Below, piece by piece: positions 1-64,000 of a DNA stretch of 64,000 bases (its first letter is position 1; each line of letters begins with the position of its first letter). The notes under the pieces were generated by a model, which saw only the letters and a program-made list of their open reading frames with translations, searched no databases and was not told where the DNA came from. The stretch is from positions 11,756-75,755 of the forward strand of contig NZ_WLCM01000006.1 of the NCBI RefSeq assembly GCF_013317235.1, in the 5' to 3' direction. The position numbers and the translations under genes were made by a program. The stretch comes from Leisingera sp. ANG59 (lineage in GTDB: Bacteria; Pseudomonadota; Alphaproteobacteria; Rhodobacterales; Rhodobacteraceae).

Positions 1-95
1 AAAATCCCGCCATATCGCAATCTCTGCTTCGGTGATTTAACTAGGCTCTTACCCGGATTCGGTTGCCTCAAGAAACGGCAGAATTACCAACTTTC

Positions 96-755
96 TCAGC
101 GGGGAATTGGTGAGAAGCTTACAACCAGGCTTTTTCCTGTGATGGAGGAACTGGTCTCTTTACTAAGTGACGCGGACAGTTCCGGCTCCAGCAATTCCAG
201 TTTGGCGCTAATCTCAGCGCCTGCGGCACCTCCCGTCTTGCGCGCCAACACAATATCACCGCTGGTGACCGACTTGATCTGATAAGCCGCCCATCCAAAT
301 TGATCGACGTTCTTTCTCCAGTTTCTGCAACGCGGGCCGTTGCTTTGAGATTCAAAGAGTTCTCCTGCGTCCACAAGAGAAATCGAAGACCGGTATGCAT
401 TTGTCAGCTTATACGAATAGTACTTGGAAATATTACCACTTAGCCCAGCTTCTGCAAATTTTACTTTAAGGCCATCCAGTTTTCCCTTGGCCTCAATTTT
501 CTTCAAAAGATCAATGTCGGCCACGCGTCGATTGGGTTCCAAAGTTAGACCGGATTCTTCGAGGTCAAAAAAACATAGACTTTCTAGGTTGACTGGAGTG
601 CTGAGCGCGTCGGTTTGCTTTTCTCTTGCAAAATAAAGAGAGCCGACGTGAATGCCTTCTCTCGGCGGAACTAGCTCTCGTTCTCCTGTCAGCTTATCTT
701 GTTGATCGCAGCCAGCCAATGCAAGCGCGGCTGCAATTGAAAGTAAAAATCTCAT
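96..755 (-). CDS. Hypothetical lipoprotein, 219 aa
   Basis: I do not recognise this protein. It starts with a short hydrophobic signal (residues 2-14) ending in the lipobox LAGC, so Cys16 should be lipidated and the protein anchored to a membrane from the periplasmic side. The remainder is soluble, with a Lys/Asp-rich middle and a Ser-rich C-terminus and no motif I can name. Its DNA is visibly poorer in G+C than the genes from 2.2 kb onward, which suggests acquired DNA. It stands alone: 303 bases without a convincing gene follow on its right. A GAGAG element just before the ATG can serve as ribosome binding site. Confidence 0.6.
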   Translation of the reverse strand: MRFLLSIAAALALAGCDQQDKLTGERELVPPREGIHVGSLYFAREKQTDALSTPVNLESLCFFDLEESGLTLEPNRRVADIDLLKKIEAKGKLDGLKVKFAEAGLSGNISKYYSYKLTNAYRSSISLVDAGELFESQSNGPRCRNWRKNVDQFGWAAYQIKSVTSGDIVLARKTGGAAGAEISAKLELLEPELSASLSKETSSSITGKSLVVSFSPIPR

Positions 756-1058
756 GGTTGTCTCTCGATATGGTGGAATAGCGCGAGGTTGGCGGTTTTT
801 ATTTTTTTATGCAACTAAAAACTGTTTTTTTGTGGTACGGGTTATCTCCTGGTTGACTGTTTCGGAACGGGTGGCACTGTGGATTCGACTAGGATAAGTA
901 AAACAAAGGGCTGAGGCAGAACTTTGATCGCTTTGTTCTTGGATTGGGTCCCAATTAGTGGAGATAACGTTGAGCAAACCCGCTCGTGACAACCTATACC
1001 AGTCCCCCCATATAGAGCTGCTTCTGAGCTCCTTTTATCAGGTAACAGGCCATCCGCT
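756..1058. other. Low-GC gap without a convincing gene
   Basis: No reading frame here has a credible start, ribosome binding site and protein-like composition. The stretch is AT-rich relative to the window. It contains a 9-base inverted repeat pair (841-849 and 960-968, listed separately) and ends abruptly at a truncated MEKHLA-domain gene, so it may be remnant insertion-element DNA. The promoter of the leftward lipoprotein gene should lie in its first 100 bases. Confidence 0.4.
841..968. repeat. Possible insertion-element remnant bounded by 9-bp inverted repeats
   Basis: GTTATCTCC at 841-849 is repeated in inverted orientation as GGAGATAAC at 960-968, enclosing 128 bases with no gene. Ends of this kind (GTTATCTCC next to a GGGAC-like stretch) occur on some bacterial insertion sequences. 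The match stops after nine bases and I see no target duplication at the flanks, so this is weak evidence for a mobile-element scar. Confidence 0.25.
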
Positions 1059-1310
1059 GTGGGGTTGGGCTGGGAGCAGCTGACGGCGATGCCGTCACGG
1101 CCGACGGCGGAGCCTGCGCACCGGGAGCAGCGGGAGGCGATGTTTGCCGAGATGCGGGCCAAAGGCTTCATCGAGGATTATGCAGGCGCCAGGATTAGCG
1201 CCTCGGGGCGGCGGTTCGAGATCCGGGGTGCGCTGATCTGGCCGCTGCTGGCGCCGGACGGCGAGAAGCTGGGCGAGGCGGCAAGTTTCCGGGATTACAG
1301 GTCTATCTGA
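1059..1310 (+). pseudogene. MEKHLA-domain protein, C-terminal remnant
   Basis: The 83 readable residues match the second half of the MEKHLA (PAS-like) domain: a W-E-x-L-T-A-M-P-S-R segment, then GFIEDYAGARISASGRRF and a closing LGEAASF. Family members are about 150 residues, so the N-terminal half is missing. The frame begins on a GTG with no ribosome binding site, and upstream DNA changes to a low-GC stretch, so the 5' part was probably removed by a rearrangement near 1050. MEKHLA proteins are usually small sensory proteins; no function is expected from this remnant. Confidence 0.55.
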
Positions 1311-1423
1311 CAGCATACCTGCTGGCAACGGCATGTGTGGCCCGGATCACAGACGCTCACGCGGGCGTTATGTTAGCGTGTCCCTGCGCGGTGCAAAGGT
1401 GCTGCGGGAAAGGGGAACAGGCC

Positions 1424-1576
1424 ATGACGATGCGGATGTTGCGCACAGTGGCAATCTGTGCAGTTCTTTCAACCCTTTTGGGGTGCAGCGGACCGGGGAT
1501 TTACCCGTTCAGTGGTCAGGCCGCGTCACCGGATGACCCGGTCCAGCGGCTGAACCTTGGCGGGGAAATACGCTGA
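1424..1576 (+). CDS. Small lipoprotein, 50 aa
   Basis: This short protein has a basic N-terminus, a hydrophobic core and a lipobox LLGC, giving a predicted mature lipoprotein of about 30 residues. I chose the ATG at 1424 because AGGGGAA lies just upstream and the signal peptide then begins directly; the frame is open further upstream but that part is not protein-like. A strong hairpin at 1617-1646 follows. The mature sequence has no recognisable domain. Small lipoproteins of this type are common in roseobacters; function unknown. Confidence 0.45.
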   Translation: MTMRMLRTVAICAVLSTLLGCSGPGIYPFSGQAASPDDPVQRLNLGGEIR

Positions 1577-1616
1577 TACCAGGGCTGCGGTGCGATAGCG
1601 TGCTGCAGCCGGAGAT

Positions 1617-1646
1617 CTGGCGCCCCGGCCGGGGGGAGGGCGCCAG
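1617..1646. terminator. Hairpin between convergent genes
   Basis: A perfect 9-bp inverted repeat, CTGGCGCCC (1617-1625) and GGGCGCCAG (1638-1646), with a 12-nt loop, sits between two converging genes. It lacks a clear T-run on either side, so it may be an imperfect bidirectional terminator or a transcript-stabilising structure. Confidence 0.4.
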
Positions 1647-1658
1647 TTCGGATAAGCC

Positions 1659-1934
1659 TTAGCAGGCGGCGGTGTAATAGGTGCCGTCGCCGCGGGAATA
1701 TGCGCACTGATTGGACTGGCTGTTTTGCGCAACCAGGGTGCCAGCGGCAGCGCCGCCTAGGGCCGCGATCAGGCGCCAGTCGTCGTCAGCCTTGAGCGCG
1801 TCAGCGGCGATCAGACCAGCAGCGGCGCCGCCTGCCACACCGGCAACAGTGCGCTGTTCGGGGGTCAGGTTGGTGCAGGCGCCCAGGCCCAGTACGGCGG
1901 AGCTTGCGAGTGCAGGGATCCAGCGGAAAGTCAT
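1659..1934 (-). CDS. Glycine-zipper lipoprotein, 91 aa
   Basis: The protein has a signal peptide with lipobox LGAC (Cys20) and two small-residue-rich stretches, AGVAGGAAAGLIAADAL and ALGGAAAGTLVA, that form a glycine-zipper pattern as in small outer-membrane lipoproteins. The C-terminus has two cysteines, in an NQCAYSRGDGTYYTAAC-like tail. Its ATG has GGAG seven bases upstream. It is the most convincing gene of the first 2 kb. Its exact role is unknown; proteins of this type are often cell-envelope structural or stress proteins. Confidence 0.65.
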   Translation of the reverse strand: MTFRWIPALASSAVLGLGACTNLTPEQRTVAGVAGGAAAGLIAADALKADDDWRLIAALGGAAAGTLVAQNSQSNQCAYSRGDGTYYTAAC

Positions 1935-2074
1935 TTGATATCTCCATTTTCAGGTCCGAGGCGGCCTTATCGCGGGCCGCAGACTGCATTATAACGCCGG
2001 CCCCGGCAGGATGGTTCCGCATATATGCGCACAGTAAGGGCAGCAGCGCAGTTCCGCCGGAGGGGTGCGCACAG

Positions 2075-2111
2075 CGGCGGGCTTTTGCCGGGGAAGAGTG
2101 GAAGCCCGCCG
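2075..2111 (-). terminator. Hairpin downstream of the GNAT gene
   Basis: CGGCGGGCTT (2075-2084) pairs with AAGCCCGCCG (2102-2111), a 10-bp stem with a 17-nt loop, about 100 bases past the GNAT stop codon. No T-run follows on the minus strand, so termination activity is uncertain. Confidence 0.25.
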
Positions 2112-2208
2112 TTAAGTGCTTGCTGGAGCTCGGCTCTATCTCAGGCCCGGAAGCTGAGTGGTTTCCAAGCCGGACACAATACAGAAAACGATCTGCGGGG
2201 CTGGCCTG

Positions 2209-2658
2209 TCAGAGCTGCTTGGACATTAGAATGTAGTTCTTGCGGGGCTGGAAGCGGGTGCGCAAGTAGAGCCTCTGGGCGGTCTCGTTCTCGCGGTCGA
2301 CCTCAAGGTGCAGGGCGCGCATGCCCGCCGTTGCGAGAGTTTTCGGCAGTTCGGTCAACACTTCGGTGGCAATGCCGCGGCCGCGCACGGCGGGGCGGAT
2401 GTACAGCTCATCAACGAACCCGTCCATGCCGCCGAATTCCACCGACCATCCGAAGGTGATGACGATATAGCCTATCGGTGCCCGGGTCGGGCCAATCAGG
2501 TAGACGGCGCCGTACGGGTGGCCGTTCAGCAAGGGCTCAATGCCTGCGCGGCGGTGCTCGTCGCTGCTGTCCAGTCCGGATTCGGTATGGAAGGTGGCGA
2601 CCAGGGCCAGCACGGTGTTCAGGTGTTCGGGTTTGGCCAGGTGTAGGGCAGCGCTCAT
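2209..2658 (-). CDS. GNAT-family N-acetyltransferase, 149 aa
   Basis: The sequence fits the GNAT fold: an N-terminal strand-helix part, a central beta region with a GYIVITFGW segment, and acetyl-CoA motif A (LYIRPAVRGRGIATEVL) followed by a C-terminal ENETAQRLY segment typical of the family. It transfers an acetyl group from acetyl-CoA to an amine; the substrate cannot be told. The ATG at 2658 overlaps the stop codon of the upstream nucleoside hydrolase (ATGA), so the two are translationally coupled and probably act on related small molecules. The frame stays open upstream of this ATG but there it only shadows the hydrolase gene. Confidence 0.8.
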   Translation of the reverse strand: MSAALHLAKPEHLNTVLALVATFHTESGLDSSDEHRRAGIEPLLNGHPYGAVYLIGPTRAPIGYIVITFGWSVEFGGMDGFVDELYIRPAVRGRGIATEVLTELPKTLATAGMRALHLEVDRENETAQRLYLRTRFQPRKNYILMSKQL

Positions 2659-3596
2659 AGGCGGGCGAGCCTTTCGGTCAGGAGTTTGAAGAAGCCATCC
2701 GCGTCGGCATCGCCGATGAACAGGGCATTGGGCTTGCGGTCCGTGACGCCCCACCAATCGGCGACGGTCATGCCGAGCGTGAGATCCGATTTGGTTTCGA
2801 TTTCGACGTTCACATGGCGACCGGAAAAAAGCTCTGGCTGCAGAAGCCAGGCGATGACGCAGGGGTCGTGCAGCGGGCCGCCCTCTGAGCCGTATTTCTC
2901 CACATCGAAGCGTTCGAAAAAATCCAGCATGTCCGCGGTGAAACGGCCGACCTGGGTATCGAGGGCGCGGATTGCTTCGACGCGCGGCTTGGTGGCCAGC
3001 ACCTTATGCGTCACATCCAGCGGCATCATGGTGATCGGTGCGCCGGAACTGAACACAATTTCAGCGGCTTCCGGGTCGACGTAAATGTTGAATTCCGCCG
3101 CCGGGGTGATGTTGCCCACCTCGAAATAGGCACCGCCCATCATCACGATTTCCTGCACCCGGTCGATGATGTCGGGCGCGGTGTTGAAGGCGGCGGCAAC
3201 ATTGGTCAGCGGTCCCAGAGTGCAGAGGGTGACGGTGCCGGGCTCGTGGCGGCGCAGGGATTCGATGATGAAATCGACGCCATGACCATCGGCCAGAGGC
3301 ATCGCCGGCTCCCACAAGTCCGGGCCGTCGAGCCCGGTCTGGCCATGCACATGTTCAGCGGTGATCAGCGGGCGGGCAAGCGGCGCTACGCTGCCCGCGT
3401 AGACGGGCACGTCCGTCTTGCCTGCCGCTTCGCAGACGATGCGGGCGTTCTTGCCGGTCAGTGACAGGGGAACATTGCCAGCCACGCAGGTGATGCCAAG
3501 CAGGTCGAGGTTTTCCGGGCTGGCCAGCGCCAGCAGTATGGCGACGGCATCGTCCTGGCCGGGATCGGTGTCGATGATGATTTTTCTGGCGCTCAT
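2655..3596 (-). CDS. Inosine-uridine-preferring nucleoside hydrolase, 313 aa
   Basis: The N-terminus carries the calcium-binding DTDPGQDDA signature (Asp9, Asp11, Asp15, Asp16) of the nucleoside N-ribohydrolase family, and length matches the family. A central VTLCTLGPLTNVA segment and a later EFNIYVDPEAA segment agree with the IunH fold; an HDPC motif near residue 240 provides the catalytic-site histidine. The enzyme should cleave ribonucleosides to base and ribose in purine/pyrimidine salvage. Precise base preference cannot be read from sequence. It is the first gene of a two-gene unit with the GNAT acetyltransferase. Confidence 0.9.
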   Translation of the reverse strand: MSARKIIIDTDPGQDDAVAILLALASPENLDLLGITCVAGNVPLSLTGKNARIVCEAAGKTDVPVYAGSVAPLARPLITAEHVHGQTGLDGPDLWEPAMPLADGHGVDFIIESLRRHEPGTVTLCTLGPLTNVAAAFNTAPDIIDRVQEIVMMGGAYFEVGNITPAAEFNIYVDPEAAEIVFSSGAPITMMPLDVTHKVLATKPRVEAIRALDTQVGRFTADMLDFFERFDVEKYGSEGGPLHDPCVIAWLLQPELFSGRHVNVEIETKSDLTLGMTVADWWGVTDRKPNALFIGDADADGFFKLLTERLARL

Positions 3597-3863
3597 GGCG
3601 GTCTCCGCTGGTCGTGAGCTGTGAGACTACGCGCTGCGGTTCCGGGATTGAACCGGTGCGGCGCCAACCTTTGCAAATTTCCGGAGATTTTCTGCGACGG
3701 ACTTTTGCCGCCCCTGCGTTTGCTTTCTATAGTTGCCTGACGCTGCGTCACGGACGGGATGGTCCGCAGGCACAGGCCGTAATTTCTTGGCCCGGATTCA
3801 GGGCCTTATTGGTACGGCATTGGTTGGCCGGAAACACATTGATTTGCATGGGGGAAACAAAAC

Positions 3864-4418
3864 ATGCCCAAAGAGCCCAAAGTTGTTGGCGATATCCTGA
3901 AAGACAAGAAGATGACCGCCGCGTACATGGATTACTGCAAGCGGCGCTACTGCCTGAACGAGTTCATGTTCACCCAGAATAAGGGCAATCCGGAATCGCT
4001 CTGGACCCGATACATGGACCAGAAGAAGGGCAAGGAGCCGGTTAACATCACCTCCAAGACCCATCTGGCGGCCAAGGCGCTGGCCGACAAGGGCGACTTC
4101 AAGAACGGCGACTGGAAGAAGATCATCGCGACCGGCAAGGATGAGGTCGTGAAGATGCTGAACAAGGATGTGATGGGGTTCACCGGCAGCGACGAATATA
4201 AGAAATACGTCGCCGAAAACGGCATGGGCGATCCCAAGAAGGCAGCCAAGCTGCTGGGCATCACAGACGTGAAGAAGCTGAAAGACGTGATGGTCAACGT
4301 CGCGGTCGATGACAAGAAGACTGCCGAGAAGCTTTGGAAAGAGCTGATGAAGAAGGAAAAGATCATCGAGGATTTCAAGGCGATGTCCTCGGCGCTGAAA
4401 AAGGCGAGCCTGGTCTGA
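3864..4418 (+). CDS. Lysine-rich cytosolic protein with RGS-like domain, 184 aa
   Basis: No signal peptide or membrane segment is present; the protein is very rich in Lys, unlike neighbouring genes. Residues 10-110 follow the layout of the eukaryotic-type RGS box: an opening helix pair with YMDYCKRRYCLNEFMF, an EPVNITSKT segment matching the RGS 'EVNLDS-T' segment, then GKDEVVKMLNKD, F-T-G-S and DEYKKYV matching the RGS 'ekDsy-rFlkS-lY' end. The rest (110-184) is charged helix. RGS proteins accelerate GTP hydrolysis by G-alpha; bacteria lack G-alpha, so the role here is unknown. Expressed alone, with GGGGGAAA before the ATG. The RGS relation is inference from pattern, not a search. Confidence 0.65.
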   Translation: MPKEPKVVGDILKDKKMTAAYMDYCKRRYCLNEFMFTQNKGNPESLWTRYMDQKKGKEPVNITSKTHLAAKALADKGDFKNGDWKKIIATGKDEVVKMLNKDVMGFTGSDEYKKYVAENGMGDPKKAAKLLGITDVKKLKDVMVNVAVDDKKTAEKLWKELMKKEKIIEDFKAMSSALKKASLV

Positions 4419-4433
4419 TCCCGAATCCGGCGG

Positions 4434-4458
4434 GCCCCGGCGGCAGGGCCACCGGGGC
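4434..4458 (+). terminator. Possible terminator hairpin
   Basis: GCCCCGG (4434-4440) pairs with CCGGGGC (4452-4458) across an 11-nt loop, 16 bases after the RGS-like gene. It is followed by TTGAGTATTT rather than a clean T-run, so termination is only possible. It lies next to a dispersed repeat and between convergent genes. Confidence 0.35.
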
Positions 4459-4460
4459 TT

Positions 4461-4482
4461 GAGTATTTGGGGAAAGATGAAG
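4461..4482. repeat. Dispersed intergenic repeat, copy 1
   Basis: GAGTATTT, seven variable bases, then GATGAAG. The same pattern with identical spacing recurs at 13546-13567 and 45108-45129. In all three places it lies within 12 bases of the stop codon of a leftward gene (here mazG). Confidence 0.45.
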
Positions 4483-4493
4483 GAGGGCTTTGC

Positions 4494-5309
4494 TTAGGCG
4501 CGCTCGTCAGCTTTCACCTGGTCCCAGAGCGCGTCCATTTCCGCCAGGTCGCTGTCTTCGGGGCGTTTGCCGCGGGCGGCGAGCTTGGTCTCCACGCCCT
4601 CGAAGCGGCGGGTGAATTTGGCGTTGGCGGCGCGCAGGGCGGCTTCGGGCTCAACCCCCAGATGGCGGCCCAGGTTGGCCATCACGAACAAGAGGTCGCC
4701 GAATTCTTCCTCGACTTCCGCCTGGGAGAGGCTGTCGCGGGCCTCGACCAGCTCGGCGCATTCCTCGGTGATCTTGGCGATGACATTGTCTGCCGACGGC
4801 CAGTCAAAGCCGACCCGGGCGGCACGTTTCTGCAGCTTGTAAGCGCGCAAGAGGGCGGGCAGGCCGACGGCGACCCCGTCCAGCGTGCCCTGCTGCTCCT
4901 TGCCGGCGCGCTCGGCGGCCTTGATCGCCTCCCAGTCCCGGGTCTGCTGTTCGGCGGATTTCTCACGGCTTTCGCCGCCGAACACATGCGGGTGGCGGGA
5001 GACCATCTTGTCCGACATGGTCCTGACCACGTCCTGGAAGGTGAAGTGGCCCGCCTCCTGCGCCATCCGGGCGTGGAACACGGACTGGAACAGCAGGTCG
5101 CCCAGCTCGCCCTTCAGCTCCTCCCAGGCTTCGCGTTCGATTGCGTCGGCAACTTCGTAAGCCTCTTCAATGGTGTAAGGCGCGATGCTGGCGAAATCCT
5201 GTTCGATGTCCCAGGGGCAGCCGGTTTCGGGGTCGCGCAGGCGTGCCATGATTTCCAGCAGGCGCTCGATGCCTGCGGTCTGGTCGTGGATCAGGTCTGT
5301 TTCTTGCAT
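4494..5309 (-). CDS. mazG: Nucleoside triphosphate pyrophosphohydrolase MazG, 271 aa
   Basis: Two MazG-type alpha-helical units are visible. The first holds CPWDIEQDFASIAPYTIEEAYEV and E-W-E-E-L-K-G-E-L-G-D-L-L-F-Q, the second ITEECAELVEA and EEEFGDLLFVMANL; the EExxE/ExxD pairs bind magnesium. The enzyme hydrolyses NTPs and dNTPs to NMP and pyrophosphate, cleaning aberrant nucleotides. The length fits the bacterial MazG family. The ATG at 5309 begins MQETDLIHD and faces the M20 gene across a 63-base divergent promoter region. A frame open further upstream is only antisense to the M20 gene. Confidence 0.92.
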   Translation of the reverse strand: MQETDLIHDQTAGIERLLEIMARLRDPETGCPWDIEQDFASIAPYTIEEAYEVADAIEREAWEELKGELGDLLFQSVFHARMAQEAGHFTFQDVVRTMSDKMVSRHPHVFGGESREKSAEQQTRDWEAIKAAERAGKEQQGTLDGVAVGLPALLRAYKLQKRAARVGFDWPSADNVIAKITEECAELVEARDSLSQAEVEEEFGDLLFVMANLGRHLGVEPEAALRAANAKFTRRFEGVETKLAARGKRPEDSDLAEMDALWDQVKADERA

Positions 5310-5372
5310 TGCGGCTGCTCTTGTTCCGGTGTCAGATGCATCATCCCGAGTCTGAAGCAGGAGTCCACCCCA

Positions 5373-6539
5373 ATGCCCGTTGTGAACCGTATTGCCGATT
5401 ATGCCGAGGAGATGAAGGCCTGGCGGCGGCATCTGCACCAGATCCCGGAACTGGCGCTGGACCTGCCCAAGACGGCAGCCTTCGTGGCGGAGCGGCTGCG
5501 GGAGTTCGGGGTGGATGAGCTGCACGAGGGCATCGCGCAGACCGGTATGGTGGCGATCATCAACGGGCAGGGAGAGGGGCCGACGATTGGCCTGCGGGCC
5601 GACATGGATGCGCTGCCGATCCCGGAGGAAACCGGGGTTGAATACGCCTCCGGCCATGCGGGTAACATGCATGCCTGCGGCCACGACGGCCATACCGCGA
5701 TGCTGCTGGGGGCTGCGAAATACCTGGCGGAAACCCGCAACTTCCGGGGCCGGGCTGCGCTGATCTTTCAGCCGGCGGAGGAGGCCATCGGCGGTGCCCG
5801 CATCATGGTTGAGGAAGGCATCATGGACCGCTTCGATATCGGCGAGGTCTATGCGCTGCACAATGCGCCGGGGCTGCCCGAAGGTCATTTCCTGACCACG
5901 CCGGGCGCCCTGATGGCGGCGGTGGACACCTTCGATATCCACATCCAGGGCAAGGGCGGCCACGGCGCCATGCCGCATGAGACCCGTGATCCGGTGATGG
6001 CGGCCTGCGGCATTGCGCAGGCGATCCAGACCATCGTCAGCCGCAATCACCACACACTGGAGGATCTGGTGGTTTCCGTCACCCAGATCCATACCGGCAC
6101 CGTCGACAACGTGATCCCCGACACCGCCTACATCAACGGCACCGTGCGCACCTTCAACCCGGAGGTGCAGAAGATGGTGATGCGGCGGATGAAGGAGATC
6201 GTTGCGGGGCAGGCCGCAAGCTATGGCGTCGAGGCGGAACTGGACTACGAGGTCGGTTACCCCGCGACCTACAACGACGCTGAAAAGACCGGGTTTGCGG
6301 TGGAGGTTGCCCGCGAAATCTCCGGCGCGGGCAATGTTGAGGCGGACGGCAGCCGCGAGATGGGGGCGGAGGACTTTGCCTATATGCTGCAGGCGCGGCC
6401 GGGTTCCTACCTGTTCCTGGGCCAGGGTGACAGCGCCGGGCTGCATCACCCGAAGTATGACTTTAACGACGCAATCTCGCCGGTGGGGGCGTCCTTCTTC
6501 GCCCGGCTGGTGGAGCGCGCGCAGCCGCTGAACGGATAG
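5373..6539 (+). CDS. M20 family amidohydrolase (hippurate hydrolase-like), 388 aa
   Basis: The protein matches M20D metallopeptidases/amidohydrolases: an N-terminal W-R-R-H-L-H-Q-I-P-E-L motif, LRADMDALPI, the metal-binding MHACGHDGHTAMLLGAA, QPAEEAIGGA with the catalytic Glu pair, a GKGGHGAMPHETRDP lid/dimerisation domain, and a late GAEDFAYM with a metal-ligand Glu/Asp. It should hydrolyse N-acyl amino acids such as hippurate-type amides; exact substrate unknown. The start at 5373 is the ATG opening MPVVNRIADY with GGAGTCC upstream; the long open frame upstream is mazG antisense. Divergent from mazG. Confidence 0.9.
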   Translation: MPVVNRIADYAEEMKAWRRHLHQIPELALDLPKTAAFVAERLREFGVDELHEGIAQTGMVAIINGQGEGPTIGLRADMDALPIPEETGVEYASGHAGNMHACGHDGHTAMLLGAAKYLAETRNFRGRAALIFQPAEEAIGGARIMVEEGIMDRFDIGEVYALHNAPGLPEGHFLTTPGALMAAVDTFDIHIQGKGGHGAMPHETRDPVMAACGIAQAIQTIVSRNHHTLEDLVVSVTQIHTGTVDNVIPDTAYINGTVRTFNPEVQKMVMRRMKEIVAGQAASYGVEAELDYEVGYPATYNDAEKTGFAVEVAREISGAGNVEADGSREMGAEDFAYMLQARPGSYLFLGQGDSAGLHHPKYDFNDAISPVGASFFARLVERAQPLNG

Positions 6540-6677
6540 GGCGCGGCGTGTCTGCACCAGTTCCGCGGGCGCTGGCGCGGCGGCCGCCTCCGCCCTTTGA
6601 CACGGGTGGCGCAGGTGCTATGCCGGAGCATGCAGCGGCGGGATGCATCCGGCGCGTTGGCGGAAACGTGAGAGACA

Positions 6678-7625
6678 ATGACTGACTTCAATCAACCGAT
6701 CAGCGGAAACGACCTGGCGCGGTTTTCTGGGCCGAACACCTATATGCGGCTGCCGCAGGCGACCTCGCTGGATGGATTGGATGTGGCAGTGCTGGGCGTT
6801 CCGATGGATATCGGAACCTCCTGGCGGTCCGGAACCCGTTTCGGCCCCAAGCAGATCCGCGCCGAGAGCGCGATGCTGCGGCCCTACAACATGGCAACCG
6901 GGGCGGCGCCGTTTGACAGCCTGAACATTGCCGACATCGGCGATCTGGCGATCAACACGTTTTCGCTGCCGGATTCGCTCCGGATCATCGAAGAAAGCTA
7001 TGACGCGATCCTGTCGGGCGGGGTGATCCCGGTGGCGATGGGCGGCGATCATTCGATCACGCTGCCTATCCTGCGCGCGATTGCCAAGAAATACGGCCCC
7101 GTGGCGCTGGTGCATGTGGATGCCCATGCCGATGTGAACGACGAGATGTTCGGCGAGCGGGAGACCCATGGCACCGTGTTCCGCCGCGCCTATGAGGAGG
7201 GGCTAATCGTCCCGGACAAGACCTATCAGATCGGCATCCGCGGCACCGGCTATGCCGCCACCGATTTTTCCGAGGCGCAGGGCTGGGGGTTCCAGCACTT
7301 CCCGGCGCAGGAGCTGTGGAACCGCTCGCTGCACCAGATGGGTGCGGAAATTCGCCGCGATATCGGCAATAGGCCGGTCTATGTCTCCTATGATATTGAT
7401 AGTCTTGATCCGGCCTATGCGCCGGGCACCGGCACGCCGGAAATCGGCGGGCTGACAACGCCGCAGGCGCTGGAGCTGATCCGGTCCCTGAAGGGGGTCA
7501 ACATCGTGGGCTGCGATCTTGTGGAGGTGTCGCCGCCTTATGACCCGTCGGGCAACACCGCCCTTGTGGGCGCCAACCTGCTCTATGAGCTGTTGTGCGT
7601 GCTGCCGGGCGTGGCAACGAGATAA
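6678..7625 (+). CDS. speB: Agmatinase-type ureohydrolase, 315 aa
   Basis: The ureohydrolase metal ligands are present in order: GGDHSIT, then DAHADVND, and SYDIDSLDPAYAPGTGTPE near the C-terminus. These bind two manganese ions. The family cleaves guanidino compounds to urea: agmatine to putrescine is the usual activity for this subgroup, guanidinobutyrate is the main alternative. Length is normal. It follows the M20 gene by 138 bases and is followed by a DUF1499 protein, so no pathway partner identifies the substrate. Confidence 0.8.
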   Translation: MTDFNQPISGNDLARFSGPNTYMRLPQATSLDGLDVAVLGVPMDIGTSWRSGTRFGPKQIRAESAMLRPYNMATGAAPFDSLNIADIGDLAINTFSLPDSLRIIEESYDAILSGGVIPVAMGGDHSITLPILRAIAKKYGPVALVHVDAHADVNDEMFGERETHGTVFRRAYEEGLIVPDKTYQIGIRGTGYAATDFSEAQGWGFQHFPAQELWNRSLHQMGAEIRRDIGNRPVYVSYDIDSLDPAYAPGTGTPEIGGLTTPQALELIRSLKGVNIVGCDLVEVSPPYDPSGNTALVGANLLYELLCVLPGVATR

Positions 7626-7712
7626 GCGGTCCGGCCTCACACGGAAGGCCGGCGGAGGGCCGCGCGTGAGGAGGAGGCAAGGGGTGACCTTGAAACCGCG
7701 TTGAGGCGGCTG

Positions 7713-8141
7713 ATGCTGCTGGGCTGGCTGCTGCTGGCCGCGATTGTCGCCGGACTGGGGTTCATCCGGCTGGCGCCGAGCGATCCGCTGGACTGGAACA
7801 CCCAGCCGGAGCTGAGCGAGGACAAGGAGTTCCGCGGCGGCGTTTTCCGGGTGATCCGAACCGGGCCGGAAGGGCTGGAACGGTTCCACCGCATCGCCAG
7901 CCACGCGCCGCGCACCAGCGTGCTGGCGGGCGGCCCGGACGATGGCATGGTGACCTATATCACCCGCACCCAGGTGCTGGGCTTTCCCGACTACACCACC
8001 GCGGCGCAGGACGGTGATCTGCTGAAGGTCTACGCGAGGCTGCGATTCGGCCGCTCTGACCTGGGGGCTAACAAGGAACGCATCAACAGCTGGCTGGCGG
8101 AGATGGAAGAGGGTGCGCAGGCTGTTTCTGCGGGGGAATAA
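7713..8141 (+). CDS. DUF1499 family membrane-anchored protein, 142 aa
   Basis: An N-terminal hydrophobic segment (residues 2-19) anchors or exports the protein. The DUF1499 hallmark follows: MVTYITRTQVLGFPDY and later YARLRFGRSDLGANKERINSWL. I chose the ATG at 7713 because GAGG ends seven bases upstream; an in-frame TTG at 7701 lacks a binding site. The biochemical function of DUF1499 proteins is unknown. A small hairpin follows the gene at 8151-8166. Confidence 0.75.
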   Translation: MLLGWLLLAAIVAGLGFIRLAPSDPLDWNTQPELSEDKEFRGGVFRVIRTGPEGLERFHRIASHAPRTSVLAGGPDDGMVTYITRTQVLGFPDYTTAAQDGDLLKVYARLRFGRSDLGANKERINSWLAEMEEGAQAVSAGE

Positions 8142-8150
8142 TGCGGGGCT

Positions 8151-8166
8151 CCCGCCTGTTCGCGGG
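8151..8166 (+). terminator. Short GC hairpin followed by CTTTT
   Basis: CCCGC (8151-8155) and GCGGG (8162-8166) form a 5-bp stem with a 6-nt loop, followed by CTTTTG, ten bases after the DUF1499 gene. It is a weak candidate terminator. Confidence 0.3.
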
Positions 8167-8310
8167 CTTTTGAAAAAGCCCCTTACAGTTGGGCCGGGCG
8201 CCGTGCTCTCGCGCGGCGCGGGCTCTTCCGCCTCCGGCGGTAGAGCCTTAGTTTGTTGAGAAGCGCTTCAGGTGCCAGTTGGATTGCACCAGCCAGGGAG
8301 GACAAGCCGG

Positions 8311-8514
8311 TTGGATAATATTGCAGTGCTCGATCTTGGCGACGGCCGGCGGATACACTGCAGGGGTATTGACGCGGCAAAATCCAAGTGGGCCCAGCAC
8401 TATTCCCGAATCGATGACGCCACTATCGACGTTTTCTATCCGATCAGTCTCGGCGGCGTGGTGGTGACCTATCGCTACGATAGCGAGCTGGAAAAATGGG
8501 TTAAGTCAAAATAA
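8311..8514 (+). CDS. Small hypothetical protein, 67 aa
   Basis: A compact soluble protein with no motif I recognise; it contains alternating hydrophobic strands (IAVLDLGDGRRIHC, ATIDVFYPISLGGVVVTYRYD) suggesting a small beta fold. I place the start at TTG 8311 because GGGAGG ends nine bases upstream; an alternative GTG lies at 8272 without a binding site. Its last 40 bases overlap the 3' end of the opposite-strand gene, which is unusual and casts some doubt on one of the two ends. Confidence 0.4.
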   Translation: MDNIAVLDLGDGRRIHCRGIDAAKSKWAQHYSRIDDATIDVFYPISLGGVVVTYRYDSELEKWVKSK

Positions 8515-8876
8515 GGAGTATCTCCGGGACACCTGCTTTTCTGTGTATGAACCGTAATGCAGCTGGGACGACGCAAATCAGAGCCGCGGCAGCACTGGGG
8601 GGCGCCTGAATTGCCAGGCAGCGGGTCCAGCGAGGCCGATAGGCAGCTGCTTTGCACCTCGCGCCACATCGGCACGTTCAGCGACATCTGACATTGCGCC
8701 ATGAACATGCGGCCGTCAACTTGCAGGCAGCGCAGTTCGCCCAGTTCCACCCGGGCGCCGGATTTGTCGGTGCAGTAACAATCGATGGTCTTGCCGCCTG
8801 GCCCCTTCACATCTGCCAGCCCCGTGCTGGGCAGGGTGAGGAGGATTGTGGCAATAAGGGCTCTGGCATGTCGCAT
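8475..8876 (-). CDS. Secreted Cys-rich protein, 133 aa
   Basis: A cleavable signal peptide (residues 1-21, ending GLA) precedes a compact domain with GKTIDCYCTDKSG, ELRCLQV, AQCQMSLNVPMW and QSSCL. The domain through residue 77 looks conserved and structured and would be periplasmic with disulfides. After it the reading frame runs on for about 55 residues that are Ser/Cys-rich and look unlike a protein, and overlap the 3' end of the opposite gene. The original stop codon may have been lost through a frameshift near 8640. Function unknown. Confidence 0.55.
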   Translation of the reverse strand: MRHARALIATILLTLPSTGLADVKGPGGKTIDCYCTDKSGARVELGELRCLQVDGRMFMAQCQMSLNVPMWREVQSSCLSASLDPLPGNSGAPQCCRGSDLRRPSCITVHTQKSRCPGDTPYFDLTHFSSSLS

Positions 8877-8936
8877 GGGTCTAGCATATCACATGGGGGC
8901 CACTTGGCCAAAACATGAACAGCAATAGGCGCACCC

Positions 8937-9992
8937 ATGGTCCCCGAAGAACGGCTGGAACAGATCCTGCAGCGGTTTCAGTATCTTGAAGCCGCGATGG
9001 CGGATGGTGCCGGGGGCGGGGAAATTGCTGCTTTGGCCAAGGAATATTCCGACCTGCGGCCGGTGGCGGAGCAGGTGACGGCCTACCGCAAGCTGCTGGG
9101 CGATCTGGAAGAGGCCGAGTTGATGCTGGCCGATCCGGACATGAAGGATTTGGCCGCGGAGGAGATCCCGGCCTTGAAGGCGGCCATTCCTGAAGCTGAG
9201 CACGCACTGCAGCTGGCACTGCTGCCCAAGGACGCGGCGGACAGCCGCCCGGCGATTCTGGAAATCCGCCCCGGCACCGGCGGCGATGAGGCGGCTTTGT
9301 TCGCGGGCGACCTGCTGCGCATGTACCAGCGTTATGCCGAGGGGCAGGGCTGGAAGTTCGACATCATCGAGGAGCAGGCAACCGAGCTGGGCGGCATCAA
9401 GGAAGTGGTTGCCCATATCAAGGGCGAAAACGTCTTTGCCCGCTTGAAGTACGAATCCGGCGTGCACCGGGTGCAGCGGGTGCCAGCGACCGAAAGCGGC
9501 GGGCGGATCCATACATCGGCCGCCACCGTGGCGGTGCTGCCGGAGGCGGAGGATGTGGATATACATATCGACGCCAACGACATTCGTATCGACACCATGC
9601 GCGCGTCCGGCGCAGGCGGGCAGCATGTGAACACCACCGACTCGGCGGTGCGGATCACCCACTTGCCGACCGGGCTGGTTGTGACCTCGTCGGAAAAGTC
9701 CCAGCACCGCAACCGCGAGATCGCCATGCAGGTGCTGAAGACGCGTCTTTATGACTTGGAACGCCAGCGGATCGACAGCGAACGCTCGGCGGACCGGGCC
9801 AGCCAGGTGGGCTCGGGCGACCGGTCCGAGCGCATCCGCACCTACAACTTTCCGCAAGGCCGCATGACCGATCACCGCATCAACATGACGCTTTACAAGC
9901 TGGATCAGGTGATGGGCGGTGATCTGGACGAGTTCATCGACGCGCTGACTGCGGACAATCAGGCGCGGCTGCTGGCCGAGATGGGCCAATAG
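8937..9992 (+). CDS. prfA: Peptide chain release factor 1, 351 aa
   Basis: The universal release-factor GGQ motif lies at residues 227-229 within [19 protein letters not shown] and is the peptidyl-tRNA hydrolysis element. The family region [18 protein letters not shown] precedes it. RF1 recognises UAA and UAG stop codons. Length is slightly short of the usual 355-360 residues but complete. The stop is two bases before the next gene, prmC, which methylates the Gln of GGQ, so the pair forms the standard prfA-prmC operon. Confidence 0.97.
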
Positions 9993-9994
9993 GT

Positions 9995-10846
9995 ATGACT
10001 GAGACCGCGGCACAGGCAATGGCGGCAGCAACGGCCAAGCTCCGGGCCGCCGGGGTGCCGGACCCGGCGCGCGATGCTCGGGTGCTGCTGGCGCATGCGG
10101 CCAGGATTGAGGCCAGCCGGGTCACGCTGATCGCGCCGGAGGAACTAGCGGCGGAAGTGGCGGAACGCTATGAGCAGCTGATTTCGCTGCGTGCCGTGCG
10201 GGTTCCGGTTTCGCATCTGATCGGCGAGCGGGAGTTCTACGGCCGCCGTTTCAAGGTCTCGCGCGATGTGCTGGATCCGCGTCCTGAGACCGAGATCCTG
10301 ATCGAGGCAGCGCTGGCGGAACCTTACGCACGGGTGCTGGATCTGGGCGTCGGCTCCGGCTGCATTCTGGTGACGCTGTTGGCGGAACGGCAGGAGGCCA
10401 CCGCGCTGGGGGTCGACATCAGCGAGGCGGCCTGCCTGCAGGCCAGCGCCAACGCGGTGCTGCACCGGGTGGAGGCGCGCGCCGATATCCAGCAATCGGA
10501 TTGGTTTGAAAACGTTGAGGGGCAGTTTGACCTGATCGTGTCGAACCCGCCCTATATCGCATTGGATGAGATGGAGGGGCTGTCAGCCGAGGTGCGCGGG
10601 CATGAGCCGGGCATTGCCCTGACTGATGGCGGGGACGGGCTGGGGGCCTACCGGAAGATTGCCGCACAGGCAGCCGCGCATCTGGCACCGGGCGGGCGGG
10701 TGCTGCTGGAAATCGGCCCGTCCCAGGGCCAGGCGGTCAGCGCATTGCTGGAGGCAGCAGGTTTCAGTGGTATCGCGGTGCTGCCGGACCTGGACGGGCG
10801 TGACAGGGTGGTACGGGCGCATTCCCCCTCAAATCGCGGATTTTGA
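9995..10846 (+). CDS. prmC: Release factor glutamine methyltransferase, 283 aa
   Basis: An N-terminal helical substrate-binding domain is followed by a Rossmann methyltransferase with VLDLGVGSGCILVTLL (SAM binding) and the catalytic NPPY at residues 184-187. PrmC uses S-adenosylmethionine to methylate the glutamine of the GGQ motif in release factors. It is directly downstream of prfA (2-base gap), the usual arrangement, and length is typical. Confidence 0.96.
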   Translation: MTETAAQAMAAATAKLRAAGVPDPARDARVLLAHAARIEASRVTLIAPEELAAEVAERYEQLISLRAVRVPVSHLIGEREFYGRRFKVSRDVLDPRPETEILIEAALAEPYARVLDLGVGSGCILVTLLAERQEATALGVDISEAACLQASANAVLHRVEARADIQQSDWFENVEGQFDLIVSNPPYIALDEMEGLSAEVRGHEPGIALTDGGDGLGAYRKIAAQAAAHLAPGGRVLLEIGPSQGQAVSALLEAAGFSGIAVLPDLDGRDRVVRAHSPSNRGF

Positions 10847-11059
10847 CGCGGTAAACCGCAGATTCGACCGAAAAAGCTCAGAAAGTTCCTTTGGCCCCCT
10901 TGTCTGGCGCTTCGGAACATGGTTACTCAAGATGAGCCGTATAGAGGTGAACGCTTTTCAAGCATTCCCACGGCATCAAGCCCAAAAAGCTAACGATCCG
11001 GCGCTGAGGCGCGCTGCACAGGGTCAACGGCGCATTAACTCAAGGCTTATGATAGGCAT

Positions 11060-11737
11060 ATGAGATCGTCCAAATCACGTTCACGCTCCAAGTCGAACCG
11101 AAATCGCCCGAACGGCGCCAATGTGGTCAACCGGGTGTTCGACAGCTCTGGTCCCGAAGGCAAGGTGCGCGGAACCCCGCAGCAGATCATCGACAAATAC
11201 AATCAGCTGGCCCGCGATGCGCAGCTGGGCAATGACCGGGTTGCGGCCGAGAACTTTCAGCAGCACGCGGAGCATTACCTGCGGATGCTGAACGAAGCGC
11301 AGCGCGAGATCGAGGCGCGCCGCGAGGAGCAGGAGCGCCAGAACCGCGAGCGCCAGGCCGAGCGCGACCGCGAGCGCGCGGAACGGCTGGAGCGTCAGGA
11401 GCGCGAGGCGGCAGCCACTGCCGCGGCAGACAGCGACCCGGCCAGCGCGCCCCAGCCGGAGGTGATTGATCCGCGCGGCGACAACGGCAACGGCCAGGAC
11501 AGCGGCCTCGTCGAAACTCCGGAAAGCCAGAGCGCGGCTCCGGCAGAAGGCGGAGAGGAAGCGGCCCCGAAGAAAGCCCCGGCCCGCAAGCCCCGCGCCC
11601 GCAAACCCGCAGCCAAGGCTGAGGGACCTGAAGCGGCAGGCGAGGGCGGCGACGCCCCGGCGCCGAAGAAGCCAAGCCGGCCGCGCGCCAAACCGAAGCC
11701 GAAGGCAGAGGATGGCCCGGCAGAAGCCGCCGAGTAA
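11060..11737 (+). CDS. DUF4167 domain protein, 225 aa
   Basis: The N-terminal 75 residues match DUF4167: a basic SKSRSRSKSNRNR start, NVVNRVFDSSGPEGKVRGTPQQI and a helical YNQLARDAQ segment. Residues 85-120 are a highly charged Arg/Glu helix (probable coiled coil); the last 100 residues are a low-complexity Ala/Pro/Lys tail with repeated KKPSRPRAKPKPK-like basic blocks. The basic ends suggest nucleic-acid contact, but no function is established for the family. A classic terminator follows at 11761. It commonly follows prfA-prmC in alphaproteobacteria. Confidence 0.85.
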   Translation: MRSSKSRSRSKSNRNRPNGANVVNRVFDSSGPEGKVRGTPQQIIDKYNQLARDAQLGNDRVAAENFQQHAEHYLRMLNEAQREIEARREEQERQNRERQAERDRERAERLERQEREAAATAAADSDPASAPQPEVIDPRGDNGNGQDSGLVETPESQSAAPAEGGEEAAPKKAPARKPRARKPAAKAEGPEAAGEGGDAPAPKKPSRPRAKPKPKAEDGPAEAAE

Positions 11738-11760
11738 GCCGGTTTCAGTCAGATTTGCAA

Positions 11761-11793
11761 AACCCCCGGAGCCGCTGGCCCCGGGGGTTTTTC
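11761..11793 (+). terminator. Intrinsic terminator after DUF4167 gene
   Basis: AACCCCCGG (11761-11769) pairs with CCGGGGGTT (11781-11789) with an 11-nt loop, followed by a T-run (TTTTT to 11792). It ends the rightward prfA-prmC-DUF4167 unit. Confidence 0.85.
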
Positions 11794-11819
11794 GTGAAGG
11801 TGGTCCGCTGTGGCGCCGT

Positions 11820-12602
11820 TCAGGCCTCGTGGCCAAGCACCCGCAAGTAGCGGCGGACGGCTTCGGGGAAGCCCAGCATCAGGGCGTCGGCAGTCAGGCC
11901 ATGGCCGATGGAGACTTCGGCCAGATCGGGGATGGCCTGGCGCAGGCCGGGGAGATTTTCCACGGTCAGGTCATGGCCTGCGTTCATCATCAGCGCGCCG
12001 TTGCCGTCCGCGGCCAACGCGCGGGCGGCGTCGGCGGTGTCCTTGATCTTGCCAAGCTCCTGCGCAACGGCGCCGGACGTGGTTTGTTCTGCGTAGGGGC
12101 CGGTATAGAACTCGATCCGGTCGGCACCCGCCTGCCGCGCCAGCGCGGGGTCAGCCGGGCTGGCGTCCACGAAGTAGGAGACCCGGATGCCGGCTGCCTT
12201 GAACTCCTCGGCGATGGGTAGGAGCATTTCGCCGTCGGCGGCAAAGTCCCAGCCGTGGTCGGAGGTGGACTGTTCCGGGGTGTCAGGAACCAGTGTCACC
12301 TGATGCGGCTTGTTTTCCAGCACCAGGTCGATGAAATGGCGGGTCGGGTAGCCCTCGATGTTGAACTCGGCCTGCGGGAATTCCTCGGCGATCAGCCGCG
12401 CCAGGGCGGGCAGGTCGGAAAAGCGGATGTGGCGCTCATCCGGGCGCGGATGCACGGTGATGCCGTGGGCGCCGGCCTGCAGGATGGCGCGGGAGATGTC
12501 GATCAGGTCGGGCCAGGGCACCTCGCGACGGTTGCGCAAATAGGCGACCGCGTTGACGTTCACGGACAGGAGGGTCGGGCGCGGGGCGACGGGCTGGGTC
12601 AT
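11820..12602 (-). CDS. pdxJ: Pyridoxine 5'-phosphate synthase, 260 aa
   Basis: The sequence matches PdxJ: a beta/alpha barrel opening with SVNVNAVAYLRNRREVPWPD, GITVHPRPDERHI, EFNIEGYP, and VSIGHGLTADAL at the end. It condenses 3-amino-2-oxopropyl phosphate with deoxyxylulose 5-phosphate to make pyridoxine 5'-phosphate. The opening differs from the common VNIDHVA form and corresponds to the longer variant seen in some proteobacteria. I prefer ATG 12602; an in-frame ATG at 12623 has GGAG too close. pdxA, the preceding step of the pathway, lies 1 kb away in the same orientation. Confidence 0.92.
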   Translation of the reverse strand: MTQPVAPRPTLLSVNVNAVAYLRNRREVPWPDLIDISRAILQAGAHGITVHPRPDERHIRFSDLPALARLIAEEFPQAEFNIEGYPTRHFIDLVLENKPHQVTLVPDTPEQSTSDHGWDFAADGEMLLPIAEEFKAAGIRVSYFVDASPADPALARQAGADRIEFYTGPYAEQTTSGAVAQELGKIKDTADAARALAADGNGALMMNAGHDLTVENLPGLRQAIPDLAEVSIGHGLTADALMLGFPEAVRRYLRVLGHEA

Positions 12603-12642
12603 CGGGAAATCATGCTCCGGCAAGTTCTTTGGGGAATGAGGA

Positions 12643-13485
12643 TCAGGCCTTGGCCACTTCGCGGGCCAGGGCGCAGAAGGCCTCCAGGCTCACCTGCTCG
12701 GCACGCTCAGTCGGAGGGATGCCTGCCGCCGTCAGATGCGCCTCGATATCGGGCGAGATGCCCTTGAGCGAGGCACGCAGCATCTTGCGGCGCTGGTTGA
12801 AGGCGGCGGCCACCACGCGGGACAGGATCGCGGCGTCGGCCGGGAAACGCGGTTCCGGCAGGGCGTCCAGATGCACCACGGCGCTGGAGACCTTGGGCGG
12901 CGGGGTGAAGGCGCCTGGGGGCAGCGACAGCACGATCTTTGCATCCGCGCGCCACTGCGCCAGGATCGCCAGGCGGCCATAGGCCTTGGTGCCGGGCTGC
13001 GCGACGATGCGCTCGGCCACCTCTCGCTGGAACATCAGGGTGAGGCTCTGCCAGAACGGCGGCCATGCCTTGGGCGTCAGCCAGCGCACCAGAAGTTCGG
13101 TGCCGACGTTGTAGGGCAGGTTGGCAGCGATGCGGATCGGCGGAGTGAGATGCTCCAGCGGGTCGATTTCCAGCGCGTCGCCGTTGATGACGTCGAAGCG
13201 GCCCGGATAGGCATCCGCGATCTCTTGCAGTGCGGGCAGGCAGCGCTGGTCCTTCTCCACCGCCAGCACGCGGCGGGCACCTTCGGCCAGCAGGCCGCGG
13301 GTCAGGCCGCCGGGGCCGGGGCCGATCTCCAGCACGTCGCAGCCGGTGAGGTCGCCTGCCTGGCGGGCGATCTTGGCGGTGAGGTTGAGGTCCAGAAGGA
13401 AGTTCTGGCCCAGCGATTTGCGCGCCGACAGCTGATGGGTGGCGATCACCTCACGCAGGGGAGGGAGAGAGTCGATGGCGCTCAT
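12643..13485 (-). CDS. rsmA: 16S rRNA dimethyladenosine transferase RsmA (KsgA), 280 aa
   Basis: Typical motifs are present: [16 protein letters not shown] at the N-terminus, [16 protein letters not shown] for SAM binding, and the catalytic NLPYN in [15 protein letters not shown]. It dimethylates two adjacent adenines in the helix-45 loop of 16S rRNA. Its place at the end of the lptD-surA-pdxA block matches the gene order known from many proteobacteria, with a short spacer containing a dispersed repeat between it and pdxA. Confidence 0.96.
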
Positions 13486-13545
13486 GTCATCTGGACCTTG
13501 GGACAGGGCGCGGGGGGCGCGCCGGAATTTTCATGCCTCCGGCGG

Positions 13546-13567
13546 GGATATTTGCCGCCAGTAGAAG
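13546..13567. repeat. Dispersed intergenic repeat, copy 2
   Basis: GGATATTT, seven variable bases, then GTAGAAG: same layout and spacing as copies at 4461 and 45108. It ends two bases from the stop codon of pdxA and lies in the pdxA-rsmA spacer. Confidence 0.45.
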
Positions 13568-13569
13568 AA

Positions 13570-14541
13570 TCAAGTGCTGGCGGCCATGGCTTGCGCCAGC
13601 TTCAGCGCCTCGATCAGGCTGGAGGGGTTGGCCTGACCGGTGCCTGCGATGTCGAAGGCGGTGCCGTGATCGGGGGAGGTGCGGATGAAGGGCAACCCCA
13701 GGGTCACGTTGACGCTGCGGTCGAAGTCCAGCGTCTTGATCGGGATCAGCGCCTGGTCGTGGTACATGCAGACGGCCGCGTCGTAGCGCGCACGGGCGGC
13801 GGCATGGAACATGGTGTCGGCGGGGTGCGGACCGGTGATGTTCAACCCTTCATTCTGCATCTCAACGACCAGCGCGTTGATCCAGTCGAGTTCTTCGCGG
13901 CCCATGGCGCCGCCTTCGCCTGCGTGCGGGTTGAGGCCCGCAACCGCGATGCGCGGCGCGGCGATGCCGAACTGGCCGCGCAGGCCTGCGGCGGTAATTT
14001 CAACGGTTTCGCGCAGGAGGCCCGGGGTCAGCACCGTTGGCACGTCCGACAGGGCAATGTGGATGGTGGCAGGCACCACCCGCAGCTGCTCGCTGGCCAG
14101 CATCATCACCACGCGGTCCCGGCCCGCAAGAGACGCGAGGAACTCGGTATGGCCGGGGTAAGCAAATCCTGCGCCGTCAATCAGCGCTTTCTTGTGGATG
14201 GGGGCGGTGCAAAGGGCAGAGGCTTCACTTTGCTGGACCAGCCGCACGGCGGTTTCGATGGATTGGATGACTCCGGCGGCATTGGCCGGGTCAGCAGTCC
14301 CCTTCGCGGCGCTGCCGCCGAAGGCGAGCGGCATCACGGGGAAGTGGTCCGCGCAGGCTGCCGCGGCCTCTGCCGGGGCGGCGATTTCCTTGACCGGGGT
14401 GCCGGCGGGCAGGTGGCGCGGGTCGCCGATCCAGAAGAACGGGCAGGCGGCGCGCAGGGTTTCCCAGGCCTTGACGGCGATCTCCGGGCCGATGCCTGCG
14501 GGTTCACCGCAGCTGAGAGCAATAGGCCCGGAGGAGGTCAT
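13570..14541 (-). CDS. pdxA: 4-hydroxythreonine-4-phosphate dehydrogenase, 323 aa
   Basis: The protein matches PdxA: LSCGEPAGIGPEIAVKAW at the N-terminus, PIHKKAL, the GHTEFLA metal-ligand histidine, ALSDVPTVLTPGLL, GLNPHAGEGG with a second ligand histidine and YHDQALIPIKTL with the third. It oxidises 4-phosphohydroxy-threonine with NAD to feed pyridoxal phosphate synthesis. The start codon overlaps the stop of the surA-like gene (ATGA), showing translational coupling inside the envelope operon. Confidence 0.95.
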   Translation of the reverse strand: MTSSGPIALSCGEPAGIGPEIAVKAWETLRAACPFFWIGDPRHLPAGTPVKEIAAPAEAAAACADHFPVMPLAFGGSAAKGTADPANAAGVIQSIETAVRLVQQSEASALCTAPIHKKALIDGAGFAYPGHTEFLASLAGRDRVVMMLASEQLRVVPATIHIALSDVPTVLTPGLLRETVEITAAGLRGQFGIAAPRIAVAGLNPHAGEGGAMGREELDWINALVVEMQNEGLNITGPHPADTMFHAAARARYDAAVCMYHDQALIPIKTLDFDRSVNVTLGLPFIRTSPDHGTAFDIAGTGQANPSSLIEALKLAQAMAAST

Positions 14542-15797
14542 TTGATGTCGATCCGGGCGTCTGCGCGCAGCTGTTCCAGGAAACTGTCAGTCAGCGAAGT
14601 CAGCCGCTGCCCGGTAAGCGCATTGGCCACGGTTTCGCGGTTGGCGCCTTCACCGAGGTCGGCGGTGCGGCCGCAAAGCATCAGAACCATCAGCGTCTGG
14701 CCGTTGTTGCGGGTCAGCGCGGTGGAGGTTTCGCTGGGGTCGAGCTTGGCAAGTTCCAGCGCGATGTCGCGGGGGATGTCCGCGGGGGGCAGGCTTTGGA
14801 TGTCCAGCACCGAAGGGTCCTGGCCCTGCGCCAGGCCGTAAAAGTCTTCGCAGGTGTCGACGCTGTTCACGACCTGCTGCGCTGCCGCCAGGCTTTCCGG
14901 TGTTCGCCCGCCGGGCAGGTAGTAGGTGGCGTATTCGATTGCGGTATAGCGCGGAGCGGCGCCCTCGACCTCACGCACGCCGCGCATCTGGAACAGTGCG
15001 ACGGCGTTCTGCAGCGGCAGCGGTTCGGAAATCTCACCCGGCTTCAGCGCCAGTACGATTTCCTGCAGCTGGGGCGGCAGTTTGGTCAGCGGCATCCACG
15101 GCAGGCGGCCGCCCTCGTTGCGGCTGGCTGCGGCGGAGTACTGAGTGGCTGCGGCGGCAAAACTGTCGTAGCCCTTGAGCCGCGAAACCTGCTCGATCAG
15201 CTCTTCGACCTGGGCGGCGTTCTGCTCGTTGATCGGTACGATGAATTCACTCAGCAGCACTTGGACGCTGCCGGTGCCCGCGCTGCCCATCGCGCGGTCG
15301 ATCTCCTCGGGCGTGGGGCGGGCCTGGGACAGGAAGCGGGCGCGGGAGTATTCGCGCCAGCCCAGGCCGATCTTAGTGAAATCGCGCACGGTCTGCGGGG
15401 CGACGCCCTGTTGCTGAAGCGCGGTCAGGAAGTCGTTCAGCGACAGGTTGGCGCGGCCCGCCAGTTCTTCCATGCCGGCGGTCACATCCTCGTCGGAGAG
15501 TTCAATCCCCGCCTGTTCCAGCACTTCCAGTTTGAGGCGGTCGTTGATCAGCTCATCGCGGGCGGTTTCCAGCGGGTCGCCCGGAACCCGCAGCGCGGAC
15601 TGGAAGCGGGCGCGCTGTTCCAGCTCGTAGCGGGTGATGACCTCGTCATTCACGGTGATAGCGGGGGCAAAAAGGTTCTGTGCCCCGGCCGGCAGGCCGG
15701 TCAGGGAAAGACCCGCGGCCAGCGCCAGTGCGGCTGCGGACTTGAGAGCACGGGAAAGGAAGGGAGCCGGGAACCGGGTATTCACGTCTTGCTGCAT
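14538..15797 (-). CDS. surA: SurA-like periplasmic peptidyl-prolyl isomerase/chaperone, 419 aa
   Basis: A signal peptide (basic start, hydrophobic to about residue 40, cut after GAQ/AGA) is followed by the SurA N-terminal domain, with APAITVNDEVITRYELEQRARF characteristic of the family, and a PpiC-type rotamase-like segment (residues 180-290) with LLSEFIVPI and LKPGEISEPLPLQNAVAL. It should escort outer-membrane proteins, including LptD, through the periplasm. The position directly downstream of lptD (16-base overlap) is classic. Only one clear rotamase-like domain is visible, fewer than in E. coli SurA. Confidence 0.88.
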   Translation of the reverse strand: MQQDVNTRFPAPFLSRALKSAAALALAAGLSLTGLPAGAQNLFAPAITVNDEVITRYELEQRARFQSALRVPGDPLETARDELINDRLKLEVLEQAGIELSDEDVTAGMEELAGRANLSLNDFLTALQQQGVAPQTVRDFTKIGLGWREYSRARFLSQARPTPEEIDRAMGSAGTGSVQVLLSEFIVPINEQNAAQVEELIEQVSRLKGYDSFAAAATQYSAAASRNEGGRLPWMPLTKLPPQLQEIVLALKPGEISEPLPLQNAVALFQMRGVREVEGAAPRYTAIEYATYYLPGGRTPESLAAAQQVVNSVDTCEDFYGLAQGQDPSVLDIQSLPPADIPRDIALELAKLDPSETSTALTRNNGQTLMVLMLCGRTADLGEGANRETVANALTGQRLTSLTDSFLEQLRADARIDIK

Positions 15798-17971
15798 GAC
15801 CGCCTGTACTGTTTGTTGCCGCTCTTCACGGAGAAACCGCTGAGCGAGATGGTAAAGCCGAAATCCGTTGTTGGCTCAACACTTGTTGTAGAGGTATAGC
15901 GGCGGTTGACCGAAAGGTCGACCGTTACGCATTCGTTCTGGTAGGCCAGACCCAGGCCTGCCCGGGTCGCACGGGCGCCGGAAATGTCGTAGCGCAGCCG
16001 GGCGCTGGCAGACCAGGTGGGATTGATGTCGTAGCGCCCGTCGACCCAGATTTCCGAGCTTTCCTCTGTCCGGTCCTCGTCCGGGTCGGTGCCGAGCCAC
16101 AGGTAGGTGCCGGAAAGGCTGGAGCGGTCCGAGTGCCATTCGCCACGGACTTCGGCCTTGGAGAAGTTCAGCGAGCCATTCAGCAGACCGCGGGTGGAGA
16201 TCGCCAGACCGTCGCCGAATTTGATCTGGCCGGCCAGCAGAAGATCTGACGAAGTGCCGCTGAGCCCCGAACTTTTGGTGAAACGGGTGTCGCCCTCGCT
16301 GCGCAACACCTGGCCGATAGTTGCGTAGGCCTGCCAGCCGTGGGGAGAGTAGCGTGCCCAATTGGCGCCATAGACCAGAGTAAATCCGTCCTCGCGGGCA
16401 TCGGTTGCCGGGAAACGGGACAGCGACAACAGGTTGCCCTGGTCGAACTCGACAAACCTGCTTTCCTCGCTGACCACATCGCCGCTGCCTTCGTTGCGCC
16501 AGCCCAGCTGCAGGATCGGCTCCAGATACTGGATGGCACCATTGACCTCGCGGCGGGTCATGGGCAAGCGGAAGGTCATTGCACCACGGGGCGTCAGGCG
16601 GGTGACTTCGTCGGTGAAGTAGGCATCATCATATGCTCTGGAGGCGTCTGCCGCGGTGCCCAGCTCCGCTTCTGCCAAGACCCCGTAGCCTAGTATCCAG
16701 GTGCGGTGCCAGCTCAGGTCAGCGGTCAGCCGGACCACGTCCCGGCCGGTGGCGGAGTCCTCGCTCAGCCCGTCGCCCCGGTTTGTTGAGCGCCTGTAAC
16801 GCCCGTTTCCTTCAAGCGTCAGCCGGATTTCTCCACCCGTAAGGCTGGGGAAATAGCGTTTCTGAAAAAGCGCTTCGGGAATGCCGGAGGGGATCTCGTC
16901 GGGGTCTTCGCTGGAACGGAGGGTTTTGTAGTGGGTTAGCGATGCGCGGAGCAAGCTGTCCCTGCGGACCCTTGACAGCTCGAGCCTGGACCGCAGCCGG
17001 TCGAGGTCAGGCAGGCCGTAGTCCGCCAGATAGGCATCGTCTGAAACCATCTTTGCGTCGAAGGTCAGGCGGTAGTCGCGCGGCAATTCGAACTGGCCTG
17101 TTCCGAAGATGTAGCCGCGGTCCTGATCCGGGTACAGATCGTCGCGCGTATAGGCACCGTTGAACTCGATGCGGCCGCGTTGGAAGGCCTGTCGGTAACG
17201 CAGGTCCAGGGTTTTTGTGCTGGACGAAATATAGGGCGCCAGGGTCAGGTCCCTGTGCGGGCCGAGCGTGAAGAAATAGGGGATCTTCAGCCCGGTGCCA
17301 AGGTTCGAAGTCGAGCGAACCGAGGGAACCAGAAAACCATTGGCCCGTTCCAGAGAGGGGTCTGGCAGGCGGATTGCTGGAAAATAGAAAACCGGCACGT
17401 CCAGCACTCGCAGCTGGGCACTTTCAAAATAGAGCTGCCGTTCCTGCTGGTCGTGGGTCACCCGTTCGGCGCGGATCTGCCAGAGCGGCGGGCGGCCGTC
17501 ATCGCAGACATCGCAGGAGGTGACGGCGGTCTTGTAAAGCTGCGTGTAGCGGCCGCTGACGCGGGTCATCTGCAGTGAGGCCAGCTGCAGCTGCTGTTGG
17601 AACACCATGCGTGCGCCGGTCAGCAGGCCGTTGCGCAGATCCTGATCTAGCTCGGCGGCATTGGCCAGAATGGTGAAGTCGCCGTTCTGGTCAATGCGGA
17701 TCGGGCCTTCGATCTGCAGGGTGCCGGTGGTCCGGTCAAAGATGATCTTTTGCGCGCGCAGTCGGATATTGCCCTGGAAGGCTTCCACATTGCCTTCTGC
17801 CACAAGTGTCCGGTCCGGGGTGATGAACACCTGGTCGGCGACAAGCATTGCAGGCTGGGCCGGATCCGGCGGCGTCGCAGTCTGAGCCTGAGGGGCCGCA
17901 GAAGACAGCGCCAGCCAGGGCAGTACAGCGGTAATAAGCAGCGCCCGGCGCAAGTTACCCGTCTTCGGCAT
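15782..17971 (-). CDS. lptD: LPS-assembly outer-membrane protein LptD, 729 aa
   Basis: A signal peptide (to about residue 30, AQA) precedes an OstA-type N-terminal jellyroll domain (residues 45-150: VADQVFITPDRTLVAEGNVEAF is diagnostic) and a large C-terminal beta-barrel with alternating aromatic strands ending SGFSVK region. LptD with LptE inserts lipopolysaccharide into the outer leaflet. A Cys pair near residue 154 (SCDVCDD) could form disulfides. Its start overlaps the lptG stop, and its end overlaps the surA-like start, so the block is one translationally coupled operon. Confidence 0.94.
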   Translation of the reverse strand: MPKTGNLRRALLITAVLPWLALSSAAPQAQTATPPDPAQPAMLVADQVFITPDRTLVAEGNVEAFQGNIRLRAQKIIFDRTTGTLQIEGPIRIDQNGDFTILANAAELDQDLRNGLLTGARMVFQQQLQLASLQMTRVSGRYTQLYKTAVTSCDVCDDGRPPLWQIRAERVTHDQQERQLYFESAQLRVLDVPVFYFPAIRLPDPSLERANGFLVPSVRSTSNLGTGLKIPYFFTLGPHRDLTLAPYISSSTKTLDLRYRQAFQRGRIEFNGAYTRDDLYPDQDRGYIFGTGQFELPRDYRLTFDAKMVSDDAYLADYGLPDLDRLRSRLELSRVRRDSLLRASLTHYKTLRSSEDPDEIPSGIPEALFQKRYFPSLTGGEIRLTLEGNGRYRRSTNRGDGLSEDSATGRDVVRLTADLSWHRTWILGYGVLAEAELGTAADASRAYDDAYFTDEVTRLTPRGAMTFRLPMTRREVNGAIQYLEPILQLGWRNEGSGDVVSEESRFVEFDQGNLLSLSRFPATDAREDGFTLVYGANWARYSPHGWQAYATIGQVLRSEGDTRFTKSSGLSGTSSDLLLAGQIKFGDGLAISTRGLLNGSLNFSKAEVRGEWHSDRSSLSGTYLWLGTDPDEDRTEESSEIWVDGRYDINPTWSASARLRYDISGARATRAGLGLAYQNECVTVDLSVNRRYTSTTSVEPTTDFGFTISLSGFSVKSGNKQYRRSCSKT

Positions 17972-19058
17972 GTAGTAGCAGTCCCAAAGTCAAAAGTATC
18001 GCGGCAGCGGGCGGCGCCCAGGCGGCCAGCACCACCGGGATTTGCCCGTTCTCGCCAAGGATTTGCGCGAAATTTCGGATGAAATAAAGCCCGAAACCCA
18101 GCAGCACTGCCATCAGCACAGCGAGGCCGGTGCCGCCAAAGCGGGCATGCCGCATGGTGAAGGATGCGCCGACCAGCACCATTGCAATCAGAAACAGGGG
18201 GCGGGCAAGTTCCGCCTGCAGCCGGACTTCATAACGCTTGGTTGTAAAACCGGCGGCTGACAGTTCACGGATGGTGGAAGGCAGGTCATAGATCGAAATG
18301 CCGCTGGCGCTGCCCAGCGTACCCCGGATGCGGTCTGTGGTCAGCGTGGTTGGCAGCCGAAGCTCTTTATGCCGGGCAGCGCCGGTTTCGGAATTGATGC
18401 CGGCGGCCAGCGGCCAGGCCTTGGCGTTGGTCAGGACCCACTGACTGCCGTCCAGCCGTGCCGTTTCGGCTGTTATGCGGCGCACCGGTACGCCAGCGTT
18501 GGTGTAGGCATGGATCGAAACGTCAATCAGGGTGATGTCAGCAGCGTCGCCACTGTAACCTTTGGCGTGGATGACCGACTGGCCCCGGGCGCCGCCCTGG
18601 CGCAGCCAAAGGCCCTCGCCGCTCAATGACAAGGCGGAGGGCCCGCCGTTGTGATAGGTCTCTGCCAGATCCTGATAGCGGTTGGCGGTGGCGGCTGCGA
18701 TGGGATTCAGCATGGTGACAGCCAGGCCGCCGATGGCTGCCGCCACCAGCACTGGTGCTGCCAGCGCACGGATGCCGGACCGGCCGATGGCACGGGTCAC
18801 CACCAGCTCGCTGCTGCGGGCCAGGCCAACAAACAGCACGATGGTCGACAGGATCATGATCAGCGGCAGAAATTCACTGAGTGCTGCCGGGATGTTCAGC
18901 AGGGTCAGCCCAACCAGCTGCGCCAGGCTGAGCTCGATAGACTCGAACCGGCGGATCTGTTCGTTCAGGTCGATCAGCACCACCAGTGTCATCAGCACCG
19001 CAACAATCACCAGAAACCATTGCAGGAAACGGCGCGCATAGTAGAGATCCAGCTTCAT
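17955..19058 (-). CDS. lptG: LPS export permease LptG, 367 aa
   Basis: YjgP/YjgQ-family permease: an N-terminal LYYARRFLQWFLVIVAVLM, three transmembrane helices in the first 130 residues (including LPLIMILSTIVLFVGLARSSELVVTRAIGRSG, the coupling-helix region), a periplasmic beta domain (residues 130-265), and three C-terminal helices. With LptF and LptB2 it extracts lipopolysaccharide from the inner membrane. I chose ATG 19058, which overlaps the lptF stop codon; the open frame further upstream only shadows lptF. Confidence 0.94.
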   Translation of the reverse strand: MKLDLYYARRFLQWFLVIVAVLMTLVVLIDLNEQIRRFESIELSLAQLVGLTLLNIPAALSEFLPLIMILSTIVLFVGLARSSELVVTRAIGRSGIRALAAPVLVAAAIGGLAVTMLNPIAAATANRYQDLAETYHNGGPSALSLSGEGLWLRQGGARGQSVIHAKGYSGDAADITLIDVSIHAYTNAGVPVRRITAETARLDGSQWVLTNAKAWPLAAGINSETGAARHKELRLPTTLTTDRIRGTLGSASGISIYDLPSTIRELSAAGFTTKRYEVRLQAELARPLFLIAMVLVGASFTMRHARFGGTGLAVLMAVLLGFGLYFIRNFAQILGENGQIPVVLAAWAPPAAAILLTLGLLLHAEDG

Positions 19059-20182
19059 GCCAAGGTCTCCGGTGCCGTTGCCCGGATCCGTTTGGGGCGG
19101 GCGGACAGAATCAGAAAGGCCAGCGCCACCGCCAAGCCTAGCAGGGTGGGCAGATAGATCAGCGGCCAAAGGTTGGGATTTTGAAGAACAGGTTCGGAAA
19201 CCACTCCGCGCAGGCCTTCAACAAAGATCAGGATAACAAAGGCCAGCATCGCCTGCCGCCAGACGCCAAAACGCGAGAATGTCCCAAGCATTAATGCGGA
19301 GAATCCAATCAGCGTTACCGCAATGCAGACCAGCGCGCGGGCGAAGCGCAGGTGCAGTTCTTCGGCCTGGGCGCCGGCGGAGTAACCATCGCTTTGGGTG
19401 ACAGCCGCGGTGCTGTTCATCAGTTCCAGGCTGGGAATGGCGCGAATGTTGCGGGGCGGGTTCTCAGCTTGGCGGGCCAGGGAGCTGATATCATATGAGA
19501 AATCGGAAAAGAACGTGGTCGAGAGCCGTTGCGACTTGTTGTCGAGCCGCTGCGCCATGCCTTCCACCATGATCATGTGCGCGCTTTCGCCGTCGCGTAC
19601 AAGAAACGCGTGGTTGCCGGTGTATGTGACTGTCACTTCCGGGTCGCGGCGATCCGAAAGGAAAACATCTTTCAGGGTGCCGTCCGGCTCGATCTGCCGG
19701 ATGTAGAAGGTGACACCATCAGCGGGATGCAGGAAATCGCCTTCGCTCAGCAGTTTGGCGGTGATGTTGCGCGAGATTTCGCTTTCGCGCAGTTCCAGCT
19801 GGCTGATCGAGGCTGGCAGCAGGTAATGCGTCAGCGCCGACATCATCAGCGCGGTGATGAGGCCGAATACAAATGCCGGCCGGGCCATTTGCCAGGGGCT
19901 GGTCCCGGTGGCGCGCAGCACGGTCAGCTCGCTTTCACTGTTCAGCCGGTTGGTGACCCAGACCGCGGCGCCGAAGGCGGCAATTGGCAACACCATGCGG
20001 ATCAGGTTAGGCAGGGTGAGCGCGGTGAACTCCAGGAATACCAGCGCGGACTGCCCGTTGCCGATCAGCGTGTCAAACAGGACAACGGCCCGGTTGACCC
20101 AGAACACGGCCACCAGAATCAGGGCAAAGAAGCCGAAGAAGAGCAGATACTGTGACAGCACATATCTGTCGTAGCGTGACAC
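19055..20182 (-). CDS. lptF: LPS export permease LptF, 375 aa
   Basis: YjgP/YjgQ permease with RYDRYVLSQYLLFFGFFALILVAVFWVNRAV as the first helix, a conserved TALTLPNLIRMVLPIAAFGAAVWVTNRLNSESELTVLRATG coupling region, a periplasmic beta domain and three C-terminal helices. The start is a GTG at 20182 preceded by GGGGGGATC; the frame extends a further 2 kb upstream but only as antisense of pepA. LptF heads the operon lptF-lptG-lptD-surA-pdxA-rsmA and is divergent from pepA across 201 bases that must hold both promoters. Confidence 0.94.
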   Translation of the reverse strand: MSRYDRYVLSQYLLFFGFFALILVAVFWVNRAVVLFDTLIGNGQSALVFLEFTALTLPNLIRMVLPIAAFGAAVWVTNRLNSESELTVLRATGTSPWQMARPAFVFGLITALMMSALTHYLLPASISQLELRESEISRNITAKLLSEGDFLHPADGVTFYIRQIEPDGTLKDVFLSDRRDPEVTVTYTGNHAFLVRDGESAHMIMVEGMAQRLDNKSQRLSTTFFSDFSYDISSLARQAENPPRNIRAIPSLELMNSTAAVTQSDGYSAGAQAEELHLRFARALVCIAVTLIGFSALMLGTFSRFGVWRQAMLAFVILIFVEGLRGVVSEPVLQNPNLWPLIYLPTLLGLAVALAFLILSARPKRIRATAPETLA

Positions 20183-20383
20183 CCGATCCCCCCAGATCTT
20201 GCCATTGTTGTTTTGGCGGACCTTAGTGGATTTGACTGGCGGGGAAAACTGCATTCTCGCCCGGCCCGGCAATCGGCGGCGGACCGCAGGTGTCGGCCTG
20301 CGCAACCGGGTCTTTCCAACCGCCGCTCTGCAGGATACCTCTGGTGCCAAGAACCAAATGATTTTCAGCAGGAGCGCGCGCAT

Positions 20384-21859
20384 ATGACCAGCCTCACCCC
20401 GATCCGTTTTGCCGAATACGACCCCAAGGCGATGGCAGAGATGACCGGCCGGGTTGCGGTCATGGTGACGCCGGACGGCAGCTTGGACCAGGCTGCGCGC
20501 AGCGCCAACCGGATGGCCAAAGGCGCGATCGCGAGGCTGATCGACTCGGTCGGGTTCAAAAAGGCGAAGGCAGGGGATGTGATATCGCTGAACTGGCCCG
20601 CGGGCATGAAGGCGGAGGCACTGGACGTGCTGGTGCTGCCGCGCAAGCTGACGCCGGTGGAAGCGCGCCAGGCGGGCGCCAAGCTGGTGAAGGCGGCCGC
20701 TGGCAAGCGGCTGACCGTTATGGCCGGCAGCATGAACAAGGCCGCGGATCTGGCCATGGGAATGGCCTTGCGGGACTATACCTTTGACAACCACAAATCG
20801 CCGAAGGACGACAAGCCGGAGGGCGAAGTGGTGATTGCTTCCAAGTCGCCGGCGGAACTGGAGGCCGCCTGCGCACCGCTGCTGGCGGTGGCCGAGGGGG
20901 TGCATATGACCCGGGATCTGGTCAATGAGCCCGCAAACGTCCTGACCACCACGGAATTTGCCCGCCGCATTGAGGAAATGAAAGAGATCGGCCTGGAGGT
21001 CGAGATCCTGGAGGAGGCAGACCTTGAAAAACTGGGCATGCGCACGCTGCTGAGCGTCGGGCAAGGCTCCGACAGCCCGTCCAAAGTGGCGGTGATGCAA
21101 TGGAAGGGCGGCGCCAAGGATGCCGCGCCGCTGGCACTGGTCGGCAAGGGCGTGGTGTTCGACACTGGCGGCATTTCCCTGAAGCCCGCCGCCGGCATGG
21201 AAGAGATGACCATGGATATGGGCGGCGCAGGCGTCGTGGCCGGTGCCATGCGGGCGCTGGCGCTGCGCAAGGCCAAGGCAAATGTGGTTGGCCTGGTTGG
21301 TCTCGTAGAAAACATGCCGTCGGGCAATGCCACCCGCCCGGGCGACGTGGTGAAATCGATGAAGGGCGACACCGTCGAGATCATCAACACCGATGCCGAG
21401 GGCCGTTTGGTGCTGTGCGACGTCCTTTGGTACGCGCAGGAGCGGTTCAAGCCCGCGGGTGTGATTGACCTGGCAACCCTGACCGGCGCGATCATCATCG
21501 GGCTCGGGCATGAAAATGCCGGCGTGTTCTCCAACGACGATGATCTCTGCAATGCCTTCCTGAAGGCCGCCAAGGCGGAGGACGAGGGCGCCTGGCGGAT
21601 GCCCTTGGGCAAAGCTTATGACGAGCAGCTGAAATCGCGCATCGCCGACATGAAGAACGTGGGCGGCCGTCCTGCGGGTTCGATCACCGCGGCGCAGTTC
21701 CTGCAGCGGTTCATCAAGGACGATATGCCGTGGATCCACTTGGATATCGCCGGTGTAGCTTCGGTCAGCAAAGACACGGACTTTGCGCCCAAAGGCGCCA
21801 CTGGCTGGGGCGTAATGGCGCTGAACCGGCTGGTCTCGGACAAGTTCGAGGCGGAATAA
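20384..21859 (+). CDS. pepA: Leucyl aminopeptidase (M17), 491 aa
   Basis: The M17 active site is complete: GKGVVFDTGGISLKPA with the metal-ligand Lys/Asp, MDMGGAG, and the family signature NTDAEGRLVL. A smaller N-terminal macro-like domain precedes the catalytic domain, and length is typical. It removes N-terminal residues from peptides with two metal ions. The ATG at 20384 has AGGAG nine bases upstream. holC follows after six bases, the same pepA-holC arrangement seen in many proteobacteria. Confidence 0.95.
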   Translation: MTSLTPIRFAEYDPKAMAEMTGRVAVMVTPDGSLDQAARSANRMAKGAIARLIDSVGFKKAKAGDVISLNWPAGMKAEALDVLVLPRKLTPVEARQAGAKLVKAAAGKRLTVMAGSMNKAADLAMGMALRDYTFDNHKSPKDDKPEGEVVIASKSPAELEAACAPLLAVAEGVHMTRDLVNEPANVLTTTEFARRIEEMKEIGLEVEILEEADLEKLGMRTLLSVGQGSDSPSKVAVMQWKGGAKDAAPLALVGKGVVFDTGGISLKPAAGMEEMTMDMGGAGVVAGAMRALALRKAKANVVGLVGLVENMPSGNATRPGDVVKSMKGDTVEIINTDAEGRLVLCDVLWYAQERFKPAGVIDLATLTGAIIIGLGHENAGVFSNDDDLCNAFLKAAKAEDEGAWRMPLGKAYDEQLKSRIADMKNVGGRPAGSITAAQFLQRFIKDDMPWIHLDIAGVASVSKDTDFAPKGATGWGVMALNRLVSDKFEAE

Positions 21860-21865
21860 GCACCA

Positions 21866-22324
21866 ATGGGGGCCGCCTATTTCTATCATCTGACGCGCAG
21901 GCCGCTGGAGGAGACCCTGCCGGTGCTTCTGGACAAGGCGCGGGGGGCGGGCTGGCGCATTGCGGTGCGCGGGCGCGACCCGGAGCGCATGGCCTGGCTG
22001 GATGACCGCCTGTGGCAGGGGGCGGAGGAGAGCTTTCTGGCCCATGGCCTGGCGGGCGGCCCCCATGACGCGCTGCAGCCCATCCTGCTGACAGCAGGGC
22101 TGGAAGCGGCCAATAATCCTGAATGCGTGATGGCGGTCGATGGCGCCGCCGTCAGCGCAGAGGAAGTGCAGGCGCTGAGCCGTGTCTGCATCCTGTTTGA
22201 CGGCACCGATCCCGAGGCCGTCCAGCACGCCCGCACCCAGTGGAAGTCCCTGACTGATGCGGGCTGTTCCGCCCAGTACTGGTCCGAGGAAAGCGGCCGC
22301 TGGGAAAAGAAGGCCGAGAAATAG
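21866..22324 (+). CDS. holC: DNA polymerase III chi subunit, 152 aa
   Basis: The sequence fits HolC: YFYHLTRRPLEETLPVLLDKA at the start, GWRIAVRGRDPERMAWLDDRLW, and FLAHGLAGGP-D-A-QPILLT in the middle. Chi links the clamp loader (through psi) to single-strand binding protein at the fork. It follows pepA by six bases, its usual neighbour. Length matches the alphaproteobacterial family. Confidence 0.92.
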   Translation: MGAAYFYHLTRRPLEETLPVLLDKARGAGWRIAVRGRDPERMAWLDDRLWQGAEESFLAHGLAGGPHDALQPILLTAGLEAANNPECVMAVDGAAVSAEEVQALSRVCILFDGTDPEAVQHARTQWKSLTDAGCSAQYWSEESGRWEKKAEK

Positions 22325-22489
22325 GCGGAAATCCGGTGGCGATGTCTGGTGTTGGCGAAAAATCGCCGACGGCCTGTGTGAATTGTTTCACAAGGGCAGC
22401 AAATGCTCGATTTTTTGTCACTCGGCCTTTATCCCTGCCAGCACAATAACCGGACCACCGGAAAAACAACCAGGACACTGGGGGGACAG

Positions 22490-23041
22490 ATGGAATTTGG
22501 ACGTGCGGTCAAGCGGCTGCGGCTGCTTTCTATTGCCGGCGCTGGCCTTCTTTTTCTGGCCAATTGCGGCGACATGCAGAACGGACCAGTAAGCCGGGCA
22601 GAGGCTGAGGCCGCGCGGCTGGAATATGCGGTTCAGGAAGTTCAGTACCTGCAATCCAAGGGTCGCCGCGTGTGGTGCGTACCCTTTGCCCGCAATGCCA
22701 GCGGGATCGAGATCTTCGGCAATGCCAAGACCTGGTGGTCGCAGGCAAAGGGTCAGTTTGCCCGCAGCAGGGAGCCGCAGCCCGGCGCCGTGATGGCGTT
22801 CAGCGCCACCCGCTCCAACCCGCTGGGTCATGTTGCTGTTGTGTCCAAGGTCGAGGATGCGCGCAGAATCCGGGTCAACCACGCCAATTGGCACCGCAAC
22901 AAGATCTCGCTGGGCATGGCTGTGATTGATGTGTCTGAAAAGAACGACTGGTCCGCGGTCCGCCTGGAGAGCTATCCGGGCGCGTTCGGGCGGGTCTATC
23001 CCGTCAAGGGGTTCATTGCAGCAGAGCCTGGCAACGGATAG
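22490..23041 (+). CDS. CHAP-domain lipoprotein, 183 aa
   Basis: The signal peptide ends in a lipobox (LANC), so the protein is a predicted lipoprotein. The mature part is a CHAP amidase domain: catalytic Cys in WCVPFARNASG, the structural GNAKTWW, QPGAVMAF, and catalytic His in NPLGHVAVV. CHAP enzymes cut amide bonds in peptidoglycan or related peptides. ATG 22490 has GGGGGGACA directly upstream and gives the clean signal peptide; the frame is open earlier but not protein-like. It stands alone between holC and a leftward globin gene. Confidence 0.82.
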   Translation: MEFGRAVKRLRLLSIAGAGLLFLANCGDMQNGPVSRAEAEAARLEYAVQEVQYLQSKGRRVWCVPFARNASGIEIFGNAKTWWSQAKGQFARSREPQPGAVMAFSATRSNPLGHVAVVSKVEDARRIRVNHANWHRNKISLGMAVIDVSEKNDWSAVRLESYPGAFGRVYPVKGFIAAEPGNG

Positions 23042-23061
23042 AACCGCTGCCCCGGCTTGGG

Positions 23062-23478
23062 TCATTTGCCTGGAATGTTGCCGCGCTGGATCATCTTGCC
23101 GGCAATTTCCTTGAAGGCAACGCGCCAGAGACCTTCGAGTTCAGGTGTCATCTCCTTACCGAGGGCATTGCGCAGAGTGTCGATCAGAGCTTCTTCCATC
23201 GGGGCAAAGTGAGGGGTTAGGACGCCAAGAGACGCATGCGTCTTGCCGAGCTCCTGAAATTGCGTGCTCACGGCACTCTCATCATTCAGTTTGGCCAGAA
23301 TGACGCCAAGCGTGGTCATGAATTTCATGCCCTGGCCTTCCAGGTCTTCCCGGAACATCTGGCGCAGTTCGGGCGCACGGCGGAACAGCGCGTCATAGAA
23401 ATACGTAGGCGCCTTGTCGGCTGCATCTTTCAGCTTGCTGTAGCTGTCCTGCAGCTGTTTCAGTTCTGCTTCGTTCAC
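23062..23478 (-). CDS. Single-domain globin, 138 aa
   Basis: The protein matches bacterial single-domain globins: FYDALFRRAPELRQMF in the B-C helices region, GMKFMTTLGVIL in E, and proximal His81 in LGKTHASLGV. It should bind haem and O2 or NO in the cytoplasm; a role in nitric-oxide or oxygen handling is likely but not shown. I place the start at GTG 23478 because AGGAGG lies nine bases before it; an ATG 54 bases upstream lacks a binding site. No reductase domain is fused, so any dioxygenase activity needs an external electron donor. Confidence 0.8.
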   Translation of the reverse strand: MNEAELKQLQDSYSKLKDAADKAPTYFYDALFRRAPELRQMFREDLEGQGMKFMTTLGVILAKLNDESAVSTQFQELGKTHASLGVLTPHFAPMEEALIDTLRNALGKEMTPELEGLWRVAFKEIAGKMIQRGNIPGK

Positions 23479-23609
23479 TGGCTTGTTTTCCTCCTGTTTG
23501 ATTGGATTGATCACGACCAATCTAGGGGCCAAACAGGTGTCTTTCCTTGATCCGCCTCAATACGTTGCAAACCATGGTTTCATGGCGCGCAGGATGAATG
23601 GGGGTGACC

Positions 23610-24191
23610 TTAACGTGTCAGCACCAGCGCACCGTTGCGGATCTCGATGCTGGACCAGCGCTGCAGATACCCCATGCCCAGCAGAGACTGCTCCAGTTCC
23701 CCTTGATTGACCCAGACGCGCACGTCCGTGTCGGTGATGCCGCCAAGCGAAATCTCATCGACCCAGACCGATGCGGTGCGCACCTCGCCATTGGCGGTGC
23801 TGGCGCGGCCGAGATAGGCGAGGCTACCGGTGTCGACGCCCGCGCTTCGGGCGTCGCGCTCATTCAGGACAACCTGGCTGGCGCCGGTATCGACCAGAAA
23901 CTCCACCGGGGCGCCGTTCACGTCCAGTGTCAGGTAATAATGGCCGTCCGGTGCGCGCGGCACCTCGACCCGGCCAGCGTCAATGGCGACGCTTTGCTGC
24001 GGGCGGACAGTCTGGCGGATGTCTTCCCACAACCCGTATGAGGCGATGACGCCCAGGAAGATGAAGCCCCAGACCGCAAACATCTGCAGCGTTTTGCCGA
24101 TGCTCTGGCGGTTCTGGACAAAGACCCAGGACCCGACCGCAACCAGCAGGATGATCAGATAGATAAACCGTCCGATTTCGTATTCGCCCAT
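23610..24191 (-). CDS. Membrane-anchored retropepsin-like aspartic protease (TIGR02281 type), 193 aa
   Basis: Two N-terminal membrane helices (residues 8-25 and 36-53) are followed by a retropepsin-like domain with the active-site VEFLVDTGASQVVL and a later SLLGMGYLQRW that matches the conserved GM-L-RF segment of clan AA proteases. Family members cleave peptides on the periplasmic or cytoplasmic face as dimers; the natural substrate is unknown. The gene is followed by MarC downstream in opposite orientation of the previous cluster; no operon partner is evident. Confidence 0.8.
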   Translation of the reverse strand: MGEYEIGRFIYLIILLVAVGSWVFVQNRQSIGKTLQMFAVWGFIFLGVIASYGLWEDIRQTVRPQQSVAIDAGRVEVPRAPDGHYYLTLDVNGAPVEFLVDTGASQVVLNERDARSAGVDTGSLAYLGRASTANGEVRTASVWVDEISLGGITDTDVRVWVNQGELEQSLLGMGYLQRWSSIEIRNGALVLTR

Positions 24192-24235
24192 GCGCTCACC
24201 TCCTGATTATGATGTAGGCGGGCCGGGGCGTTATA

Positions 24236-24856
24236 CTAGCCTGCGAAACCGAAGTCGCGCAGGCCGTCCAGCACGAACTGCACCGAAAGCGCTGCCAGCA
24301 GCATGCCCAGTAGCCGGGTGACGACGGTGATGCCGGTCTTGCCCAGCATCCGCTCGAACAGACCGGAAAACAGGCACATCACCAGGAGAATCGCCAGCAC
24401 CGCAATAACCACGCCCATGACCATGGCAAAGCCTGCGAAGCCCGGCTGCTGGCCGGTCAGCAGGATCACGGTCGCGATGGAGCCGGGGCCTGCCATCAGC
24501 GGGATTGCCAGCGGAAAGACAGAGGGGTCGTCGAAGTCATCTTCCTCGCTGCGGTCTTCGCGCCGCTTGTTGCGGCGTTCGAACAGCATGTCGAGCGCCG
24601 TCAGGAACAGCAGCGCGCCGCCGGCCACCCGGAAAGCGGGCATGGAAATGCCGATGAAGCCCAGCACCGCTTCGCCCAGGGCGGCGAAGATCGCCAGCAG
24701 GACCGCGGCAGTGATCGTCGCCCGCAGCGCGATGGAGCGGCGGCGGGTGGAGGACATACCCTGGGTGAGCGCAATGAAAACCGGCGTCAGGCCGATCGGG
24801 TCGACGATCACGAACAGTGTCACAAAGGAGGTGATCAGGAATGCGGTGTCGATCAT
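24236..24856 (-). CDS. MarC family integral membrane protein, 206 aa
   Basis: Six membrane helices are predicted, with the family's FVIVDPIGLTPVFIALT near the start and a mid-protein PLAIPLMAGPGSIATVILL. A charged loop ERRNKRREDRSEEDDFDD lies between helices 3 and 4. MarC proteins were once thought to act in antibiotic resistance, but their transport role is undefined. The ATG at 24856 overlaps the stop of the upstream ABC-F gene, so the two are coupled. Confidence 0.88.
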   Translation of the reverse strand: MIDTAFLITSFVTLFVIVDPIGLTPVFIALTQGMSSTRRRSIALRATITAAVLLAIFAALGEAVLGFIGISMPAFRVAGGALLFLTALDMLFERRNKRREDRSEEDDFDDPSVFPLAIPLMAGPGSIATVILLTGQQPGFAGFAMVMGVVIAVLAILLVMCLFSGLFERMLGKTGITVVTRLLGMLLAALSVQFVLDGLRDFGFAG

Positions 24857-26709
24857 TATGCCTCTGCCTGCTCCAGTTTTTCCAGCGCTTCCATCCACAG
24901 GCCCTCGGCCCGTTCCAGCGCCTCGATGCACTCGGCGTGTTTCTTCTGCCAGACCTCGATATCGCCAGCTTTGCCCGGCTCGTACAGGCTAGGGTCGGCA
25001 AGCTTTTGGTCAAGCTTTTCGCGCATTTCGCTGAGCTTCTCCACCCGCGCCTCGGATTTGCGGACCTCGGAGCGCAGGGAGATCAGCACATCGCGGGATG
25101 CGCGTTTGGGCTTGGCGAGTTTCGGCGCCTCGGTTTTGGCGGCGGGTTTTTCGCGCGCCAGCAGCAAGTTGCGGTAGCTTTCCAGGTCGCCGTCATAGGG
25201 TTTGACGGTGCCGTCCGAAACCAGCCACAGCCGGTCTGCCACCAGGCTGAGGAGGTGCATGTCGTGGCTGACAAGGATCACCGCGCCGGAGTAGGCGGTG
25301 AGCGCCTCGACCAGCGCCTCGCGGCTTTCGATGTCGAGGTGGTTGGTCGGCTCGTCAAGGATCAGCATATGCGGTGCGTCGATGGTGGCGATCAGCAGCG
25401 ACAGCCGCGCCTTCTGGCCGCCGGACAGCCGTCCCACTTCGGTTTCCGCTTGCGCAGCCCCCAGGCCGAAGCCGGCCAGCCGCGCGCGCCATTTGGCCGG
25501 CGCTTCGTCCGGGCGCAAGCGGCGCAGGTGGTCCAGTGGTGTTTCATCGACGTAAAGTTCATCCACCTGATGCTGAGCGAAATAGCCGATGCGCAGCTTG
25601 GAGGACCGGGTCATCTTACCCGCCATCAATGGCAGCCGGTCCGCGAGCAGCTTCGACAGGGTCGACTTGCCCTGACCGTTCTTGCCCAGCAGTGCGATGC
25701 GGTCGTCCTGGTCGATGCGCAGGTTCAGCCGCTTCAGGATTTCGGTGTCGCCATAGCCGGTGATGCCGCCCTCGACATGTATGATTGGCGGCGACATTTC
25801 CTCCGGCTCCGGGAAGGTAAAGGCGCGCAGGGCGGCCTCTTGCGGGGTGGTGATCGGCTTCATCTTGGCGATCATCTTGAGGCGGGCTTGAGCCTGTTTC
25901 GCCTTGGTCGCCTTGGCGCGGAAGCGGTCAACGAAGCTTTGCAGGTGGGCGCGGCGGGCCTCCTGCTTCTTGGCTTCGGACTGGGCCGCCAGAATGCGGG
26001 CGGCGCGGGTCTCGGCAAAGGTGTCGTAGTTGCCTTGGTAGAGTGTGAGCTTCTTGTCTTCCAGATGTAGGATCGCACCCACCGCCCGGTTCAGCAGGCC
26101 CCGGTCGTGGCTGACAATCACCACGGTGTGCGGGTATTTGGCCAGGTAGCTTTCCAGCCACAGCGCGCCTTCGAGGTCGAGGTAGTTGGTTGGTTCGTCC
26201 AACAGCAGCAAGTCGGGCTGGGCAAACAGGACGGCAGCCAGCGCCACCCGCATCCGCCAGCCGCCGGAGAAATCGGAGCAGGGGCGTTTCTGGTCCTCGT
26301 CGTCAAAGCCCAGTCCCTTGAGGATGGAGGCCGCGCGGGCCTCAGCCGACCAAGCGTCGATGTCCGAGAGCCTTGTTTGGATTTCGGCAATCCTTGCCGG
26401 GTCGGTGGCGCTGTCCGCCTCGGCCAGCAGGGCGGCGCGTTCGGTGTCGGCGGCCAGCACCGTATCGGTCAGCGAGACATTGGACGATGGCACCTCCTGG
26501 GCGACACCGCCGATGCGGGCCTTGGAGGGCAGTGAGATACTGCCGGCCTCCAGCGCCAGCTCACCGCGGATCAGCCGGAACAGCGTCGTCTTGCCGGTGC
26601 CGTTGCGCCCGACGAGCCCGACCTTGTGTCCGGTGGGAATGGTGGCAGAGGCGCCTTCGATCAGCGGGCGGCCTTCGACCGAATAGGTAATGTCCTGAAT
26701 GCGTAACAT
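24856..26709 (-). CDS. ABC-F family ATPase, 617 aa
   Basis: Two ABC nucleotide-binding domains and no membrane helices mark an ABC-F protein. Domain 1 has Walker A GRNGTGKTTLF and signature SGGWRMR; domain 2 has GKNGQGKSTLSK and SGGQKARLS, each followed by DEPTN(Y/H)LD. The linker between them is Lys/Gln-rich and a charged coiled-coil C-terminus (residues 530-617) is present, as in Uup/YheS-type members. ABC-F proteins act on the ribosome E-site or on DNA repair structures. The start MLRIQDITYS at 26709 agrees with the domain boundary. Confidence 0.9.
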   Translation of the reverse strand: MLRIQDITYSVEGRPLIEGASATIPTGHKVGLVGRNGTGKTTLFRLIRGELALEAGSISLPSKARIGGVAQEVPSSNVSLTDTVLAADTERAALLAEADSATDPARIAEIQTRLSDIDAWSAEARAASILKGLGFDDEDQKRPCSDFSGGWRMRVALAAVLFAQPDLLLLDEPTNYLDLEGALWLESYLAKYPHTVVIVSHDRGLLNRAVGAILHLEDKKLTLYQGNYDTFAETRAARILAAQSEAKKQEARRAHLQSFVDRFRAKATKAKQAQARLKMIAKMKPITTPQEAALRAFTFPEPEEMSPPIIHVEGGITGYGDTEILKRLNLRIDQDDRIALLGKNGQGKSTLSKLLADRLPLMAGKMTRSSKLRIGYFAQHQVDELYVDETPLDHLRRLRPDEAPAKWRARLAGFGLGAAQAETEVGRLSGGQKARLSLLIATIDAPHMLILDEPTNHLDIESREALVEALTAYSGAVILVSHDMHLLSLVADRLWLVSDGTVKPYDGDLESYRNLLLAREKPAAKTEAPKLAKPKRASRDVLISLRSEVRKSEARVEKLSEMREKLDQKLADPSLYEPGKAGDIEVWQKKHAECIEALERAEGLWMEALEKLEQAEA

Positions 26710-26792
26710 GGACGGAGCACTGCGGCAGTGCTGCGGTCTTGTCAATGGGGGAGGGCGCTGGCGGCGGCTGGCGGCCCCATTAGGTGCAGGTG

Positions 26793-27068
26793 TTAGTTCA
26801 AGTGCTGTTCGAGTTCGTCGAAGGAGTAGGACGCAAAGCCGACCAGCGGGTTGCCATCCTCGCGGCTGAAGGCGAAGACATGGATTTCGTCATGGCGCAG
26901 GGTGGCGCGGCAAAAGGTGCCCTCCTTCGCAAGCTGGGCGGGGCAGCTGTCCAGGTCAGTGTGGGCTATTGCAGTTTCAAACAATCCATAGGTCATCGGC
27001 AGGGGAGTTTCAGCGGCAAAGGCCGGTGCGGCTGCCAGGCAGGCGATCAGAGCAAATGCAGGTTTCAT
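26793..27068 (-). CDS. Small periplasmic protein, 91 aa
   Basis: A clear signal peptide (residues 1-18, AFA-A cut) is followed by a 72-residue domain with two cysteines (DSCPAQ, TFCRAT) that may form a disulfide. The central part alternates hydrophobic and polar residues (DEIHVFAFSRED). No family recognised. It stands between the ABC-F gene and ndk, in leftward orientation. Confidence 0.6.
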   Translation of the reverse strand: MKPAFALIACLAAAPAFAAETPLPMTYGLFETAIAHTDLDSCPAQLAKEGTFCRATLRHDEIHVFAFSREDGNPLVGFASYSFDELEQHLN

Positions 27069-27269
27069 TGTTCAACCTTGTTTCAAGTTTCAATCCTGTT
27101 CGCGCCGCGGTACCTGACTGAAATAATCAAGTAATTGCAACCCCGAATCTGCAGCTGCGTCAAAGCTGCGCAATCGCCTCTTTATCCTGTCACAGAGCCA
27201 TGCTATCGGGGCGGCAATTCGTAACGGGCCGGGCATGACGTCCGGCTTTTCAGCACAGGAGTCTGCCCC

Positions 27270-27692
27270 ATGGCACTGGAACGCACTTTCTCGATCATCA
27301 AGCCCGATGCAACCCGCCGCAACCTGACCGGCAAGATCAACGCCAAGTTTGAAGAAGCCGGTCTGCGCATCGTGGCGCAGAAGCGCATCCACATGACCAA
27401 AGAGCAGGCAGGCAAGTTCTACGAAGTGCACGCCGAGCGCCCGTTCTACGACGAACTGTGCGAATTCATGTCCTCCGCTCCGGTGGTTGTGCAGGTTCTG
27501 GAAGGCGAGAACGCCATCGCCAAGAACCGCGAAGTGATGGGCGCCACCAACCCGGCAGACGCAGCCGCCGGCACCATCCGCGCCGAATTCGCTGAATCGG
27601 TTGGCGAAAACTCCGTGCACGGCTCCGACGCGCCGGAAACCGCTGCCGTGGAAATCGCTTACTTCTTCTCCGGCACCGAGCTGGTCGGCTAA
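27270..27692 (+). CDS. ndk: Nucleoside diphosphate kinase, 140 aa
   Basis: Complete Ndk: [15 protein letters not shown] at the start, [18 protein letters not shown], and the phospho-acceptor His117 in [10 protein letters not shown]. It equilibrates NTPs using ATP. Codon use is markedly biased (almost only preferred codons), indicating a highly expressed gene. A strong terminator follows. Confidence 0.98.
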
Positions 27693-27718
27693 GCTTCAGG
27701 GCTTACCGAAAGTTTTGA

Positions 27719-27745
27719 GGCCGCCCCGTTCAGGGGCGGCCTTTT
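27719..27745 (+). terminator. Intrinsic terminator of ndk
   Basis: GGCCGCCCC (27719-27727) pairs with GGGGCGGCC (27733-27741) across a 5-nt loop and is followed by TTTT, 27 bases after the ndk stop codon. Confidence 0.9.
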
Positions 27746-27779
27746 CCTTTCTCATGTGAGAGTGTCGGCGCCGGGATGC

Positions 27780-28127
27780 CTAGGTGACTTTCAGATCCGC
27801 GGGCGTGGCCCGCACACCAATGGCGTCCAGTTCCGCCAGCAGCTTCGAGCTGTGCTGCGGGCGGGTCTCTGCCTTGATCGCATCAAAGCGTTTTCGAAGC
27901 TCTTCCTTCTCCTTGCCCTTGCAATCATTCCAGGGCCGTCCCTGCAGCGCCATCACCAGCACGTAATAGCCGATAAAATGCGGCCGGGTGCCGGTTTGCA
28001 GAAGCTTGGCATAGGCCGCATCGGCGCCGATCGCGCGCAAGTCCTCAGCTGAGGTGATCCCAGCGCGGTGGCAGGCTTCCTCATAGGCGGGGCCAAGGTT
28101 TCGGATGGAGGAAATGGCCGTGTTCAT
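27780..28127 (-). CDS. TfoX C-terminal-domain-like protein, 115 aa
   Basis: The sequence fits the TfoX C-terminal (helix-hairpin-helix) domain: SSIRNLGPAYEEACHRAGITSAEDLRAIGADAAYAKLL at the start, then RPHFIGYYVLVMALQGRPWND. The typical N-terminal TfoX domain is absent, as in many stand-alone family members. Stand-alone members have no established role; competence regulation applies to full-length TfoX and should not be assumed. The tail after residue 75 is charged and helical. Confidence 0.75.
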   Translation of the reverse strand: MNTAISSIRNLGPAYEEACHRAGITSAEDLRAIGADAAYAKLLQTGTRPHFIGYYVLVMALQGRPWNDCKGKEKEELRKRFDAIKAETRPQHSSKLLAELDAIGVRATPADLKVT

Positions 28128-28289
28128 GGTTTGTTTCTATCCCTGCCTTGGTCCGTTGTCACGCGGAAATCCGGTATCGTCGTAAAACGCGCTCCAGCGC
28201 ACTGACGCTGGGTTCCGCACCAGATTGGGTGATTGACAGTCGCATTTGCGCCGGAAACGCTGACACCGGGGCCGAGGGGAGGACGACGG

Positions 28290-29519
28290 ATGAGTGATGG
28301 GGCGCATGTGGCTGTGAATATTGAGGGATTTGATCTTGCAAATCCTCCTGAGGGCTTTGTGGAGGATCCCTTTCCCTACTACGATGCCCTTCTGTGCGAA
28401 GCACCGTTTCTGCCGCAGCCGGACGGCTCTCTGCTGGTCTGCCGCCATGCGGACCTGGACTGGATCTACCGTGACACCACGTTGTTTTCCTCGGACAAGA
28501 AACGCGCCTTTGCCCCCAAATACGGCGAGGGGTCGCCGCTGTTTGAGCATCACACCACCTCGCTGGTGTTCTCGGACCCGCCGCTGCACACGCGTGTGCG
28601 CAAGATCATGACGTCGGCGCTGACACCGCGGGCAATTGCAAAAATGGAACCGGGCCTGGTTGAGACTGTTGACTATCTGCTGGACGCCATGACGGGCCGG
28701 GACAATGTGGATCTGATCGGCGATTTTGGCGCCTCCATACCGATCCAGATCATCGGCAACCTGCTGGATGTGCCGATGGAGGAACGGGCGCCCTTGCGCG
28801 ACTGGTCGCTGGCGATCCTGGGGGCGCTGGAACCAGCGCTGAGCGAGGCGCAACTGGCGGCCGGACACCGTGCGGTGGAGGAGTTCAAGGCCTATCTGCA
28901 GGACCTGATCGCCCGGCGGCGGGCCAAACCCGGCGACATCGAGACTGACGTGCTGACCCGGCTGATCCGGGGCGAGGGCGCGGACGGGACCCTGAGCGAG
29001 ATCGAGCTGATCCAGAACTGCATCTTCATCCTGAATGCGGGCCATGAGACCACCACCAACCTGATCGGCAACGGGCTGGCGCTGTTGAATGATCATCCGG
29101 ACCAGAAGCAGAGACTGCTGGAGGAGCCGGAGCTGATCAAGCCCGCAGTGGAGGAGATGCTGCGGTTCCGCTCTCCGAACCAGCTGGGCAACCGCGAAAC
29201 CACCGCCGAGGCGGAGATTGGCGGCATCCGGGTGCCCGCGGGAACCAACCTGCATCTGGTGATCGGGGCGGCGAACCGCGATCCGGACGTGTTTGAGAAG
29301 CCAGGGGAATTTGACATCACTCGTGCACCGAACCGGCACTTGGCCTTTGCTGGCGGGCCGCATGTCTGTGTAGGCCTGACGCTGGCACGGCTGGAGGGGA
29401 AGATTGCCATTGAGCGCCTGCTGCGCCGGTTCCCGGATTACCGCATTTTGCCCGGGCGGGTGCCTGGCGGGCGGATCAGGTTCCGCGGCTATGCGGCCTT
29501 GCCTGCGGAACCGGGGTGA
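28290..29519 (+). CDS. Cytochrome P450, 409 aa
   Basis: Class I bacterial P450 with the oxygen-binding I-helix LNAGHETTTN, an EEMLRFRS K-helix (ExxR) and the haem loop FAGGPHVCVG with axial Cys360. It should hydroxylate an unidentified small substrate using external ferredoxin and reductase, neither of which is adjacent. The start MSDGAHVAV at 28290 has GGGAGGACGACGG before it. It neighbours an AraC regulator and an acyl-CoA dehydrogenase/enoyl-CoA hydratase pair, hinting at fatty-acid or alicyclic substrate oxidation, which is inference. Confidence 0.9.
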   Translation: MSDGAHVAVNIEGFDLANPPEGFVEDPFPYYDALLCEAPFLPQPDGSLLVCRHADLDWIYRDTTLFSSDKKRAFAPKYGEGSPLFEHHTTSLVFSDPPLHTRVRKIMTSALTPRAIAKMEPGLVETVDYLLDAMTGRDNVDLIGDFGASIPIQIIGNLLDVPMEERAPLRDWSLAILGALEPALSEAQLAAGHRAVEEFKAYLQDLIARRRAKPGDIETDVLTRLIRGEGADGTLSEIELIQNCIFILNAGHETTTNLIGNGLALLNDHPDQKQRLLEEPELIKPAVEEMLRFRSPNQLGNRETTAEAEIGGIRVPAGTNLHLVIGAANRDPDVFEKPGEFDITRAPNRHLAFAGGPHVCVGLTLARLEGKIAIERLLRRFPDYRILPGRVPGGRIRFRGYAALPAEPG

Positions 29520-29533
29520 CGCGGCGCCCGCGT

Positions 29534-30559
29534 TCAGGCCCCGGGTGATCTGTAGGCGCTTGGCGGTGCGCCGGTCCAGCGGCGGAACGCCCGGTGAAAG
29601 TTCGCCGCGGAAGAAAACCCGGTATCCTGCGATATTTCTTCGATGCTTTTCAGGCCGGATTGCAGGTCGCGGATTGCCAGGTCACGGCGCAGCCCGTCCT
29701 TGATGGCTTGAAACGAGGTGTCCTCCGCATCCAGCCGCCGCATCAGCGTTCGCGGGGTGACACTCAACGCCTGCGCCGCATCCGCCAGATGGCAGTTCTC
29801 CCAGCTGGACCGGTACAGGAATTCCCGCACTTTCAGCGACTGGGTATGCTCGCGGAACCCGGTAAAGATCCAGTCGCGGGGGGCGCGGGCCAGGAACTCG
29901 TTCAGCTCTGCATTGGTGCGGTGGCCGGGCAGGCCCAACTTGCCGGTCTCGAAGACAATTGCCGAACAGGGCGCCTTGAAACTCACCGGGGCTGGGAAAA
30001 TGACCGAGTAATCCTGCGAAAACGCGGGCCGTTCAAAGGCAAAGTGCACCGCGCGGACCGGCACTTCGTAGCCTGCCAGCCACGAGAGCAGCCCATGCGC
30101 CAGCTTCAGGATCAGCATGTGGCCGAACCGCTGCACGGGCTGCCCGCCCTGCGGCACCAGCTGCAGGCCGGTACTTGTGCTGTCCTCTGTCAGATCGATC
30201 CTGTAGTCGTCCAGCAGCAGGTTCCAGAAAGTGGAGAACCGGTTCAGGGCGGCGGGCAGCGTGCCGGCTTCGCGGACCGTGGTTAAAAGGTGCTGCAGAG
30301 CTCTTGGCCTGACCGGCCGGCTCCAAAGACCCGTCATTTCGTCCTGGGTCTCGACGGCGGCTATCTGGTACAGGCGGACGATCTGATCCAGGGTAACCCG
30401 GTGGGTCAGCTGCCCCTCTGACAGGTGCAATCCCGCCCGCTGCAGAAAGGCCGCCAGCTGGGCATCCGTGCAGCAGTGCCGCAACGCCAGTATCCAATCC
30501 CCGGCCAACTGCGGCGAAACCGTTGCTAGGCTGGAAGAGTCTGGTGTGAGGAGCTGCAT
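29534..30559 (-). CDS. AraC-family transcriptional regulator, 341 aa
   Basis: An N-terminal AraC-type arabinose-binding-like domain of the OruR/ArgR group (residues 20-210) is followed by a C-terminal AraC helix-turn-helix: LADAAQALSVTPRTLMRRL and IEEISQDTGFSSAANFHRAFRRWTGAPPSAYR. It is transcribed divergently from the acyl-CoA dehydrogenase gene (113-base gap) and converges on the P450 gene, so it probably controls this small catabolic group. Confidence 0.88.
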   Translation of the reverse strand: MQLLTPDSSSLATVSPQLAGDWILALRHCCTDAQLAAFLQRAGLHLSEGQLTHRVTLDQIVRLYQIAAVETQDEMTGLWSRPVRPRALQHLLTTVREAGTLPAALNRFSTFWNLLLDDYRIDLTEDSTSTGLQLVPQGGQPVQRFGHMLILKLAHGLLSWLAGYEVPVRAVHFAFERPAFSQDYSVIFPAPVSFKAPCSAIVFETGKLGLPGHRTNAELNEFLARAPRDWIFTGFREHTQSLKVREFLYRSSWENCHLADAAQALSVTPRTLMRRLDAEDTSFQAIKDGLRRDLAIRDLQSGLKSIEEISQDTGFSSAANFHRAFRRWTGAPPSAYRSPGA

Positions 30560-30672
30560 TGGCGTCAGGGCGATTTGTCACTTTTGGATAGGATAATGTC
30601 TGTAATGAACGTGGAGCAGCCTCCTTGCAACGAGTATCTGGCATGAAGGAACAATAATCCGGAGCGACGGAA

Positions 30673-32436
30673 ATGACCTACCAGGCGCCTATTCGCGATA
30701 TCATGTTCAACATTGAACACCTGCCGGCCAAAAAAACGGCGGCAGCAGGCGGCGGGATTGAGCTGTCGGATATCGAGGCAGCGCTGGAAGGGCTGGGGCG
30801 CTTCTGCTCGGACGTTATTGCGCCGCTGTCCCGGACGGGGGATGAGGCCGGCGCGCGGCTGGAGGGGGCGGAGGCTGTACTGCCCGAACCTTACGCGCAG
30901 GCCTATGCGCAGTTTGCCGAGATGGGCTGGCAAAGTCTGCCGCATCCGGAAGAGTTCGGCGGCATGGGTCTCCCGCGGGCGGCAGCGGCGGCAGCGACCG
31001 AGATTTTGAATGCCTCTGATCTGAGTTTCGGCCTGTGCCCGCTGCTGACCGACGGCGCGGTGGAGGCGCTGCTGCTGACCGGGTCGGATGCCCAGAAACA
31101 GAAGTACCTGGAGCCGATGATTTCCGGCCAGTGGTCCGGCACCATGAACCTGACAGAGCCGCAGGCCGGCAGCGACCTGGGACGGGTGCGCTGCAAGGCG
31201 GAGCCGGCTGCGGATGGGACCTATGCGGTTTCCGGCACCAAGATCTTCATCACCTACGGCGAGCACGGGCTGACGGAGAACATCATCCACCTGGTGCTGG
31301 CCCGCACCCCAAATGCTCCGGCCGGTCCCAAGGGGCTGAGCCTGTTCATCGTGCCCAAGTTCCTGGTGGAGGAAGACGGCACGCTCGGCCGCCGCAACGC
31401 GGTCACCTGTGTCAGCCTGGAGCACAAGCTGGGCGTCCGGGCCAGCCCGACCGCGGTGCTGGAATACGATGGCGCGACCGGTTTCCTGGTGGGAGAGGAG
31501 AACCGCGGGCTGGAGTACATGTTCGTGATGATGCGCGCCGCGCGTTTTGCCGTTGGCGTGCAGGGCGTGGCGGTGTCGGAGCGGGCCTGTCAGCACGCAT
31601 TGCAGTATGCACAGGACCGCGTGCAAAGCCGTCCGGTGGATGGCAGCACCAAAGATGCGGCGCCGATCATCCGGCACCCGGATGTCCAGCGGATGCTGCT
31701 GCGGATGCGGGCGCTGACCGAAGGCGGCCGGGCGCTAGCGATTGCCACTGCGGGCTGGCTGGATTTGGCTAAGCAGGCTGAGACGCAGGGCGCCTCTGAC
31801 GCAGTGGATATGGCCGAATTCCTGGTGCCGCTGGTCAAGGCTTTCTGCACCGAGCGGTCGCTGGAAGTCACCTCGCTGGGGGTGCAGGTGCATGGCGGCA
31901 TGGGCTTCATCGAGGAGACCGGTGTCGCCCAGTTCTACCGCGATGCGCGGATTTTGCCGATCTATGAGGGCACCACTGCGATCCAGGCAAACGACCTGCT
32001 GGGCCGCAAGGTGCTGCGGGACGGCGGTGCAACCGCACGCCGCTTTGCCGGGCTGGTGCAGGAGACCGAACAGGATCTGCAGCAGGGATCTGAACAGGCG
32101 CAGGCCGTGGCAAAACGCCTGGGCGAGGCGCGCCGGATGTTTGAAGCCAGCCTTGCCTGGCTGCTGGACAATGCAGCGGCGGACCCGAATGCGGCCTATG
32201 GCGGCAGTGTCCCGTTCCTGATGCTGACCGGCAACCTCGCTACGGCTTGGCAGTTGGGCCGGTCCGTACTGGCGGCCAGCGCCAAGCTGGAGCAGGGCGA
32301 AGACACGGCCTTCATGACGCAGAAGATCGCTACGGCAGTCTTCTACGCCCAGCACATCCTTGTGGAATGCGGCGCCGAAGGCCTGCGTATCACTGAAGGC
32401 AGCGCCAGCTTGGGCGATGCCGCGGTTAACCTCTGA
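30673..32436 (+). CDS. Acyl-CoA dehydrogenase, 587 aa
   Basis: The protein has the three acyl-CoA dehydrogenase core domains, with [13 protein letters not shown] (FAD/substrate loop), [42 protein letters not shown] at the end of the core, plus the extra C-terminal domain (residues 475-587) of the long ~590-residue subfamily. It oxidises acyl-CoA to enoyl-CoA and passes electrons to ETF. Chain-length preference is unknown. An enoyl-CoA hydratase follows after 56 bases, giving two consecutive beta-oxidation steps. Confidence 0.92.
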
Positions 32437-32492
32437 ACATTGAACAACAGTGGCACGGCTCTGTGCTGGAAAACAAAGAAAGGGTTGAACCC

Positions 32493-33299
32493 ATGACCCA
32501 AGCGGCAAATGCGCAAACTTACGAAAACCTTGAAGTCGAACAGCGGGACAACGGCGTCAGCATCGTCCGGCTGAACCGGCCGACCAAGCGCAACGCGCTG
32601 GATACCGCCACCATCGAGGAACTGGTCAGCTTTTTCAGCAGCGCCCATCGCAACGGTGTGAAGGCGGTGGTGCTGGCCGGGAAGGGCGACCACTTCTGCG
32701 CCGGGCTCGACCTGGTCGAGCATTGGAAGGCAGACCGCAGCCCCGACGATTTCATGCATGTGTGCCTGCGCTGGCATGAGGCCTTCAACAAGATGGAATA
32801 CGGCGGTGTTCCGGTCATCGCGGCGCTGCAGGGTGCGGTTGTCGGCGGCGGGCTGGAACTGGCCAGTGCGGCCCATATCCGGGTGATCGACCAGAGCACC
32901 TATTTTGCGCTTCCCGAAGGCCAGCGCGGTATCTTCACTGGCGGCGGCGCCACCATCCGGGTCTCTGATATGATCGGGAAATACCGGATGATCGACATGA
33001 TTCTGACCGGCCGCGTCTATCAGGGACAGGAGGCGGTTGAACTGGGTCTGGCGCAATACATCACCGAAGGCTCCAGTTTCGACAAGGCACTGGAACTGGC
33101 GGACAAGATTGCTGAAAACTTGCCGCTGACCAATTATGCGATCTGTTCGGCAATCAGCCATCTGAACAACATGTCCGGCATGGATGCAGCCTATGCGGAG
33201 GCGGTTGTGGCCGGTGTGGTGAACACCCAGCCCGCGGCGCGGGAACGGCTGGAGGCCTTTGCCAACAAGACCGCCGCCCGGGTGCGTCCCAACAGCTGA
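32493..33299 (+). CDS. Enoyl-CoA hydratase/isomerase (crotonase family), 268 aa
   Basis: Crotonase fold with CoA-binding [14 protein letters not shown] and the oxyanion-hole [15 protein letters not shown]. The downstream [14 protein letters not shown] and [19 protein letters not shown] segments are also typical. It should hydrate enoyl-CoA made by the upstream dehydrogenase. I prefer ATG 32493 (AAAGGG upstream); a GTG at 32463 is in frame. A hairpin follows at 33309-33344. Confidence 0.88.
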
Positions 33300-33308
33300 C
33301 CCTGGAAG

Positions 33309-33344
33309 GCGCACCGCTATGGGCAAGGCTGTTTGGCGGTGCGC
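33309..33344 (+). terminator. Hairpin after the enoyl-CoA hydratase gene
   Basis: GCGCACCGC (33309-33317) pairs with GCGGTGCGC (33336-33344), a perfect 9-bp stem with an 18-nt loop, ten bases after the stop codon. Only ATTTG follows, so termination may be incomplete. Confidence 0.45.
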
Positions 33345-33414
33345 ATTTGAGGAGGGGGCCTGAACTGTAAGACCGGCCCTCAACCGCCTTTCCCGGGCCA
33401 ATGACGTAAAAGAA

Positions 33415-33444
33415 AAGGGCTTAGCGAGAGATCGCTAAGCCCTT
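33415..33444 (-). terminator. Intrinsic terminator of tRNA-Asn copy 1
   Basis: AAGGGCTTAGCGA (33415-33427) and TCGCTAAGCCCTT (33432-33444) form a perfect 13-bp stem with a GAGA/TCTC loop. On the minus strand it is followed by TTTTCTTTT, a clear terminator eight bases after the tRNA CCA end. Confidence 0.9.
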
Positions 33445-33452
33445 GAATTCTT

Positions 33453-33527
33453 TGGCTCCGGCGGTAGGGATCGAACCTACGACCAATTGATTAACAGTCA
33501 ACTGCTCTACCGCTGAGCTACGCCGGA
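33453..33527 (-). tRNA. tRNA-Asn (GTT), copy 1
   Basis: The minus strand folds as a tRNA: 7-bp acceptor stem (TCCGGCG with CGCCGGA), D arm AGCTCAGCGGTAGAGC, anticodon loop CTGTTAA giving GTT, T arm with GGTTCGATCC, and an encoded CCA (33453-33455). It is identical over all 75 bases to copy 2 at 34517-34591. Confidence 0.97.
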
Positions 33528-33664
33528 ACATGTGGCGTCGTATAGGATTTCCGGCCTGCGGCGTCCAGAGGAAATTCTCACGCAAAGCGAATTTTTTTCG
33601 ATGCGCATGACGGTGTGCCGACGGCGGCCGGGAGGTTGCGATGAGACCCCTCGTCGCAACCTTA

Positions 33665-34369
33665 TCAAAGGTGGGTTGTCATCCTGTAACCAGGTGCAAA
33701 GAACAGCTTGGCCAGCGTTACGGGCTGGCCGCGCAGCCATGTGATGCGTTCGGCGGTGAAGATCGGATCGCCCGCCTGGGTGTCCAGAAATTCGGCCACG
33801 GCCTGGTCTGCCTTGGTCGCCAGAAAGCTCAGCTCCAGATTGGTGAACGGCACCTTCTGCACCAGCCAGTCGTTAGGGCCGGAGCGGGAAAAATCCGCCG
33901 TCAGAACCTCCGGAATGCTGTCCGGAACAATCCAGCGGACCTCATACTGAAAAGGCGCATTGTCCGCGTAATGCATGCACCGCAAGTGCAGAACGTCCCG
34001 GCCTTGCGGGATGTTCATCCGCGCCGACAGCCAGGCCGGGGCCGGCATGACGGCACGCTCGACCAGTGCATAGCGGTACTCAGACCCGGTTTCCGTGATC
34101 TCATCGCGGACCAGCGGAATCGAAAACTGGGCTTTTCGAACCGGCGCATTCAGAACCCTGGTGCCGGCCTTGCGCTTCCGCTCCAGATAGCCTTCCTCTG
34201 CCAGTTCCCGCAGCGCCCGGTTGACGGTGGTGCGGGTGCTGGAAAATTCTTCCGCAAGGTCGGTTTCACTGGGCAGCAGGCTGTCCGGCGCCCAGATTTT
34301 GTTGTGGATTCGGTCCAGCACCACCTGCTTGATGTCGCGGTAGCTCATGTTTGCCCGGGGTGCGGCCAT
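33665..34369 (-). CDS. GntR-family regulator, HutC-like, 234 aa
   Basis: An N-terminal winged helix of the GntR type (IKQVVLDRIHNKIWAPDSLLPSETDLAEEFSSTRTTVNRALRELAEEGYL) is joined to a UTRA effector domain (residues 75-234) with QYEVRWIVPDSIPEVL and a closing VTLAKLFFAPGYRM. The closest layout I know is HutC, the histidine-utilisation repressor responding to urocanate, but no hut gene is in the window, so the effector remains open. It sits between two tRNA-Asn genes. An imperfect palindrome at 34385-34412 just upstream of its start is a likely autoregulatory site. Confidence 0.85.
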   Translation of the reverse strand: MAAPRANMSYRDIKQVVLDRIHNKIWAPDSLLPSETDLAEEFSSTRTTVNRALRELAEEGYLERKRKAGTRVLNAPVRKAQFSIPLVRDEITETGSEYRYALVERAVMPAPAWLSARMNIPQGRDVLHLRCMHYADNAPFQYEVRWIVPDSIPEVLTADFSRSGPNDWLVQKVPFTNLELSFLATKADQAVAEFLDTQAGDPIFTAERITWLRGQPVTLAKLFFAPGYRMTTHL

Positions 34370-34384
34370 GCTGCCTCCAATAAA

Positions 34385-34412
34385 ATGTCTTAATGCTTAT
34401 ATATATAGACAT
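34385..34412. promoter_or_regulatory. Palindrome upstream of GntR regulator (possible operator)
   Basis: ATGTCT (34385-34390) and AGACAT (34407-34412) flank an alternating TATATATATA core, 16 bases upstream of the regulator's start codon. The location and symmetry suggest autoregulation by the GntR protein; the AT core may also be its -10 region. Confidence 0.4.
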
Positions 34413-34481
34413 AACCGGCCGTGCAAAGCCTGTCGCCGCGTGCCTTGCGGTTTGCGGTGCAGGGAGCGTGAAAATGCAAAA

Positions 34482-34512
34482 AAGCCCTCAAGCGGCTGAG
34501 GCTTGAGGGCTT
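34482..34512 (-). terminator. Intrinsic terminator of tRNA-Asn copy 2
   Basis: AAGCCCTCAAGC (34482-34493) pairs with GCTTGAGGGCTT (34501-34512) across a 7-nt loop; the minus strand continues as TTTTTTGC. It ends the second tRNA-Asn transcript. Confidence 0.9.
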
Positions 34513-34516
34513 ATCA

Positions 34517-34591
34517 TGGCTCCGGCGGTAGGGATCGAACCTACGACCAATTGATTAACAGTCAACTGCTCTACCGCTGAGCTACGCCGGA
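34517..34591 (-). tRNA. tRNA-Asn (GTT), copy 2
   Basis: Same 75-base sequence as copy 1, with anticodon GTT and encoded CCA (34517-34519). Upstream DNA also resembles that of copy 1 (GTATAG near the 5' end, GGCGTCCAG further up), so the duplicated unit includes the promoter region. Confidence 0.97.
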
Positions 34592-34660
34592 ACGGTCCGT
34601 GCCGTATAGCGTTCCCAGGATTGGGCGTCCAGTGGGCAGCAGGCAATTTTTTGAAAAAAT

Positions 34661-35578
34661 TCAACCGCTGCTCAGCGCAAAGACCGACGATGCTGACAGG
34701 GGACTTTGCGGTGCTGTCCGGCCGCGGCCTGTGAGGTCCACGAGATGAGCAAAAACATTGCGTTCCGCGGCTTTCAGCAATGCGGGCGGGGTGTCGGTAT
34801 AGATCTGCTCCGCAAGGCTGCGGGCGGTGGCGGGGGCCTGTGCCAAGGCCGCCAGAATCGCGGCCTCGCGCGATTCCCGGTGCGCAATCAGCCAGTCGAG
34901 CCGCCTGGCCGGGTCGGAGATGGGCGCGCCGTGGCCTGCGTGAAAGATCCGCCAATCGCGTTGCCGGAGGCGGCGGCATGAGGCCATGAAGTCGGTCAGG
35001 TCTCCGTCCGGAGGCGATACCAGCGAGCTGGCCCAGCCCATAACGTGATCGGCGGTGAAGCAGGCATCCTTCCAGGCCAATGCAATGTGGTTGCCCAGGT
35101 GCCCGGGCGTGTGGATCACCTCCAGTTCCCAGCCGCTCCCGCTGATGACCTCGCCGTCGGCAACGGTGACATCGGGAGAGAACTCTCTGTCGATGCCCTC
35201 GCCGCCGCCGGCCAGCCCGTCAGCGGCGAGGCCGGACATCACTTCGCTGCGCCCCGCTTGCGGCCCGCCAAAGGCATAGACAGGTGCGCCGGTGGCCTGG
35301 CTCAAGCCGCGGGCCAGCGGCGAATGGTCCAGATGGCTGTGGGTGACGATGATGTGGGTGATCTGCTGGCCGGGCTGCACCGCGGCAAGGATTGCCTTCA
35401 GATGCGTGTCCGAATCCGGCCCCGGGTCAATCACCGCCAGCCCGCCGGTGCCCAGCACATAGGTATTGGTGCCGCGGTAGGTCATCGGCGAGGGATTCGG
35501 CGCCAGGATGCGGCGCAGCCCCGGCTCCAGCACCTCCGCCAGTCCGGGTTGCGGGTTGAAGTCTTCCGGTGCCTGCAT
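34661..35578 (-). CDS. Metallo-beta-lactamase-fold hydrolase (LACTB2-like), 305 aa
   Basis: Zinc-binding THSHLDHSPLA, a later HTPGHLGNHIAL and FTADHVMGW, and HAGHGAPI mark a metallo-beta-lactamase fold. The C-terminal 70 residues match the winged-helix part found in LACTB2-type proteins (YTDTPPALLKAAERNVFAHL). Relatives act as endoribonucleases or glyoxalase-II-like thioesterases; substrate cannot be assigned. Divergent from the EnvZ-like kinase with a 72-base gap. Confidence 0.85.
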   Translation of the reverse strand: MQAPEDFNPQPGLAEVLEPGLRRILAPNPSPMTYRGTNTYVLGTGGLAVIDPGPDSDTHLKAILAAVQPGQQITHIIVTHSHLDHSPLARGLSQATGAPVYAFGGPQAGRSEVMSGLAADGLAGGGEGIDREFSPDVTVADGEVISGSGWELEVIHTPGHLGNHIALAWKDACFTADHVMGWASSLVSPPDGDLTDFMASCRRLRQRDWRIFHAGHGAPISDPARRLDWLIAHRESREAAILAALAQAPATARSLAEQIYTDTPPALLKAAERNVFAHLVDLTGRGRTAPQSPLSASSVFALSSG

Positions 35579-35650
35579 TGTCTTGCCCCATTGCTGTTTC
35601 CTGGCCCGGGCAATCTTCCTTCTTTCCCCGGTGCCCTATAGGCTTAGCCC

Positions 35651-36970
35651 ATGTTCTTCCAATGGCTCAAACGATATATGCCACGCAGCCTTTATGCCCG
35701 GGCGGCCCTGATCCTGGTGGTGCCGATTGTGGCGCTGCAGATCGTGATCTCTGTTGTGTTCATCAAGCGCGACCTGGAGGATGTGACGGTGCAGATGACG
35801 GCGACCATCCAGCGCGAGATGGAACTGCTGCGCCAGATCGCGGATGCAGCGCCGGACCAGGATGCAGCACTGGTGCAGATCGCGCCGGTGCTGCAGCCGC
35901 TGCAAATGCAGGCGCGGTTTCTGCCGCCGGGTGCACCGCTGCCCGAGGATGAATTCAGCCTGATCGAGTTTTCCGGGCGGGTGGTGCGGGAGGAAATGGA
36001 GAAGACTTTTCCGGGCTTCCTGGCGGCGCGGTTCCTGCCGGACCGGGTGGTGCAGATCTATTTCGGCACCGCGCACGGGCTGTTGGAGTTGAGCTTTGAC
36101 CGCCGCAGGCTGACTGCGGCGGCGCCGCACCAGCTGATTGTCACCATGCTGCTGTTCGGCTTTTTCATGATGATGATCTCCTTCCTGTACATGCGCAATC
36201 AGCTGCGTCCGATAAAGCGGCTGGCCAACGCGGCAGAGGCGTTCGGGCGCGGGCGGGCGGTGCCGTATTCGCCATCCGGCGCAACCGAGGTGCGGGCCGC
36301 GGGCAGCGCTTTTCTGGACATGCGCGCCCGGATCGAACGGCAGATCGAGCAGCGCACGCTGATGCTGTCCGGGGTGAGCCACGATCTGCGCACGCCGCTG
36401 ACGCGGATGAAGCTGGAACTGGCAATGCTGGACGAGGAGGATGCGGCCGCGATGCTGCGCGACGTTGACGAGATGCAGGCGCTGCTGGACGCGTTTCTGG
36501 ATTTCTCCCGCGGCGCGGCGGTCAGCGAGCCGGAGCCGGTGGACCCGCAGGAGCTGGTCCGGGATATCATCAGCGACTGGCAGCGCCAGGAGCAGCAGGT
36601 GACAATGGGCGAGATGACCGGCGAGGGGGAGGTGATGCTGCGCCGCCAGCCGATGCAGCGGGCGGTGTCGAATCTGATTTCCAATGCAGTGCGTTATGGC
36701 ACCCGGGCGCGGGTTTCGGTTGCAGTGACCGATAAGTCCATGCGGATCCGAGTCGAGGATGACGGGCCGGGCATCCCTGCAGAGCAGCGCGGCGACGCGG
36801 TCCGCCCCTTCACCCGCCTGGACCCGGCCCGCAATCAGAACCGGGGCTCCGGCGTCGGGCTAGGGCTGGCCATTGTGGCGGACACCGCGCGCGCGCATGG
36901 CGGCACCCTGCGGCTGGGCGAAAGCGCCGATCTGGGCGGGCTGAAAGCGGACATCGTCATCGCCCGCTAA
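35651..36970 (+). CDS. EnvZ-like sensor histidine kinase, 439 aa
   Basis: Two membrane helices (residues 18-38 and 161-180) enclose a periplasmic domain of about 120 residues; a HAMP linker (about 182-235) follows, then HisKA with phospho-acceptor His244 in GVSHDLRTPLTRMKLELAML and a HATPase domain with NLISNAVRYG, DDGPGIP and GVGLGLAIV. The layout is that of EnvZ-type osmosensor kinases. No response-regulator gene is adjacent within the window, so its partner (an OmpR homologue) must be elsewhere. Confidence 0.88.
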   Translation: MFFQWLKRYMPRSLYARAALILVVPIVALQIVISVVFIKRDLEDVTVQMTATIQREMELLRQIADAAPDQDAALVQIAPVLQPLQMQARFLPPGAPLPEDEFSLIEFSGRVVREEMEKTFPGFLAARFLPDRVVQIYFGTAHGLLELSFDRRRLTAAAPHQLIVTMLLFGFFMMMISFLYMRNQLRPIKRLANAAEAFGRGRAVPYSPSGATEVRAAGSAFLDMRARIERQIEQRTLMLSGVSHDLRTPLTRMKLELAMLDEEDAAAMLRDVDEMQALLDAFLDFSRGAAVSEPEPVDPQELVRDIISDWQRQEQQVTMGEMTGEGEVMLRRQPMQRAVSNLISNAVRYGTRARVSVAVTDKSMRIRVEDDGPGIPAEQRGDAVRPFTRLDPARNQNRGSGVGLGLAIVADTARAHGGTLRLGESADLGGLKADIVIAR

Positions 36971-36989
36971 TACCGCCCCGGCCAATGAA

Positions 36990-37018
36990 AACTGGCAGTC
37001 CTGAAATGGCTGCCAGTT
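36990..37018. terminator. Bidirectional terminator-like hairpin
   Basis: AACTGGCAG (36990-36998) pairs with CTGCCAGTT (37010-37018) across an 11-nt loop, between convergent genes. On the minus strand it is followed by TTTC, consistent with termination of the leftward coiled-coil gene. Confidence 0.6.
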
Positions 37019-37057
37019 GGAATTTCTAGTGATCTGCGCCTGCTGGCCAGCCGACAG

Positions 37058-38242
37058 TTATGCAAACTCTTTGGACAGGCTATTAAAGCCGGTTTCGATT
37101 GCCGACGCGGCCTTGACTAGGTTCTCGCCGCCAGAGGCAATACTGGTAACCGTGGTGCTGAGACCCAGGCTGCCGACCCAGATCACCCATTTTGCCCAGA
37201 CCGGATCCTTGTAGCGCAGGGCATCAACGGCTTTCTGCGAGTTGTCGCGGAATTTCTCGGCTGGCTTGATGCTGACGTGATAGGCCTCAATGCTCTTGAT
37301 CAGCTTGGCGGTTTCCTTGCGGGTGGCCTCCATGGCGGCAAACAGCCCGTCCAGCTTCTTGCTTTTGTGGCCCCGGTCCTTGGCCATCTTGCCCAGTTTC
37401 TTCTCGATTTCCTTGTCGAGCTTGCTCTGCGTGTCGAGGAGCTTGTTCAGTTCCTTGCCGAGGGCAGCGATTTCTAGATCGATGTTCTTAAGCTTGGCCT
37501 TGTAGGTCTCCAGATGCTTGTCGACGCGGTTGAAGCCGGCGGTTTCGATCATCAGAAAGTCCGCCAGGAATTCCTTGCCGATCTCCTTCGCTTTCACCTT
37601 GGCCTTGGACTGTTTCTCATAGGCCAAGACCAGCTGCTTCAGCGCTTTCTCAAGCTCACCGTGGATCTTGACGATGTCGGATGTCACCTTCTGCACAGCG
37701 CGCGCCACCGAGACGATGCTTTGCGCGATGCCGTAAATGCTGGCAGCAATGGACGCGCCGCCGGTCACCGCACCGGCCGCCAGCGAAGCGGTGGAGCCGA
37801 TGGCGCAGGCGCTGCCGAGCACAATCGCGCCCACCACCTTGATGCGGTATTTCTTGCGGTCCTTGTTGGCCTGCTTCCACTTGTCGAAATGCTTGTTCGT
37901 CACCTGTTCGATCGACTTCTGGTACTTGGCAAAGATTTTCTGGATGTCGGCGTCCAGCTCTTTGCATTCCTTGTCGCTCAGCGGCATCACAGCCCCAAGA
38001 TTGTTCGCTGCATCGACCCGCAGGCAGCATTCGTTCAGAAGTTTTTTGTATTCCTTGGTGGCATTATCATAGAGCTTGGCAACAAAGCGGGCGTCCGTGT
38101 CGAGTTCGGTGGCCACTTTTTTGTCAACTTCCACGGCGGCGGCGAAGTTCATGTTGCCGAGCTGTACGAACTTGGGTTTGACCTTCTTGGTGACCTCATT
38201 CTTGACGTCTGCCTTGATGATGGTGAGTTTTTCGGTCGCCAT
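37058..38242 (-). CDS. Lysine-rich coiled-coil protein with central hydrophobic hairpin, 394 aa
   Basis: I do not recognise a named family. Residues 1-130 are helical and charged; residues 135-185 form a long Gly/Ala/Ser-rich hydrophobic stretch (VVGAIVLGSACAIGSTASLA continuing through AGAVTGGASIAASIYGIAQ); residues 190-330 are long Lys/Glu heptad-like helices; a second apolar patch (WAKWVIWVGSLGLSTTVTS) lies near residue 365. There is no signal peptide. Long helices around a small-residue hydrophobic hairpin is the layout of ClyA/Hbl-type alpha-helical pore-forming proteins, offered as inference only. Like the RGS-like protein at 3864 it is unusually Lys-rich. The gene is monocistronic. Confidence 0.65.
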   Translation of the reverse strand: MATEKLTIIKADVKNEVTKKVKPKFVQLGNMNFAAAVEVDKKVATELDTDARFVAKLYDNATKEYKKLLNECCLRVDAANNLGAVMPLSDKECKELDADIQKIFAKYQKSIEQVTNKHFDKWKQANKDRKKYRIKVVGAIVLGSACAIGSTASLAAGAVTGGASIAASIYGIAQSIVSVARAVQKVTSDIVKIHGELEKALKQLVLAYEKQSKAKVKAKEIGKEFLADFLMIETAGFNRVDKHLETYKAKLKNIDLEIAALGKELNKLLDTQSKLDKEIEKKLGKMAKDRGHKSKKLDGLFAAMEATRKETAKLIKSIEAYHVSIKPAEKFRDNSQKAVDALRYKDPVWAKWVIWVGSLGLSTTVTSIASGGENLVKAASAIETGFNSLSKEFA

Positions 38243-38470
38243 AAATGTCGTGCCTCTAAATGTGTTTTCTGGCGTGGGCAGGATCTGGAAATGGAAACAA
38301 AATCGCTATGGAACAATTGAGCGGGGCTGCCCGTGGCTAAGTTAACGGGTTGCAGAATATATGAAAGCAAAAGCTGGGCTGCATATGAAGGCGGACTTAA
38401 CTGGCGCGCGTCTAGGGCGAGCAAGGCGCTGCCACCAAAAAAATGCCGTTTGTTATAGGGGCGGCGGAAA

Positions 38471-38546
38471 TGGTAGGCCCGGCAGGATTCGAACCTGCAA
38501 CCAAAGCGTTATGAGCGCTCTGCTCTAACCGTTGAGCTACAGGCCC
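38471..38546 (-). tRNA. tRNA-Ile2 (CAT anticodon, lysidine-modified type)
   Basis: The minus strand forms a full 76-base tRNA with encoded CCA. The anticodon loop is CTCATAA (CAT). The acceptor stem has C4-G69 and C5-G68 pairs, and the D-arm and variable region resemble E. coli tRNA-Ile2 more than elongator tRNA-Met. These are features recognised by TilS, so AUA-reading tRNA-Ile2 is the best call; elongator Met is the alternative. Confidence 0.85.
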
Positions 38547-38583
38547 GCCATTGATTTGTGGTTAGGAAATGGGGCGGGCAAGG

Positions 38584-39519
38584 TCAAGCGGTGATTGCAG
38601 AAGCGGCGGGCGATTTCGCTGCCGGGGTCCGGTGCAGGGCTTCCAGACGGGCCACCGTGTGCTGGATGGTCAGATCCCGGCGCCGGTCCGGTGTCCGGCG
38701 GGAGGGGTAGACGGCAAACACGTCCTTCAGGGGCGCCTCATAGCCGGGCAGCACCTGTTCGTATTCGCCGCTGGCAAGCTGCGCCTCGACCATGAAGCGG
38801 GGTGCGCGGGTGTAGCCGGAGCCGCTGCTGACGGCGCGCATGATCAGGTCGGGGTCATCGGCGGTGAAACCCACCTGCACCGGCGCCGGATATTCCTGCC
38901 CGCCGCGGCGCAGGGGGAAGAAGCCGCGGGTCTGGTCCTCGTGATGCTGGATGAACTTCAGCCGCTTCAGTTCCTCCGGCGTTTGCGGCCGGGTTTCGCG
39001 GTCCAGGTAGTCCGGGGTTGCAAACAGCACGGTTTCCAGGGTGGAAATCTTGCGGCCAAAGCCGTCGGTGTCGCCCAGTTGCCCGGTGCGGATTGCCAGG
39101 TCGTAGCCTTCGCGCACCACATCGACCAGCCGGTCCTCCAGCCGCATCACGATGTTCAGATCCGGGTGCTCTCGGTTCAGGTCCAGCAGCATCGGCCCGA
39201 TCACGCTGCGCCCCAGAAAGGAGTTCACGCTGATGCGGAAGGTGCCGGAGACACTGCCTTCCAGCGCGTCTACCTCCGCTGTCATGCGGTTGTATCCGGA
39301 CAGCAGCGTTTGCGCGTGGCTGTAGACCAGATCGCCCGCGCGGGTGGCGTGGATGCCCTTGGCTGTGCGGTGCAGCAGTTGCTGGCCCATCAGCGCCTCC
39401 AGCTGCTTGATCTGCTGGCTGACCGCAGATTGGGTGATGCCGCGGCGCTGGGCGGCGCGGTTCAGGCTGCCTTCGTCCAGGGCGATGGTGAATGTCTCCA
39501 GCAGCGTCAGCTTATCCAT
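38584..39519 (-). CDS. LysR-family transcriptional regulator, 311 aa
   Basis: Residues 1-60 are the LysR winged helix (LETFTIALDEGSLNRAAQRRGITQSAVSQQIKQLEALMGQQLLHR), followed by a type-2 periplasmic-binding-like effector domain to residue 300. It is divergent from the TAT-exported metallo-hydrolase gene (39639) and is likely its regulator, as LysR genes commonly control the adjacent divergent gene. The effector is unknown. Confidence 0.9.
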   Translation of the reverse strand: MDKLTLLETFTIALDEGSLNRAAQRRGITQSAVSQQIKQLEALMGQQLLHRTAKGIHATRAGDLVYSHAQTLLSGYNRMTAEVDALEGSVSGTFRISVNSFLGRSVIGPMLLDLNREHPDLNIVMRLEDRLVDVVREGYDLAIRTGQLGDTDGFGRKISTLETVLFATPDYLDRETRPQTPEELKRLKFIQHHEDQTRGFFPLRRGGQEYPAPVQVGFTADDPDLIMRAVSSGSGYTRAPRFMVEAQLASGEYEQVLPGYEAPLKDVFAVYPSRRTPDRRRDLTIQHTVARLEALHRTPAAKSPAASAITA

Positions 39520-39541
39520 GTTCAGCCTATAAGGGTTGCTA

Positions 39542-39552
39542 ATAACTGTTAT
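39542..39552. promoter_or_regulatory. Possible LysR operator in divergent spacer
   Basis: ATAAC (39542-39546) and GTTAT (39548-39552) form a perfect 11-base palindrome with a one-base centre, 22 bases upstream of the LysR start and in the 119-base spacer shared with the metallo-hydrolase gene. Location and symmetry suggest a regulator site. Confidence 0.35.
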
Positions 39553-39638
39553 CGGTGCTGCCGGGCTGCAAGCCGCAGAAACGCGCGGTTAAGTCCGTTG
39601 CACAGGAGTATTTCCTGAAACAGATATTGGAGTTTCTT

Positions 39639-40619
39639 ATGACAATCAATCGCAGGGCATTTCTGGGCGGGCTGGCAGCGGCCCCGGCGGCGGCGCTGGC
39701 CACCGGGTTTGCAGGCAGCAGTTGGGCTTGGGCCGCCGAAGGCGCAGCGGCGGCTACCCCGGTCATCCACTCCTTCACCCTTGGGGATGCCAGGGTCACG
39801 GTGCTGCTGGACGGGCACCTGCCGCTGGGCACCCAGCTGTTCAACACCTATGACGCTGCCAAGGCGGAAACCGTGCTGGCGCAGGGCTTGCACCGGATGC
39901 AGGACGATGCGCTGCAGATCCCGGTCAATGGCTACCTGATAGAGCGCGGCGGGAAAAAGCTGCTGATCGACACCGGCACCGCCCAGCTGATGGGGCCGGG
40001 CCTGGGAGCGCTGGGCGCCGGGCTGGCGGCGGCCGGGGTTGCGCCGGGGAGCATTGATACTGTGCTCTTGACCCATATCCACCCGGACCATTCCGGCGGG
40101 CTGATCACGCCGGACGGAGCCGCGGCCTTTGCCAATGCAGAGCTGGTGGTGGCGCAGCGGGAATGGGACTTCTGGCATGACGATGCCATAGTGGCCGGCG
40201 TGCCTGAGGGGAGCCGTGGTTTCTTTGACATGGCCCGCCGCTCTGTCGCGCCCTATTCGGACCGGCTGCAGCTGCTGCAGGGGGAAGGCGAGGCCGCACC
40301 CGGTTTCACCGCGCTGGAGCTGCCGGGCCACACACCGGGCCACACCGGGTTTATGCTGGATGCGGGCAGCGAGGGGCTTCTGTTCTGGGGCGACCTGATC
40401 CACAGCGCCGCCTTGCAGCTTGCGCTGCCGGACTGGACCATCGCCTTTGACACCGACCCTGGCCTGACCGCCCAGACCCGGCGGCGGACGCTGGACCGGG
40501 CGGCGGCGGACAATCTGCTGGTCACCGGCGCGCATCTGGACTTTCCGGCGCTGGGCCGGGTGCTGCCGCAGGGGGAGGCCTTTGCCTATCAGCCGGCGCC
40601 CTGGCAGTTCGGCCTCTGA
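39639..40619 (+). CDS. TAT-exported metallo-beta-lactamase-fold hydrolase, 326 aa
   Basis: The N-terminus NRRAFLGGLAAAPAAAL is a twin-arginine signal, so the folded protein is exported to the periplasm. The mature part has zinc motif THIHPDHSGGL, a later ELPGHTPGHTGF, FWGDLIHS and a final GAHLDFP. Relatives include lactonases and quorum-quenching-like hydrolases (AidC/AttM type); the substrate cannot be set. Divergent from a LysR gene. Confidence 0.85.
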   Translation: MTINRRAFLGGLAAAPAAALATGFAGSSWAWAAEGAAAATPVIHSFTLGDARVTVLLDGHLPLGTQLFNTYDAAKAETVLAQGLHRMQDDALQIPVNGYLIERGGKKLLIDTGTAQLMGPGLGALGAGLAAAGVAPGSIDTVLLTHIHPDHSGGLITPDGAAAFANAELVVAQREWDFWHDDAIVAGVPEGSRGFFDMARRSVAPYSDRLQLLQGEGEAAPGFTALELPGHTPGHTGFMLDAGSEGLLFWGDLIHSAALQLALPDWTIAFDTDPGLTAQTRRRTLDRAAADNLLVTGAHLDFPALGRVLPQGEAFAYQPAPWQFGL

Positions 40620-40731
40620 GCCGGTAAAACCCCGCGCCTCGCCCCTTAATCGGGGTGCGGTGCAATCGCTTGTTTCCTTCCGTTCCGCCTTGCGCTAAAG
40701 GCTGCCGCAACGTGTTGGAAGGAGCCATGTG

Positions 40732-41778
40732 ATGACCAGCGGCAAGAACGGCCTGACCTATGCAGATGCAGGTGTGGACATTGATGCGGGCAACGCCCTG
40801 GTTGACCGGATCAAGCCGGCCGCCAAGCGCACCAACCGCCCCGGCGTGGCCAGCGGGCTGGGAGGTTTCGGCGCGCTGTTCGATCTGAAAGCTGCCGGCT
40901 ACAACGATCCGATCCTGGTCGGCGCCACTGACGGCGTCGGCACCAAGCTGCGGATCGCCATTGACACCGGTGTGGTGGATGGCGTCGGCATCGATCTGGT
41001 GGCCATGTGCGTGAACGACTTGGTTTGCCAGGGCGCCGAGCCGCTGTTCTTCCTCGACTATTTTGCCACCGGCAAGCTGGAAACCGACGTCGCGGCCCGC
41101 ATCATCGAAGGCATCGCCGAGGGCTGCGTGCGCTCCGGCTGCGCGCTGATCGGCGGTGAGACCGCGGAAATGCCGGGCATGTACCCCGAAGGCGACTTTG
41201 ACCTAGCTGGTTTTGCCGTGGGGGCGATGGAACGCGGCACTGCGCTGCCCGACGGTGTTCAGGAAGGCGACGTGCTGCTGGGGCTGGCGTCCGACGGCGT
41301 GCACTCCAACGGCTACTCGCTGGTGCGCAAGCTGGTTGAGGTCTCCGGTCTCGGCTGGGAGGCTGACTGCCCGTTCGGCGAAGGCTCGCTGGGTGCGGCG
41401 CTGCTGACCCCGACCCGCCTTTACGTCAAACAGTGCCTGGCGGCGGTGCGGGCAGGGGGCGTTCATGCGCTGGCCCATATCACCGGCGGCGGCCTGACCG
41501 AGAACCTGCCGCGGGTCCTGCCCGAGGACCTGGGCGCCGATATCGACCTGAACGCCTGGGACCTGCCGCCCGTGTTCAAATGGATGGCGGAAACCGGCGG
41601 CATTGCCGAGGCGGAGATGCTGAAGACCTTCAATTGCGGCATCGGCATGATCCTGTCCGTCTCTGCAGACCGCGCTGATGAGCTGGTGAAGGTTCTGGAG
41701 GGCGAAGGCGAGACCGTGGCCCGTCTGGGCTCCGTCACCGCAGGTGCCGGCATGCGCTATTCGGGCAAGCTGCTGTGA
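40732..41778 (+). CDS. purM: Phosphoribosylformylglycinamidine cyclo-ligase, 348 aa
   Basis: PurM/AIR synthase: [16 protein letters not shown] at the start, [40 protein letters not shown] and a C-terminal AITGGGL-like [16 protein letters not shown]. It makes aminoimidazole ribotide with ATP in purine synthesis. GGAAGGAG precedes the ATG at 40732; a GTG at 40729 is also in frame. purN follows with a 4-base overlap. Confidence 0.96.
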
Positions 41779-42371
41779 GCCACAAGAAGGTCGCGATCCT
41801 GATTTCCGGCGGCGGCTCCAATATGGTGTCGCTGCTGGAAAGCATGACCGGCGATCACCCGGCACGCGCCTGCCTTGTGCTGTCCAATAATGAGGATGCC
41901 GGCGGGTTGGCCAAGGCTGCTGCGGCTGGTGTGGCAACCGCCGTGGTGGACCACCGCCCGTTCCAGGGCGACCGGGAAGCATTTGAGACTGAGCTGGTGA
42001 AACCCATCTTTGAAGCGGGCGCCGATATTGTCTGCCTGGCCGGTTTCATGCGCGTGCTGACAGCCGGGTTCGTTTCGCAGTTCGAGGGGCGGATGCTGAA
42101 CATCCACCCCTCCCTTCTGCCGAAATACAAGGGGCTGCACACACACGCCCGCGCGCTGGAGGCGGGTGATGCTGAGCATGGCTGCACCGTTCATGAGGTG
42201 ACGCCGCTGCTGGACGACGGCCCGATCCTGGGCCAGGCGAGGGTACCTGTGCTGGCGGATGACACACCGGATGCGCTGGCTGCGCGGGTACTGGTGCAGG
42301 AGCACAAGCTCTATCCGGCGGTGCTGCGCCGCTTTGCCGCGGGCGACAAGACGCCGGTGCGGCTGCCTTAA
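41775..42371 (+). CDS. purN: Phosphoribosylglycinamide formyltransferase, 198 aa
   Basis: PurN motifs: [17 protein letters not shown], catalytic [20 protein letters not shown] (Asn/His) and [17 protein letters not shown] with the catalytic Asp. It formylates GAR with 10-formyl-THF. The GTG start at 41775 overlaps the purM stop (GTGA), so the two purine genes are translationally coupled. Confidence 0.95.
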
Positions 42372-42553
42372 CGGACTTCCTGCACGGCCGCGCTGTTTCC
42401 GCGCCAATCCAGCCGCTCTGCTTGCGGCGCCGGTGCCATCAAAGCGGGCAGGCCGACCAGCGCCAGCAGCAATGCCGCCGCCAGGAGCGGAATCAGCCCG
42501 CGGGACAGGGTGAAACCACCGGTTTTCGCGGGAAAAAGATCAAGAACGGTCAT
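42368..42553 (-). CDS. Small membrane protein, 61 aa
   Basis: One strong hydrophobic helix (residues 17-42, LSRGLIPLLAAALLLALVGLPALM) with short polar ends. AGGAGG lies seven bases before the ATG, which makes real expression likely. The stop overlaps the purN 3' end by four bases on the opposite strand. No family recognised. Confidence 0.6.
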   Translation of the reverse strand: MTVLDLFPAKTGGFTLSRGLIPLLAAALLLALVGLPALMAPAPQAERLDWRGNSAAVQEVR

Positions 42554-42784
42554 CGTCTTTCCTCCTGTGAAGAGTGTGCCCTCAAACTACGAGTGCGGCG
42601 ATCATTATTAAAATGAATGTTTGCGGCGTGGAATATCACAGAATGTGAGCTGATGGGAGGCCCGTGTGCCGGGAGCCACAGCAGGGCCGTCAGAATGCCC
42701 GGCCCGATCTGGCACCTGTTTGCATTGGCTGAAACAAGCGCGTATCACGGGCCGGTCATACCGATAAACAAAAAGCCGTAATTC

Positions 42785-43942
42785 ATGAAAACTCTGAACT
42801 CTACCGAAGAACTGCAGGCCTTTTGCGAAGCTGCAGCGCAGCACGCCTATGTCACGGTGGATACCGAGTTTCTGCGGGAGCGGACCTATTATTCAAAGCT
42901 CTGCCTGATCCAGCTGGCCTTTTCCGGCGATGGGGAGAAAGACGCGGTTCTGGTCGACCCGCTGGCGGACGGGATCTCGCTGGAGCCGCTCTATGACCTG
43001 TTCCGCAACGAGAACGTGGTCAAGGTGTTTCACGCCGCACGCCAGGACTTGGAGATCTTCTGGGTCGACGCGCAGGTCTTTCCGAAGCCGCTGTTCGACA
43101 CCCAGGTTGCGGCGATGGTCTGCGGTTTTGGCGAGCAGGCGGGCTATGAGACGCTGGTGCGCAAGATCGTCAAGCAGGGGCTGGACAAAACCTCGCGCTT
43201 TACCGACTGGTCGCGCCGCCCCTTGAGCGAAGCGCAGAAGACCTATGCGCTGGCCGATGTGACCCACCTGCGCAAGATTTATGAATTCCTTGCTGCGGAA
43301 CTGGACAAAAGCGGCCGCGCCCATTGGGTGACTGAGGAGCTGCAGGTGCTGACCGACCCTGCGACCTATGACATTCAGCCCCAAGACGCCTGGAAACGGG
43401 TGAAAACCCGCACCAACTCTGGCAAGTTCCTTGCCGTTGTGCGCGAACTGGCCGCCTTCCGGGAGACCTATGCGCAGTCCAACAACGTGCCGCGCAACCG
43501 GGTTTTCAAGGATGATGCGCTGGTCGAGCTGGCCTCAACCAAGCCGCGCAATCCGGGGGATCTGGGCGGCTCCCGCCTGCTGCTGCGCGAGGCGCGCAAG
43601 GGAGCGATTGCCGAGGGTATTCTGGAAGCCGTGGCTAAGGGCGTTGCCTGCCCGGCTGAGAAGCATCCCAAGATGGACCGCAGCAAGGAGAAGCTGCAGG
43701 TGAACTCGGCGCTGGCGGACCTGCTGCGGGTGCTGCTGAAGGCCAAGACGGAATCAGAAGGCGTTGCTGCCAAGCTGATCGCACCGAGCGCCGATCTGGA
43801 CGCCATTGCGGCTGGCCTGCGCGATGTGCCGGCCCTCAGCGGCTGGCGGCGCGAAGTCTTCGGAGCGGATGCGCTGCGGCTGTGCGAGGGCAAGATCGGA
43901 TTGGCTGCCAAAGGCCAGGAGGTGAAGGTGGTCGAACTCTGA
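42785..43942 (+). CDS. rnd: Ribonuclease D, 385 aa
   Basis: DEDD-type 3'-5' exonuclease: VTVDTEFLRERTYYSKLCLI (motif I), VKVFHAARQDLEIF (II), and YALADVTHLRKIYEFL (III, DEDDy Tyr). A C-terminal HRDC-type helical domain (residues 205-290) follows. It trims tRNA and other stable-RNA 3' ends. A bidirectional terminator follows at 43974. Confidence 0.95.
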   Translation: MKTLNSTEELQAFCEAAAQHAYVTVDTEFLRERTYYSKLCLIQLAFSGDGEKDAVLVDPLADGISLEPLYDLFRNENVVKVFHAARQDLEIFWVDAQVFPKPLFDTQVAAMVCGFGEQAGYETLVRKIVKQGLDKTSRFTDWSRRPLSEAQKTYALADVTHLRKIYEFLAAELDKSGRAHWVTEELQVLTDPATYDIQPQDAWKRVKTRTNSGKFLAVVRELAAFRETYAQSNNVPRNRVFKDDALVELASTKPRNPGDLGGSRLLLREARKGAIAEGILEAVAKGVACPAEKHPKMDRSKEKLQVNSALADLLRVLLKAKTESEGVAAKLIAPSADLDAIAAGLRDVPALSGWRREVFGADALRLCEGKIGLAAKGQEVKVVEL

Positions 43943-43973
43943 TCGCCCTGCCTAAGCGTGTGACCACAAAAAA

Positions 43974-43997
43974 CGCCCGCATCCGCGGGCGCTTTCT
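43974..43997. terminator. Bidirectional intrinsic terminator
   Basis: CGCCCGC (43974-43980) and GCGGGCG (43985-43991) form a stem with loop ATCC. CTTTCTTTTTT follows on the plus strand and TTTTTTG on the minus strand, so it can end both rnd and the converging lipoprotein gene. Confidence 0.85.
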
Positions 43998-44014
43998 TTT
44001 TTAGAAGGATTGGG

Positions 44015-44524
44015 TTAGCGGCGGCGGCTTTCCCTGGCGTTGGTTTCGCCGTTTACCCGCACCAGGCGCACCTCCTGCAGGTCTTGGTTCGACAGGGTGC
44101 GGGCGGCGTGCAGAGTGCGGCTGAATTCGCTGCCGGTGATCGTCGGCTCCTCCGGGTATACGATCCGGAAATCATAGGTCAGAACACCCTCCTCAGTGCC
44201 CTCGACCTGGCGCAGCTCAACGTCGAAGGCACCCTGGCGCGCAGCGATGCCGGTTGCGTGGATGATGGCTCCCGTGCTGGTCCGCTCGATTTCCAGGCCG
44301 TCGATCCGGTTGACCAGGACGCTTTTGTCTTCGGGCGGTTTCTTGGCAAAGATGCCGCGCGCATTGCTTTCCTGCGGCAGCAGCGGGTTGACGTTCGCGG
44401 CCACCTCAACCTCTGCCGGTTCGGAGCTGCCAAACCAGTTGCTCGGGTTCAGCCGTGAATCCCGCCAGCCGCACGCTGAAAGCACCAGCGCGCAGGCCAA
44501 TGTAAGTGCCAATGGTTTTTGCAT
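44015..44524 (-). CDS. Hypothetical lipoprotein, 169 aa
   Basis: The signal peptide ends in lipobox LSAC. The mature protein starts GWRDSRLNPSNWFGSS, a motif common to a roseobacter envelope lipoprotein family, followed by a 100-residue beta-rich domain (LEIERTSTGAIIHATGIAARQGAFDVELR) that looks like an immunoglobulin-like fold. Function unknown. I use the ATG at 44524; one 18 bases upstream is also in frame. It is divergent from sufE. Confidence 0.75.
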   Translation of the reverse strand: MQKPLALTLACALVLSACGWRDSRLNPSNWFGSSEPAEVEVAANVNPLLPQESNARGIFAKKPPEDKSVLVNRIDGLEIERTSTGAIIHATGIAARQGAFDVELRQVEGTEEGVLTYDFRIVYPEEPTITGSEFSRTLHAARTLSNQDLQEVRLVRVNGETNARESRRR

Positions 44525-44659
44525 CCGTCCCCGCCCATTCAAAATGCCTTTGCAACGGATTACCCGATTGGCTGCAGCTTGAAAAGCGGTTGAAAAGGGG
44601 CGGGCAGGGGCTTAGGTGCTGATCAGCCCCGGAATGCGGATTTTGAGGATAGACGGACG

Positions 44660-45070
44660 ATGGCCACAGCCGCCTTTGAAGAGATCGTGGAGGACTTCGA
44701 GTTCATGGAGGACTGGGAGGACCGCTACCGCCATGTGATCGATCTGGGCAAGGCAATGGAGCCGATGGACGAGGCGCTGAAGGTGCCTGCGACCAAGGTC
44801 GACGGCTGCGCCAGCCAGGTCTGGCTGCACGCCACGGTCGAGGGCGGGGTGTTCCGGTTCGACGGTGACAGCGACGCGATGATCGTGCGCGGGCTGATCG
44901 CGGTGCTGCGCCGCCTTTACAACGGCCTGCCCTTACAGCAGGTGGCGTCGGTGGACGCCAAGGCAGAGCTGGGGCGGCTGGAGCTGAATGAGCATCTGTC
45001 CTCGCAGCGGTCCAATGGCCTGAGGGCGATGATCGAGCGCATCCGCGAAACCGCGATGGCACAAGCCTGA
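44660..45070 (+). CDS. sufE: Cysteine desulfuration protein SufE, 136 aa
   Basis: SufE fold with the sulfur-accepting Cys50 in TKVDGCASQVWL and the IVRGLIAVLRRLYNG segment. It takes sulfur from the SufS desulfurase for Fe-S assembly. It is alone, not in a suf operon, a common arrangement in alphaproteobacteria. Confidence 0.93.
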   Translation: MATAAFEEIVEDFEFMEDWEDRYRHVIDLGKAMEPMDEALKVPATKVDGCASQVWLHATVEGGVFRFDGDSDAMIVRGLIAVLRRLYNGLPLQQVASVDAKAELGRLELNEHLSSQRSNGLRAMIERIRETAMAQA

Positions 45071-45107
45071 GGAGTGCGGGCGATGGGCCGGCCCCTTGCG
45101 CTGCCTG

Positions 45108-45129
45108 GAGTATTTCCGAATCGATGAAG
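45108..45129. repeat. Dispersed intergenic repeat, copy 3
   Basis: GAGTATTT, seven variable bases, GATGAAG, with the same spacing as copies at 4461 and 13546. It ends three bases before the stop codon of the leftward DUF1638 gene. Confidence 0.45.
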
Positions 45130-45132
45130 GGC

Positions 45133-45843
45133 CTATTTGGCCCAACGCGAAATGGTGGTTTCCAGATCACCGTAGCCGGTGTGGCGGTGCTCAAATGCCA
45201 GCCCCATGCGGTCTGCACATTTCTGCGCCTTTTCGACCAGCTTGGGGTCGTTCACCTGCGATTGGTAGACCAGCTTGGTGTAATTGCCGAACACCATGTC
45301 CCGCAGCTCTGGGTTCTTGTCGAGCCCCATGGGGCGCCAGACAAAGGCGTCGAACTGTTTGACCAGGAAATCCGTGAGATAGAAGGCGGTAATTTCACCT
45401 TCTTCGGAATGGCGGGCAAAGGTCTCATTGCCTTCGAAGAAGGAATAGCAATGCGGGCCCGCAACCATCTCCACGCCAAGCTCCGCGCATTTGCGCTCTA
45501 GCGCGCCGCCGGTGCCGCAGTCGGCGTAAACTACATAGATCTTGTCATAGACCGCTGAATGCTTGGCCACGGCGCCATCAACGGCATCGGTGATCTGCTC
45601 CGGGTAGAGGTGAAGCTTGGCGGGCAGGCAGGTGAGGTCGATGTGATCCATGCCGTTTGCGTCCTTGATGGCAAGGATCTCGCGCGCAAGCGCGCCGCAG
45701 GCGATCAGCAGGATACGGCCGGTTTTTTTCTCAGGGGCGGCCAGGCCCTGTTCGGTGAGAGAGTTTTCCTCAAGCGTCCGCCCTGTCGGGGGGCGGAAGG
45801 CAGCCCGCTCTGTTAAGCGGGCTGCGCGTCCTTTGCGTGCCAA
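45133..45843 (-). CDS. DUF1638 protein, 236 aa
   Basis: DUF1638 hallmarks: GRILLIACGALAREILAIK, DLTCLPAKLHLYPEQI, YVVYADCGTGG and a GPHCYSFFEGNE segment with conserved Cys and His. The TTG at 45843 lies one base after the corrinoid gene, so the two form an operon. Biochemical function is not established; constant linkage to corrinoid methyltransferase proteins suggests a role in methyl transfer or cofactor activation, which is inference. Confidence 0.85.
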   Translation of the reverse strand: MARKGRAARLTERAAFRPPTGRTLEENSLTEQGLAAPEKKTGRILLIACGALAREILAIKDANGMDHIDLTCLPAKLHLYPEQITDAVDGAVAKHSAVYDKIYVVYADCGTGGALERKCAELGVEMVAGPHCYSFFEGNETFARHSEEGEITAFYLTDFLVKQFDAFVWRPMGLDKNPELRDMVFGNYTKLVYQSQVNDPKLVEKAQKCADRMGLAFEHRHTGYGDLETTISRWAK

Positions 45844-45844
45844 A

Positions 45845-46543
45845 TCAGGCGCTCATCGAGTTGTGCTTGCGCGCAACGAAGTCCTTGGCCATTTCCACGG
45901 CCACGGCTGCGTCACGGCAATAGCCGTCGGCGCCGATTGCCTTGCCGAACTCTTCGTTCAACGGCGCGCCGCCAACCAGCACGATGTAGTCATCGCGCAG
46001 GCCCTGTTCGACCATGGTGTCGATAACCACCTTCATGTAGGGCATGGTGGTGGTCAGCAGAGCCGACATGCCGAGGATGTCTGGCTTGTGCTCTTCCAGC
46101 GACTCCAGGTAATTCTCGACCGGGTTGTTGATGCCGATGTCGTAAACTTCGAAGCCTGCGCCTTCCATCATCATGGAAACCAGGTTTTTGCCGATGTCGT
46201 GGATGTCGCCCTTGACGGTGCCGATGACCATGGAGCCGACGCGCGGGGCGCCGGTTTCGGCCAACAGCGGCTTCAAGATGGCCATGCCGCCCTTCATCGC
46301 GTTTGCCGCCAGCAGCACCTCGGGAACGAATAGGATGCCATCGCGGAAGTCCGCGCCAACGATAGTCATGCCGCCAACCAGCGCTTTGGTCAGGATGTCG
46401 TAGGGAGCCCAGCCGCGCTCCAGAAGGATGTTCACGCCTTCTTCGATTTCCTCTTTGAGACCATCGTAGAGGTCGTCAAACATTTGCTGAACAAGTTCCT
46501 CGTCATCGAGTTCCGAGAGGATGATGTCTTCTTCGTCCGACAT
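45845..46543 (-). CDS. Corrinoid (B12-binding) methyl-transfer protein, 232 aa
   Basis: An N-terminal cap-like helical domain (residues 1-90) precedes a B12-binding Rossmann domain with the diagnostic GTVKGDIHDIGKNLV (lower-ligand His). A later LVGGAPLNEEFGKAIGADGY completes the fold. Free-standing corrinoid proteins of this kind shuttle methyl groups between separate methyltransferases. In some roseobacters the cobalamin-dependent methionine synthase is split into separate proteins of this type, so this may be its B12 module; partner methyltransferases are not in the window. Confidence 0.9.
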   Translation of the reverse strand: MSDEEDIILSELDDEELVQQMFDDLYDGLKEEIEEGVNILLERGWAPYDILTKALVGGMTIVGADFRDGILFVPEVLLAANAMKGGMAILKPLLAETGAPRVGSMVIGTVKGDIHDIGKNLVSMMMEGAGFEVYDIGINNPVENYLESLEEHKPDILGMSALLTTTMPYMKVVIDTMVEQGLRDDYIVLVGGAPLNEEFGKAIGADGYCRDAAVAVEMAKDFVARKHNSMSA

Positions 46544-46726
46544 GCGCCTAATCCTTGCTGACGGGGGAATCCCCGGTGTTGGCCTATTTCTGAGGCTTTT
46601 GTGACAGAATGCAGTTTGCGAACTGCATTATTTGCGACATTGCCGCGTTTCTAACCGACGTATAGAGACAATTCCGGCGCAAGAATAATGAAGATTCCAC
46701 ATGGAAATCTTCGAAATTGCCCATTT

Positions 46727-46741
46727 GTTCTTTATTTGTTC
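46727..46741 (+). promoter_or_regulatory. LexA box (GTTC-N7-GTTC)
   Basis: GTTC (46727-46730), seven bases, GTTC (46738-46741): the direct-repeat LexA/SOS operator known from alphaproteobacteria. It lies 24 bases before an ATG at 46766, in promoter position for the small damaged open frame there. Confidence 0.6.
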
Positions 46742-46765
46742 TCTTTGGGCGGCTAATTTGCGTCC

Positions 46766-46957
46766 ATGCCGCCGGAAAACACGCCACAAACCATGCGCCG
46801 CAAAACACGCGCGAGCCTCAGCAATGCGGCAGGCCGGTTCGACATGCTGCGGGAGGCCGTGGACTACGGCTGGTTCCAGGAGGTGTCGGAGACGGTGATT
46901 CCCACTGAGGTGCGTCAGGAAACGGCGCGCACTCTGATCACCTACAGTGGCGAAAGA
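46766..46957 (+). pseudogene. Small SOS-box-controlled frame, 3' end lost
   Basis: The frame encodes about 64 residues that look protein-like up to SNAAGRFDMLREAVDYGW and IPTEVRQETARTLITYSGE, a layout resembling the small BPSL0761-like proteins often carried on transposons (low-certainty resemblance). It then runs into a segment that, in another frame, encodes a recombinase end, after which this frame is meaningless. The likeliest reading is a fusion formed by deletion. The LexA box upstream suggests SOS control of the original gene. Confidence 0.4.
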
Positions 46958-47055
46958 GTTTCGCGCACTTCACCTACATGGTTGACCCGACGATGTTGCC
47001 GGTTCTCCAAGCGCATTTTCATCACGTATCAATTGCGATGACCTATGGCGGCTAA
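46921..47055 (+). pseudogene. Tyrosine recombinase C-terminal fragment
   Basis: In the frame ending at the TAA at 47053-47055 the residues read WRKSFAHFTYMVDP, then MLPVLQAHFHHVSIAMTYGG. This matches the Arg-x-x-F box and the HF-HVS-AMT box of tyrosine integrases, ending just where the catalytic Tyr region would follow. No start codon or N-terminal part is present. It marks a former mobile element, now inactive. Confidence 0.5.
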
Positions 47056-47683
47056 GATCCGTTCCAGCCGCGCTGGTTGCCGACCACGCTGATGGTCGCG
47101 TTTTCGGCTGTCGCTTCGATTACTGCGGATGGGGTGGAAATTATCTGCCCAAGCCGTCTTGCCCAGTGGCTCTTTCCGATACCTGGTGGGCCGTCAAGCA
47201 GAATTGGCGGCATCCGCAGGCCAGGCCACCCTTCCCGCAAAGATCGGCGCATCGCGCGCCAGATAATTTCAGTCGCAGGCGCCATCCATGGCATTTCCTG
47301 ATGCAACTCAACGGCAATTTCATCGGCGCGATGACCGTTGGGGATTCCGATCAAGCGTACACCATCCCGTTGGGTTTCGAGCTTTTCCAGATCATCGTAC
47401 TTCAAATGGCTTAGGCCGGAGGCGGCTTTACGGCCATCGAGGATGCACTTAACACGCCGGTTGACTCGGTTTCTGTCCTTGTCACTGAGACGCACGCTGA
47501 AGTGCCGCTCCTGCTGCTTCTCTATTTCCAAGGCGGAAATACCTTCTCCATCGCTCTTAAAAGGTGGAGGTGGCAGTTTCCTTTTTCGTAAGTTTTTAGG
47601 TGCTTAGTAAGACGACTTTCAAGGGCCGGGCGAGTTTCATGGGGGTTAAAGAACCGGGCCTCGATAAAGGGTATTTTGGACAT
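47052..47683 (-). pseudogene. AAA+ ATPase, frameshifted and 3'-truncated
   Basis: From ATG 47683 the frame encodes MSKIPFIEARFFNPHETRP and onward; around the run TTTCCTTTTT (47577-47586) one base is missing, and the gene continues in another frame with KLPPPPFKSDGEG. Walker A is clear (DGPPGIGKSHWARRLG). The protein then stops at GNQRGWNGS, before Walker B, exactly where the recombinase fragment ends on the other strand. So the gene has an intact start, a one-base frameshift and a lost 3' half. The original resembled Lon-like AAA+ ATPases. It began eight bases after the 232-residue gene, as an operon partner. Confidence 0.6.
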
Positions 47684-47691
47684 TGTATTAC

Positions 47692-48390
47692 CTAGGCAAA
47701 AGCTTTTGCGTCCACGCGCCCGGGCTTGGAGTTTGTGCTGGCAAATTCTTGCAGGTCCACGACGGCGGCCCCATTCTTGTGAAGATTGTAGCTACAGGAC
47801 CAATGGTCTTCGACCTCCAAGCGTTCTGTTTCTGTTGCAAATCTCTGAAGAGAAAAATCAAACTGCCTATTCAAGGATGTTAGATTCATCGTTCTCGAAA
47901 GAACGTCTACGTCATGAAGGTCCAACGCGACTTCTGCCAAATCGCGAGTGACAACAATTCCGTTGCCTCTGTCGATGCAGAGGTATGAGCACACTCCTGA
48001 CACAAGGGCATCAAAGGCGTCAAAGGGCGCAGGTGAGTTTTCATCTTCGTGGTTTTGATGGCTGAACTCCTCCAAGTATGACAGGGCCTTGTGTGTCAGC
48101 CGTACTACCAGCATGACTTGGTTGTGAAATTCGAGCTGCCGTGTGACAAAGGTATCAATTTCAACCATACCTACCTGTTTAAGCAAAAGCGCAGATTGGA
48201 AATCGGTTGCTTCGTTGCACTTCAGTTCACAGATCGGACGTAAGAACGGATCGGACAAGTAACGCCGCGTGCGAACGTTGATCGAATTCCGGAGTCTGTC
48301 GTTCCAAAGCGATTCCTCTCGTGCGGTGCTGAGATGCAGTTCGCATTCCAACAAGAATTTCGGTTCAAAACCAGTGGGGTAGTCGATCAC
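47692..48390 (-). CDS. Unknown island protein, 232 aa
   Basis: I do not recognise this protein. It is soluble, with a Leu/Glu-rich helical middle (VEIDTFVTRQLEFHNQVMLVVRLTHKALSYLEEF) and an acidic C-terminal part; five cysteines are spread through it. GTG 48390 has GGAG six bases upstream. Lower GC and rare-codon use set it apart from the chromosome. It is divergent from an XRE regulator and was followed by the AAA+ ATPase, a layout frequent in defence or toxin-antitoxin-like modules; that role is speculative. Confidence 0.55.
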   Translation of the reverse strand: MIDYPTGFEPKFLLECELHLSTAREESLWNDRLRNSINVRTRRYLSDPFLRPICELKCNEATDFQSALLLKQVGMVEIDTFVTRQLEFHNQVMLVVRLTHKALSYLEEFSHQNHEDENSPAPFDAFDALVSGVCSYLCIDRGNGIVVTRDLAEVALDLHDVDVLSRTMNLTSLNRQFDFSLQRFATETERLEVEDHWSCSYNLHKNGAAVVDLQEFASTNSKPGRVDAKAFA

Positions 48391-48411
48391 GTTCGCTCCG
48401 GTTTTGCAAAA

Positions 48412-48443
48412 TATCTAAATTTTAGATAATCTGATTTATAGAT
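48412..48443. promoter_or_regulatory. Twin operator-like palindromes
   Basis: TATCTAAATTTTAGATA (48412-48428) is a perfect palindrome around one base; directly adjacent ATCTGATTTATAGAT (48429-48443) is a second, imperfect one with the same ATCT/AGAT arms. They occupy the 83-base spacer between the divergent unknown gene and the XRE regulator, the expected place for XRE autoregulation of both. Confidence 0.6.
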
Positions 48444-48473
48444 CATTGTGCCGCTGAGCAAGGCGAAGCGGCA

Positions 48474-48731
48474 ATGAGCAACACGATTCACAGCAAAGGT
48501 CAGCAGGTTCTCTGCCAAGTCTTGGTCGATGCCAGAAAGGCGGCTGGCCTGTCGCAGGTGGAACTTGCGAAAAAGCTAAATTGCCAGCAATCCATGGTTG
48601 CGAGGATTGAAAGCGAACAGCGCAGGATTGATGTCGTTGAATTGATCGTTATCGCGCGTGCGATTGGGGCGGAGCTGCATGATCTTCTGGCCAATGTCGA
48701 GGCCTCGGTGCCCATAAGTCACCACTTGTGA
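48474..48731 (+). CDS. XRE-family helix-turn-helix regulator, 85 aa
   Basis: A single HTH_3 domain: LVDARKAAGLSQVELAKKLNCQQSMVARIESEQRRIDVVELIVIARAIG. Its short length is normal for phage- or module-type repressors. Divergent from the 232-residue gene, with twin palindromes between them that are its likely binding sites. Confidence 0.85.
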   Translation: MSNTIHSKGQQVLCQVLVDARKAAGLSQVELAKKLNCQQSMVARIESEQRRIDVVELIVIARAIGAELHDLLANVEASVPISHHL

Positions 48732-49002
48732 CCGCAGAAAATTCGCATGCTGTGCTAATAGCGGAGCAGCGCTGACACTCCTTCAGAAATTGACTTCTGT
48801 CTTCCAGGTTCCGGGCCGACAATTTGTAAAAGACCGCTCAGGCACTTTTCCGCTGTTACCATAGTGAGCACTGATAGCTGCTTGTACCTTCTATTGAGCC
48901 ACATGCCGAAGGGTATCACCCAAGACCCGCGCCATCATCGACAGAATCCGGCTGCCGCGGGCAATCTGCTTCTCAACGAAACATGCAGATGTGGTGACCT
49001 CC
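48732..49002. other. Spacer between decayed island and aromatic island
   Basis: No convincing gene lies here. The last 100 bases are coding-like in composition on the minus strand (a closing fragment with ARGSRILSMMARVLGD) but no start or family is visible. The catB promoter must lie in or before this stretch. GTATCA, half of the palindromes found at 60633 and 60684, occurs once near 48913. Confidence 0.4.
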
Positions 49003-50151
49003 GTGACAAAGATCGACCAGATCGAGACGATGATCCTCGATATCCCCACGATCCGCGGCCACGTGCTGTCCATGGCGACGATGCGGGTGCAAACGGCTGT
49101 TCTGGTCCGGATCTCGTTCTCTGACGGCTCCGAGGGTATTGGCGAGGGCACCACCATCGGCGGGCTGAGCTATGGCGTTGAAAGCCCTGAGGGCATCCAG
49201 TCTGCGATCGACACCTATATCGCACCGGCGCTGCTGGGCTGTGACGCGGACAACGTGAACGCGGCAATCCAGCGGATCGACAAGGTGGTAAAGGGCAACC
49301 GGATCGCCAAGACGGCCGTGGAAATCGCGCTGTGGGACGGGCTTGGCAAGCGCCTTGGCGTGCCGGTCTCGCAGCTGTTCGGCGGGGCCGTGCATGCCAA
49401 GCTGCCGGTTGCCTGGACCCTGGCTTCCGGCAATTCCGAGACCGATATCGCGGAAGCCCAGGAGATGATCGAGGCGCGCCGCCACAACATCTTCAAGCTG
49501 AAGATCGGCAAACGCACCGTGCGGGAAGACGTGGCCCATGTGGCCCGGATCAAGAAAGCCGTCGGCGATGCCGCCAGCATCCGCGTCGATGTGAACACCG
49601 CATGGTCGCTGCAGGATGCGCGCTGGGGGCTGAAGGGGCTGCAGGAGGCGGGCTGCGAGCTGGTCGAGCAGCCGGTGCCGGCCCGCTGTCGCCGCGCCAT
49701 GGCGGAGCTGACCCGCGGCTACGAGATCGCGGTAATGGCTGACGAGGCGCTGAACGGGCCGGAGGATGCCCTGGCGGTTGCCGATGCCCATGCTGCGGAT
49801 GTTTTCGCCGTCAAGGTGGCGCAGTCCGGCGGGCTGAAGCGGGCCTCGGAAGTGATTGCCATCGCTGAGGCGGCCGGCCGCGGCCTTTATGGCGGCACGA
49901 TGCTGGAAACCGGGCTGGGGACCGCTGCGGCGCTGCAGCTGTTTTCCACCGTCGAGACCCTGCATTGGGGCACCGAGTTCTTTGGCCCGCTGCTGCTGAC
50001 CGGGGAGATCCTGGCCGAGCCGATCACCTATCGCGACTTCTGCGTCGAGATCCCGCGCGGCCCTGGCATCGGCGTGGCGCTGGACCCCGACAAGATCGCA
50101 TTTTTCCGCCGGGACGGCGGCCGGACCATGAGAGCCGCCGCCGGGCAATAG
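49003..50151 (+). CDS. catB: Muconate cycloisomerase, 382 aa
   Basis: Enolase-superfamily muconate lactonising enzyme. With this start the catalytic residues are Lys165/Lys167 (KLKIGK), Asp196, Glu222, Asp247 and Lys271, two less than the classic Lys169, Asp198, Glu224, Asp249, Lys273 of Pseudomonas MLE, so the alignment is essentially gap-free. [15 protein letters not shown] and [12 protein letters not shown] are typical of CatB. It converts cis,cis-muconate to muconolactone. The GTG at 49003 gives the expected N-terminus; a GTG at 48991 is possible, and neither has a clear ribosome binding site. benA follows after 68 bases. Confidence 0.9.
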
Positions 50152-50219
50152 CCCGCGGCACGACATCAAAGCCAGCCTGGCGCCTGACCGGCGCAGGGCT
50201 GTCAGGAGGAGGACGACTG

Positions 50220-51608
50220 ATGTTCACGCAATCCAATCTCGACGCATTCGAGGCCCGTCTCAACGGGGCGATCCAGGATGATCCCGAAAACGGCGTGTTC
50301 CGCTGCCGGAGGGACATCTTCACCGACGAAGAGCTGTTCGAGCTTGAAATCAAGCATATCTTCGAGGGCAACTGGATCTACATGGCGCATGAAAGCCAGA
50401 TCCCGGAGCCGGGAGACTATTTCACCCTGACGATGGGCCGCACACCGGTGGTCATCACCCGCGACAAGGAGGGCGAACTGCACGCGCTGGTCAACGCCTG
50501 TTCGCACCGCGGCGCGCAGCTGTGCCGGTTCAAGCGCCGCAACCAGAAGACCTTTACCTGCCCGTTCCACGGCTGGACCTTCTCGAACACCGGCAAACTT
50601 CTGAAGGTCAAGGACCCGAAGGGCGCAGGCTACCCCGAGCAGTTCAACAAGGACGGCAGCCACGATCTGACCAAGGTTGCCCGCTTCGAGAACTATCGCG
50701 GTTTCCTGTTCGGCTCGCTGAATGCGGATGTGCAGCCGCTGGAGCAGTATCTCGGCGAGGCGCGGAAGATGATCGACATCATGGTCGATCAGGCTGACGA
50801 AGGGCTGGAGGTGCTGCGCGGCTCCTCGACCTATACCTACGACGGCAACTGGAAGCTGCAGGCCGAGAACGGCGCGGATGGCTACCACGTATCGGCTGTC
50901 CATTGGAACTACGTCGCGACCACGGCGCACCGCACTGACGATGGCAAGGAGGACCAGATCAAGGCGACCGATGCCTCGAAATGGGCCAAGCAGCGCGGCG
51001 GCTTCCACGCCTACGGCAACGGCCACATCCTGCTGTGGACGGAATGGGCCGATCCGACCAACCGTCCGAACTATCCGCGGCTGGCGGAATGGACCGAAAA
51101 ATACGGGAAGACCAAGGCGGAATGGATGGTGGGCGTTCTGCGCAACCTCTGCCTGTACCCGAACGTCTTCCTGATGGATCAGTTCAGCAGCCAGATCCGC
51201 GTGTTCCGTCCGGTCAGCGTGAACGAGACAGAGGTGACGATCTATTGCATCGCCCCCAAGGGCGAGAGCCAGGAGGCCCGCAGCCGGCGCATCCGCCAGT
51301 ACGAGGACTTCTTCAACGCCTCCGGCATGGCAACGCCGGATGACACCGAGGAATTCCGGGCCACGCAGCGCGGCTATGCCGGGGCGGCCCATGCCCAGTG
51401 GAACGACCTGACCCGCGGCGCGACCCAATGGATCGAAGGCCCCGACGAGGACGCCAAGGCGCTCGGCATCAACCCTGTTCTCTCGGGTGCCCGCACCGAA
51501 GACGAGGGGCTCTTCGTCATCCAGCACAGCAACTGGTCCGAGCGCATGGGCGAAGCCATCGCCAAGGAACGCGCCACGGCGCCTGAGGCCCGCACTGCGG
51601 CCGAGTGA
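50220..51608 (+). CDS. benA: Benzoate 1,2-dioxygenase large subunit, 462 aa
   Basis: Ring-hydroxylating oxygenase alpha subunit. Rieske ligands are Cys94, His96, Cys114, His117 (CSHRGAQL and CPFHGW). The mononuclear iron site has Asp220, His223 and His228 ([13 protein letters not shown]). Extended stretches such as YIFEGNW-like [17 protein letters not shown] and [19 protein letters not shown] fit BenA-type enzymes of the benzoate/toluate/anthranilate group. It forms cis-dihydrodiol carboxylate with BenB and BenC. AGGAGGAGGAC precedes the ATG at 50220. Confidence 0.93.
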
Positions 51609-51620
51609 GGAGGAGAAGAC

Positions 51621-52166
51621 ATGACCACCGAAACGCTTGAACGCACCACCGGAACCACCGCCGCCGCTACCGGCCCGGCGATGGATTACGAAACCATCCA
51701 GGCCTTTCTCTTTGCCGAGGCCCGTGCGCTGGATGACCGGGACTGGGACACCTGGCTGACGTTCTATCACGCAGACTGCCCGTTCTGGATGCCGGCCTGG
51801 GATGACTACGACACGCTGACGGAAGATCCGCAGAACGAGATGTCGCTGATGTACTACCCCAACAAGCAGGGCATCGAGGACCGCGTGTTCCGCATCAAGA
51901 CCGACCGCTCGTCGGCGACCTCGCTGCCGGAACCGCGCACCTGCCACTACCTGTCGGGGATCGAGGTGCTGAGCCGCGAGGGCACGCAGATCAAGCTGCG
52001 CTTCAACTGGCACACGCTGAGCTTCCGCTACGGCAAGACCGACCAGCACTGGGGCACGTCCTTCTACACGATCGACGCCAGCGGCGCGAGACCGCTGATC
52101 ACCGACAAGAAGGTGGTTCTGAAGAACGATCACATCCACCACGTGATCGACGTCTACCACATCTGA
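51621..52166 (+). CDS. benB: Benzoate 1,2-dioxygenase small subunit, 181 aa
   Basis: Ring-hydroxylating beta subunit with the cystatin-like fold: AFLFAEARALDDRDWDTWLTFYHADCPFWMPAWDDYDTLTEDPQNEMSL region and TCHYLSGIEVL. It has no redox centre and supports the alpha-subunit hexamer. It begins 12 bases after benA with GGAGGAG upstream. Confidence 0.93.
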   Translation: MTTETLERTTGTTAAATGPAMDYETIQAFLFAEARALDDRDWDTWLTFYHADCPFWMPAWDDYDTLTEDPQNEMSLMYYPNKQGIEDRVFRIKTDRSSATSLPEPRTCHYLSGIEVLSREGTQIKLRFNWHTLSFRYGKTDQHWGTSFYTIDASGARPLITDKKVVLKNDHIHHVIDVYHI

Positions 52167-52239
52167 TCCGGGCCATTCCGGGAGCCCAAAGACCTCCGCG
52201 CATCCACGGCAGGGTGCGCGGCCAAGGGAGGAGCATGCC

Positions 52240-53262
52240 ATGACGAGCTACAACGTTGCCCTGAATTTCGAGGATGGCGTCACCCGCGTCATCCAGTGCG
52301 ATGACGACGAGAAGGTGACCGACGCGGCCTTCCGCCAGAAGATCAACCTGCCGATGGATTGCCGCGACGGCGTCTGCGGCACCTGCAAGTGCTTCGTTGA
52401 GAAGGGCGAGTACGATCTGGAATTCTACATGGACGAGTCCATGAGCGACGAGGAGGCGGAACAGGGCTACGCGCTGACCTGCCAGATGACGCCGGAAAGC
52501 GACTGCGTGGTGCGCGTCCCGGTGCCCTCCGCCGCCTGCAAGACCGCGCCGGAGGCCGTCGAGGGCGAGGTGCTGGGGGTGGACACCCTGTCGGAGACCT
52601 CCTTCGGGCTGCGAGTGAAACTGGCCAAACCGGTCGGCTTTCTGCCCGGCCAATACGTGAACGTCACAGTTCCGGGCACCGGCAAGCACCGTTCCTATTC
52701 CTTCTCCTCTGCACCCGGTGCCGGGGAGGCCACCTTCCTGATCCGCAATCTGCCCGGGGGCGTGATGAGCAGCTATCTGGGCGAGCGGGCCAAGGCCGGC
52801 GACAGCGTCACGCTGACCGGGCCGATGGGCGCGTTTTACCTGCGCCCGATCGAGCGCGCGCAGCTGTGGCTGGCCGGCGGCACCGGCCTCGCGCCGTTCC
52901 TGTCGATGCTGGAGCAGGCGGCGGAGCAGGGGACGGATCATCCCATCGTGCTGTACTACGCGGTGACCCGCGCTGCCGATCTGGTGGAGCTGGACCGCGT
53001 GCAGGACCTGGCCGAGAAGATCGGCAATGTCACCGTCATTACCATTCTGGCCGCCGAGGAAGACGCGCATGAGCGCAAGGGCTTTGTCACCGATCATCTC
53101 ACTGCCGGCGATCTGAACGGCGGCGATTGCGATGTGTATCTCTGCGGCCCGCCGCCGATGGTCGATGCGGTGCGGGGTCACTTCGGCAAGCTGGGGGTCG
53201 AGCCTGCGAATTTCTACTTTGAGAAGTTCAACCCGACCGAAGCAGAGGCGGAAGCCGCATGA
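52240..53262 (+). CDS. benC: Benzoate 1,2-dioxygenase electron-transfer component, 340 aa
   Basis: An N-terminal plant-type 2Fe-2S ferredoxin domain with Cys41, Cys46, Cys49 and Cys81 (CRDGVCGTCK) is fused to an FAD domain (HRSYSFSSAPG) and an NAD domain (LAGGTGLAPFLSML, YLCGPPPMVDAV). It moves electrons from NADH to the BenA Rieske centre. Length matches BenC. The stop overlaps the benD start. Confidence 0.93.
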   Translation: MTSYNVALNFEDGVTRVIQCDDDEKVTDAAFRQKINLPMDCRDGVCGTCKCFVEKGEYDLEFYMDESMSDEEAEQGYALTCQMTPESDCVVRVPVPSAACKTAPEAVEGEVLGVDTLSETSFGLRVKLAKPVGFLPGQYVNVTVPGTGKHRSYSFSSAPGAGEATFLIRNLPGGVMSSYLGERAKAGDSVTLTGPMGAFYLRPIERAQLWLAGGTGLAPFLSMLEQAAEQGTDHPIVLYYAVTRAADLVELDRVQDLAEKIGNVTVITILAAEEDAHERKGFVTDHLTAGDLNGGDCDVYLCGPPPMVDAVRGHFGKLGVEPANFYFEKFNPTEAEAEAA

Positions 53263-54038
53263 GCCGCCGGTTTGAGGACAAGGTGATGGTTGTGACCGGC
53301 GCGGCCCAAGGCATCGGCCGCCGGGTTGCCGAACGGGCAGCGGCAGAGGGCGCCCGGGTGCTGATCGTGGACCGGTCCCCCGCCCGCGATGAGGCGGCGG
53401 AGGCGATCCGCAGCGCGGGCGGCGCGGCGCAGGCGATCCCGGTTGACCTGGAAACCTGGGAGGGCTGCGCGGAGGCGATGCAGGCGGCCGTGGACCTCTG
53501 GGGCCGGATCGACATTCTGGTCAACAATGTCGGCGGTACGATCTGGGCCAAGCCCTTTGAGCATTACGAGCCCGGGCAGATCGACGCCGAGGTGCGCCGG
53601 TCGCTGTTCCCGACGCTGTACTGCTGCCGCGCCGCGATTGAGCATATGCTGCCGCAGGGCTCGGGCGTGATCGTCAACGTGTCGTCCATCGCCACGCGGG
53701 GGCTGAACCGGGTGCCTTACGCGGCGGCCAAGGGCGGGGTGAATGCGATCACGGCGAGCCTGGCCTGGGAAGTGGCCGAGCGCGGCATCCGCGTCGTCGC
53801 CGCCGCCCCCGGCGGCACCGAGGCGCCGCCGCGCATCGTGCCGCGCAACCCCAATGCCGAGGAAGAACAGCGCGAGGACTGGTACAAGACCATCGTCGAT
53901 CAGACCATCCAGTCGTCGCTGATGAAACGCTACGGAACGCTCGATGAACAGGCCGGCCCGATCCTGTTCCTGGCGTCGGAGGACGCATCCTACATCACCG
54001 GCGTCACGGTGCCGGTGGGGGGCGGAGATCTCGGCTAG
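53259..54038 (+). CDS. benD: Benzoate dihydrodiol dehydrogenase, 259 aa
   Basis: Short-chain dehydrogenase with cofactor motif TGAAQGIG (13-20), the NNVGG segment at 89-93, and catalytic Ser142/143, Tyr154 and Lys158 (YAAAKGG). It oxidises the cis-diol carboxylate and releases CO2 to give catechol. ATGA overlap with benC shows tight coupling. Confidence 0.92.
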   Translation: MSRRFEDKVMVVTGAAQGIGRRVAERAAAEGARVLIVDRSPARDEAAEAIRSAGGAAQAIPVDLETWEGCAEAMQAAVDLWGRIDILVNNVGGTIWAKPFEHYEPGQIDAEVRRSLFPTLYCCRAAIEHMLPQGSGVIVNVSSIATRGLNRVPYAAAKGGVNAITASLAWEVAERGIRVVAAAPGGTEAPPRIVPRNPNAEEEQREDWYKTIVDQTIQSSLMKRYGTLDEQAGPILFLASEDASYITGVTVPVGGGDLG

Positions 54039-54094
54039 CGCCGAGCCGGGCAGGTCCTGAGGAGGGGCCTCAAAACCACTAGGAGGAACTCACA

Positions 54095-55270
54095 ATGAAA
54101 CGCGCAATCCTGGCGGCCCTTGGGCTCGCCACCAGCCTCGCTGTGCCTGCAGCTGCCGAGGAGAACATCAAGGTCGGCCTGCTGCTGCCGTTTTCGGGCG
54201 TCTATGCCGCGCTTGGCAATGACATCGAGGCGGGGTTCAGCGTCGCCCTGGAACAGTTCGGCAGCGAAGCCGGTACCGGCTTCGACATCGTCCGCGAGGA
54301 CACCGAAGTGAAGCCGCCGGTGGCGCTTGGCAAGGCCAAGAAGCTGATCCTGCAGGACAAGGTGGACGTGATGGCGGGCGTCGTCAGCTCGGGTGTTCTG
54401 GGGGCCGTGCGCGACATGGTGCATGGCGCCGGCGTGCCGCTGATAGTGGCCAATGCGGGCAATGATGAAGCCACCGGCACCAGCTGCTCGCCCTTTATCA
54501 CCCGGATGTCCTTTTCCAACGGTCAGGTGAACCGCCCGATGGGGCAATGGATGCATGATCAGGGCATCCGCAAGGTCTATACGCTGGCGCCGGACTATGC
54601 GGCGGGCCGCCAGATGATCGGGGGCTTTGTCGAGACCTTCACCGCCGCGGGCGGGGAGATCGCCGGGCAGGATTTCACGCCGTTTCAGAAAACCCAGGAT
54701 TTCGGCCCCTACCTGGCGCAGGCCAAGGCCAGCGGCGCCGATGCGGTCTATGTGTTCTATGCCGGCGGCGAGGCGATTTCCTTCGTCAAACAATACGACA
54801 GTTTCGGGCTGAAGGCGGATCTGCCGCTCTACGGATCCGGCTTCCTGACCTCGCCGCTCTATGTCAACGCCGAAGGCCCGGCGGCCGAGGGCGTGATCAC
54901 CGCGCTGCATTACGTGCCGACGCTGGACAATGCGGCCAATGCTGCCTTTGTCGCCGACTTCCAGGCCAGGACCGGGCGCCTGCCGTCGGAATTCGCCGTG
55001 CATGGCTATGACGCGGCCCGCGCCTTGGTCGAGGCGGCAAAAACCGGCGCTCGCGACCGCGCATCGCTGGCCGAGGCCCTGCGCCAGGTCAGCTTTGACG
55101 GGCCGCGCGGCAAGCTGTCGATCGATCCGGCCACCAACAACATCGTCCAGCCGGTCTATGTCTACGAGACCGTGGCGGGCGAAAACGGGCTGACCCAGAA
55201 GGTGCTTGCCGAACTGCCCGCCGAGGCCGACCCGGCCAACGGCTGCAAGATGGCCCCCGTCTCCAACTGA
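54095..55270 (+). CDS. Liv-type ABC transporter substrate-binding protein, 391 aa
   Basis: A signal peptide (residues 1-21, AAA-EE cut) leads into a type-1 periplasmic binding fold: IKVGLLLPFSGVYAALGND, DTEVKPPVALGKAKKLILQDKVDVMAGVVSS, and AKASGADAVYVFYAGGEAISFVKQY. It belongs to the branched-chain amino acid/aromatic-acid group. Location between benD and the permeases strongly suggests that benzoate or a related aromatic acid is the ligand; that is inference. AGGAGG lies upstream of the ATG. Confidence 0.9.
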   Translation: MKRAILAALGLATSLAVPAAAEENIKVGLLLPFSGVYAALGNDIEAGFSVALEQFGSEAGTGFDIVREDTEVKPPVALGKAKKLILQDKVDVMAGVVSSGVLGAVRDMVHGAGVPLIVANAGNDEATGTSCSPFITRMSFSNGQVNRPMGQWMHDQGIRKVYTLAPDYAAGRQMIGGFVETFTAAGGEIAGQDFTPFQKTQDFGPYLAQAKASGADAVYVFYAGGEAISFVKQYDSFGLKADLPLYGSGFLTSPLYVNAEGPAAEGVITALHYVPTLDNAANAAFVADFQARTGRLPSEFAVHGYDAARALVEAAKTGARDRASLAEALRQVSFDGPRGKLSIDPATNNIVQPVYVYETVAGENGLTQKVLAELPAEADPANGCKMAPVSN

Positions 55271-55326
55271 CACTGCAACCCGGCCGTCCCCGTGCGGCCG
55301 GGCCCACTCTCCGAGGAGGGCCTCTC

Positions 55327-56196
55327 ATGGCACATGATCTTGGTTTCTGGACGCTTCAGGCGCTGAATGCGCTGCAACTGTCCATGCTGCTTTTTCTGCT
55401 TTCTATTGGTTTGACGGTCATCTTCGGGCTGATGCATTTCGTCAATCTTGCGCATGGATCGCTCTACGCGCTGGGCGCCTACTTTGCCGCCTCGCTGGCT
55501 GCCATCGGCGGCTACTGGATGGGGTTCTTTCTGGCGCCCGTGGCCGTGGCCGGGGTGGGCGTTCTGCTCTATTCCAGGCTCATCAAGCGGATGCGCAAGT
55601 CCGGTCCGATGGCGCAGGTTCTTGTGACCTTCGGGCTGATCTTCGTGCTGCTCGATCTGACACGGATCTTCTGGAGCGATCTGGCGCTGGCCATCGACGT
55701 GCCCGCGCTGCTGTCCGGCCGTGTGGAATTGCTGGGCATCGAGTATCCGGCCTACCGGCTGTTCATCATCGTTCTCGGGCTGGCGATCTTTGCCGCGCTG
55801 GCGTTTGTGCTGGGCCGCACCCAGATCGGGGCGATGATCCGGGCCGGGGTCGACAATGATGCCATGGCGTCCTGTCTCGGGATCAACGTCGAGCGGCTGT
55901 TCTTCATCGTCTTCTGTGTCGGCTGCGCGCTGGCGGGGCTTGCCGGGGTTGTCGCAGCGCCGCTTCTCAGCGTCACGCCGGACATGGGGCTGCAGATCCT
56001 GATCCCGACGCTGATCGTGATCGTCATCGGCGGCCTCGGCTCGCTCAAAGGCGCGATTGCCGGGTCGCTGATCTATGGCTTCGTTCAGACCTTCGGTGCG
56101 GTGCTGGCACCGCAGCTTGCCTCTGTCCTCATCTATGCCCTGCTGGCGGCGGTCCTTGTGATCAAGCCCGTGGGCCTGTTTCCCGCGAAAGGATAA
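55327..56196 (+). CDS. Liv-type ABC permease (LivH-like), 289 aa
   Basis: LivH-type permease with about eight membrane helices, IGLTVIFGLMHFVNLAHGSLYALGAYFAA at the start and GGLGSLKGAIAGSLIYGF near the end. It pairs with the LivM-like protein to form the channel. Five transporter genes run without interruption from 54095 to 58632. Confidence 0.92.
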   Translation: MAHDLGFWTLQALNALQLSMLLFLLSIGLTVIFGLMHFVNLAHGSLYALGAYFAASLAAIGGYWMGFFLAPVAVAGVGVLLYSRLIKRMRKSGPMAQVLVTFGLIFVLLDLTRIFWSDLALAIDVPALLSGRVELLGIEYPAYRLFIIVLGLAIFAALAFVLGRTQIGAMIRAGVDNDAMASCLGINVERLFFIVFCVGCALAGLAGVVAAPLLSVTPDMGLQILIPTLIVIVIGGLGSLKGAIAGSLIYGFVQTFGAVLAPQLASVLIYALLAAVLVIKPVGLFPAKG

Positions 56197-56200
56197 GCCG

Positions 56201-57205
56201 ATGTTTCGTCACAACGCGCTTCGCTGCACGGTTCTGGTGCTGCTGGCCGCAGCTGCCCTGTTCCAGGCCCTGACCGCCGGGTATTTCGGGCTGGAAATCC
56301 TGACCGAAATTCTGATCCTCGCCATTCTTGTGCTGGCGCTCGATATAGCTGCGGGCTTTGGCGGGATGGTGTCGCTGTGCCACGGCGCATTGATGGGCGT
56401 TGGCGCATATGCCTACGCCATCCTGTCGGCCAAGGCGGGGCTTGCGCCGCCCGTGGCCATGGCGGCTGCCATCGTGCTGACCGGTTCCGCCGCCTGGATC
56501 ATCGGCGCAATCTGCTCGCGCAGCCACGGCATCTATTTCATCATGGCGACGCTCGCCTTCGGCCAGATGGCCTATTCCTACGTCTTCGAAGCACCGGTCT
56601 TCGGCGGAGACGATGGGCTAGGTGGTATTTCCCGGCTGGATCTGAGCTTCATCGGCGTTGACCTGAATGACAGCCGCAGCTTTGCGTTGTTCTGCCTCGC
56701 CACGCTTGGTGCCGTCTATGGCGCGTCGGTGCTGATCCTGCGGTCCGGCCTGGGCCGGTCGCTGGCCGGCGTGATGCACAACGAGCAGCGGATGCGGGCG
56801 CTTGGCCTGACGGTCTGGCGCGTCAAGGCGGATGTGTTCGGGCTGTCGGGCCTGATCGCGGGTCTCGCCGGGGCGCTGGCGGCGCAGCACATCATGTATA
56901 TCTCGCCCGGTCTGCTCAGCTGGACGGTGTCCGGCGAGGCGCTGGTGGTTGTCATCCTTGGCGGGCTGGGAACTCTGGTTGGCCCGCTGGTGGGTGCTGC
57001 TGCCTTTGTGCTGCTGAAGCATGAGCTCAGCGCGCTGACCCCCCATTGGCACCTTGTCGTCGGTGTTATCCTGATCGCCGTGGTGATGAGCCGCGCCAAC
57101 GGGATCTTCGGCTGGATCGAGGCCCGCTGGGACGGGCGGGCCGAGCGCCGGGCGGTAAAGGCCGCGCGCAAGCAGAAGACCAAGGAGGTGCTGAGCGATG
57201 CTTGA
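56201..57205 (+). CDS. Liv-type ABC permease (LivM-like), 334 aa
   Basis: LivM-type permease: EILILAILVLALDIAAGFGGMVSLCHGALMGVGAYAYAIL and a late VVVILGGLGTLVGPLVGAAAFVLL. About nine to ten helices, with a charged cytoplasmic C-terminus. It starts four bases after the LivH-like gene and overlaps the LivG-like gene by eight bases. Confidence 0.92.
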   Translation: MFRHNALRCTVLVLLAAAALFQALTAGYFGLEILTEILILAILVLALDIAAGFGGMVSLCHGALMGVGAYAYAILSAKAGLAPPVAMAAAIVLTGSAAWIIGAICSRSHGIYFIMATLAFGQMAYSYVFEAPVFGGDDGLGGISRLDLSFIGVDLNDSRSFALFCLATLGAVYGASVLILRSGLGRSLAGVMHNEQRMRALGLTVWRVKADVFGLSGLIAGLAGALAAQHIMYISPGLLSWTVSGEALVVVILGGLGTLVGPLVGAAAFVLLKHELSALTPHWHLVVGVILIAVVMSRANGIFGWIEARWDGRAERRAVKAARKQKTKEVLSDA

Positions 57206-57941
57206 GACACGCAATCTGGACAAGAGCTTTGGCGCCGTGCACGTCACCCGCAACGTCTCGCTGAAACTGGAGCGCGGAGAGCGCCGCGTGATCCTGGGGC
57301 CCAATGGCGCAGGCAAGACGACGCTGTTCAACCAACTGGTGGGTGAACTCACACCCGACAACGGATCGGTTCATCTGGCGGGCGAGGATGTGACCGCCCT
57401 GCCGGTTGCGAAACGCGCCCGCCGCGGCCTGTCGCGCAGCTACCAGAAGAATACGCTGTTCGACGGGCTGACGGTTGAGGAAAATCTTGGGCTTGCCGCT
57501 GCCGTGCATACCGGCAACGCGACGCAGCTTTGGTCGGACAGCCTGGCAAAGCCCGACGTTCGCGAGATCGTCGAGGAGGTGGCGGAACAGGTCAACCTGA
57601 TGCCGTTCATTCACGCCAAAGTATCTGAGATTAGCTACGGCGTGCGCCGCCAGCTCGAAGTTGGCGTCGCGCTCGCCACAAGGCCGCTTGTACTGCTGAT
57701 GGACGAACCCACTAGCGGTGTCGGGCCAGAGATGTCGAAGGGGTTTCACGACTTGCTGAACAATCTGCCGCGTGACCTGACAATGCTCATCATCGAGCAC
57801 GACATGGACCTCGCCTTCGACGTGGCGGACACGATCACTGTTCTCAACTACGGCGAAGTTGTCTTTGACGGCTTACCGGAGGAGGCCCGCGGGTCAAGCC
57901 TGCTAAAGGAAATCTATTTGGGGAGCTGGGAAGATGCTTGA
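57198..57941 (+). CDS. Liv-type ABC ATPase (LivG-like), 247 aa
   Basis: ABC ATPase with Walker A LGPNGAGKTTLF, Walker B LVLLMDEPTSG and the short signature ISYGVRRQLEVGVAL, the LivG-type variant of LSGGQ. It overlaps both neighbours by eight bases, so the importer is translated as one coupled block. Confidence 0.92.
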   Translation: MLETRNLDKSFGAVHVTRNVSLKLERGERRVILGPNGAGKTTLFNQLVGELTPDNGSVHLAGEDVTALPVAKRARRGLSRSYQKNTLFDGLTVEENLGLAAAVHTGNATQLWSDSLAKPDVREIVEEVAEQVNLMPFIHAKVSEISYGVRRQLEVGVALATRPLVLLMDEPTSGVGPEMSKGFHDLLNNLPRDLTMLIIEHDMDLAFDVADTITVLNYGEVVFDGLPEEARGSSLLKEIYLGSWEDA

Positions 57942-58632
57942 ACTGAGGGCCATCGAATCCGGTTATGGCGAAACGCAAGTTCTCTATGGCCTTTCGCTGG
58001 AAGCGCAAAAGGGCAGGGTGCTGGCCATCCTGGGCCGCAATGGCGCAGGAAAATCCACAACGCTGAAAACCATCATGGGGTTCCTTCCGATCAAGTCCGG
58101 CGCGATCGCCTTCGAGGGTAAGCCGATCGCGAGGCAACCATTCGACATCGCCAAGAGTGGTATCGCTTATGTTCCTGAAACGCGTGACATCTTTGCGTCT
58201 TTGACAGTGCGCGAAAACCTGGAGATAGCGGCTAAGCGATTTGGCGGAACCAAGACCGAATGGACGATGGAAAGGGTTCTGGATCTCTTTCCCCGTCTTG
58301 GGGAGCGGATGGACAACGGCGGCACCCAACTGTCAGGCGGCGAGCAGCAAATGCTGGCGATTGCACGCGGTTTGCTGATGAATCCCCGCCTCCTGATCCT
58401 CGATGAACCGACCGAGGGCCTGGCGCCGATCATTGTGAAACTGATCCACGACAAGCTCCAGGACCTGAAGGCAGCCGGGCTTTCGATGATCATCGTGGAG
58501 CAAAATTTTGGTTTTGCAACCTCGCTTGCCGATGACGTGGTGGTGGTCGGCAAAGGCCAGGTCGTCTGGACTGGCAGTGCAGAAGAAATCAAGGCAGACG
58601 AGGACGCGCAGCATACCTGGCTTGGTGTGTAA
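57934..58632 (+). CDS. Liv-type ABC ATPase (LivF-like), 232 aa
   Basis: Second ATPase of the importer: Walker A GRNGAGKSTTLKTIMG, canonical signature LSGGEQQMLAIARGL and Walker B LLILDEPTEGLAP, followed by IIVEQNF, typical of LivF. The last gene of the catB-ben-transport unit, it converges on the LysR gene 29 bases further right, with no obvious terminator in the gap. Confidence 0.92.
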   Translation: MLELRAIESGYGETQVLYGLSLEAQKGRVLAILGRNGAGKSTTLKTIMGFLPIKSGAIAFEGKPIARQPFDIAKSGIAYVPETRDIFASLTVRENLEIAAKRFGGTKTEWTMERVLDLFPRLGERMDNGGTQLSGGEQQMLAIARGLLMNPRLLILDEPTEGLAPIIVKLIHDKLQDLKAAGLSMIIVEQNFGFATSLADDVVVVGKGQVVWTGSAEEIKADEDAQHTWLGV

Positions 58633-58661
58633 TTGGGCCGCTTTGTACACCGGCCGTCCGA

Positions 58662-59552
58662 CTAGAAAACCTTGCGGGCCACCTTTTGCGCGATGTTGAC
58701 GAAGTTCTTCACATGCAGGCCTTGCTCGTCCAGCCGGTAGTTGACAGACAGTTCGGTGCGCGCGAACTCGGGTTCGATCCTGAGGAATTTCATACCTTTC
58801 CGCGGGGCGTTTGCAACTGACTCCGGCACGATGCAAACGCCCTCGCCGACGGCAACCAAGCCGAGCGCGGTTTGCAGATCCATGCACCAGATGCGTAGCG
58901 GCGCTTCGAAACCGGCTTCTTCGATAGCTTTCAGAACCATGTCCGCATAGCTCGGGCGGGGCTTCTCGGGGTAAAGGATCAGATGGTGCGTCTTCAGGCG
59001 CTCAAGCTTTGCGACTGAGCGTGTCCCCGTGTCCACAATATCGGGTAATGCCAGGATTAGCCGTTCTTCTACCAAGTGTTTCGAGAGGAACTCTGGATCC
59101 TTAAGCGTTGGGCGGGCGAAAACCACGTCGAGTTCACGCGATACCAAGGCCCTATGCAGATCGGCATTGTTCATGGGGATAAGGCTAAGGTTCACTTCCG
59201 GGTAATTTGCCCGGTATGACCGAATGATGTTCGGAAGAATGCCAAAGGTTGCAGATCCAACGAAGCCGATGCGCAGACGCCCCTCGGCCCCCTGGCCCAA
59301 ACGGCGCACTTCCAGTTGAGTATCTTCAATCTGAGCCAGGATGGATTTCCCGCGTGCGAGCAGCCGCTCCCCTGCCTGGGTCATCGTGATCGCGCTGCGG
59401 CCGCGGTTGAACAGGACTGCGCCCAGCTCTTCCTCGAGCTGCTTGATCTGGCGGCTGAGCGGCGGCTGCGCCATGTCGAGACGCTCTGCCGCCCGTCCGA
59501 AATGCAACTCTTCTGCCACCGCAATGAAATAGGACAGCTGTTTGAAGTTCAT
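58662..59552 (-). CDS. LysR-family regulator of the aromatic island (CatR/BenM-like), 296 aa
   Basis: An N-terminal LysR helix-turn-helix (MNFKQLSYFIAVAEELHFGRAAERLDMAQPPLSRQIKQLEEELG) with the 'AQPPLSRQI' form typical of the CatR/BenM/ClcR group that respond to muconate or benzoate. The effector domain runs to the C-terminus. It lies downstream of catA in the same orientation, past a terminator, so it may have its own promoter. Paired palindromes at 60630-60697 are candidate sites for it. Confidence 0.88.
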   Translation of the reverse strand: MNFKQLSYFIAVAEELHFGRAAERLDMAQPPLSRQIKQLEEELGAVLFNRGRSAITMTQAGERLLARGKSILAQIEDTQLEVRRLGQGAEGRLRIGFVGSATFGILPNIIRSYRANYPEVNLSLIPMNNADLHRALVSRELDVVFARPTLKDPEFLSKHLVEERLILALPDIVDTGTRSVAKLERLKTHHLILYPEKPRPSYADMVLKAIEEAGFEAPLRIWCMDLQTALGLVAVGEGVCIVPESVANAPRKGMKFLRIEPEFARTELSVNYRLDEQGLHVKNFVNIAQKVARKVF

Positions 59553-59598
59553 TTTCCGGTACTCCCCCACGTTTTACGTTAGGAGATCCTGGCAGGTG

Positions 59599-59625
59599 AA
59601 AAAAGGCCCCCGAATATCGGAGGCC
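59599..59625 (-). terminator. Intrinsic terminator of catA
   Basis: GGCCCCCGA (59605-59613) and TCGGAGGCC (59617-59625) form a stem of nine pairs (one G-T) with a 3-base loop; on the minus strand six T follow (59604 to 59599). It lies 25 bases after the catA stop. Confidence 0.8.
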
Positions 59626-59649
59626 AGTCTGGTGGGAGGTATCGGGGTT

Positions 59650-60525
59650 TCACTCGGCGGCGACGGACTGCGCAGCGGCGCCTTCCTTGAGCACGAAGTC
59701 GAACTCGAAGTGCAGGTCCGTGCCCAGTTCCTTGGCCGCGGGCTTGAACTTGCCGATCAGGCTTTCCTTGACGGCGAAGACGCTGTCGTTCTCCAGCCAT
59801 TTGCTGTCGGCGTCGTAGATCTGGCTGATCAGCGGGCGGTAGCCGTCCTTGGAAATAATGAAGTGCACGTGCCCCGGGCGGTTCGGGTGGTGGCCCATGA
59901 AACGCAGCAGCTCGCCTGCGGTTTCATCATCGGGGATCGGGTAGGGGACGGGGCGGACCGCGACAAAGGCGTAGTGGCCGTTCTCGTCGGTCTCGAAGCG
60001 GCCGCGCAGGTTGTATTCGGGCTGGTCCGGGTCGAGGTTTTCATAGACGCCGTTCGGGGCGTCTTCCCAGACGTCGATCGTCACACCGGCGATGCCGTTG
60101 CCGTTTTCGTCCTTGATATAACCCTCGAAATAAGCCGTTTCCTCGTTGTCGAAATGCTTCTGGATGGTCGACGCCCCCTTGGGCAGGACCGGCGGGTTTT
60201 CGCGGTAAAACGGGCCAAGAACGGTCGACTCGCTCTCGTTGCCTTCGACCGGGTTGGTCATCATGTCGACCAGGACCTCGATGCCCAGGATGTCCGCCAG
60301 CAGGATGAACTCCTGGCGGTTGTCGTCGCACAGCTTGCCAGCGCGGGCGAGATAATCGCAGGCGGCCAGGAACTCGTGATGCTGCAGTTTCACGTCCTTG
60401 ATGAAGGCATGCATGTGCTTGATGATGCCGGTCGCGATCTCGCGCTCGCGGTCCGTGATGGTGCCATGCTGGCCAAGGCTGCTGATCACGACGTCCGTAA
60501 TGTTGTCTTGGTTGACGATGCCCAT
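59650..60525 (-). CDS. catA: Intradiol ring-cleavage dioxygenase, catechol 1,2-dioxygenase role, 291 aa
   Basis: An N-terminal helical dimerisation domain (1-90) is followed by the intradiol beta-sandwich: TVLGPFYREN, DVWEDAPNGVY (ligand Tyr161), VPYPIPDD (ligand Tyr195) and HPNRPGHVHF (ligands His219 and His221). These bind Fe(III). Context (ben genes, catB) implies catechol to cis,cis-muconate. The YPIPDD form and DSVFAVKESL ending resemble the hydroxyquinol/chlorocatechol subgroup more than classic CatA, so substrate range may be broader. ATG 60525 has AGGAGAAAG upstream. Confidence 0.88.
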   Translation of the reverse strand: MGIVNQDNITDVVISSLGQHGTITDREREIATGIIKHMHAFIKDVKLQHHEFLAACDYLARAGKLCDDNRQEFILLADILGIEVLVDMMTNPVEGNESESTVLGPFYRENPPVLPKGASTIQKHFDNEETAYFEGYIKDENGNGIAGVTIDVWEDAPNGVYENLDPDQPEYNLRGRFETDENGHYAFVAVRPVPYPIPDDETAGELLRFMGHHPNRPGHVHFIISKDGYRPLISQIYDADSKWLENDSVFAVKESLIGKFKPAAKELGTDLHFEFDFVLKEGAAAQSVAAE

Positions 60526-60629
60526 GGGTTCTTTCTCCTCCTGGCAGGCTGGGTCGGTTGCAGGACGCTCCACCGTCCCTCACTCGCAGCCGAGCTTTGC
60601 CAATACGGCCGGTTATCCCAATGCCTGCG

Positions 60630-60649
60630 GCGGTATCAGGTGATACCGC
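60630..60649. promoter_or_regulatory. Perfect 20-bp palindrome in catA/SCP2 divergent spacer, site 1
   Basis: GCGGTATCAGGTGATACCGC is a perfect palindrome containing GTAT-N6-ATAC (60633-60646). It lies between the divergent catA and SCP2-like genes and probably binds the LysR regulator. Confidence 0.65.
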
Positions 60650-60683
60650 GGATCGCCGGACGCGCCTCCGGCGCATGGCCCGC

Positions 60684-60697
60684 GAGTATTGCCCGAT
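60684..60697. promoter_or_regulatory. Second GTAT-N6-ATAC site, site 2
   Basis: GTATTGCCCGATAC repeats the GTAT-N6-ATAC geometry of site 1, centre to centre 51 bases away (about five helical turns), the pattern of paired regulator sites that bind a tetramer. Confidence 0.55.
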
Positions 60698-60772
60698 ACC
60701 CGCGCTGGCATGGCCGCAGCGCATCCCGCTGTGGCAACACTTCCCCAGCTTAGGAGATTGCGGGAGGTGCAG

Positions 60773-61153
60773 GTGATCGAAACTTTCAAGCATATTCAGA
60801 CCAGCCTTGAGGCGGCGCCGTACTTGCTGCGCCTTGGCCGTCTGTTTTCCGAAACGGTGCTGATCGAGATCGGCGGCAGCGAGTATTACCTGTCGTTCGA
60901 CAAGGGGCACATCGTGTCCGTCACCGAAGGCCCGAGCCGCAAGACGCCTTGGCGGTTCGCCCTGCGCACAGATGCCGAAGCACTGGAAAAGTTCTGGCAG
61001 GCCCGTCCCGAGCCGGGGTTCCATGACATTTTCGGGCTGGTGAAGGCAGGCCGCGGCCGGATCGACGGCGACATCCTGAGCCTCGTCAAGAACCTGCGTT
61101 TCTTCAAGGAAGTGCTGACACTGCCCCGCGCGAAAGAGGAGCTGGCCGCATGA
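60773..61153 (+). CDS. SCP2-like protein, 126 aa
   Basis: The fold matches SCP2-type sterol/lipid-carrier domains: SETVLIEIGGSEYYLSFDKGHIVSVTEG, WRFALRTDAEALEKFW and AGRGRIDGDILSLVKNLRFFKEVL. No catalytic residues are known for the family; members bind hydrophobic small molecules. The GTG at 60773 has GGGAGG upstream. It is the first gene of a four-gene unit divergent from catA, with a 4-base overlap to the hydrolase. A role in binding a pathway intermediate is inference. Confidence 0.7.
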   Translation: MIETFKHIQTSLEAAPYLLRLGRLFSETVLIEIGGSEYYLSFDKGHIVSVTEGPSRKTPWRFALRTDAEALEKFWQARPEPGFHDIFGLVKAGRGRIDGDILSLVKNLRFFKEVLTLPRAKEELAA

Positions 61154-62007
61154 GTATCGAACCGATTACCGGCCGCTATGTCACGGTCACCGTGGGCGGC
61201 ACGCCCCGCCGGATCTATTTCGAGGAAGCAGGGCAGGGCCGTCCGGTCATCTGCCTGCACACCGCCGGGGCCGACACCCGCCAGTGGCGGCACCTGATGA
61301 ACGACGCAGAGATCACCGCCTCGAACCGGCTGATCGCCTTCGACATGCCCTGGCATGGAAAGTCGCTGCCGCCCGAAGGCTTTGAAACGCAGGAATACCT
61401 GCTGACCACCGAAGCCTATATCGAAACCGTTCTGGCGGTCATCGACGGGCTGGGGCTGGTCCGCCCGGTGCTGGCGGGCTGTTCCATGGGCGGGCGCATC
61501 GCGCTGCAGCTTGCCGCCCTGCATCCGGAAAAGTTCAGCGGCTTCATTGCCATCGAAGCCTCGGATTTCCAGCCCGCCTGGTATGACATCGATTGGTTCC
61601 ACCGCCCGGACGCCCATGGCGGCGAAATGGGGGCGGCGCTGGTTTCGGCCAATATCTCGCCATTCGCGCCGGATGCCGAACGCTGGAACACGCTTTGGAT
61701 GTTCATGCAGAGCGGCCCTGGCGTGTTCCGCGGCGATCTGAGCTTTTACACCAAGGACGACAGCCTCATCCCGCGCCTGGCCAGGATCGACACTGGCAAG
61801 ACCCCGGTTCACATCATCGTCGGCGCTTATGACCTGACCTGCACGCCGGAGGATGCGGAGCGGACCGCCAGGGCGATCCCCGGCGCAACGCTGGCCGTGA
61901 TGGATGAGCTGGGGCATTTCCCGATGAGCGAACACCCGGAGGGGTTCCGTCCCTTCTTTGTAGAAGCGCTTGGGAAAATGCCGGAACCGGCCGCCAAGGC
62001 GGCCTGA
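61150..62007 (+). CDS. Alpha/beta hydrolase, candidate 3-oxoadipate enol-lactonase, 285 aa
   Basis: Alpha/beta hydrolase with nucleophile Ser112 in AGCSMGGRIALQLA, an Asp in HIIVGAYDLTCTPEDAE and the catalytic His in LGHFPMSEHPE; FDMPWHGKS and CLHTAGADTRQW are the usual core segments. By fold and location it is the best candidate for the enol-lactonase (PcaD) step, although the sequence is not a textbook PcaD and other lactone or C-C hydrolase roles are possible. Overlaps the SCP2-like gene by four bases. Confidence 0.8.
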   Translation: MSIEPITGRYVTVTVGGTPRRIYFEEAGQGRPVICLHTAGADTRQWRHLMNDAEITASNRLIAFDMPWHGKSLPPEGFETQEYLLTTEAYIETVLAVIDGLGLVRPVLAGCSMGGRIALQLAALHPEKFSGFIAIEASDFQPAWYDIDWFHRPDAHGGEMGAALVSANISPFAPDAERWNTLWMFMQSGPGVFRGDLSFYTKDDSLIPRLARIDTGKTPVHIIVGAYDLTCTPEDAERTARAIPGATLAVMDELGHFPMSEHPEGFRPFFVEALGKMPEPAAKAA

Positions 62008-62035
62008 CACCCGAAATCGCACGGGAGGAGGAACC

Positions 62036-62188
62036 ATGTGCAAGAACGCCGACAATCCCTGTCCGGGGTGCAAGAAGCACAAGAAGCCAGAGGCTGCCTG
62101 GATGTTCTTCACCGAAGAAGAACGCGCTGCCGTCGAGAGTATGCGGCAGGCAGGCAAAGCTTCCGCACCGGCCGAGGCTCGCTCCTGA
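62036..62188 (+). CDS. Small Cys-motif protein, 50 aa
   Basis: MCKNADNPCPGCKKHKKPEA contains Cys2, Cys9 and Cys12, a small metal-binding-like arrangement, followed by a helical FFTEEERAAVESMRQAG. GGGAGGAGGAACC upstream of the ATG is a very strong ribosome binding site, which supports expression. It lies between the hydrolase and BKACE genes. No family recognised. Confidence 0.6.
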   Translation: MCKNADNPCPGCKKHKKPEAAWMFFTEEERAAVESMRQAGKASAPAEARS

Positions 62189-62246
62189 GCGGATACAAAC
62201 CAGGCGCGCCGCACGCGCCGCAACGCGTCAAAACCGGAACATATCA

Positions 62247-63134
62247 ATGACAACCCCCTGCATCATCTGCGTGGCGATCACCGGCAGCCTGCCGACCAAA
62301 GCCAACAACCCGGCTGTGCCGATCAGCGTATCGGAACAGGTGGAATCGACCCAGGAAGCCTTTGAAGCTGGCGCCGCCATCGTTCATGCCCATGTGCGCA
62401 ACGAGGATGAGACGCCCTCGTCGGATCCGGAGAAATTCGCGGCTCTGAAGGAAGGTATCGAGAAGCACTGCCCGGGCATGATCATCCAGTTCTCGACCGG
62501 CGGGCGGTCTGGCGCGGGCAGGACGCGCGGCGGGATGCTGCCCTTGCGGCCCGACATGGCCTCGCTTTCGGTCGGGTCGAACAATTTCCCAACCCGTGTC
62601 TACGAGAACCCGCCCGATCTGGTGGCTTGGCTGGCCTCGGAAATGTCAGCCCACGACGTCAAGCCCGAGATCGAAGCGTTCGATCTGAGTCACATCCTGA
62701 AGGCCAAGCAGATGGCCGATGAAGGCCTGCTGCCCGGAACCCCCTACATCCAATTCGTAATGGGTGTGAAGAACGCCATGCCGGTCGATCGGGATGTGTT
62801 CGACTACTACATCCGCACCGTTCACCGGCTGTTCGGCGAAGATGCGCCGTGGTGCGCGGCCGGCATCGGGGCCAATCAGCTTACGCTGAACGAATGGGCG
62901 ATATCTGCGGGCGGGCACGCGCGGACCGGGCTTGAGGACAATGTCCGCCTCGACCGGGATACGCTGGCCCCGTCAAACGCCGCGCTGGTGCGCCGGACCG
63001 CGGAAATTTGCGCAAAGAACAACCGCCCCGTCGCAACCTGGCAAGAGGCGCGGCGCATTCTCGGGCTGCGCTTACCCAAAGTCGGCATGACCCGCGGCAA
63101 AACCGAAAAGTCCGAAGCTGCGACTATTGTCTGA
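62247..63134 (+). CDS. BKACE family beta-keto acid cleavage enzyme (DUF849), 295 aa
   Basis: BKACE TIM barrel with zinc ligands His47 and His49 (VHAHVRNEDETPSSDP), QFSTGGRSGAGRTRGGMLPLRPDMASLSVGSNNF, PEIEAFDLSHI, QFVMGVKNAMP and RTGLEDNVRL (third ligand Glu). The family condenses a beta-keto acid with acetyl-CoA to give acetoacetate plus a new acyl-CoA. In this operon beta-ketoadipate is the natural candidate: it would give succinyl-CoA and acetoacetate, bypassing CoA transferase and thiolase. The fold call is firm, the substrate is inferred. Confidence 0.88.
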   Translation: MTTPCIICVAITGSLPTKANNPAVPISVSEQVESTQEAFEAGAAIVHAHVRNEDETPSSDPEKFAALKEGIEKHCPGMIIQFSTGGRSGAGRTRGGMLPLRPDMASLSVGSNNFPTRVYENPPDLVAWLASEMSAHDVKPEIEAFDLSHILKAKQMADEGLLPGTPYIQFVMGVKNAMPVDRDVFDYYIRTVHRLFGEDAPWCAAGIGANQLTLNEWAISAGGHARTGLEDNVRLDRDTLAPSNAALVRRTAEICAKNNRPVATWQEARRILGLRLPKVGMTRGKTEKSEAATIV

Positions 63135-63746
63135 CGCGGCCGGATACCGGCGGCTGCGGCCGGGGAACATTTCCGGCTCCGCTGGCGGGGCCGGTTCCTG
63201 GCGGTCCTTGTATCCCCTTCCGGTCCCTTGCCGGTCTGTCCAGGTGCTGCAGAATCGCTGGCCTGTTCGAGCGTCTCGTGAGAGCCCTTCCGCCCGCCGT
63301 AGCCAACGGTATGCGGGCATCTGAAAATGCGCAGGCTGGGCTGATCACCGTCATCTTCGCTGCTTCGGGCGTATCGCTGTTTGGGACCGGCGCGGCTTTT
63401 GGGGTGTCATGGCCGGCATCGCGTTTCACGTCCTGAAACGGTTCACCTGCCGGTTCACTGCCAGTTGGGAGGGGCAAGGGGCTTCTGAAAGGTGGGGTTC
63501 ACTCGGCTACTGCGTCAGAACCGGCAAGCCGCCCTTCGGCAGTCAGTCGCGAGACGCTAAAAAGGCCGCCTTTTGCAACTATCATGATTATAGGTCGCAT
63601 CAACAATAGGTTAGGCAGTGCAGACGGCCGCTCGGAAAAGTAAAAGATGGGATCTGCCTGTGTTTCTGGAGAGGTTTGTTGAACTGGCGCCGAGGAGTGT
63701 GCGCCCCAGTTGAAGGAGCGCTTTTCCATGGAGCGGTTGAGCTGTG
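63135..63746. other. 612-base gap
   Basis: I see no gene with credible start and composition on either strand. GC drops toward 63550-63700. A direct repeat CGGTTCAC occurs at 63439-63446 and 63451-63458, and AACTGG/CCAGTT arms at 63682 and 63706 form a small hairpin. It separates the BKACE operon from a leftward flavin monooxygenase and may include a rearrangement junction. Confidence 0.4.
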
Positions 63747-64000
63747 TTAGCGCTCTGGTTGGGCTTGGAGAACCCCCTCGAAAAAGGCTGACAGCTCGCC
63801 AAAGCTCCGAAGCGGCAGGATCTGGGCCACATATTGATCCGGCCGCACGATGATCATGCATCCATGCGTGCGGTCAATGCCGCGCATCGCGTAGATGTCG
63901 TCGCCAAGTTTGTGATCGACGCAGAAAATCTTCTCGAAGTCGCGCAGCCCGTAGCGGCCCTTTGCAGGCCGAAGCAGGCCCGGCATGTCCTCAAAGTTCA
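63747..64000 (-). CDS. Phenol-hydroxylase-type flavin monooxygenase, C-terminal part
   Basis: The 84 residues visible match the thioredoxin-like C-terminal domain of phenol 2-monooxygenase / 3-hydroxybenzoate 4-monooxygenase flavoproteins: GRYGLRDFEKIFCVDHKLGDDIYAMRGIDRTHGCMIIVRPDQYVAQILPL and a final AFFEGVL. The gene reads leftward and its start lies beyond the window. It would hydroxylate a phenolic compound with NAD(P)H, FAD and O2, feeding aromatic ring cleavage, and shows the catabolic island continues to the right. Confidence 0.82.
   Translation of the reverse strand, partial: NFEDMPGLLRPAKGRYGLRDFEKIFCVDHKLGDDIYAMRGIDRTHGCMIIVRPDQYVAQILPLRSFGELSAFFEGVLQAQPER

What the first reader, a model, noticed from the sequence alone, without database searches (positions are those of the whole stretch)
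49003..63134. Catechol branch with a BKACE enzyme in place of the usual CoA-transferase/thiolase end
Seen: catB, benABCD, catA, a lactonase-like alpha/beta hydrolase and a DUF849/BKACE enzyme in one island, with no catC, pcaIJ or pcaF. Known: BKACE enzymes cleave beta-keto acids with acetyl-CoA to acetoacetate and an acyl-CoA. Inference: beta-ketoadipate could be cleaved directly to succinyl-CoA and acetoacetate, a shortened beta-ketoadipate pathway.
Basis: partly seen in the sequence, partly recalled or inferred. Interest (0 to 1): 0.72.

Follow-up and report, generated by a model that had tools for sequence, protein, structure and literature searches.

The report
Catechol pathway with two swapped modules
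A Roseobacter-like bacterium seems to break down benzoate through catechol with two stretches of the textbook pathway exchanged for unrelated enzymes: one exchange (the last step) is already described elsewhere, while the other, a small unnamed protein plus a hydrolase standing where the missing muconolactone isomerase should be, looks new and can be tested directly.

Summary
The island is real. Its BKACE scores 492 bits (cut-off 350) on NCBI's "3-oxoadipate:acetyl-CoA acetyltransferase" model, so the proposed beta-ketoadipate cleavage is very likely. It is not new: print has it for Methylobacterium and, as a prediction, for a Cupriavidus catechol branch. Nor is it shorter: the acetoacetate still needs a CoA-transferase and a thiolase, and 12 of 18 related islands carry such a CoA-transferase gene directly behind the BKACE.

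The better finding lies upstream. No catC was found in the genome. In 199 same-family genomes each of 18 catB loci has either catC (4) or a small protein next to an alpha/beta hydrolase (14); none has both or neither. The small-protein loci form two catB lineages, and both ends (BKACE, PcaIJF) occur with both middles. Sulfitobacter D7 carries the same island, grows on benzoate, and its authors found every catechol-branch gene except CatC. The small protein models as an SCP2 fold and stood before a related hydrolase in 37 of 37 distant loci examined. I propose that the pair turns muconolactone into beta-ketoadipate; which partner isomerises is unknown. No enzyme was assayed.

The parts
48991..50151 (+). 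catB, muconate cycloisomerase
   Evidence: TIGR02534 511 bits, cut-off 335; PDB best = muconate cycloisomerases
50220..51608 (+). benA, benzoate 1,2-dioxygenase large subunit
   Evidence: TIGR03229 789.5 bits, cut-off 781
51621..52166 (+). benB
   Evidence: TIGR03232 253 bits, cut-off 226
52240..53262 (+). benC
   Evidence: NF040810 503 bits, cut-off 430
53259..54038 (+). benD
   Evidence: NF040811 433.5 bits, cut-off 380
54095..58632 (+). branched-chain-amino-acid-type ABC transporter, five genes (54095-55270, 55327-56196, 56201-57205, 57198-57941, 57934-58632); possible benzoate importer
   Evidence: ORFs, permease and ATPase genes named by eye and by their counterparts; first gene Peripla_BP_6; same place and order annotated in Phaeobacter, Limimaricola, Roseivivax and Sulfitobacter D7 islands; substrate inferred
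58662..59570 (-). LysR regulator, related to CatM/BenM and AlsR models
   Evidence: 152 bits to CatM and to BenM, 237.5 to AlsR, all below cut-off
59650..60573 (-). intradiol ring-cleavage dioxygenase taken to act as CatA, hydroxyquinol-dioxygenase clade
   Evidence: PF00775/PF04444; PDB best hydroxyquinol enzymes
60773..61153 (+). 126-residue protein (GTG start), predicted SCP2 fold; proposed partner in the CatC/CatD replacement
   Evidence: no Pfam or NCBIfam match at E <= 0.001 and no PDB sequence match better than E 0.7; AlphaFold model pLDDT 69.4, Foldseek top hits SCP2 proteins; mutually exclusive with catC at catB loci
61150..62007 (+). alpha/beta hydrolase, 4-base overlap with the small gene; proposed to make beta-ketoadipate from muconolactone with it
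   Evidence: PF00561; PcaD model 73 bits, cut-off 256; S112, D228, H256 and the GCSMGG motif invariant in 18 sequences
62247..63134 (+). BKACE, 3-oxoadipate:acetyl-CoA cleavage enzyme
   Evidence: PF05853; NF053568 492 bits, cut-off 350

Best explanation
The island is a benzoate-to-central-metabolism route by the catechol branch with two modules replaced. BenABCD makes catechol; a hydroxyquinol-clade intradiol dioxygenase makes cis,cis-muconate; CatB makes muconolactone. (1) An SCP2-fold protein and an alpha/beta hydrolase, encoded by overlapping genes, replace CatC (and probably CatD/PcaD) and turn muconolactone into beta-ketoadipate. (2) BKACE cleaves beta-ketoadipate with acetyl-CoA into succinyl-CoA and acetoacetate. 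ScoAB (elsewhere in this genome, directly behind BKACE in many relatives) then moves CoA from succinyl-CoA to acetoacetate and a thiolase makes two acetyl-CoA, so the net yield equals the classical pathway. Shown here: gene content, no catC found, locus-level exclusivity, the exchange of ends and middles, family membership of BKACE. Inferred: every reaction, and above all which partner moves the double bond. I rate step 2 about 0.85 and step 1 about 0.65.
For: BKACE over the 3-oxoadipate equivalog cut-off, as are the copy behind pcaG in the same genome and three copies in relatives' loci. A ScoA gene follows BKACE directly in 12 of 18 small-protein islands (4 of the 12 cut by the contig end; L015 and L016 are near copies) and is 78-84% identical to this genome's C16 ScoA but 44-46% to a PcaI. 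No MIase domain found in the genome. In 199 same-family genomes, 18 catB loci over cut-off: 4 adjoin catC, 14 have the small gene within 11 kb, 0 both, 0 neither; the hydrolase adjoins the small gene in all 14. Close small gene in 14 of 16 catB genomes and 2 of 183 others, Fisher p 1.3e-17, not corrected for kinship. CatB tree: small-protein loci form two lineages, AU test against one clade p = 0.0125, with a long-branch warning. Ends and middles recombine: CatC+PcaIJF (L138), CatC+BKACE (L185, L186), small pair+BKACE (window, L171, L173-L176, L178, L182), small pair+PcaIJF (L132, L133). Sulfitobacter D7 carries this island, grows on benzoate as sole carbon source, and its authors found every catechol-branch gene except CatC (PMC9873259, passages).
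Against: No activity was measured here, and I found no assay of this pair in the listings and passages that I saw. The SCP2 fold is known to me as a carrier or accessory fold, not as an isomerase, and the model is of moderate confidence (pLDDT 69). The pair also occurs without catechol genes: in all 37 distant loci examined no catC and no catA or catB orthologue was found (2 of the 37, L223 and L224, have pcaHG a few kb away), and in close form in G005 (L170) and on a Xanthobacter plasmid (L117, 67% identity). So its chemistry is wider than muconolactone. A PcaD over cut-off exists elsewhere in this genome and could do the lactone hydrolysis; the D7 paper names a PcaD too, and I did not establish which gene that is. 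Two of 80 BKACE loci carry PcaIJF too (L064, L070), so BKACE is not always a replacement. In 6 of 13 small-pair regions of the family neither end was found within the stretch. Kinship inflates the exclusivity count. This genome also has a CoA-transferase pair and a thiolase over the pcaF cut-off that might do the classical end.
Confidence: 0.65

Rival explanations
1. The hydrolase alone isomerises and hydrolyses muconolactone; the SCP2-like protein is only a structural, folding or substrate-delivery subunit.
For: The small gene preceded a hydrolase of this family in 37 of 37 distant loci of varied context, as expected of an obligate subunit; several SCP2 domains in the hit list are parts of larger enzymes (MFE-2, alkylsulfatases); catalytic triad invariant.
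Against: Charged and aromatic residues of the small protein are strongly conserved among 18 close sequences and H84, D85 in 88-91% of 78, which may be more than a mere chaperone needs.
Confidence: 0.4
2. The small protein is the muconolactone isomerase, an analogue of CatC, and the hydrolase is a divergent enol-lactonase. In distant loci the pair would do the same with simpler butenolides, giving succinic semialdehyde.
For: The CatC step is the one function without another candidate, since a PcaD exists elsewhere. In 4 of 8 distant plasmid loci the pair is followed directly by a succinate-semialdehyde or aldehyde dehydrogenase gene (L121, L124, L125, L126).
Against: No isomerase is known to me with the SCP2 fold. 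Of the 29 distant genome loci only L243 showed a match to the aldehyde dehydrogenases used as queries, and there behind a transporter gene.
Confidence: 0.25
3. The classical end operates: the C16 CoA-transferase pair and the C54 thiolase convert beta-ketoadipate, and BKACE serves another beta-keto acid.
For: Pair over TIGR02429/TIGR02428 cut-offs, thiolase over the pcaF cut-off.
Against: C16 ScoA is 42% identical to a PcaI but 78-84% to the ScoA that directly follows BKACE in relatives; the thiolase sits beside genes reading as paaABC; BKACE adjoins pcaG or the cat genes and passes the 3-oxoadipate equivalog.
Confidence: 0.1
4. The true substrate is hydroxyquinol or a substituted catechol rather than catechol, because the dioxygenase is of the hydroxyquinol clade.
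For: PDB matches 208 bits (6-chlorohydroxyquinol enzyme) against 117 (catechol).
Against: benABCD over benzoate cut-offs and a cycloisomerase over its cut-off, neither needed for hydroxyquinol; Sulfitobacter D7 with the same island grows on benzoate.
Confidence: 0.08

Closest known systems
Beta-ketoadipate pathway, catechol branch (catBCA, catD/pcaD, pcaIJF)
   Same: benABCD, catB and an intradiol dioxygenase; same intermediates expected up to muconolactone and again at beta-ketoadipate
   Different: no CatC found; hydrolase below the PcaD cut-off; BKACE in place of PcaIJF; dioxygenase of the hydroxyquinol clade
BKACE / 3-oxoadipate:acetyl-CoA acetyltransferase (NF053568, DUF849/COG3246)
   Same: full-length member over the cut-off
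   Different: sits behind a pathway that also lacks CatC; otherwise ordinary
Methylobacterium pca cluster with kce (PMC8963497, PMC12379598; passages)
   Same: BKACE instead of pcaIJF
   Different: protocatechuate branch, with pcaB and pcaL present
R. eutropha (Cupriavidus) H16 catBCD + COG3246 in the CatM/BenM regulon (PMC6449761; passage)
   Same: BKACE proposed for beta-ketoadipate in the catechol branch
   Different: has catC and catD
Sulfitobacter D7 plasmid benzoate island (PMC9873259, passages; sequence)
   Same: same gene order, same small-protein/hydrolase pair, CatC not found
   Different: a 3-oxoacid CoA-transferase gene lies at the edge of the stretch; no BKACE annotated in it
SCP2-fold proteins (2cx7, 1wfr, UbiJ 6h6o)
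   Same: predicted fold of the small protein
   Different: 9-16% identity, no Pfam match, unlike role

Membership tests
3-oxoadipate:acetyl-CoA acetyltransferase (BKACE) | score over the NF053568 equivalog cut-off | tested here: met
   492 bits, cut-off 350, residues 2-275
3-oxoadipate:acetyl-CoA acetyltransferase (BKACE) | cleaves beta-ketoadipate with acetyl-CoA | not testable with these tools
   no assay
Classical catechol branch | CatB | tested here: met
   511 bits, cut-off 335
Classical catechol branch | CatA over a catechol 1,2-dioxygenase equivalog | tested here: not met
   151 bits, cut-off 392
Classical catechol branch | CatC, muconolactone isomerase domain PF02426 | tested here: not met
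   no match in 5.33 Mb, completeness 100; small protein has no match
Classical catechol branch | enol-lactonase CatD/PcaD in the island | tested here: not met
   73 bits, cut-off 256; a PcaD at 336 bits lies on another contig
Classical catechol branch | PcaIJ | tested here: inconclusive
   a pair over TIGR02429/TIGR02428, which lump PcaIJ with ScoAB; nearer to the ScoA behind BKACE
Classical catechol branch | PcaF | tested here: met
   691 bits, cut-off 597, but on C54 beside genes reading as paaABC
SCP2 fold (small protein) | structural match to solved SCP2 proteins | tested here: inconclusive
   six matches E <= 0.001, all SCP2-type proteins, prob 1.00, but TM (query) 0.49-0.62 and model pLDDT 69
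SCP2 fold (small protein) | Pfam sequence match | tested here: not met
   no SCP2 model among the families listed for 18 members at E <= 10 (HMMER's filters drop most weak matches)

The most novel reading that the evidence does not exclude
An SCP2-fold protein and its alpha/beta hydrolase form a two-component lactone-processing enzyme family, found here from proteobacteria to Gram-positives and a haloarchaeon, whose close branch replaces CatC and CatD in the catechol branch of many Rhodobacterales and some Rhizobiales; this fills the CatC gap reported for Sulfitobacter D7.
Probability: 0.55. Interest if true: 0.72.

Novelty: new variant of a known kind. Interest (0 to 1): 0.56.

Why it matters
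The beta-ketoadipate pathway is a textbook case and a workhorse of lignin and muconate engineering. Some marine bacteria that live on algal benzoate seem to run it without the isomerase that the pathway maps require. The comparison names two genes for that step, predicts that they can stand in for catC, and shows that middle and end of the pathway were exchanged independently. It also gives a first handle on a widespread pair of proteins, one of them unnamed.

Tried and rejected
Small gene as a diverged CatC: no PF02426 match and no other family. BKACE as a shortcut: rejected on stoichiometry and on the ScoA gene behind it in relatives. pcaF on C54 as a hidden classical end for benzoate: neighbours read by eye as paaABC. 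Class-wide repeat of the catC/small-gene test (337 genomes): only this genome had a close small gene and catB was not searched in that sample, so it cannot repeat the exclusivity test; it showed the distant relatives instead. Distant neighbourhoods: no common substrate emerged, so the butenolide idea stays a weak rival. Of 39 non-own places, 26 were fetched; 13 (second copies, near relatives or weak matches) were not. VIA-align was not available. Plasmid replicate: of the 25 catB records listed, the 13 at 64.8% identity or more all appear in the small-gene list and the other 12 do not appear among the 53; for 5 of those 12 a catC was seen, the other 7 were not checked (60 of 142 catC records are listed). 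In one of the 13 (Leisingera thetidis) the two genes lie about 108 kb apart. The genus samples and the loci overlap in part (for example L174 and L014 come from contigs of equal length), so they are not independent.
Full report
What is there. The island runs from catB (48991) to the BKACE (63134), every gene open from start to stop. catB, benA, benB, benC and benD pass curated cut-offs. Between benD and the regulator lie five genes of a branched-chain-amino-acid-type ABC transporter, annotated at the same place in four relatives. The ring-cleavage enzyme passes no catechol equivalog cut-off and is nearest to hydroxyquinol dioxygenases of solved structure. Between it and the BKACE lie two genes: a 126-residue protein starting with GTG at 60773, and an alpha/beta hydrolase whose ATG overlaps its stop by four bases.

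The BKACE end. The protein scores 492 bits against NCBIfam NF053568, 3-oxoadipate:acetyl-CoA acetyltransferase, cut-off 350. The genome holds six DUF849 genes; one lies directly behind pcaC-pcaH-pcaG on another contig (families) and scores 502 bits. Among 80 related BKACE loci (the best 80 of 200 matching stretches), 18 carry the dioxygenase, small gene and hydrolase, 34 carry pcaH or pcaG (one locus has both sets), 29 carry neither within the held stretch, and none showed catC (tblastn at fixed score limits). In 12 of the 18 a ScoA gene begins where the BKACE ends (4 cut by the contig end); it is 78-84% identical to the ScoA on contig C16 of this genome and 44-46% to a PcaI. So acetoacetate is probably activated by succinyl-CoA and split by thiolase. 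Summed, BKACE, ScoAB and thiolase turn beta-ketoadipate and CoA into succinate and acetyl-CoA, exactly as PcaIJ and PcaF do (my bookkeeping). Against a strict replacement, two of the 80 loci (L064, L070) carry PcaIJF as well.

This part is in print. PMC6449761 (passage) places COG3246 with catBCD under CatM/BenM in R. eutropha H16 and suggests beta-ketoadipate cleavage. PMC8963497 and PMC12379598 (passages) describe the same exchange in Methylobacterium pca clusters, and the second reports that a plasmid with pcaHGBL, kce and vanABK enabled growth of M. extorquens on vanillate and protocatechuate. PMC4922564 (passage) summarises the 2014 BKACE study by Bastard and others, which I did not read.

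The missing isomerase. PF02426 has no match in the 5.33 Mb assembly. In 199 genomes of the family (one per genus by the tally; completeness filter 90), catB over cut-off occurs in 16 genomes at 18 loci, PF02426 in 10 genomes, the small protein in 19. By coordinates, 4 catB loci lie within about 60 bases of a PF02426 gene (G117:C2, G020, and two flanking one catC in G151) and the other 14 lie within 11 kb of the small gene. None has both, none neither. G117 has one locus of each kind. Sixteen of the 19 small genes are close (56% identity or more): 14 at catB loci, one beside what reads by eye as a BKACE fragment, without catB (G104, L169), and one in a stretch without cat genes (G005, L170). 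Close small gene: 14 of 16 catB genomes, 2 of 183 others; Fisher p 1.3e-17 without correction for kinship. PF02426 also occurs in 7 genomes without catB (one of them below the cut-off), and G117 has a second copy away from catB, so the domain alone does not mark the catechol branch.

A catB tree of 32 rows (one cut gene and one paralogue dropped; two rows identical) puts the small-gene loci in two separate lineages, with at least two label changes and one clade rejected at p = 0.0125; the program warns of long branches. Six catC-linked CatB are 57-62% identical to the window's, while nine small-gene CatB are only 38-43% identical; two further catC-linked ones (L187) are 37-38%. So the exclusivity is unlikely to be one inherited locus.

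Ends and middles recombine. CatC with PcaIJF: L138. CatC with BKACE: L185 (with PcaD) and L186. Small pair with BKACE: the window and 7 of the 13 fetched family regions L171-L183; the other 6 show neither end within the stretch. Small pair with PcaIJF: L132 and L133. Such exchange is expected if all share beta-ketoadipate as the joint.

A living test exists. Sulfitobacter D7 plasmid p5SUD7 carries the island in the same order, with the pair annotated as hypothetical protein and alpha/beta hydrolase. PMC9873259 (passages) reports growth on benzoate as sole carbon source, expression of the genes of the cluster in algal conditioned media, and that all genes of the catechol branch were found except CatC. 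The paper also names a PcaD, PcaIJ and PcaF; I did not establish which gene its PcaD is. It offers no replacement for CatC in the passages I saw. The listings of searches showed me no other paper on the question; I opened none of those others.

The pair. The close family is strongly conserved. The hydrolase keeps Ser112, Asp228 and His256 in all 18 sequences aligned (of 18 loci I left out L016, whose small protein is identical to that of L015, and added the window). The small protein has no family, but its model (pLDDT 69.4) finds SCP2 proteins in all six PDB matches at E <= 0.001. The hydrolase model is weaker (pLDDT 63) and finds esterases, C-C hydrolases and dehalogenases. Beyond the close branch the small gene directly precedes a hydrolase of this kind on the same strand in 37 of 37 loci examined (26 of 39 places, 3, 8 plasmid loci), including Rhodococcus, Peribacillus and a haloarchaeon. 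The stop of the small gene overlaps ATG or GTG in 57 of 82 loci. Half of the 8 plasmid loci have a succinate-semialdehyde or aldehyde dehydrogenase directly downstream; two of the 29 genome loci have pcaHG a few kb away (L223, L224); the other contexts vary. Close copies without catechol genes also exist (L170, L117).

Judgement. The better finding is a candidate for the reported CatC gap: a two-gene, possibly two-component, route from muconolactone to beta-ketoadipate. It rests on comparison alone and is cheap to test.

Noticed in passing
G000 contig C43, locus L106:8173-11778: The pca cluster of the same genome (pcaC, pcaH, pcaG, then a BKACE over the 3-oxoadipate cut-off, with a divergent LysR gene) shows no pcaIJF either; pcaD (over cut-off) and a pcaB-like gene (315 bits, below its cut-off of 356) sit on contig C54 (L168).
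   Followed up: yes
window 59650-60573: The ring-cleavage enzyme is of the hydroxyquinol-dioxygenase clade; relatives of it accompany the small-gene pair in all 13 family regions L171-L183, while the classical catechol dioxygenase accompanies catC in L135-L138, L185 and L186.
   Followed up: partly
locus L118 (Phaeobacter inhibens P88 plasmid): Two copies of dioxygenase, small gene and hydrolase stand in one island, the second followed by an ABC transporter and a BKACE.
   Followed up: no
locus L169 (G104): Apparently a decaying island: small gene and hydrolase remain, what reads by eye as a BKACE fragment follows, and no catB was found.
   Followed up: partly
loci L223 and L224 (G441, G361): A distant small-gene/hydrolase pair lies a few kb from protocatechuate dioxygenase genes pcaHG (46-51% identity), so the pair may touch the protocatechuate branch too.
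   Followed up: no
window 63747 to beyond the window end (L104:1503-3446): A flavoprotein of the phenol 2-monooxygenase subfamily (978 bits, cut-off 560) on the minus strand next to the island; it may feed another phenol into it.
   Followed up: partly
window 45133-46543: A DUF1638 gene beside a corrinoid (B12-binding) protein resembling methyltransferase partners MtgC/MtbC, below their cut-offs.
   Followed up: no
loci L064 and L070 (Paracoccus): BKACE and PcaIJF stand near each other in one pca region, so some genomes keep both ends.
   Followed up: no
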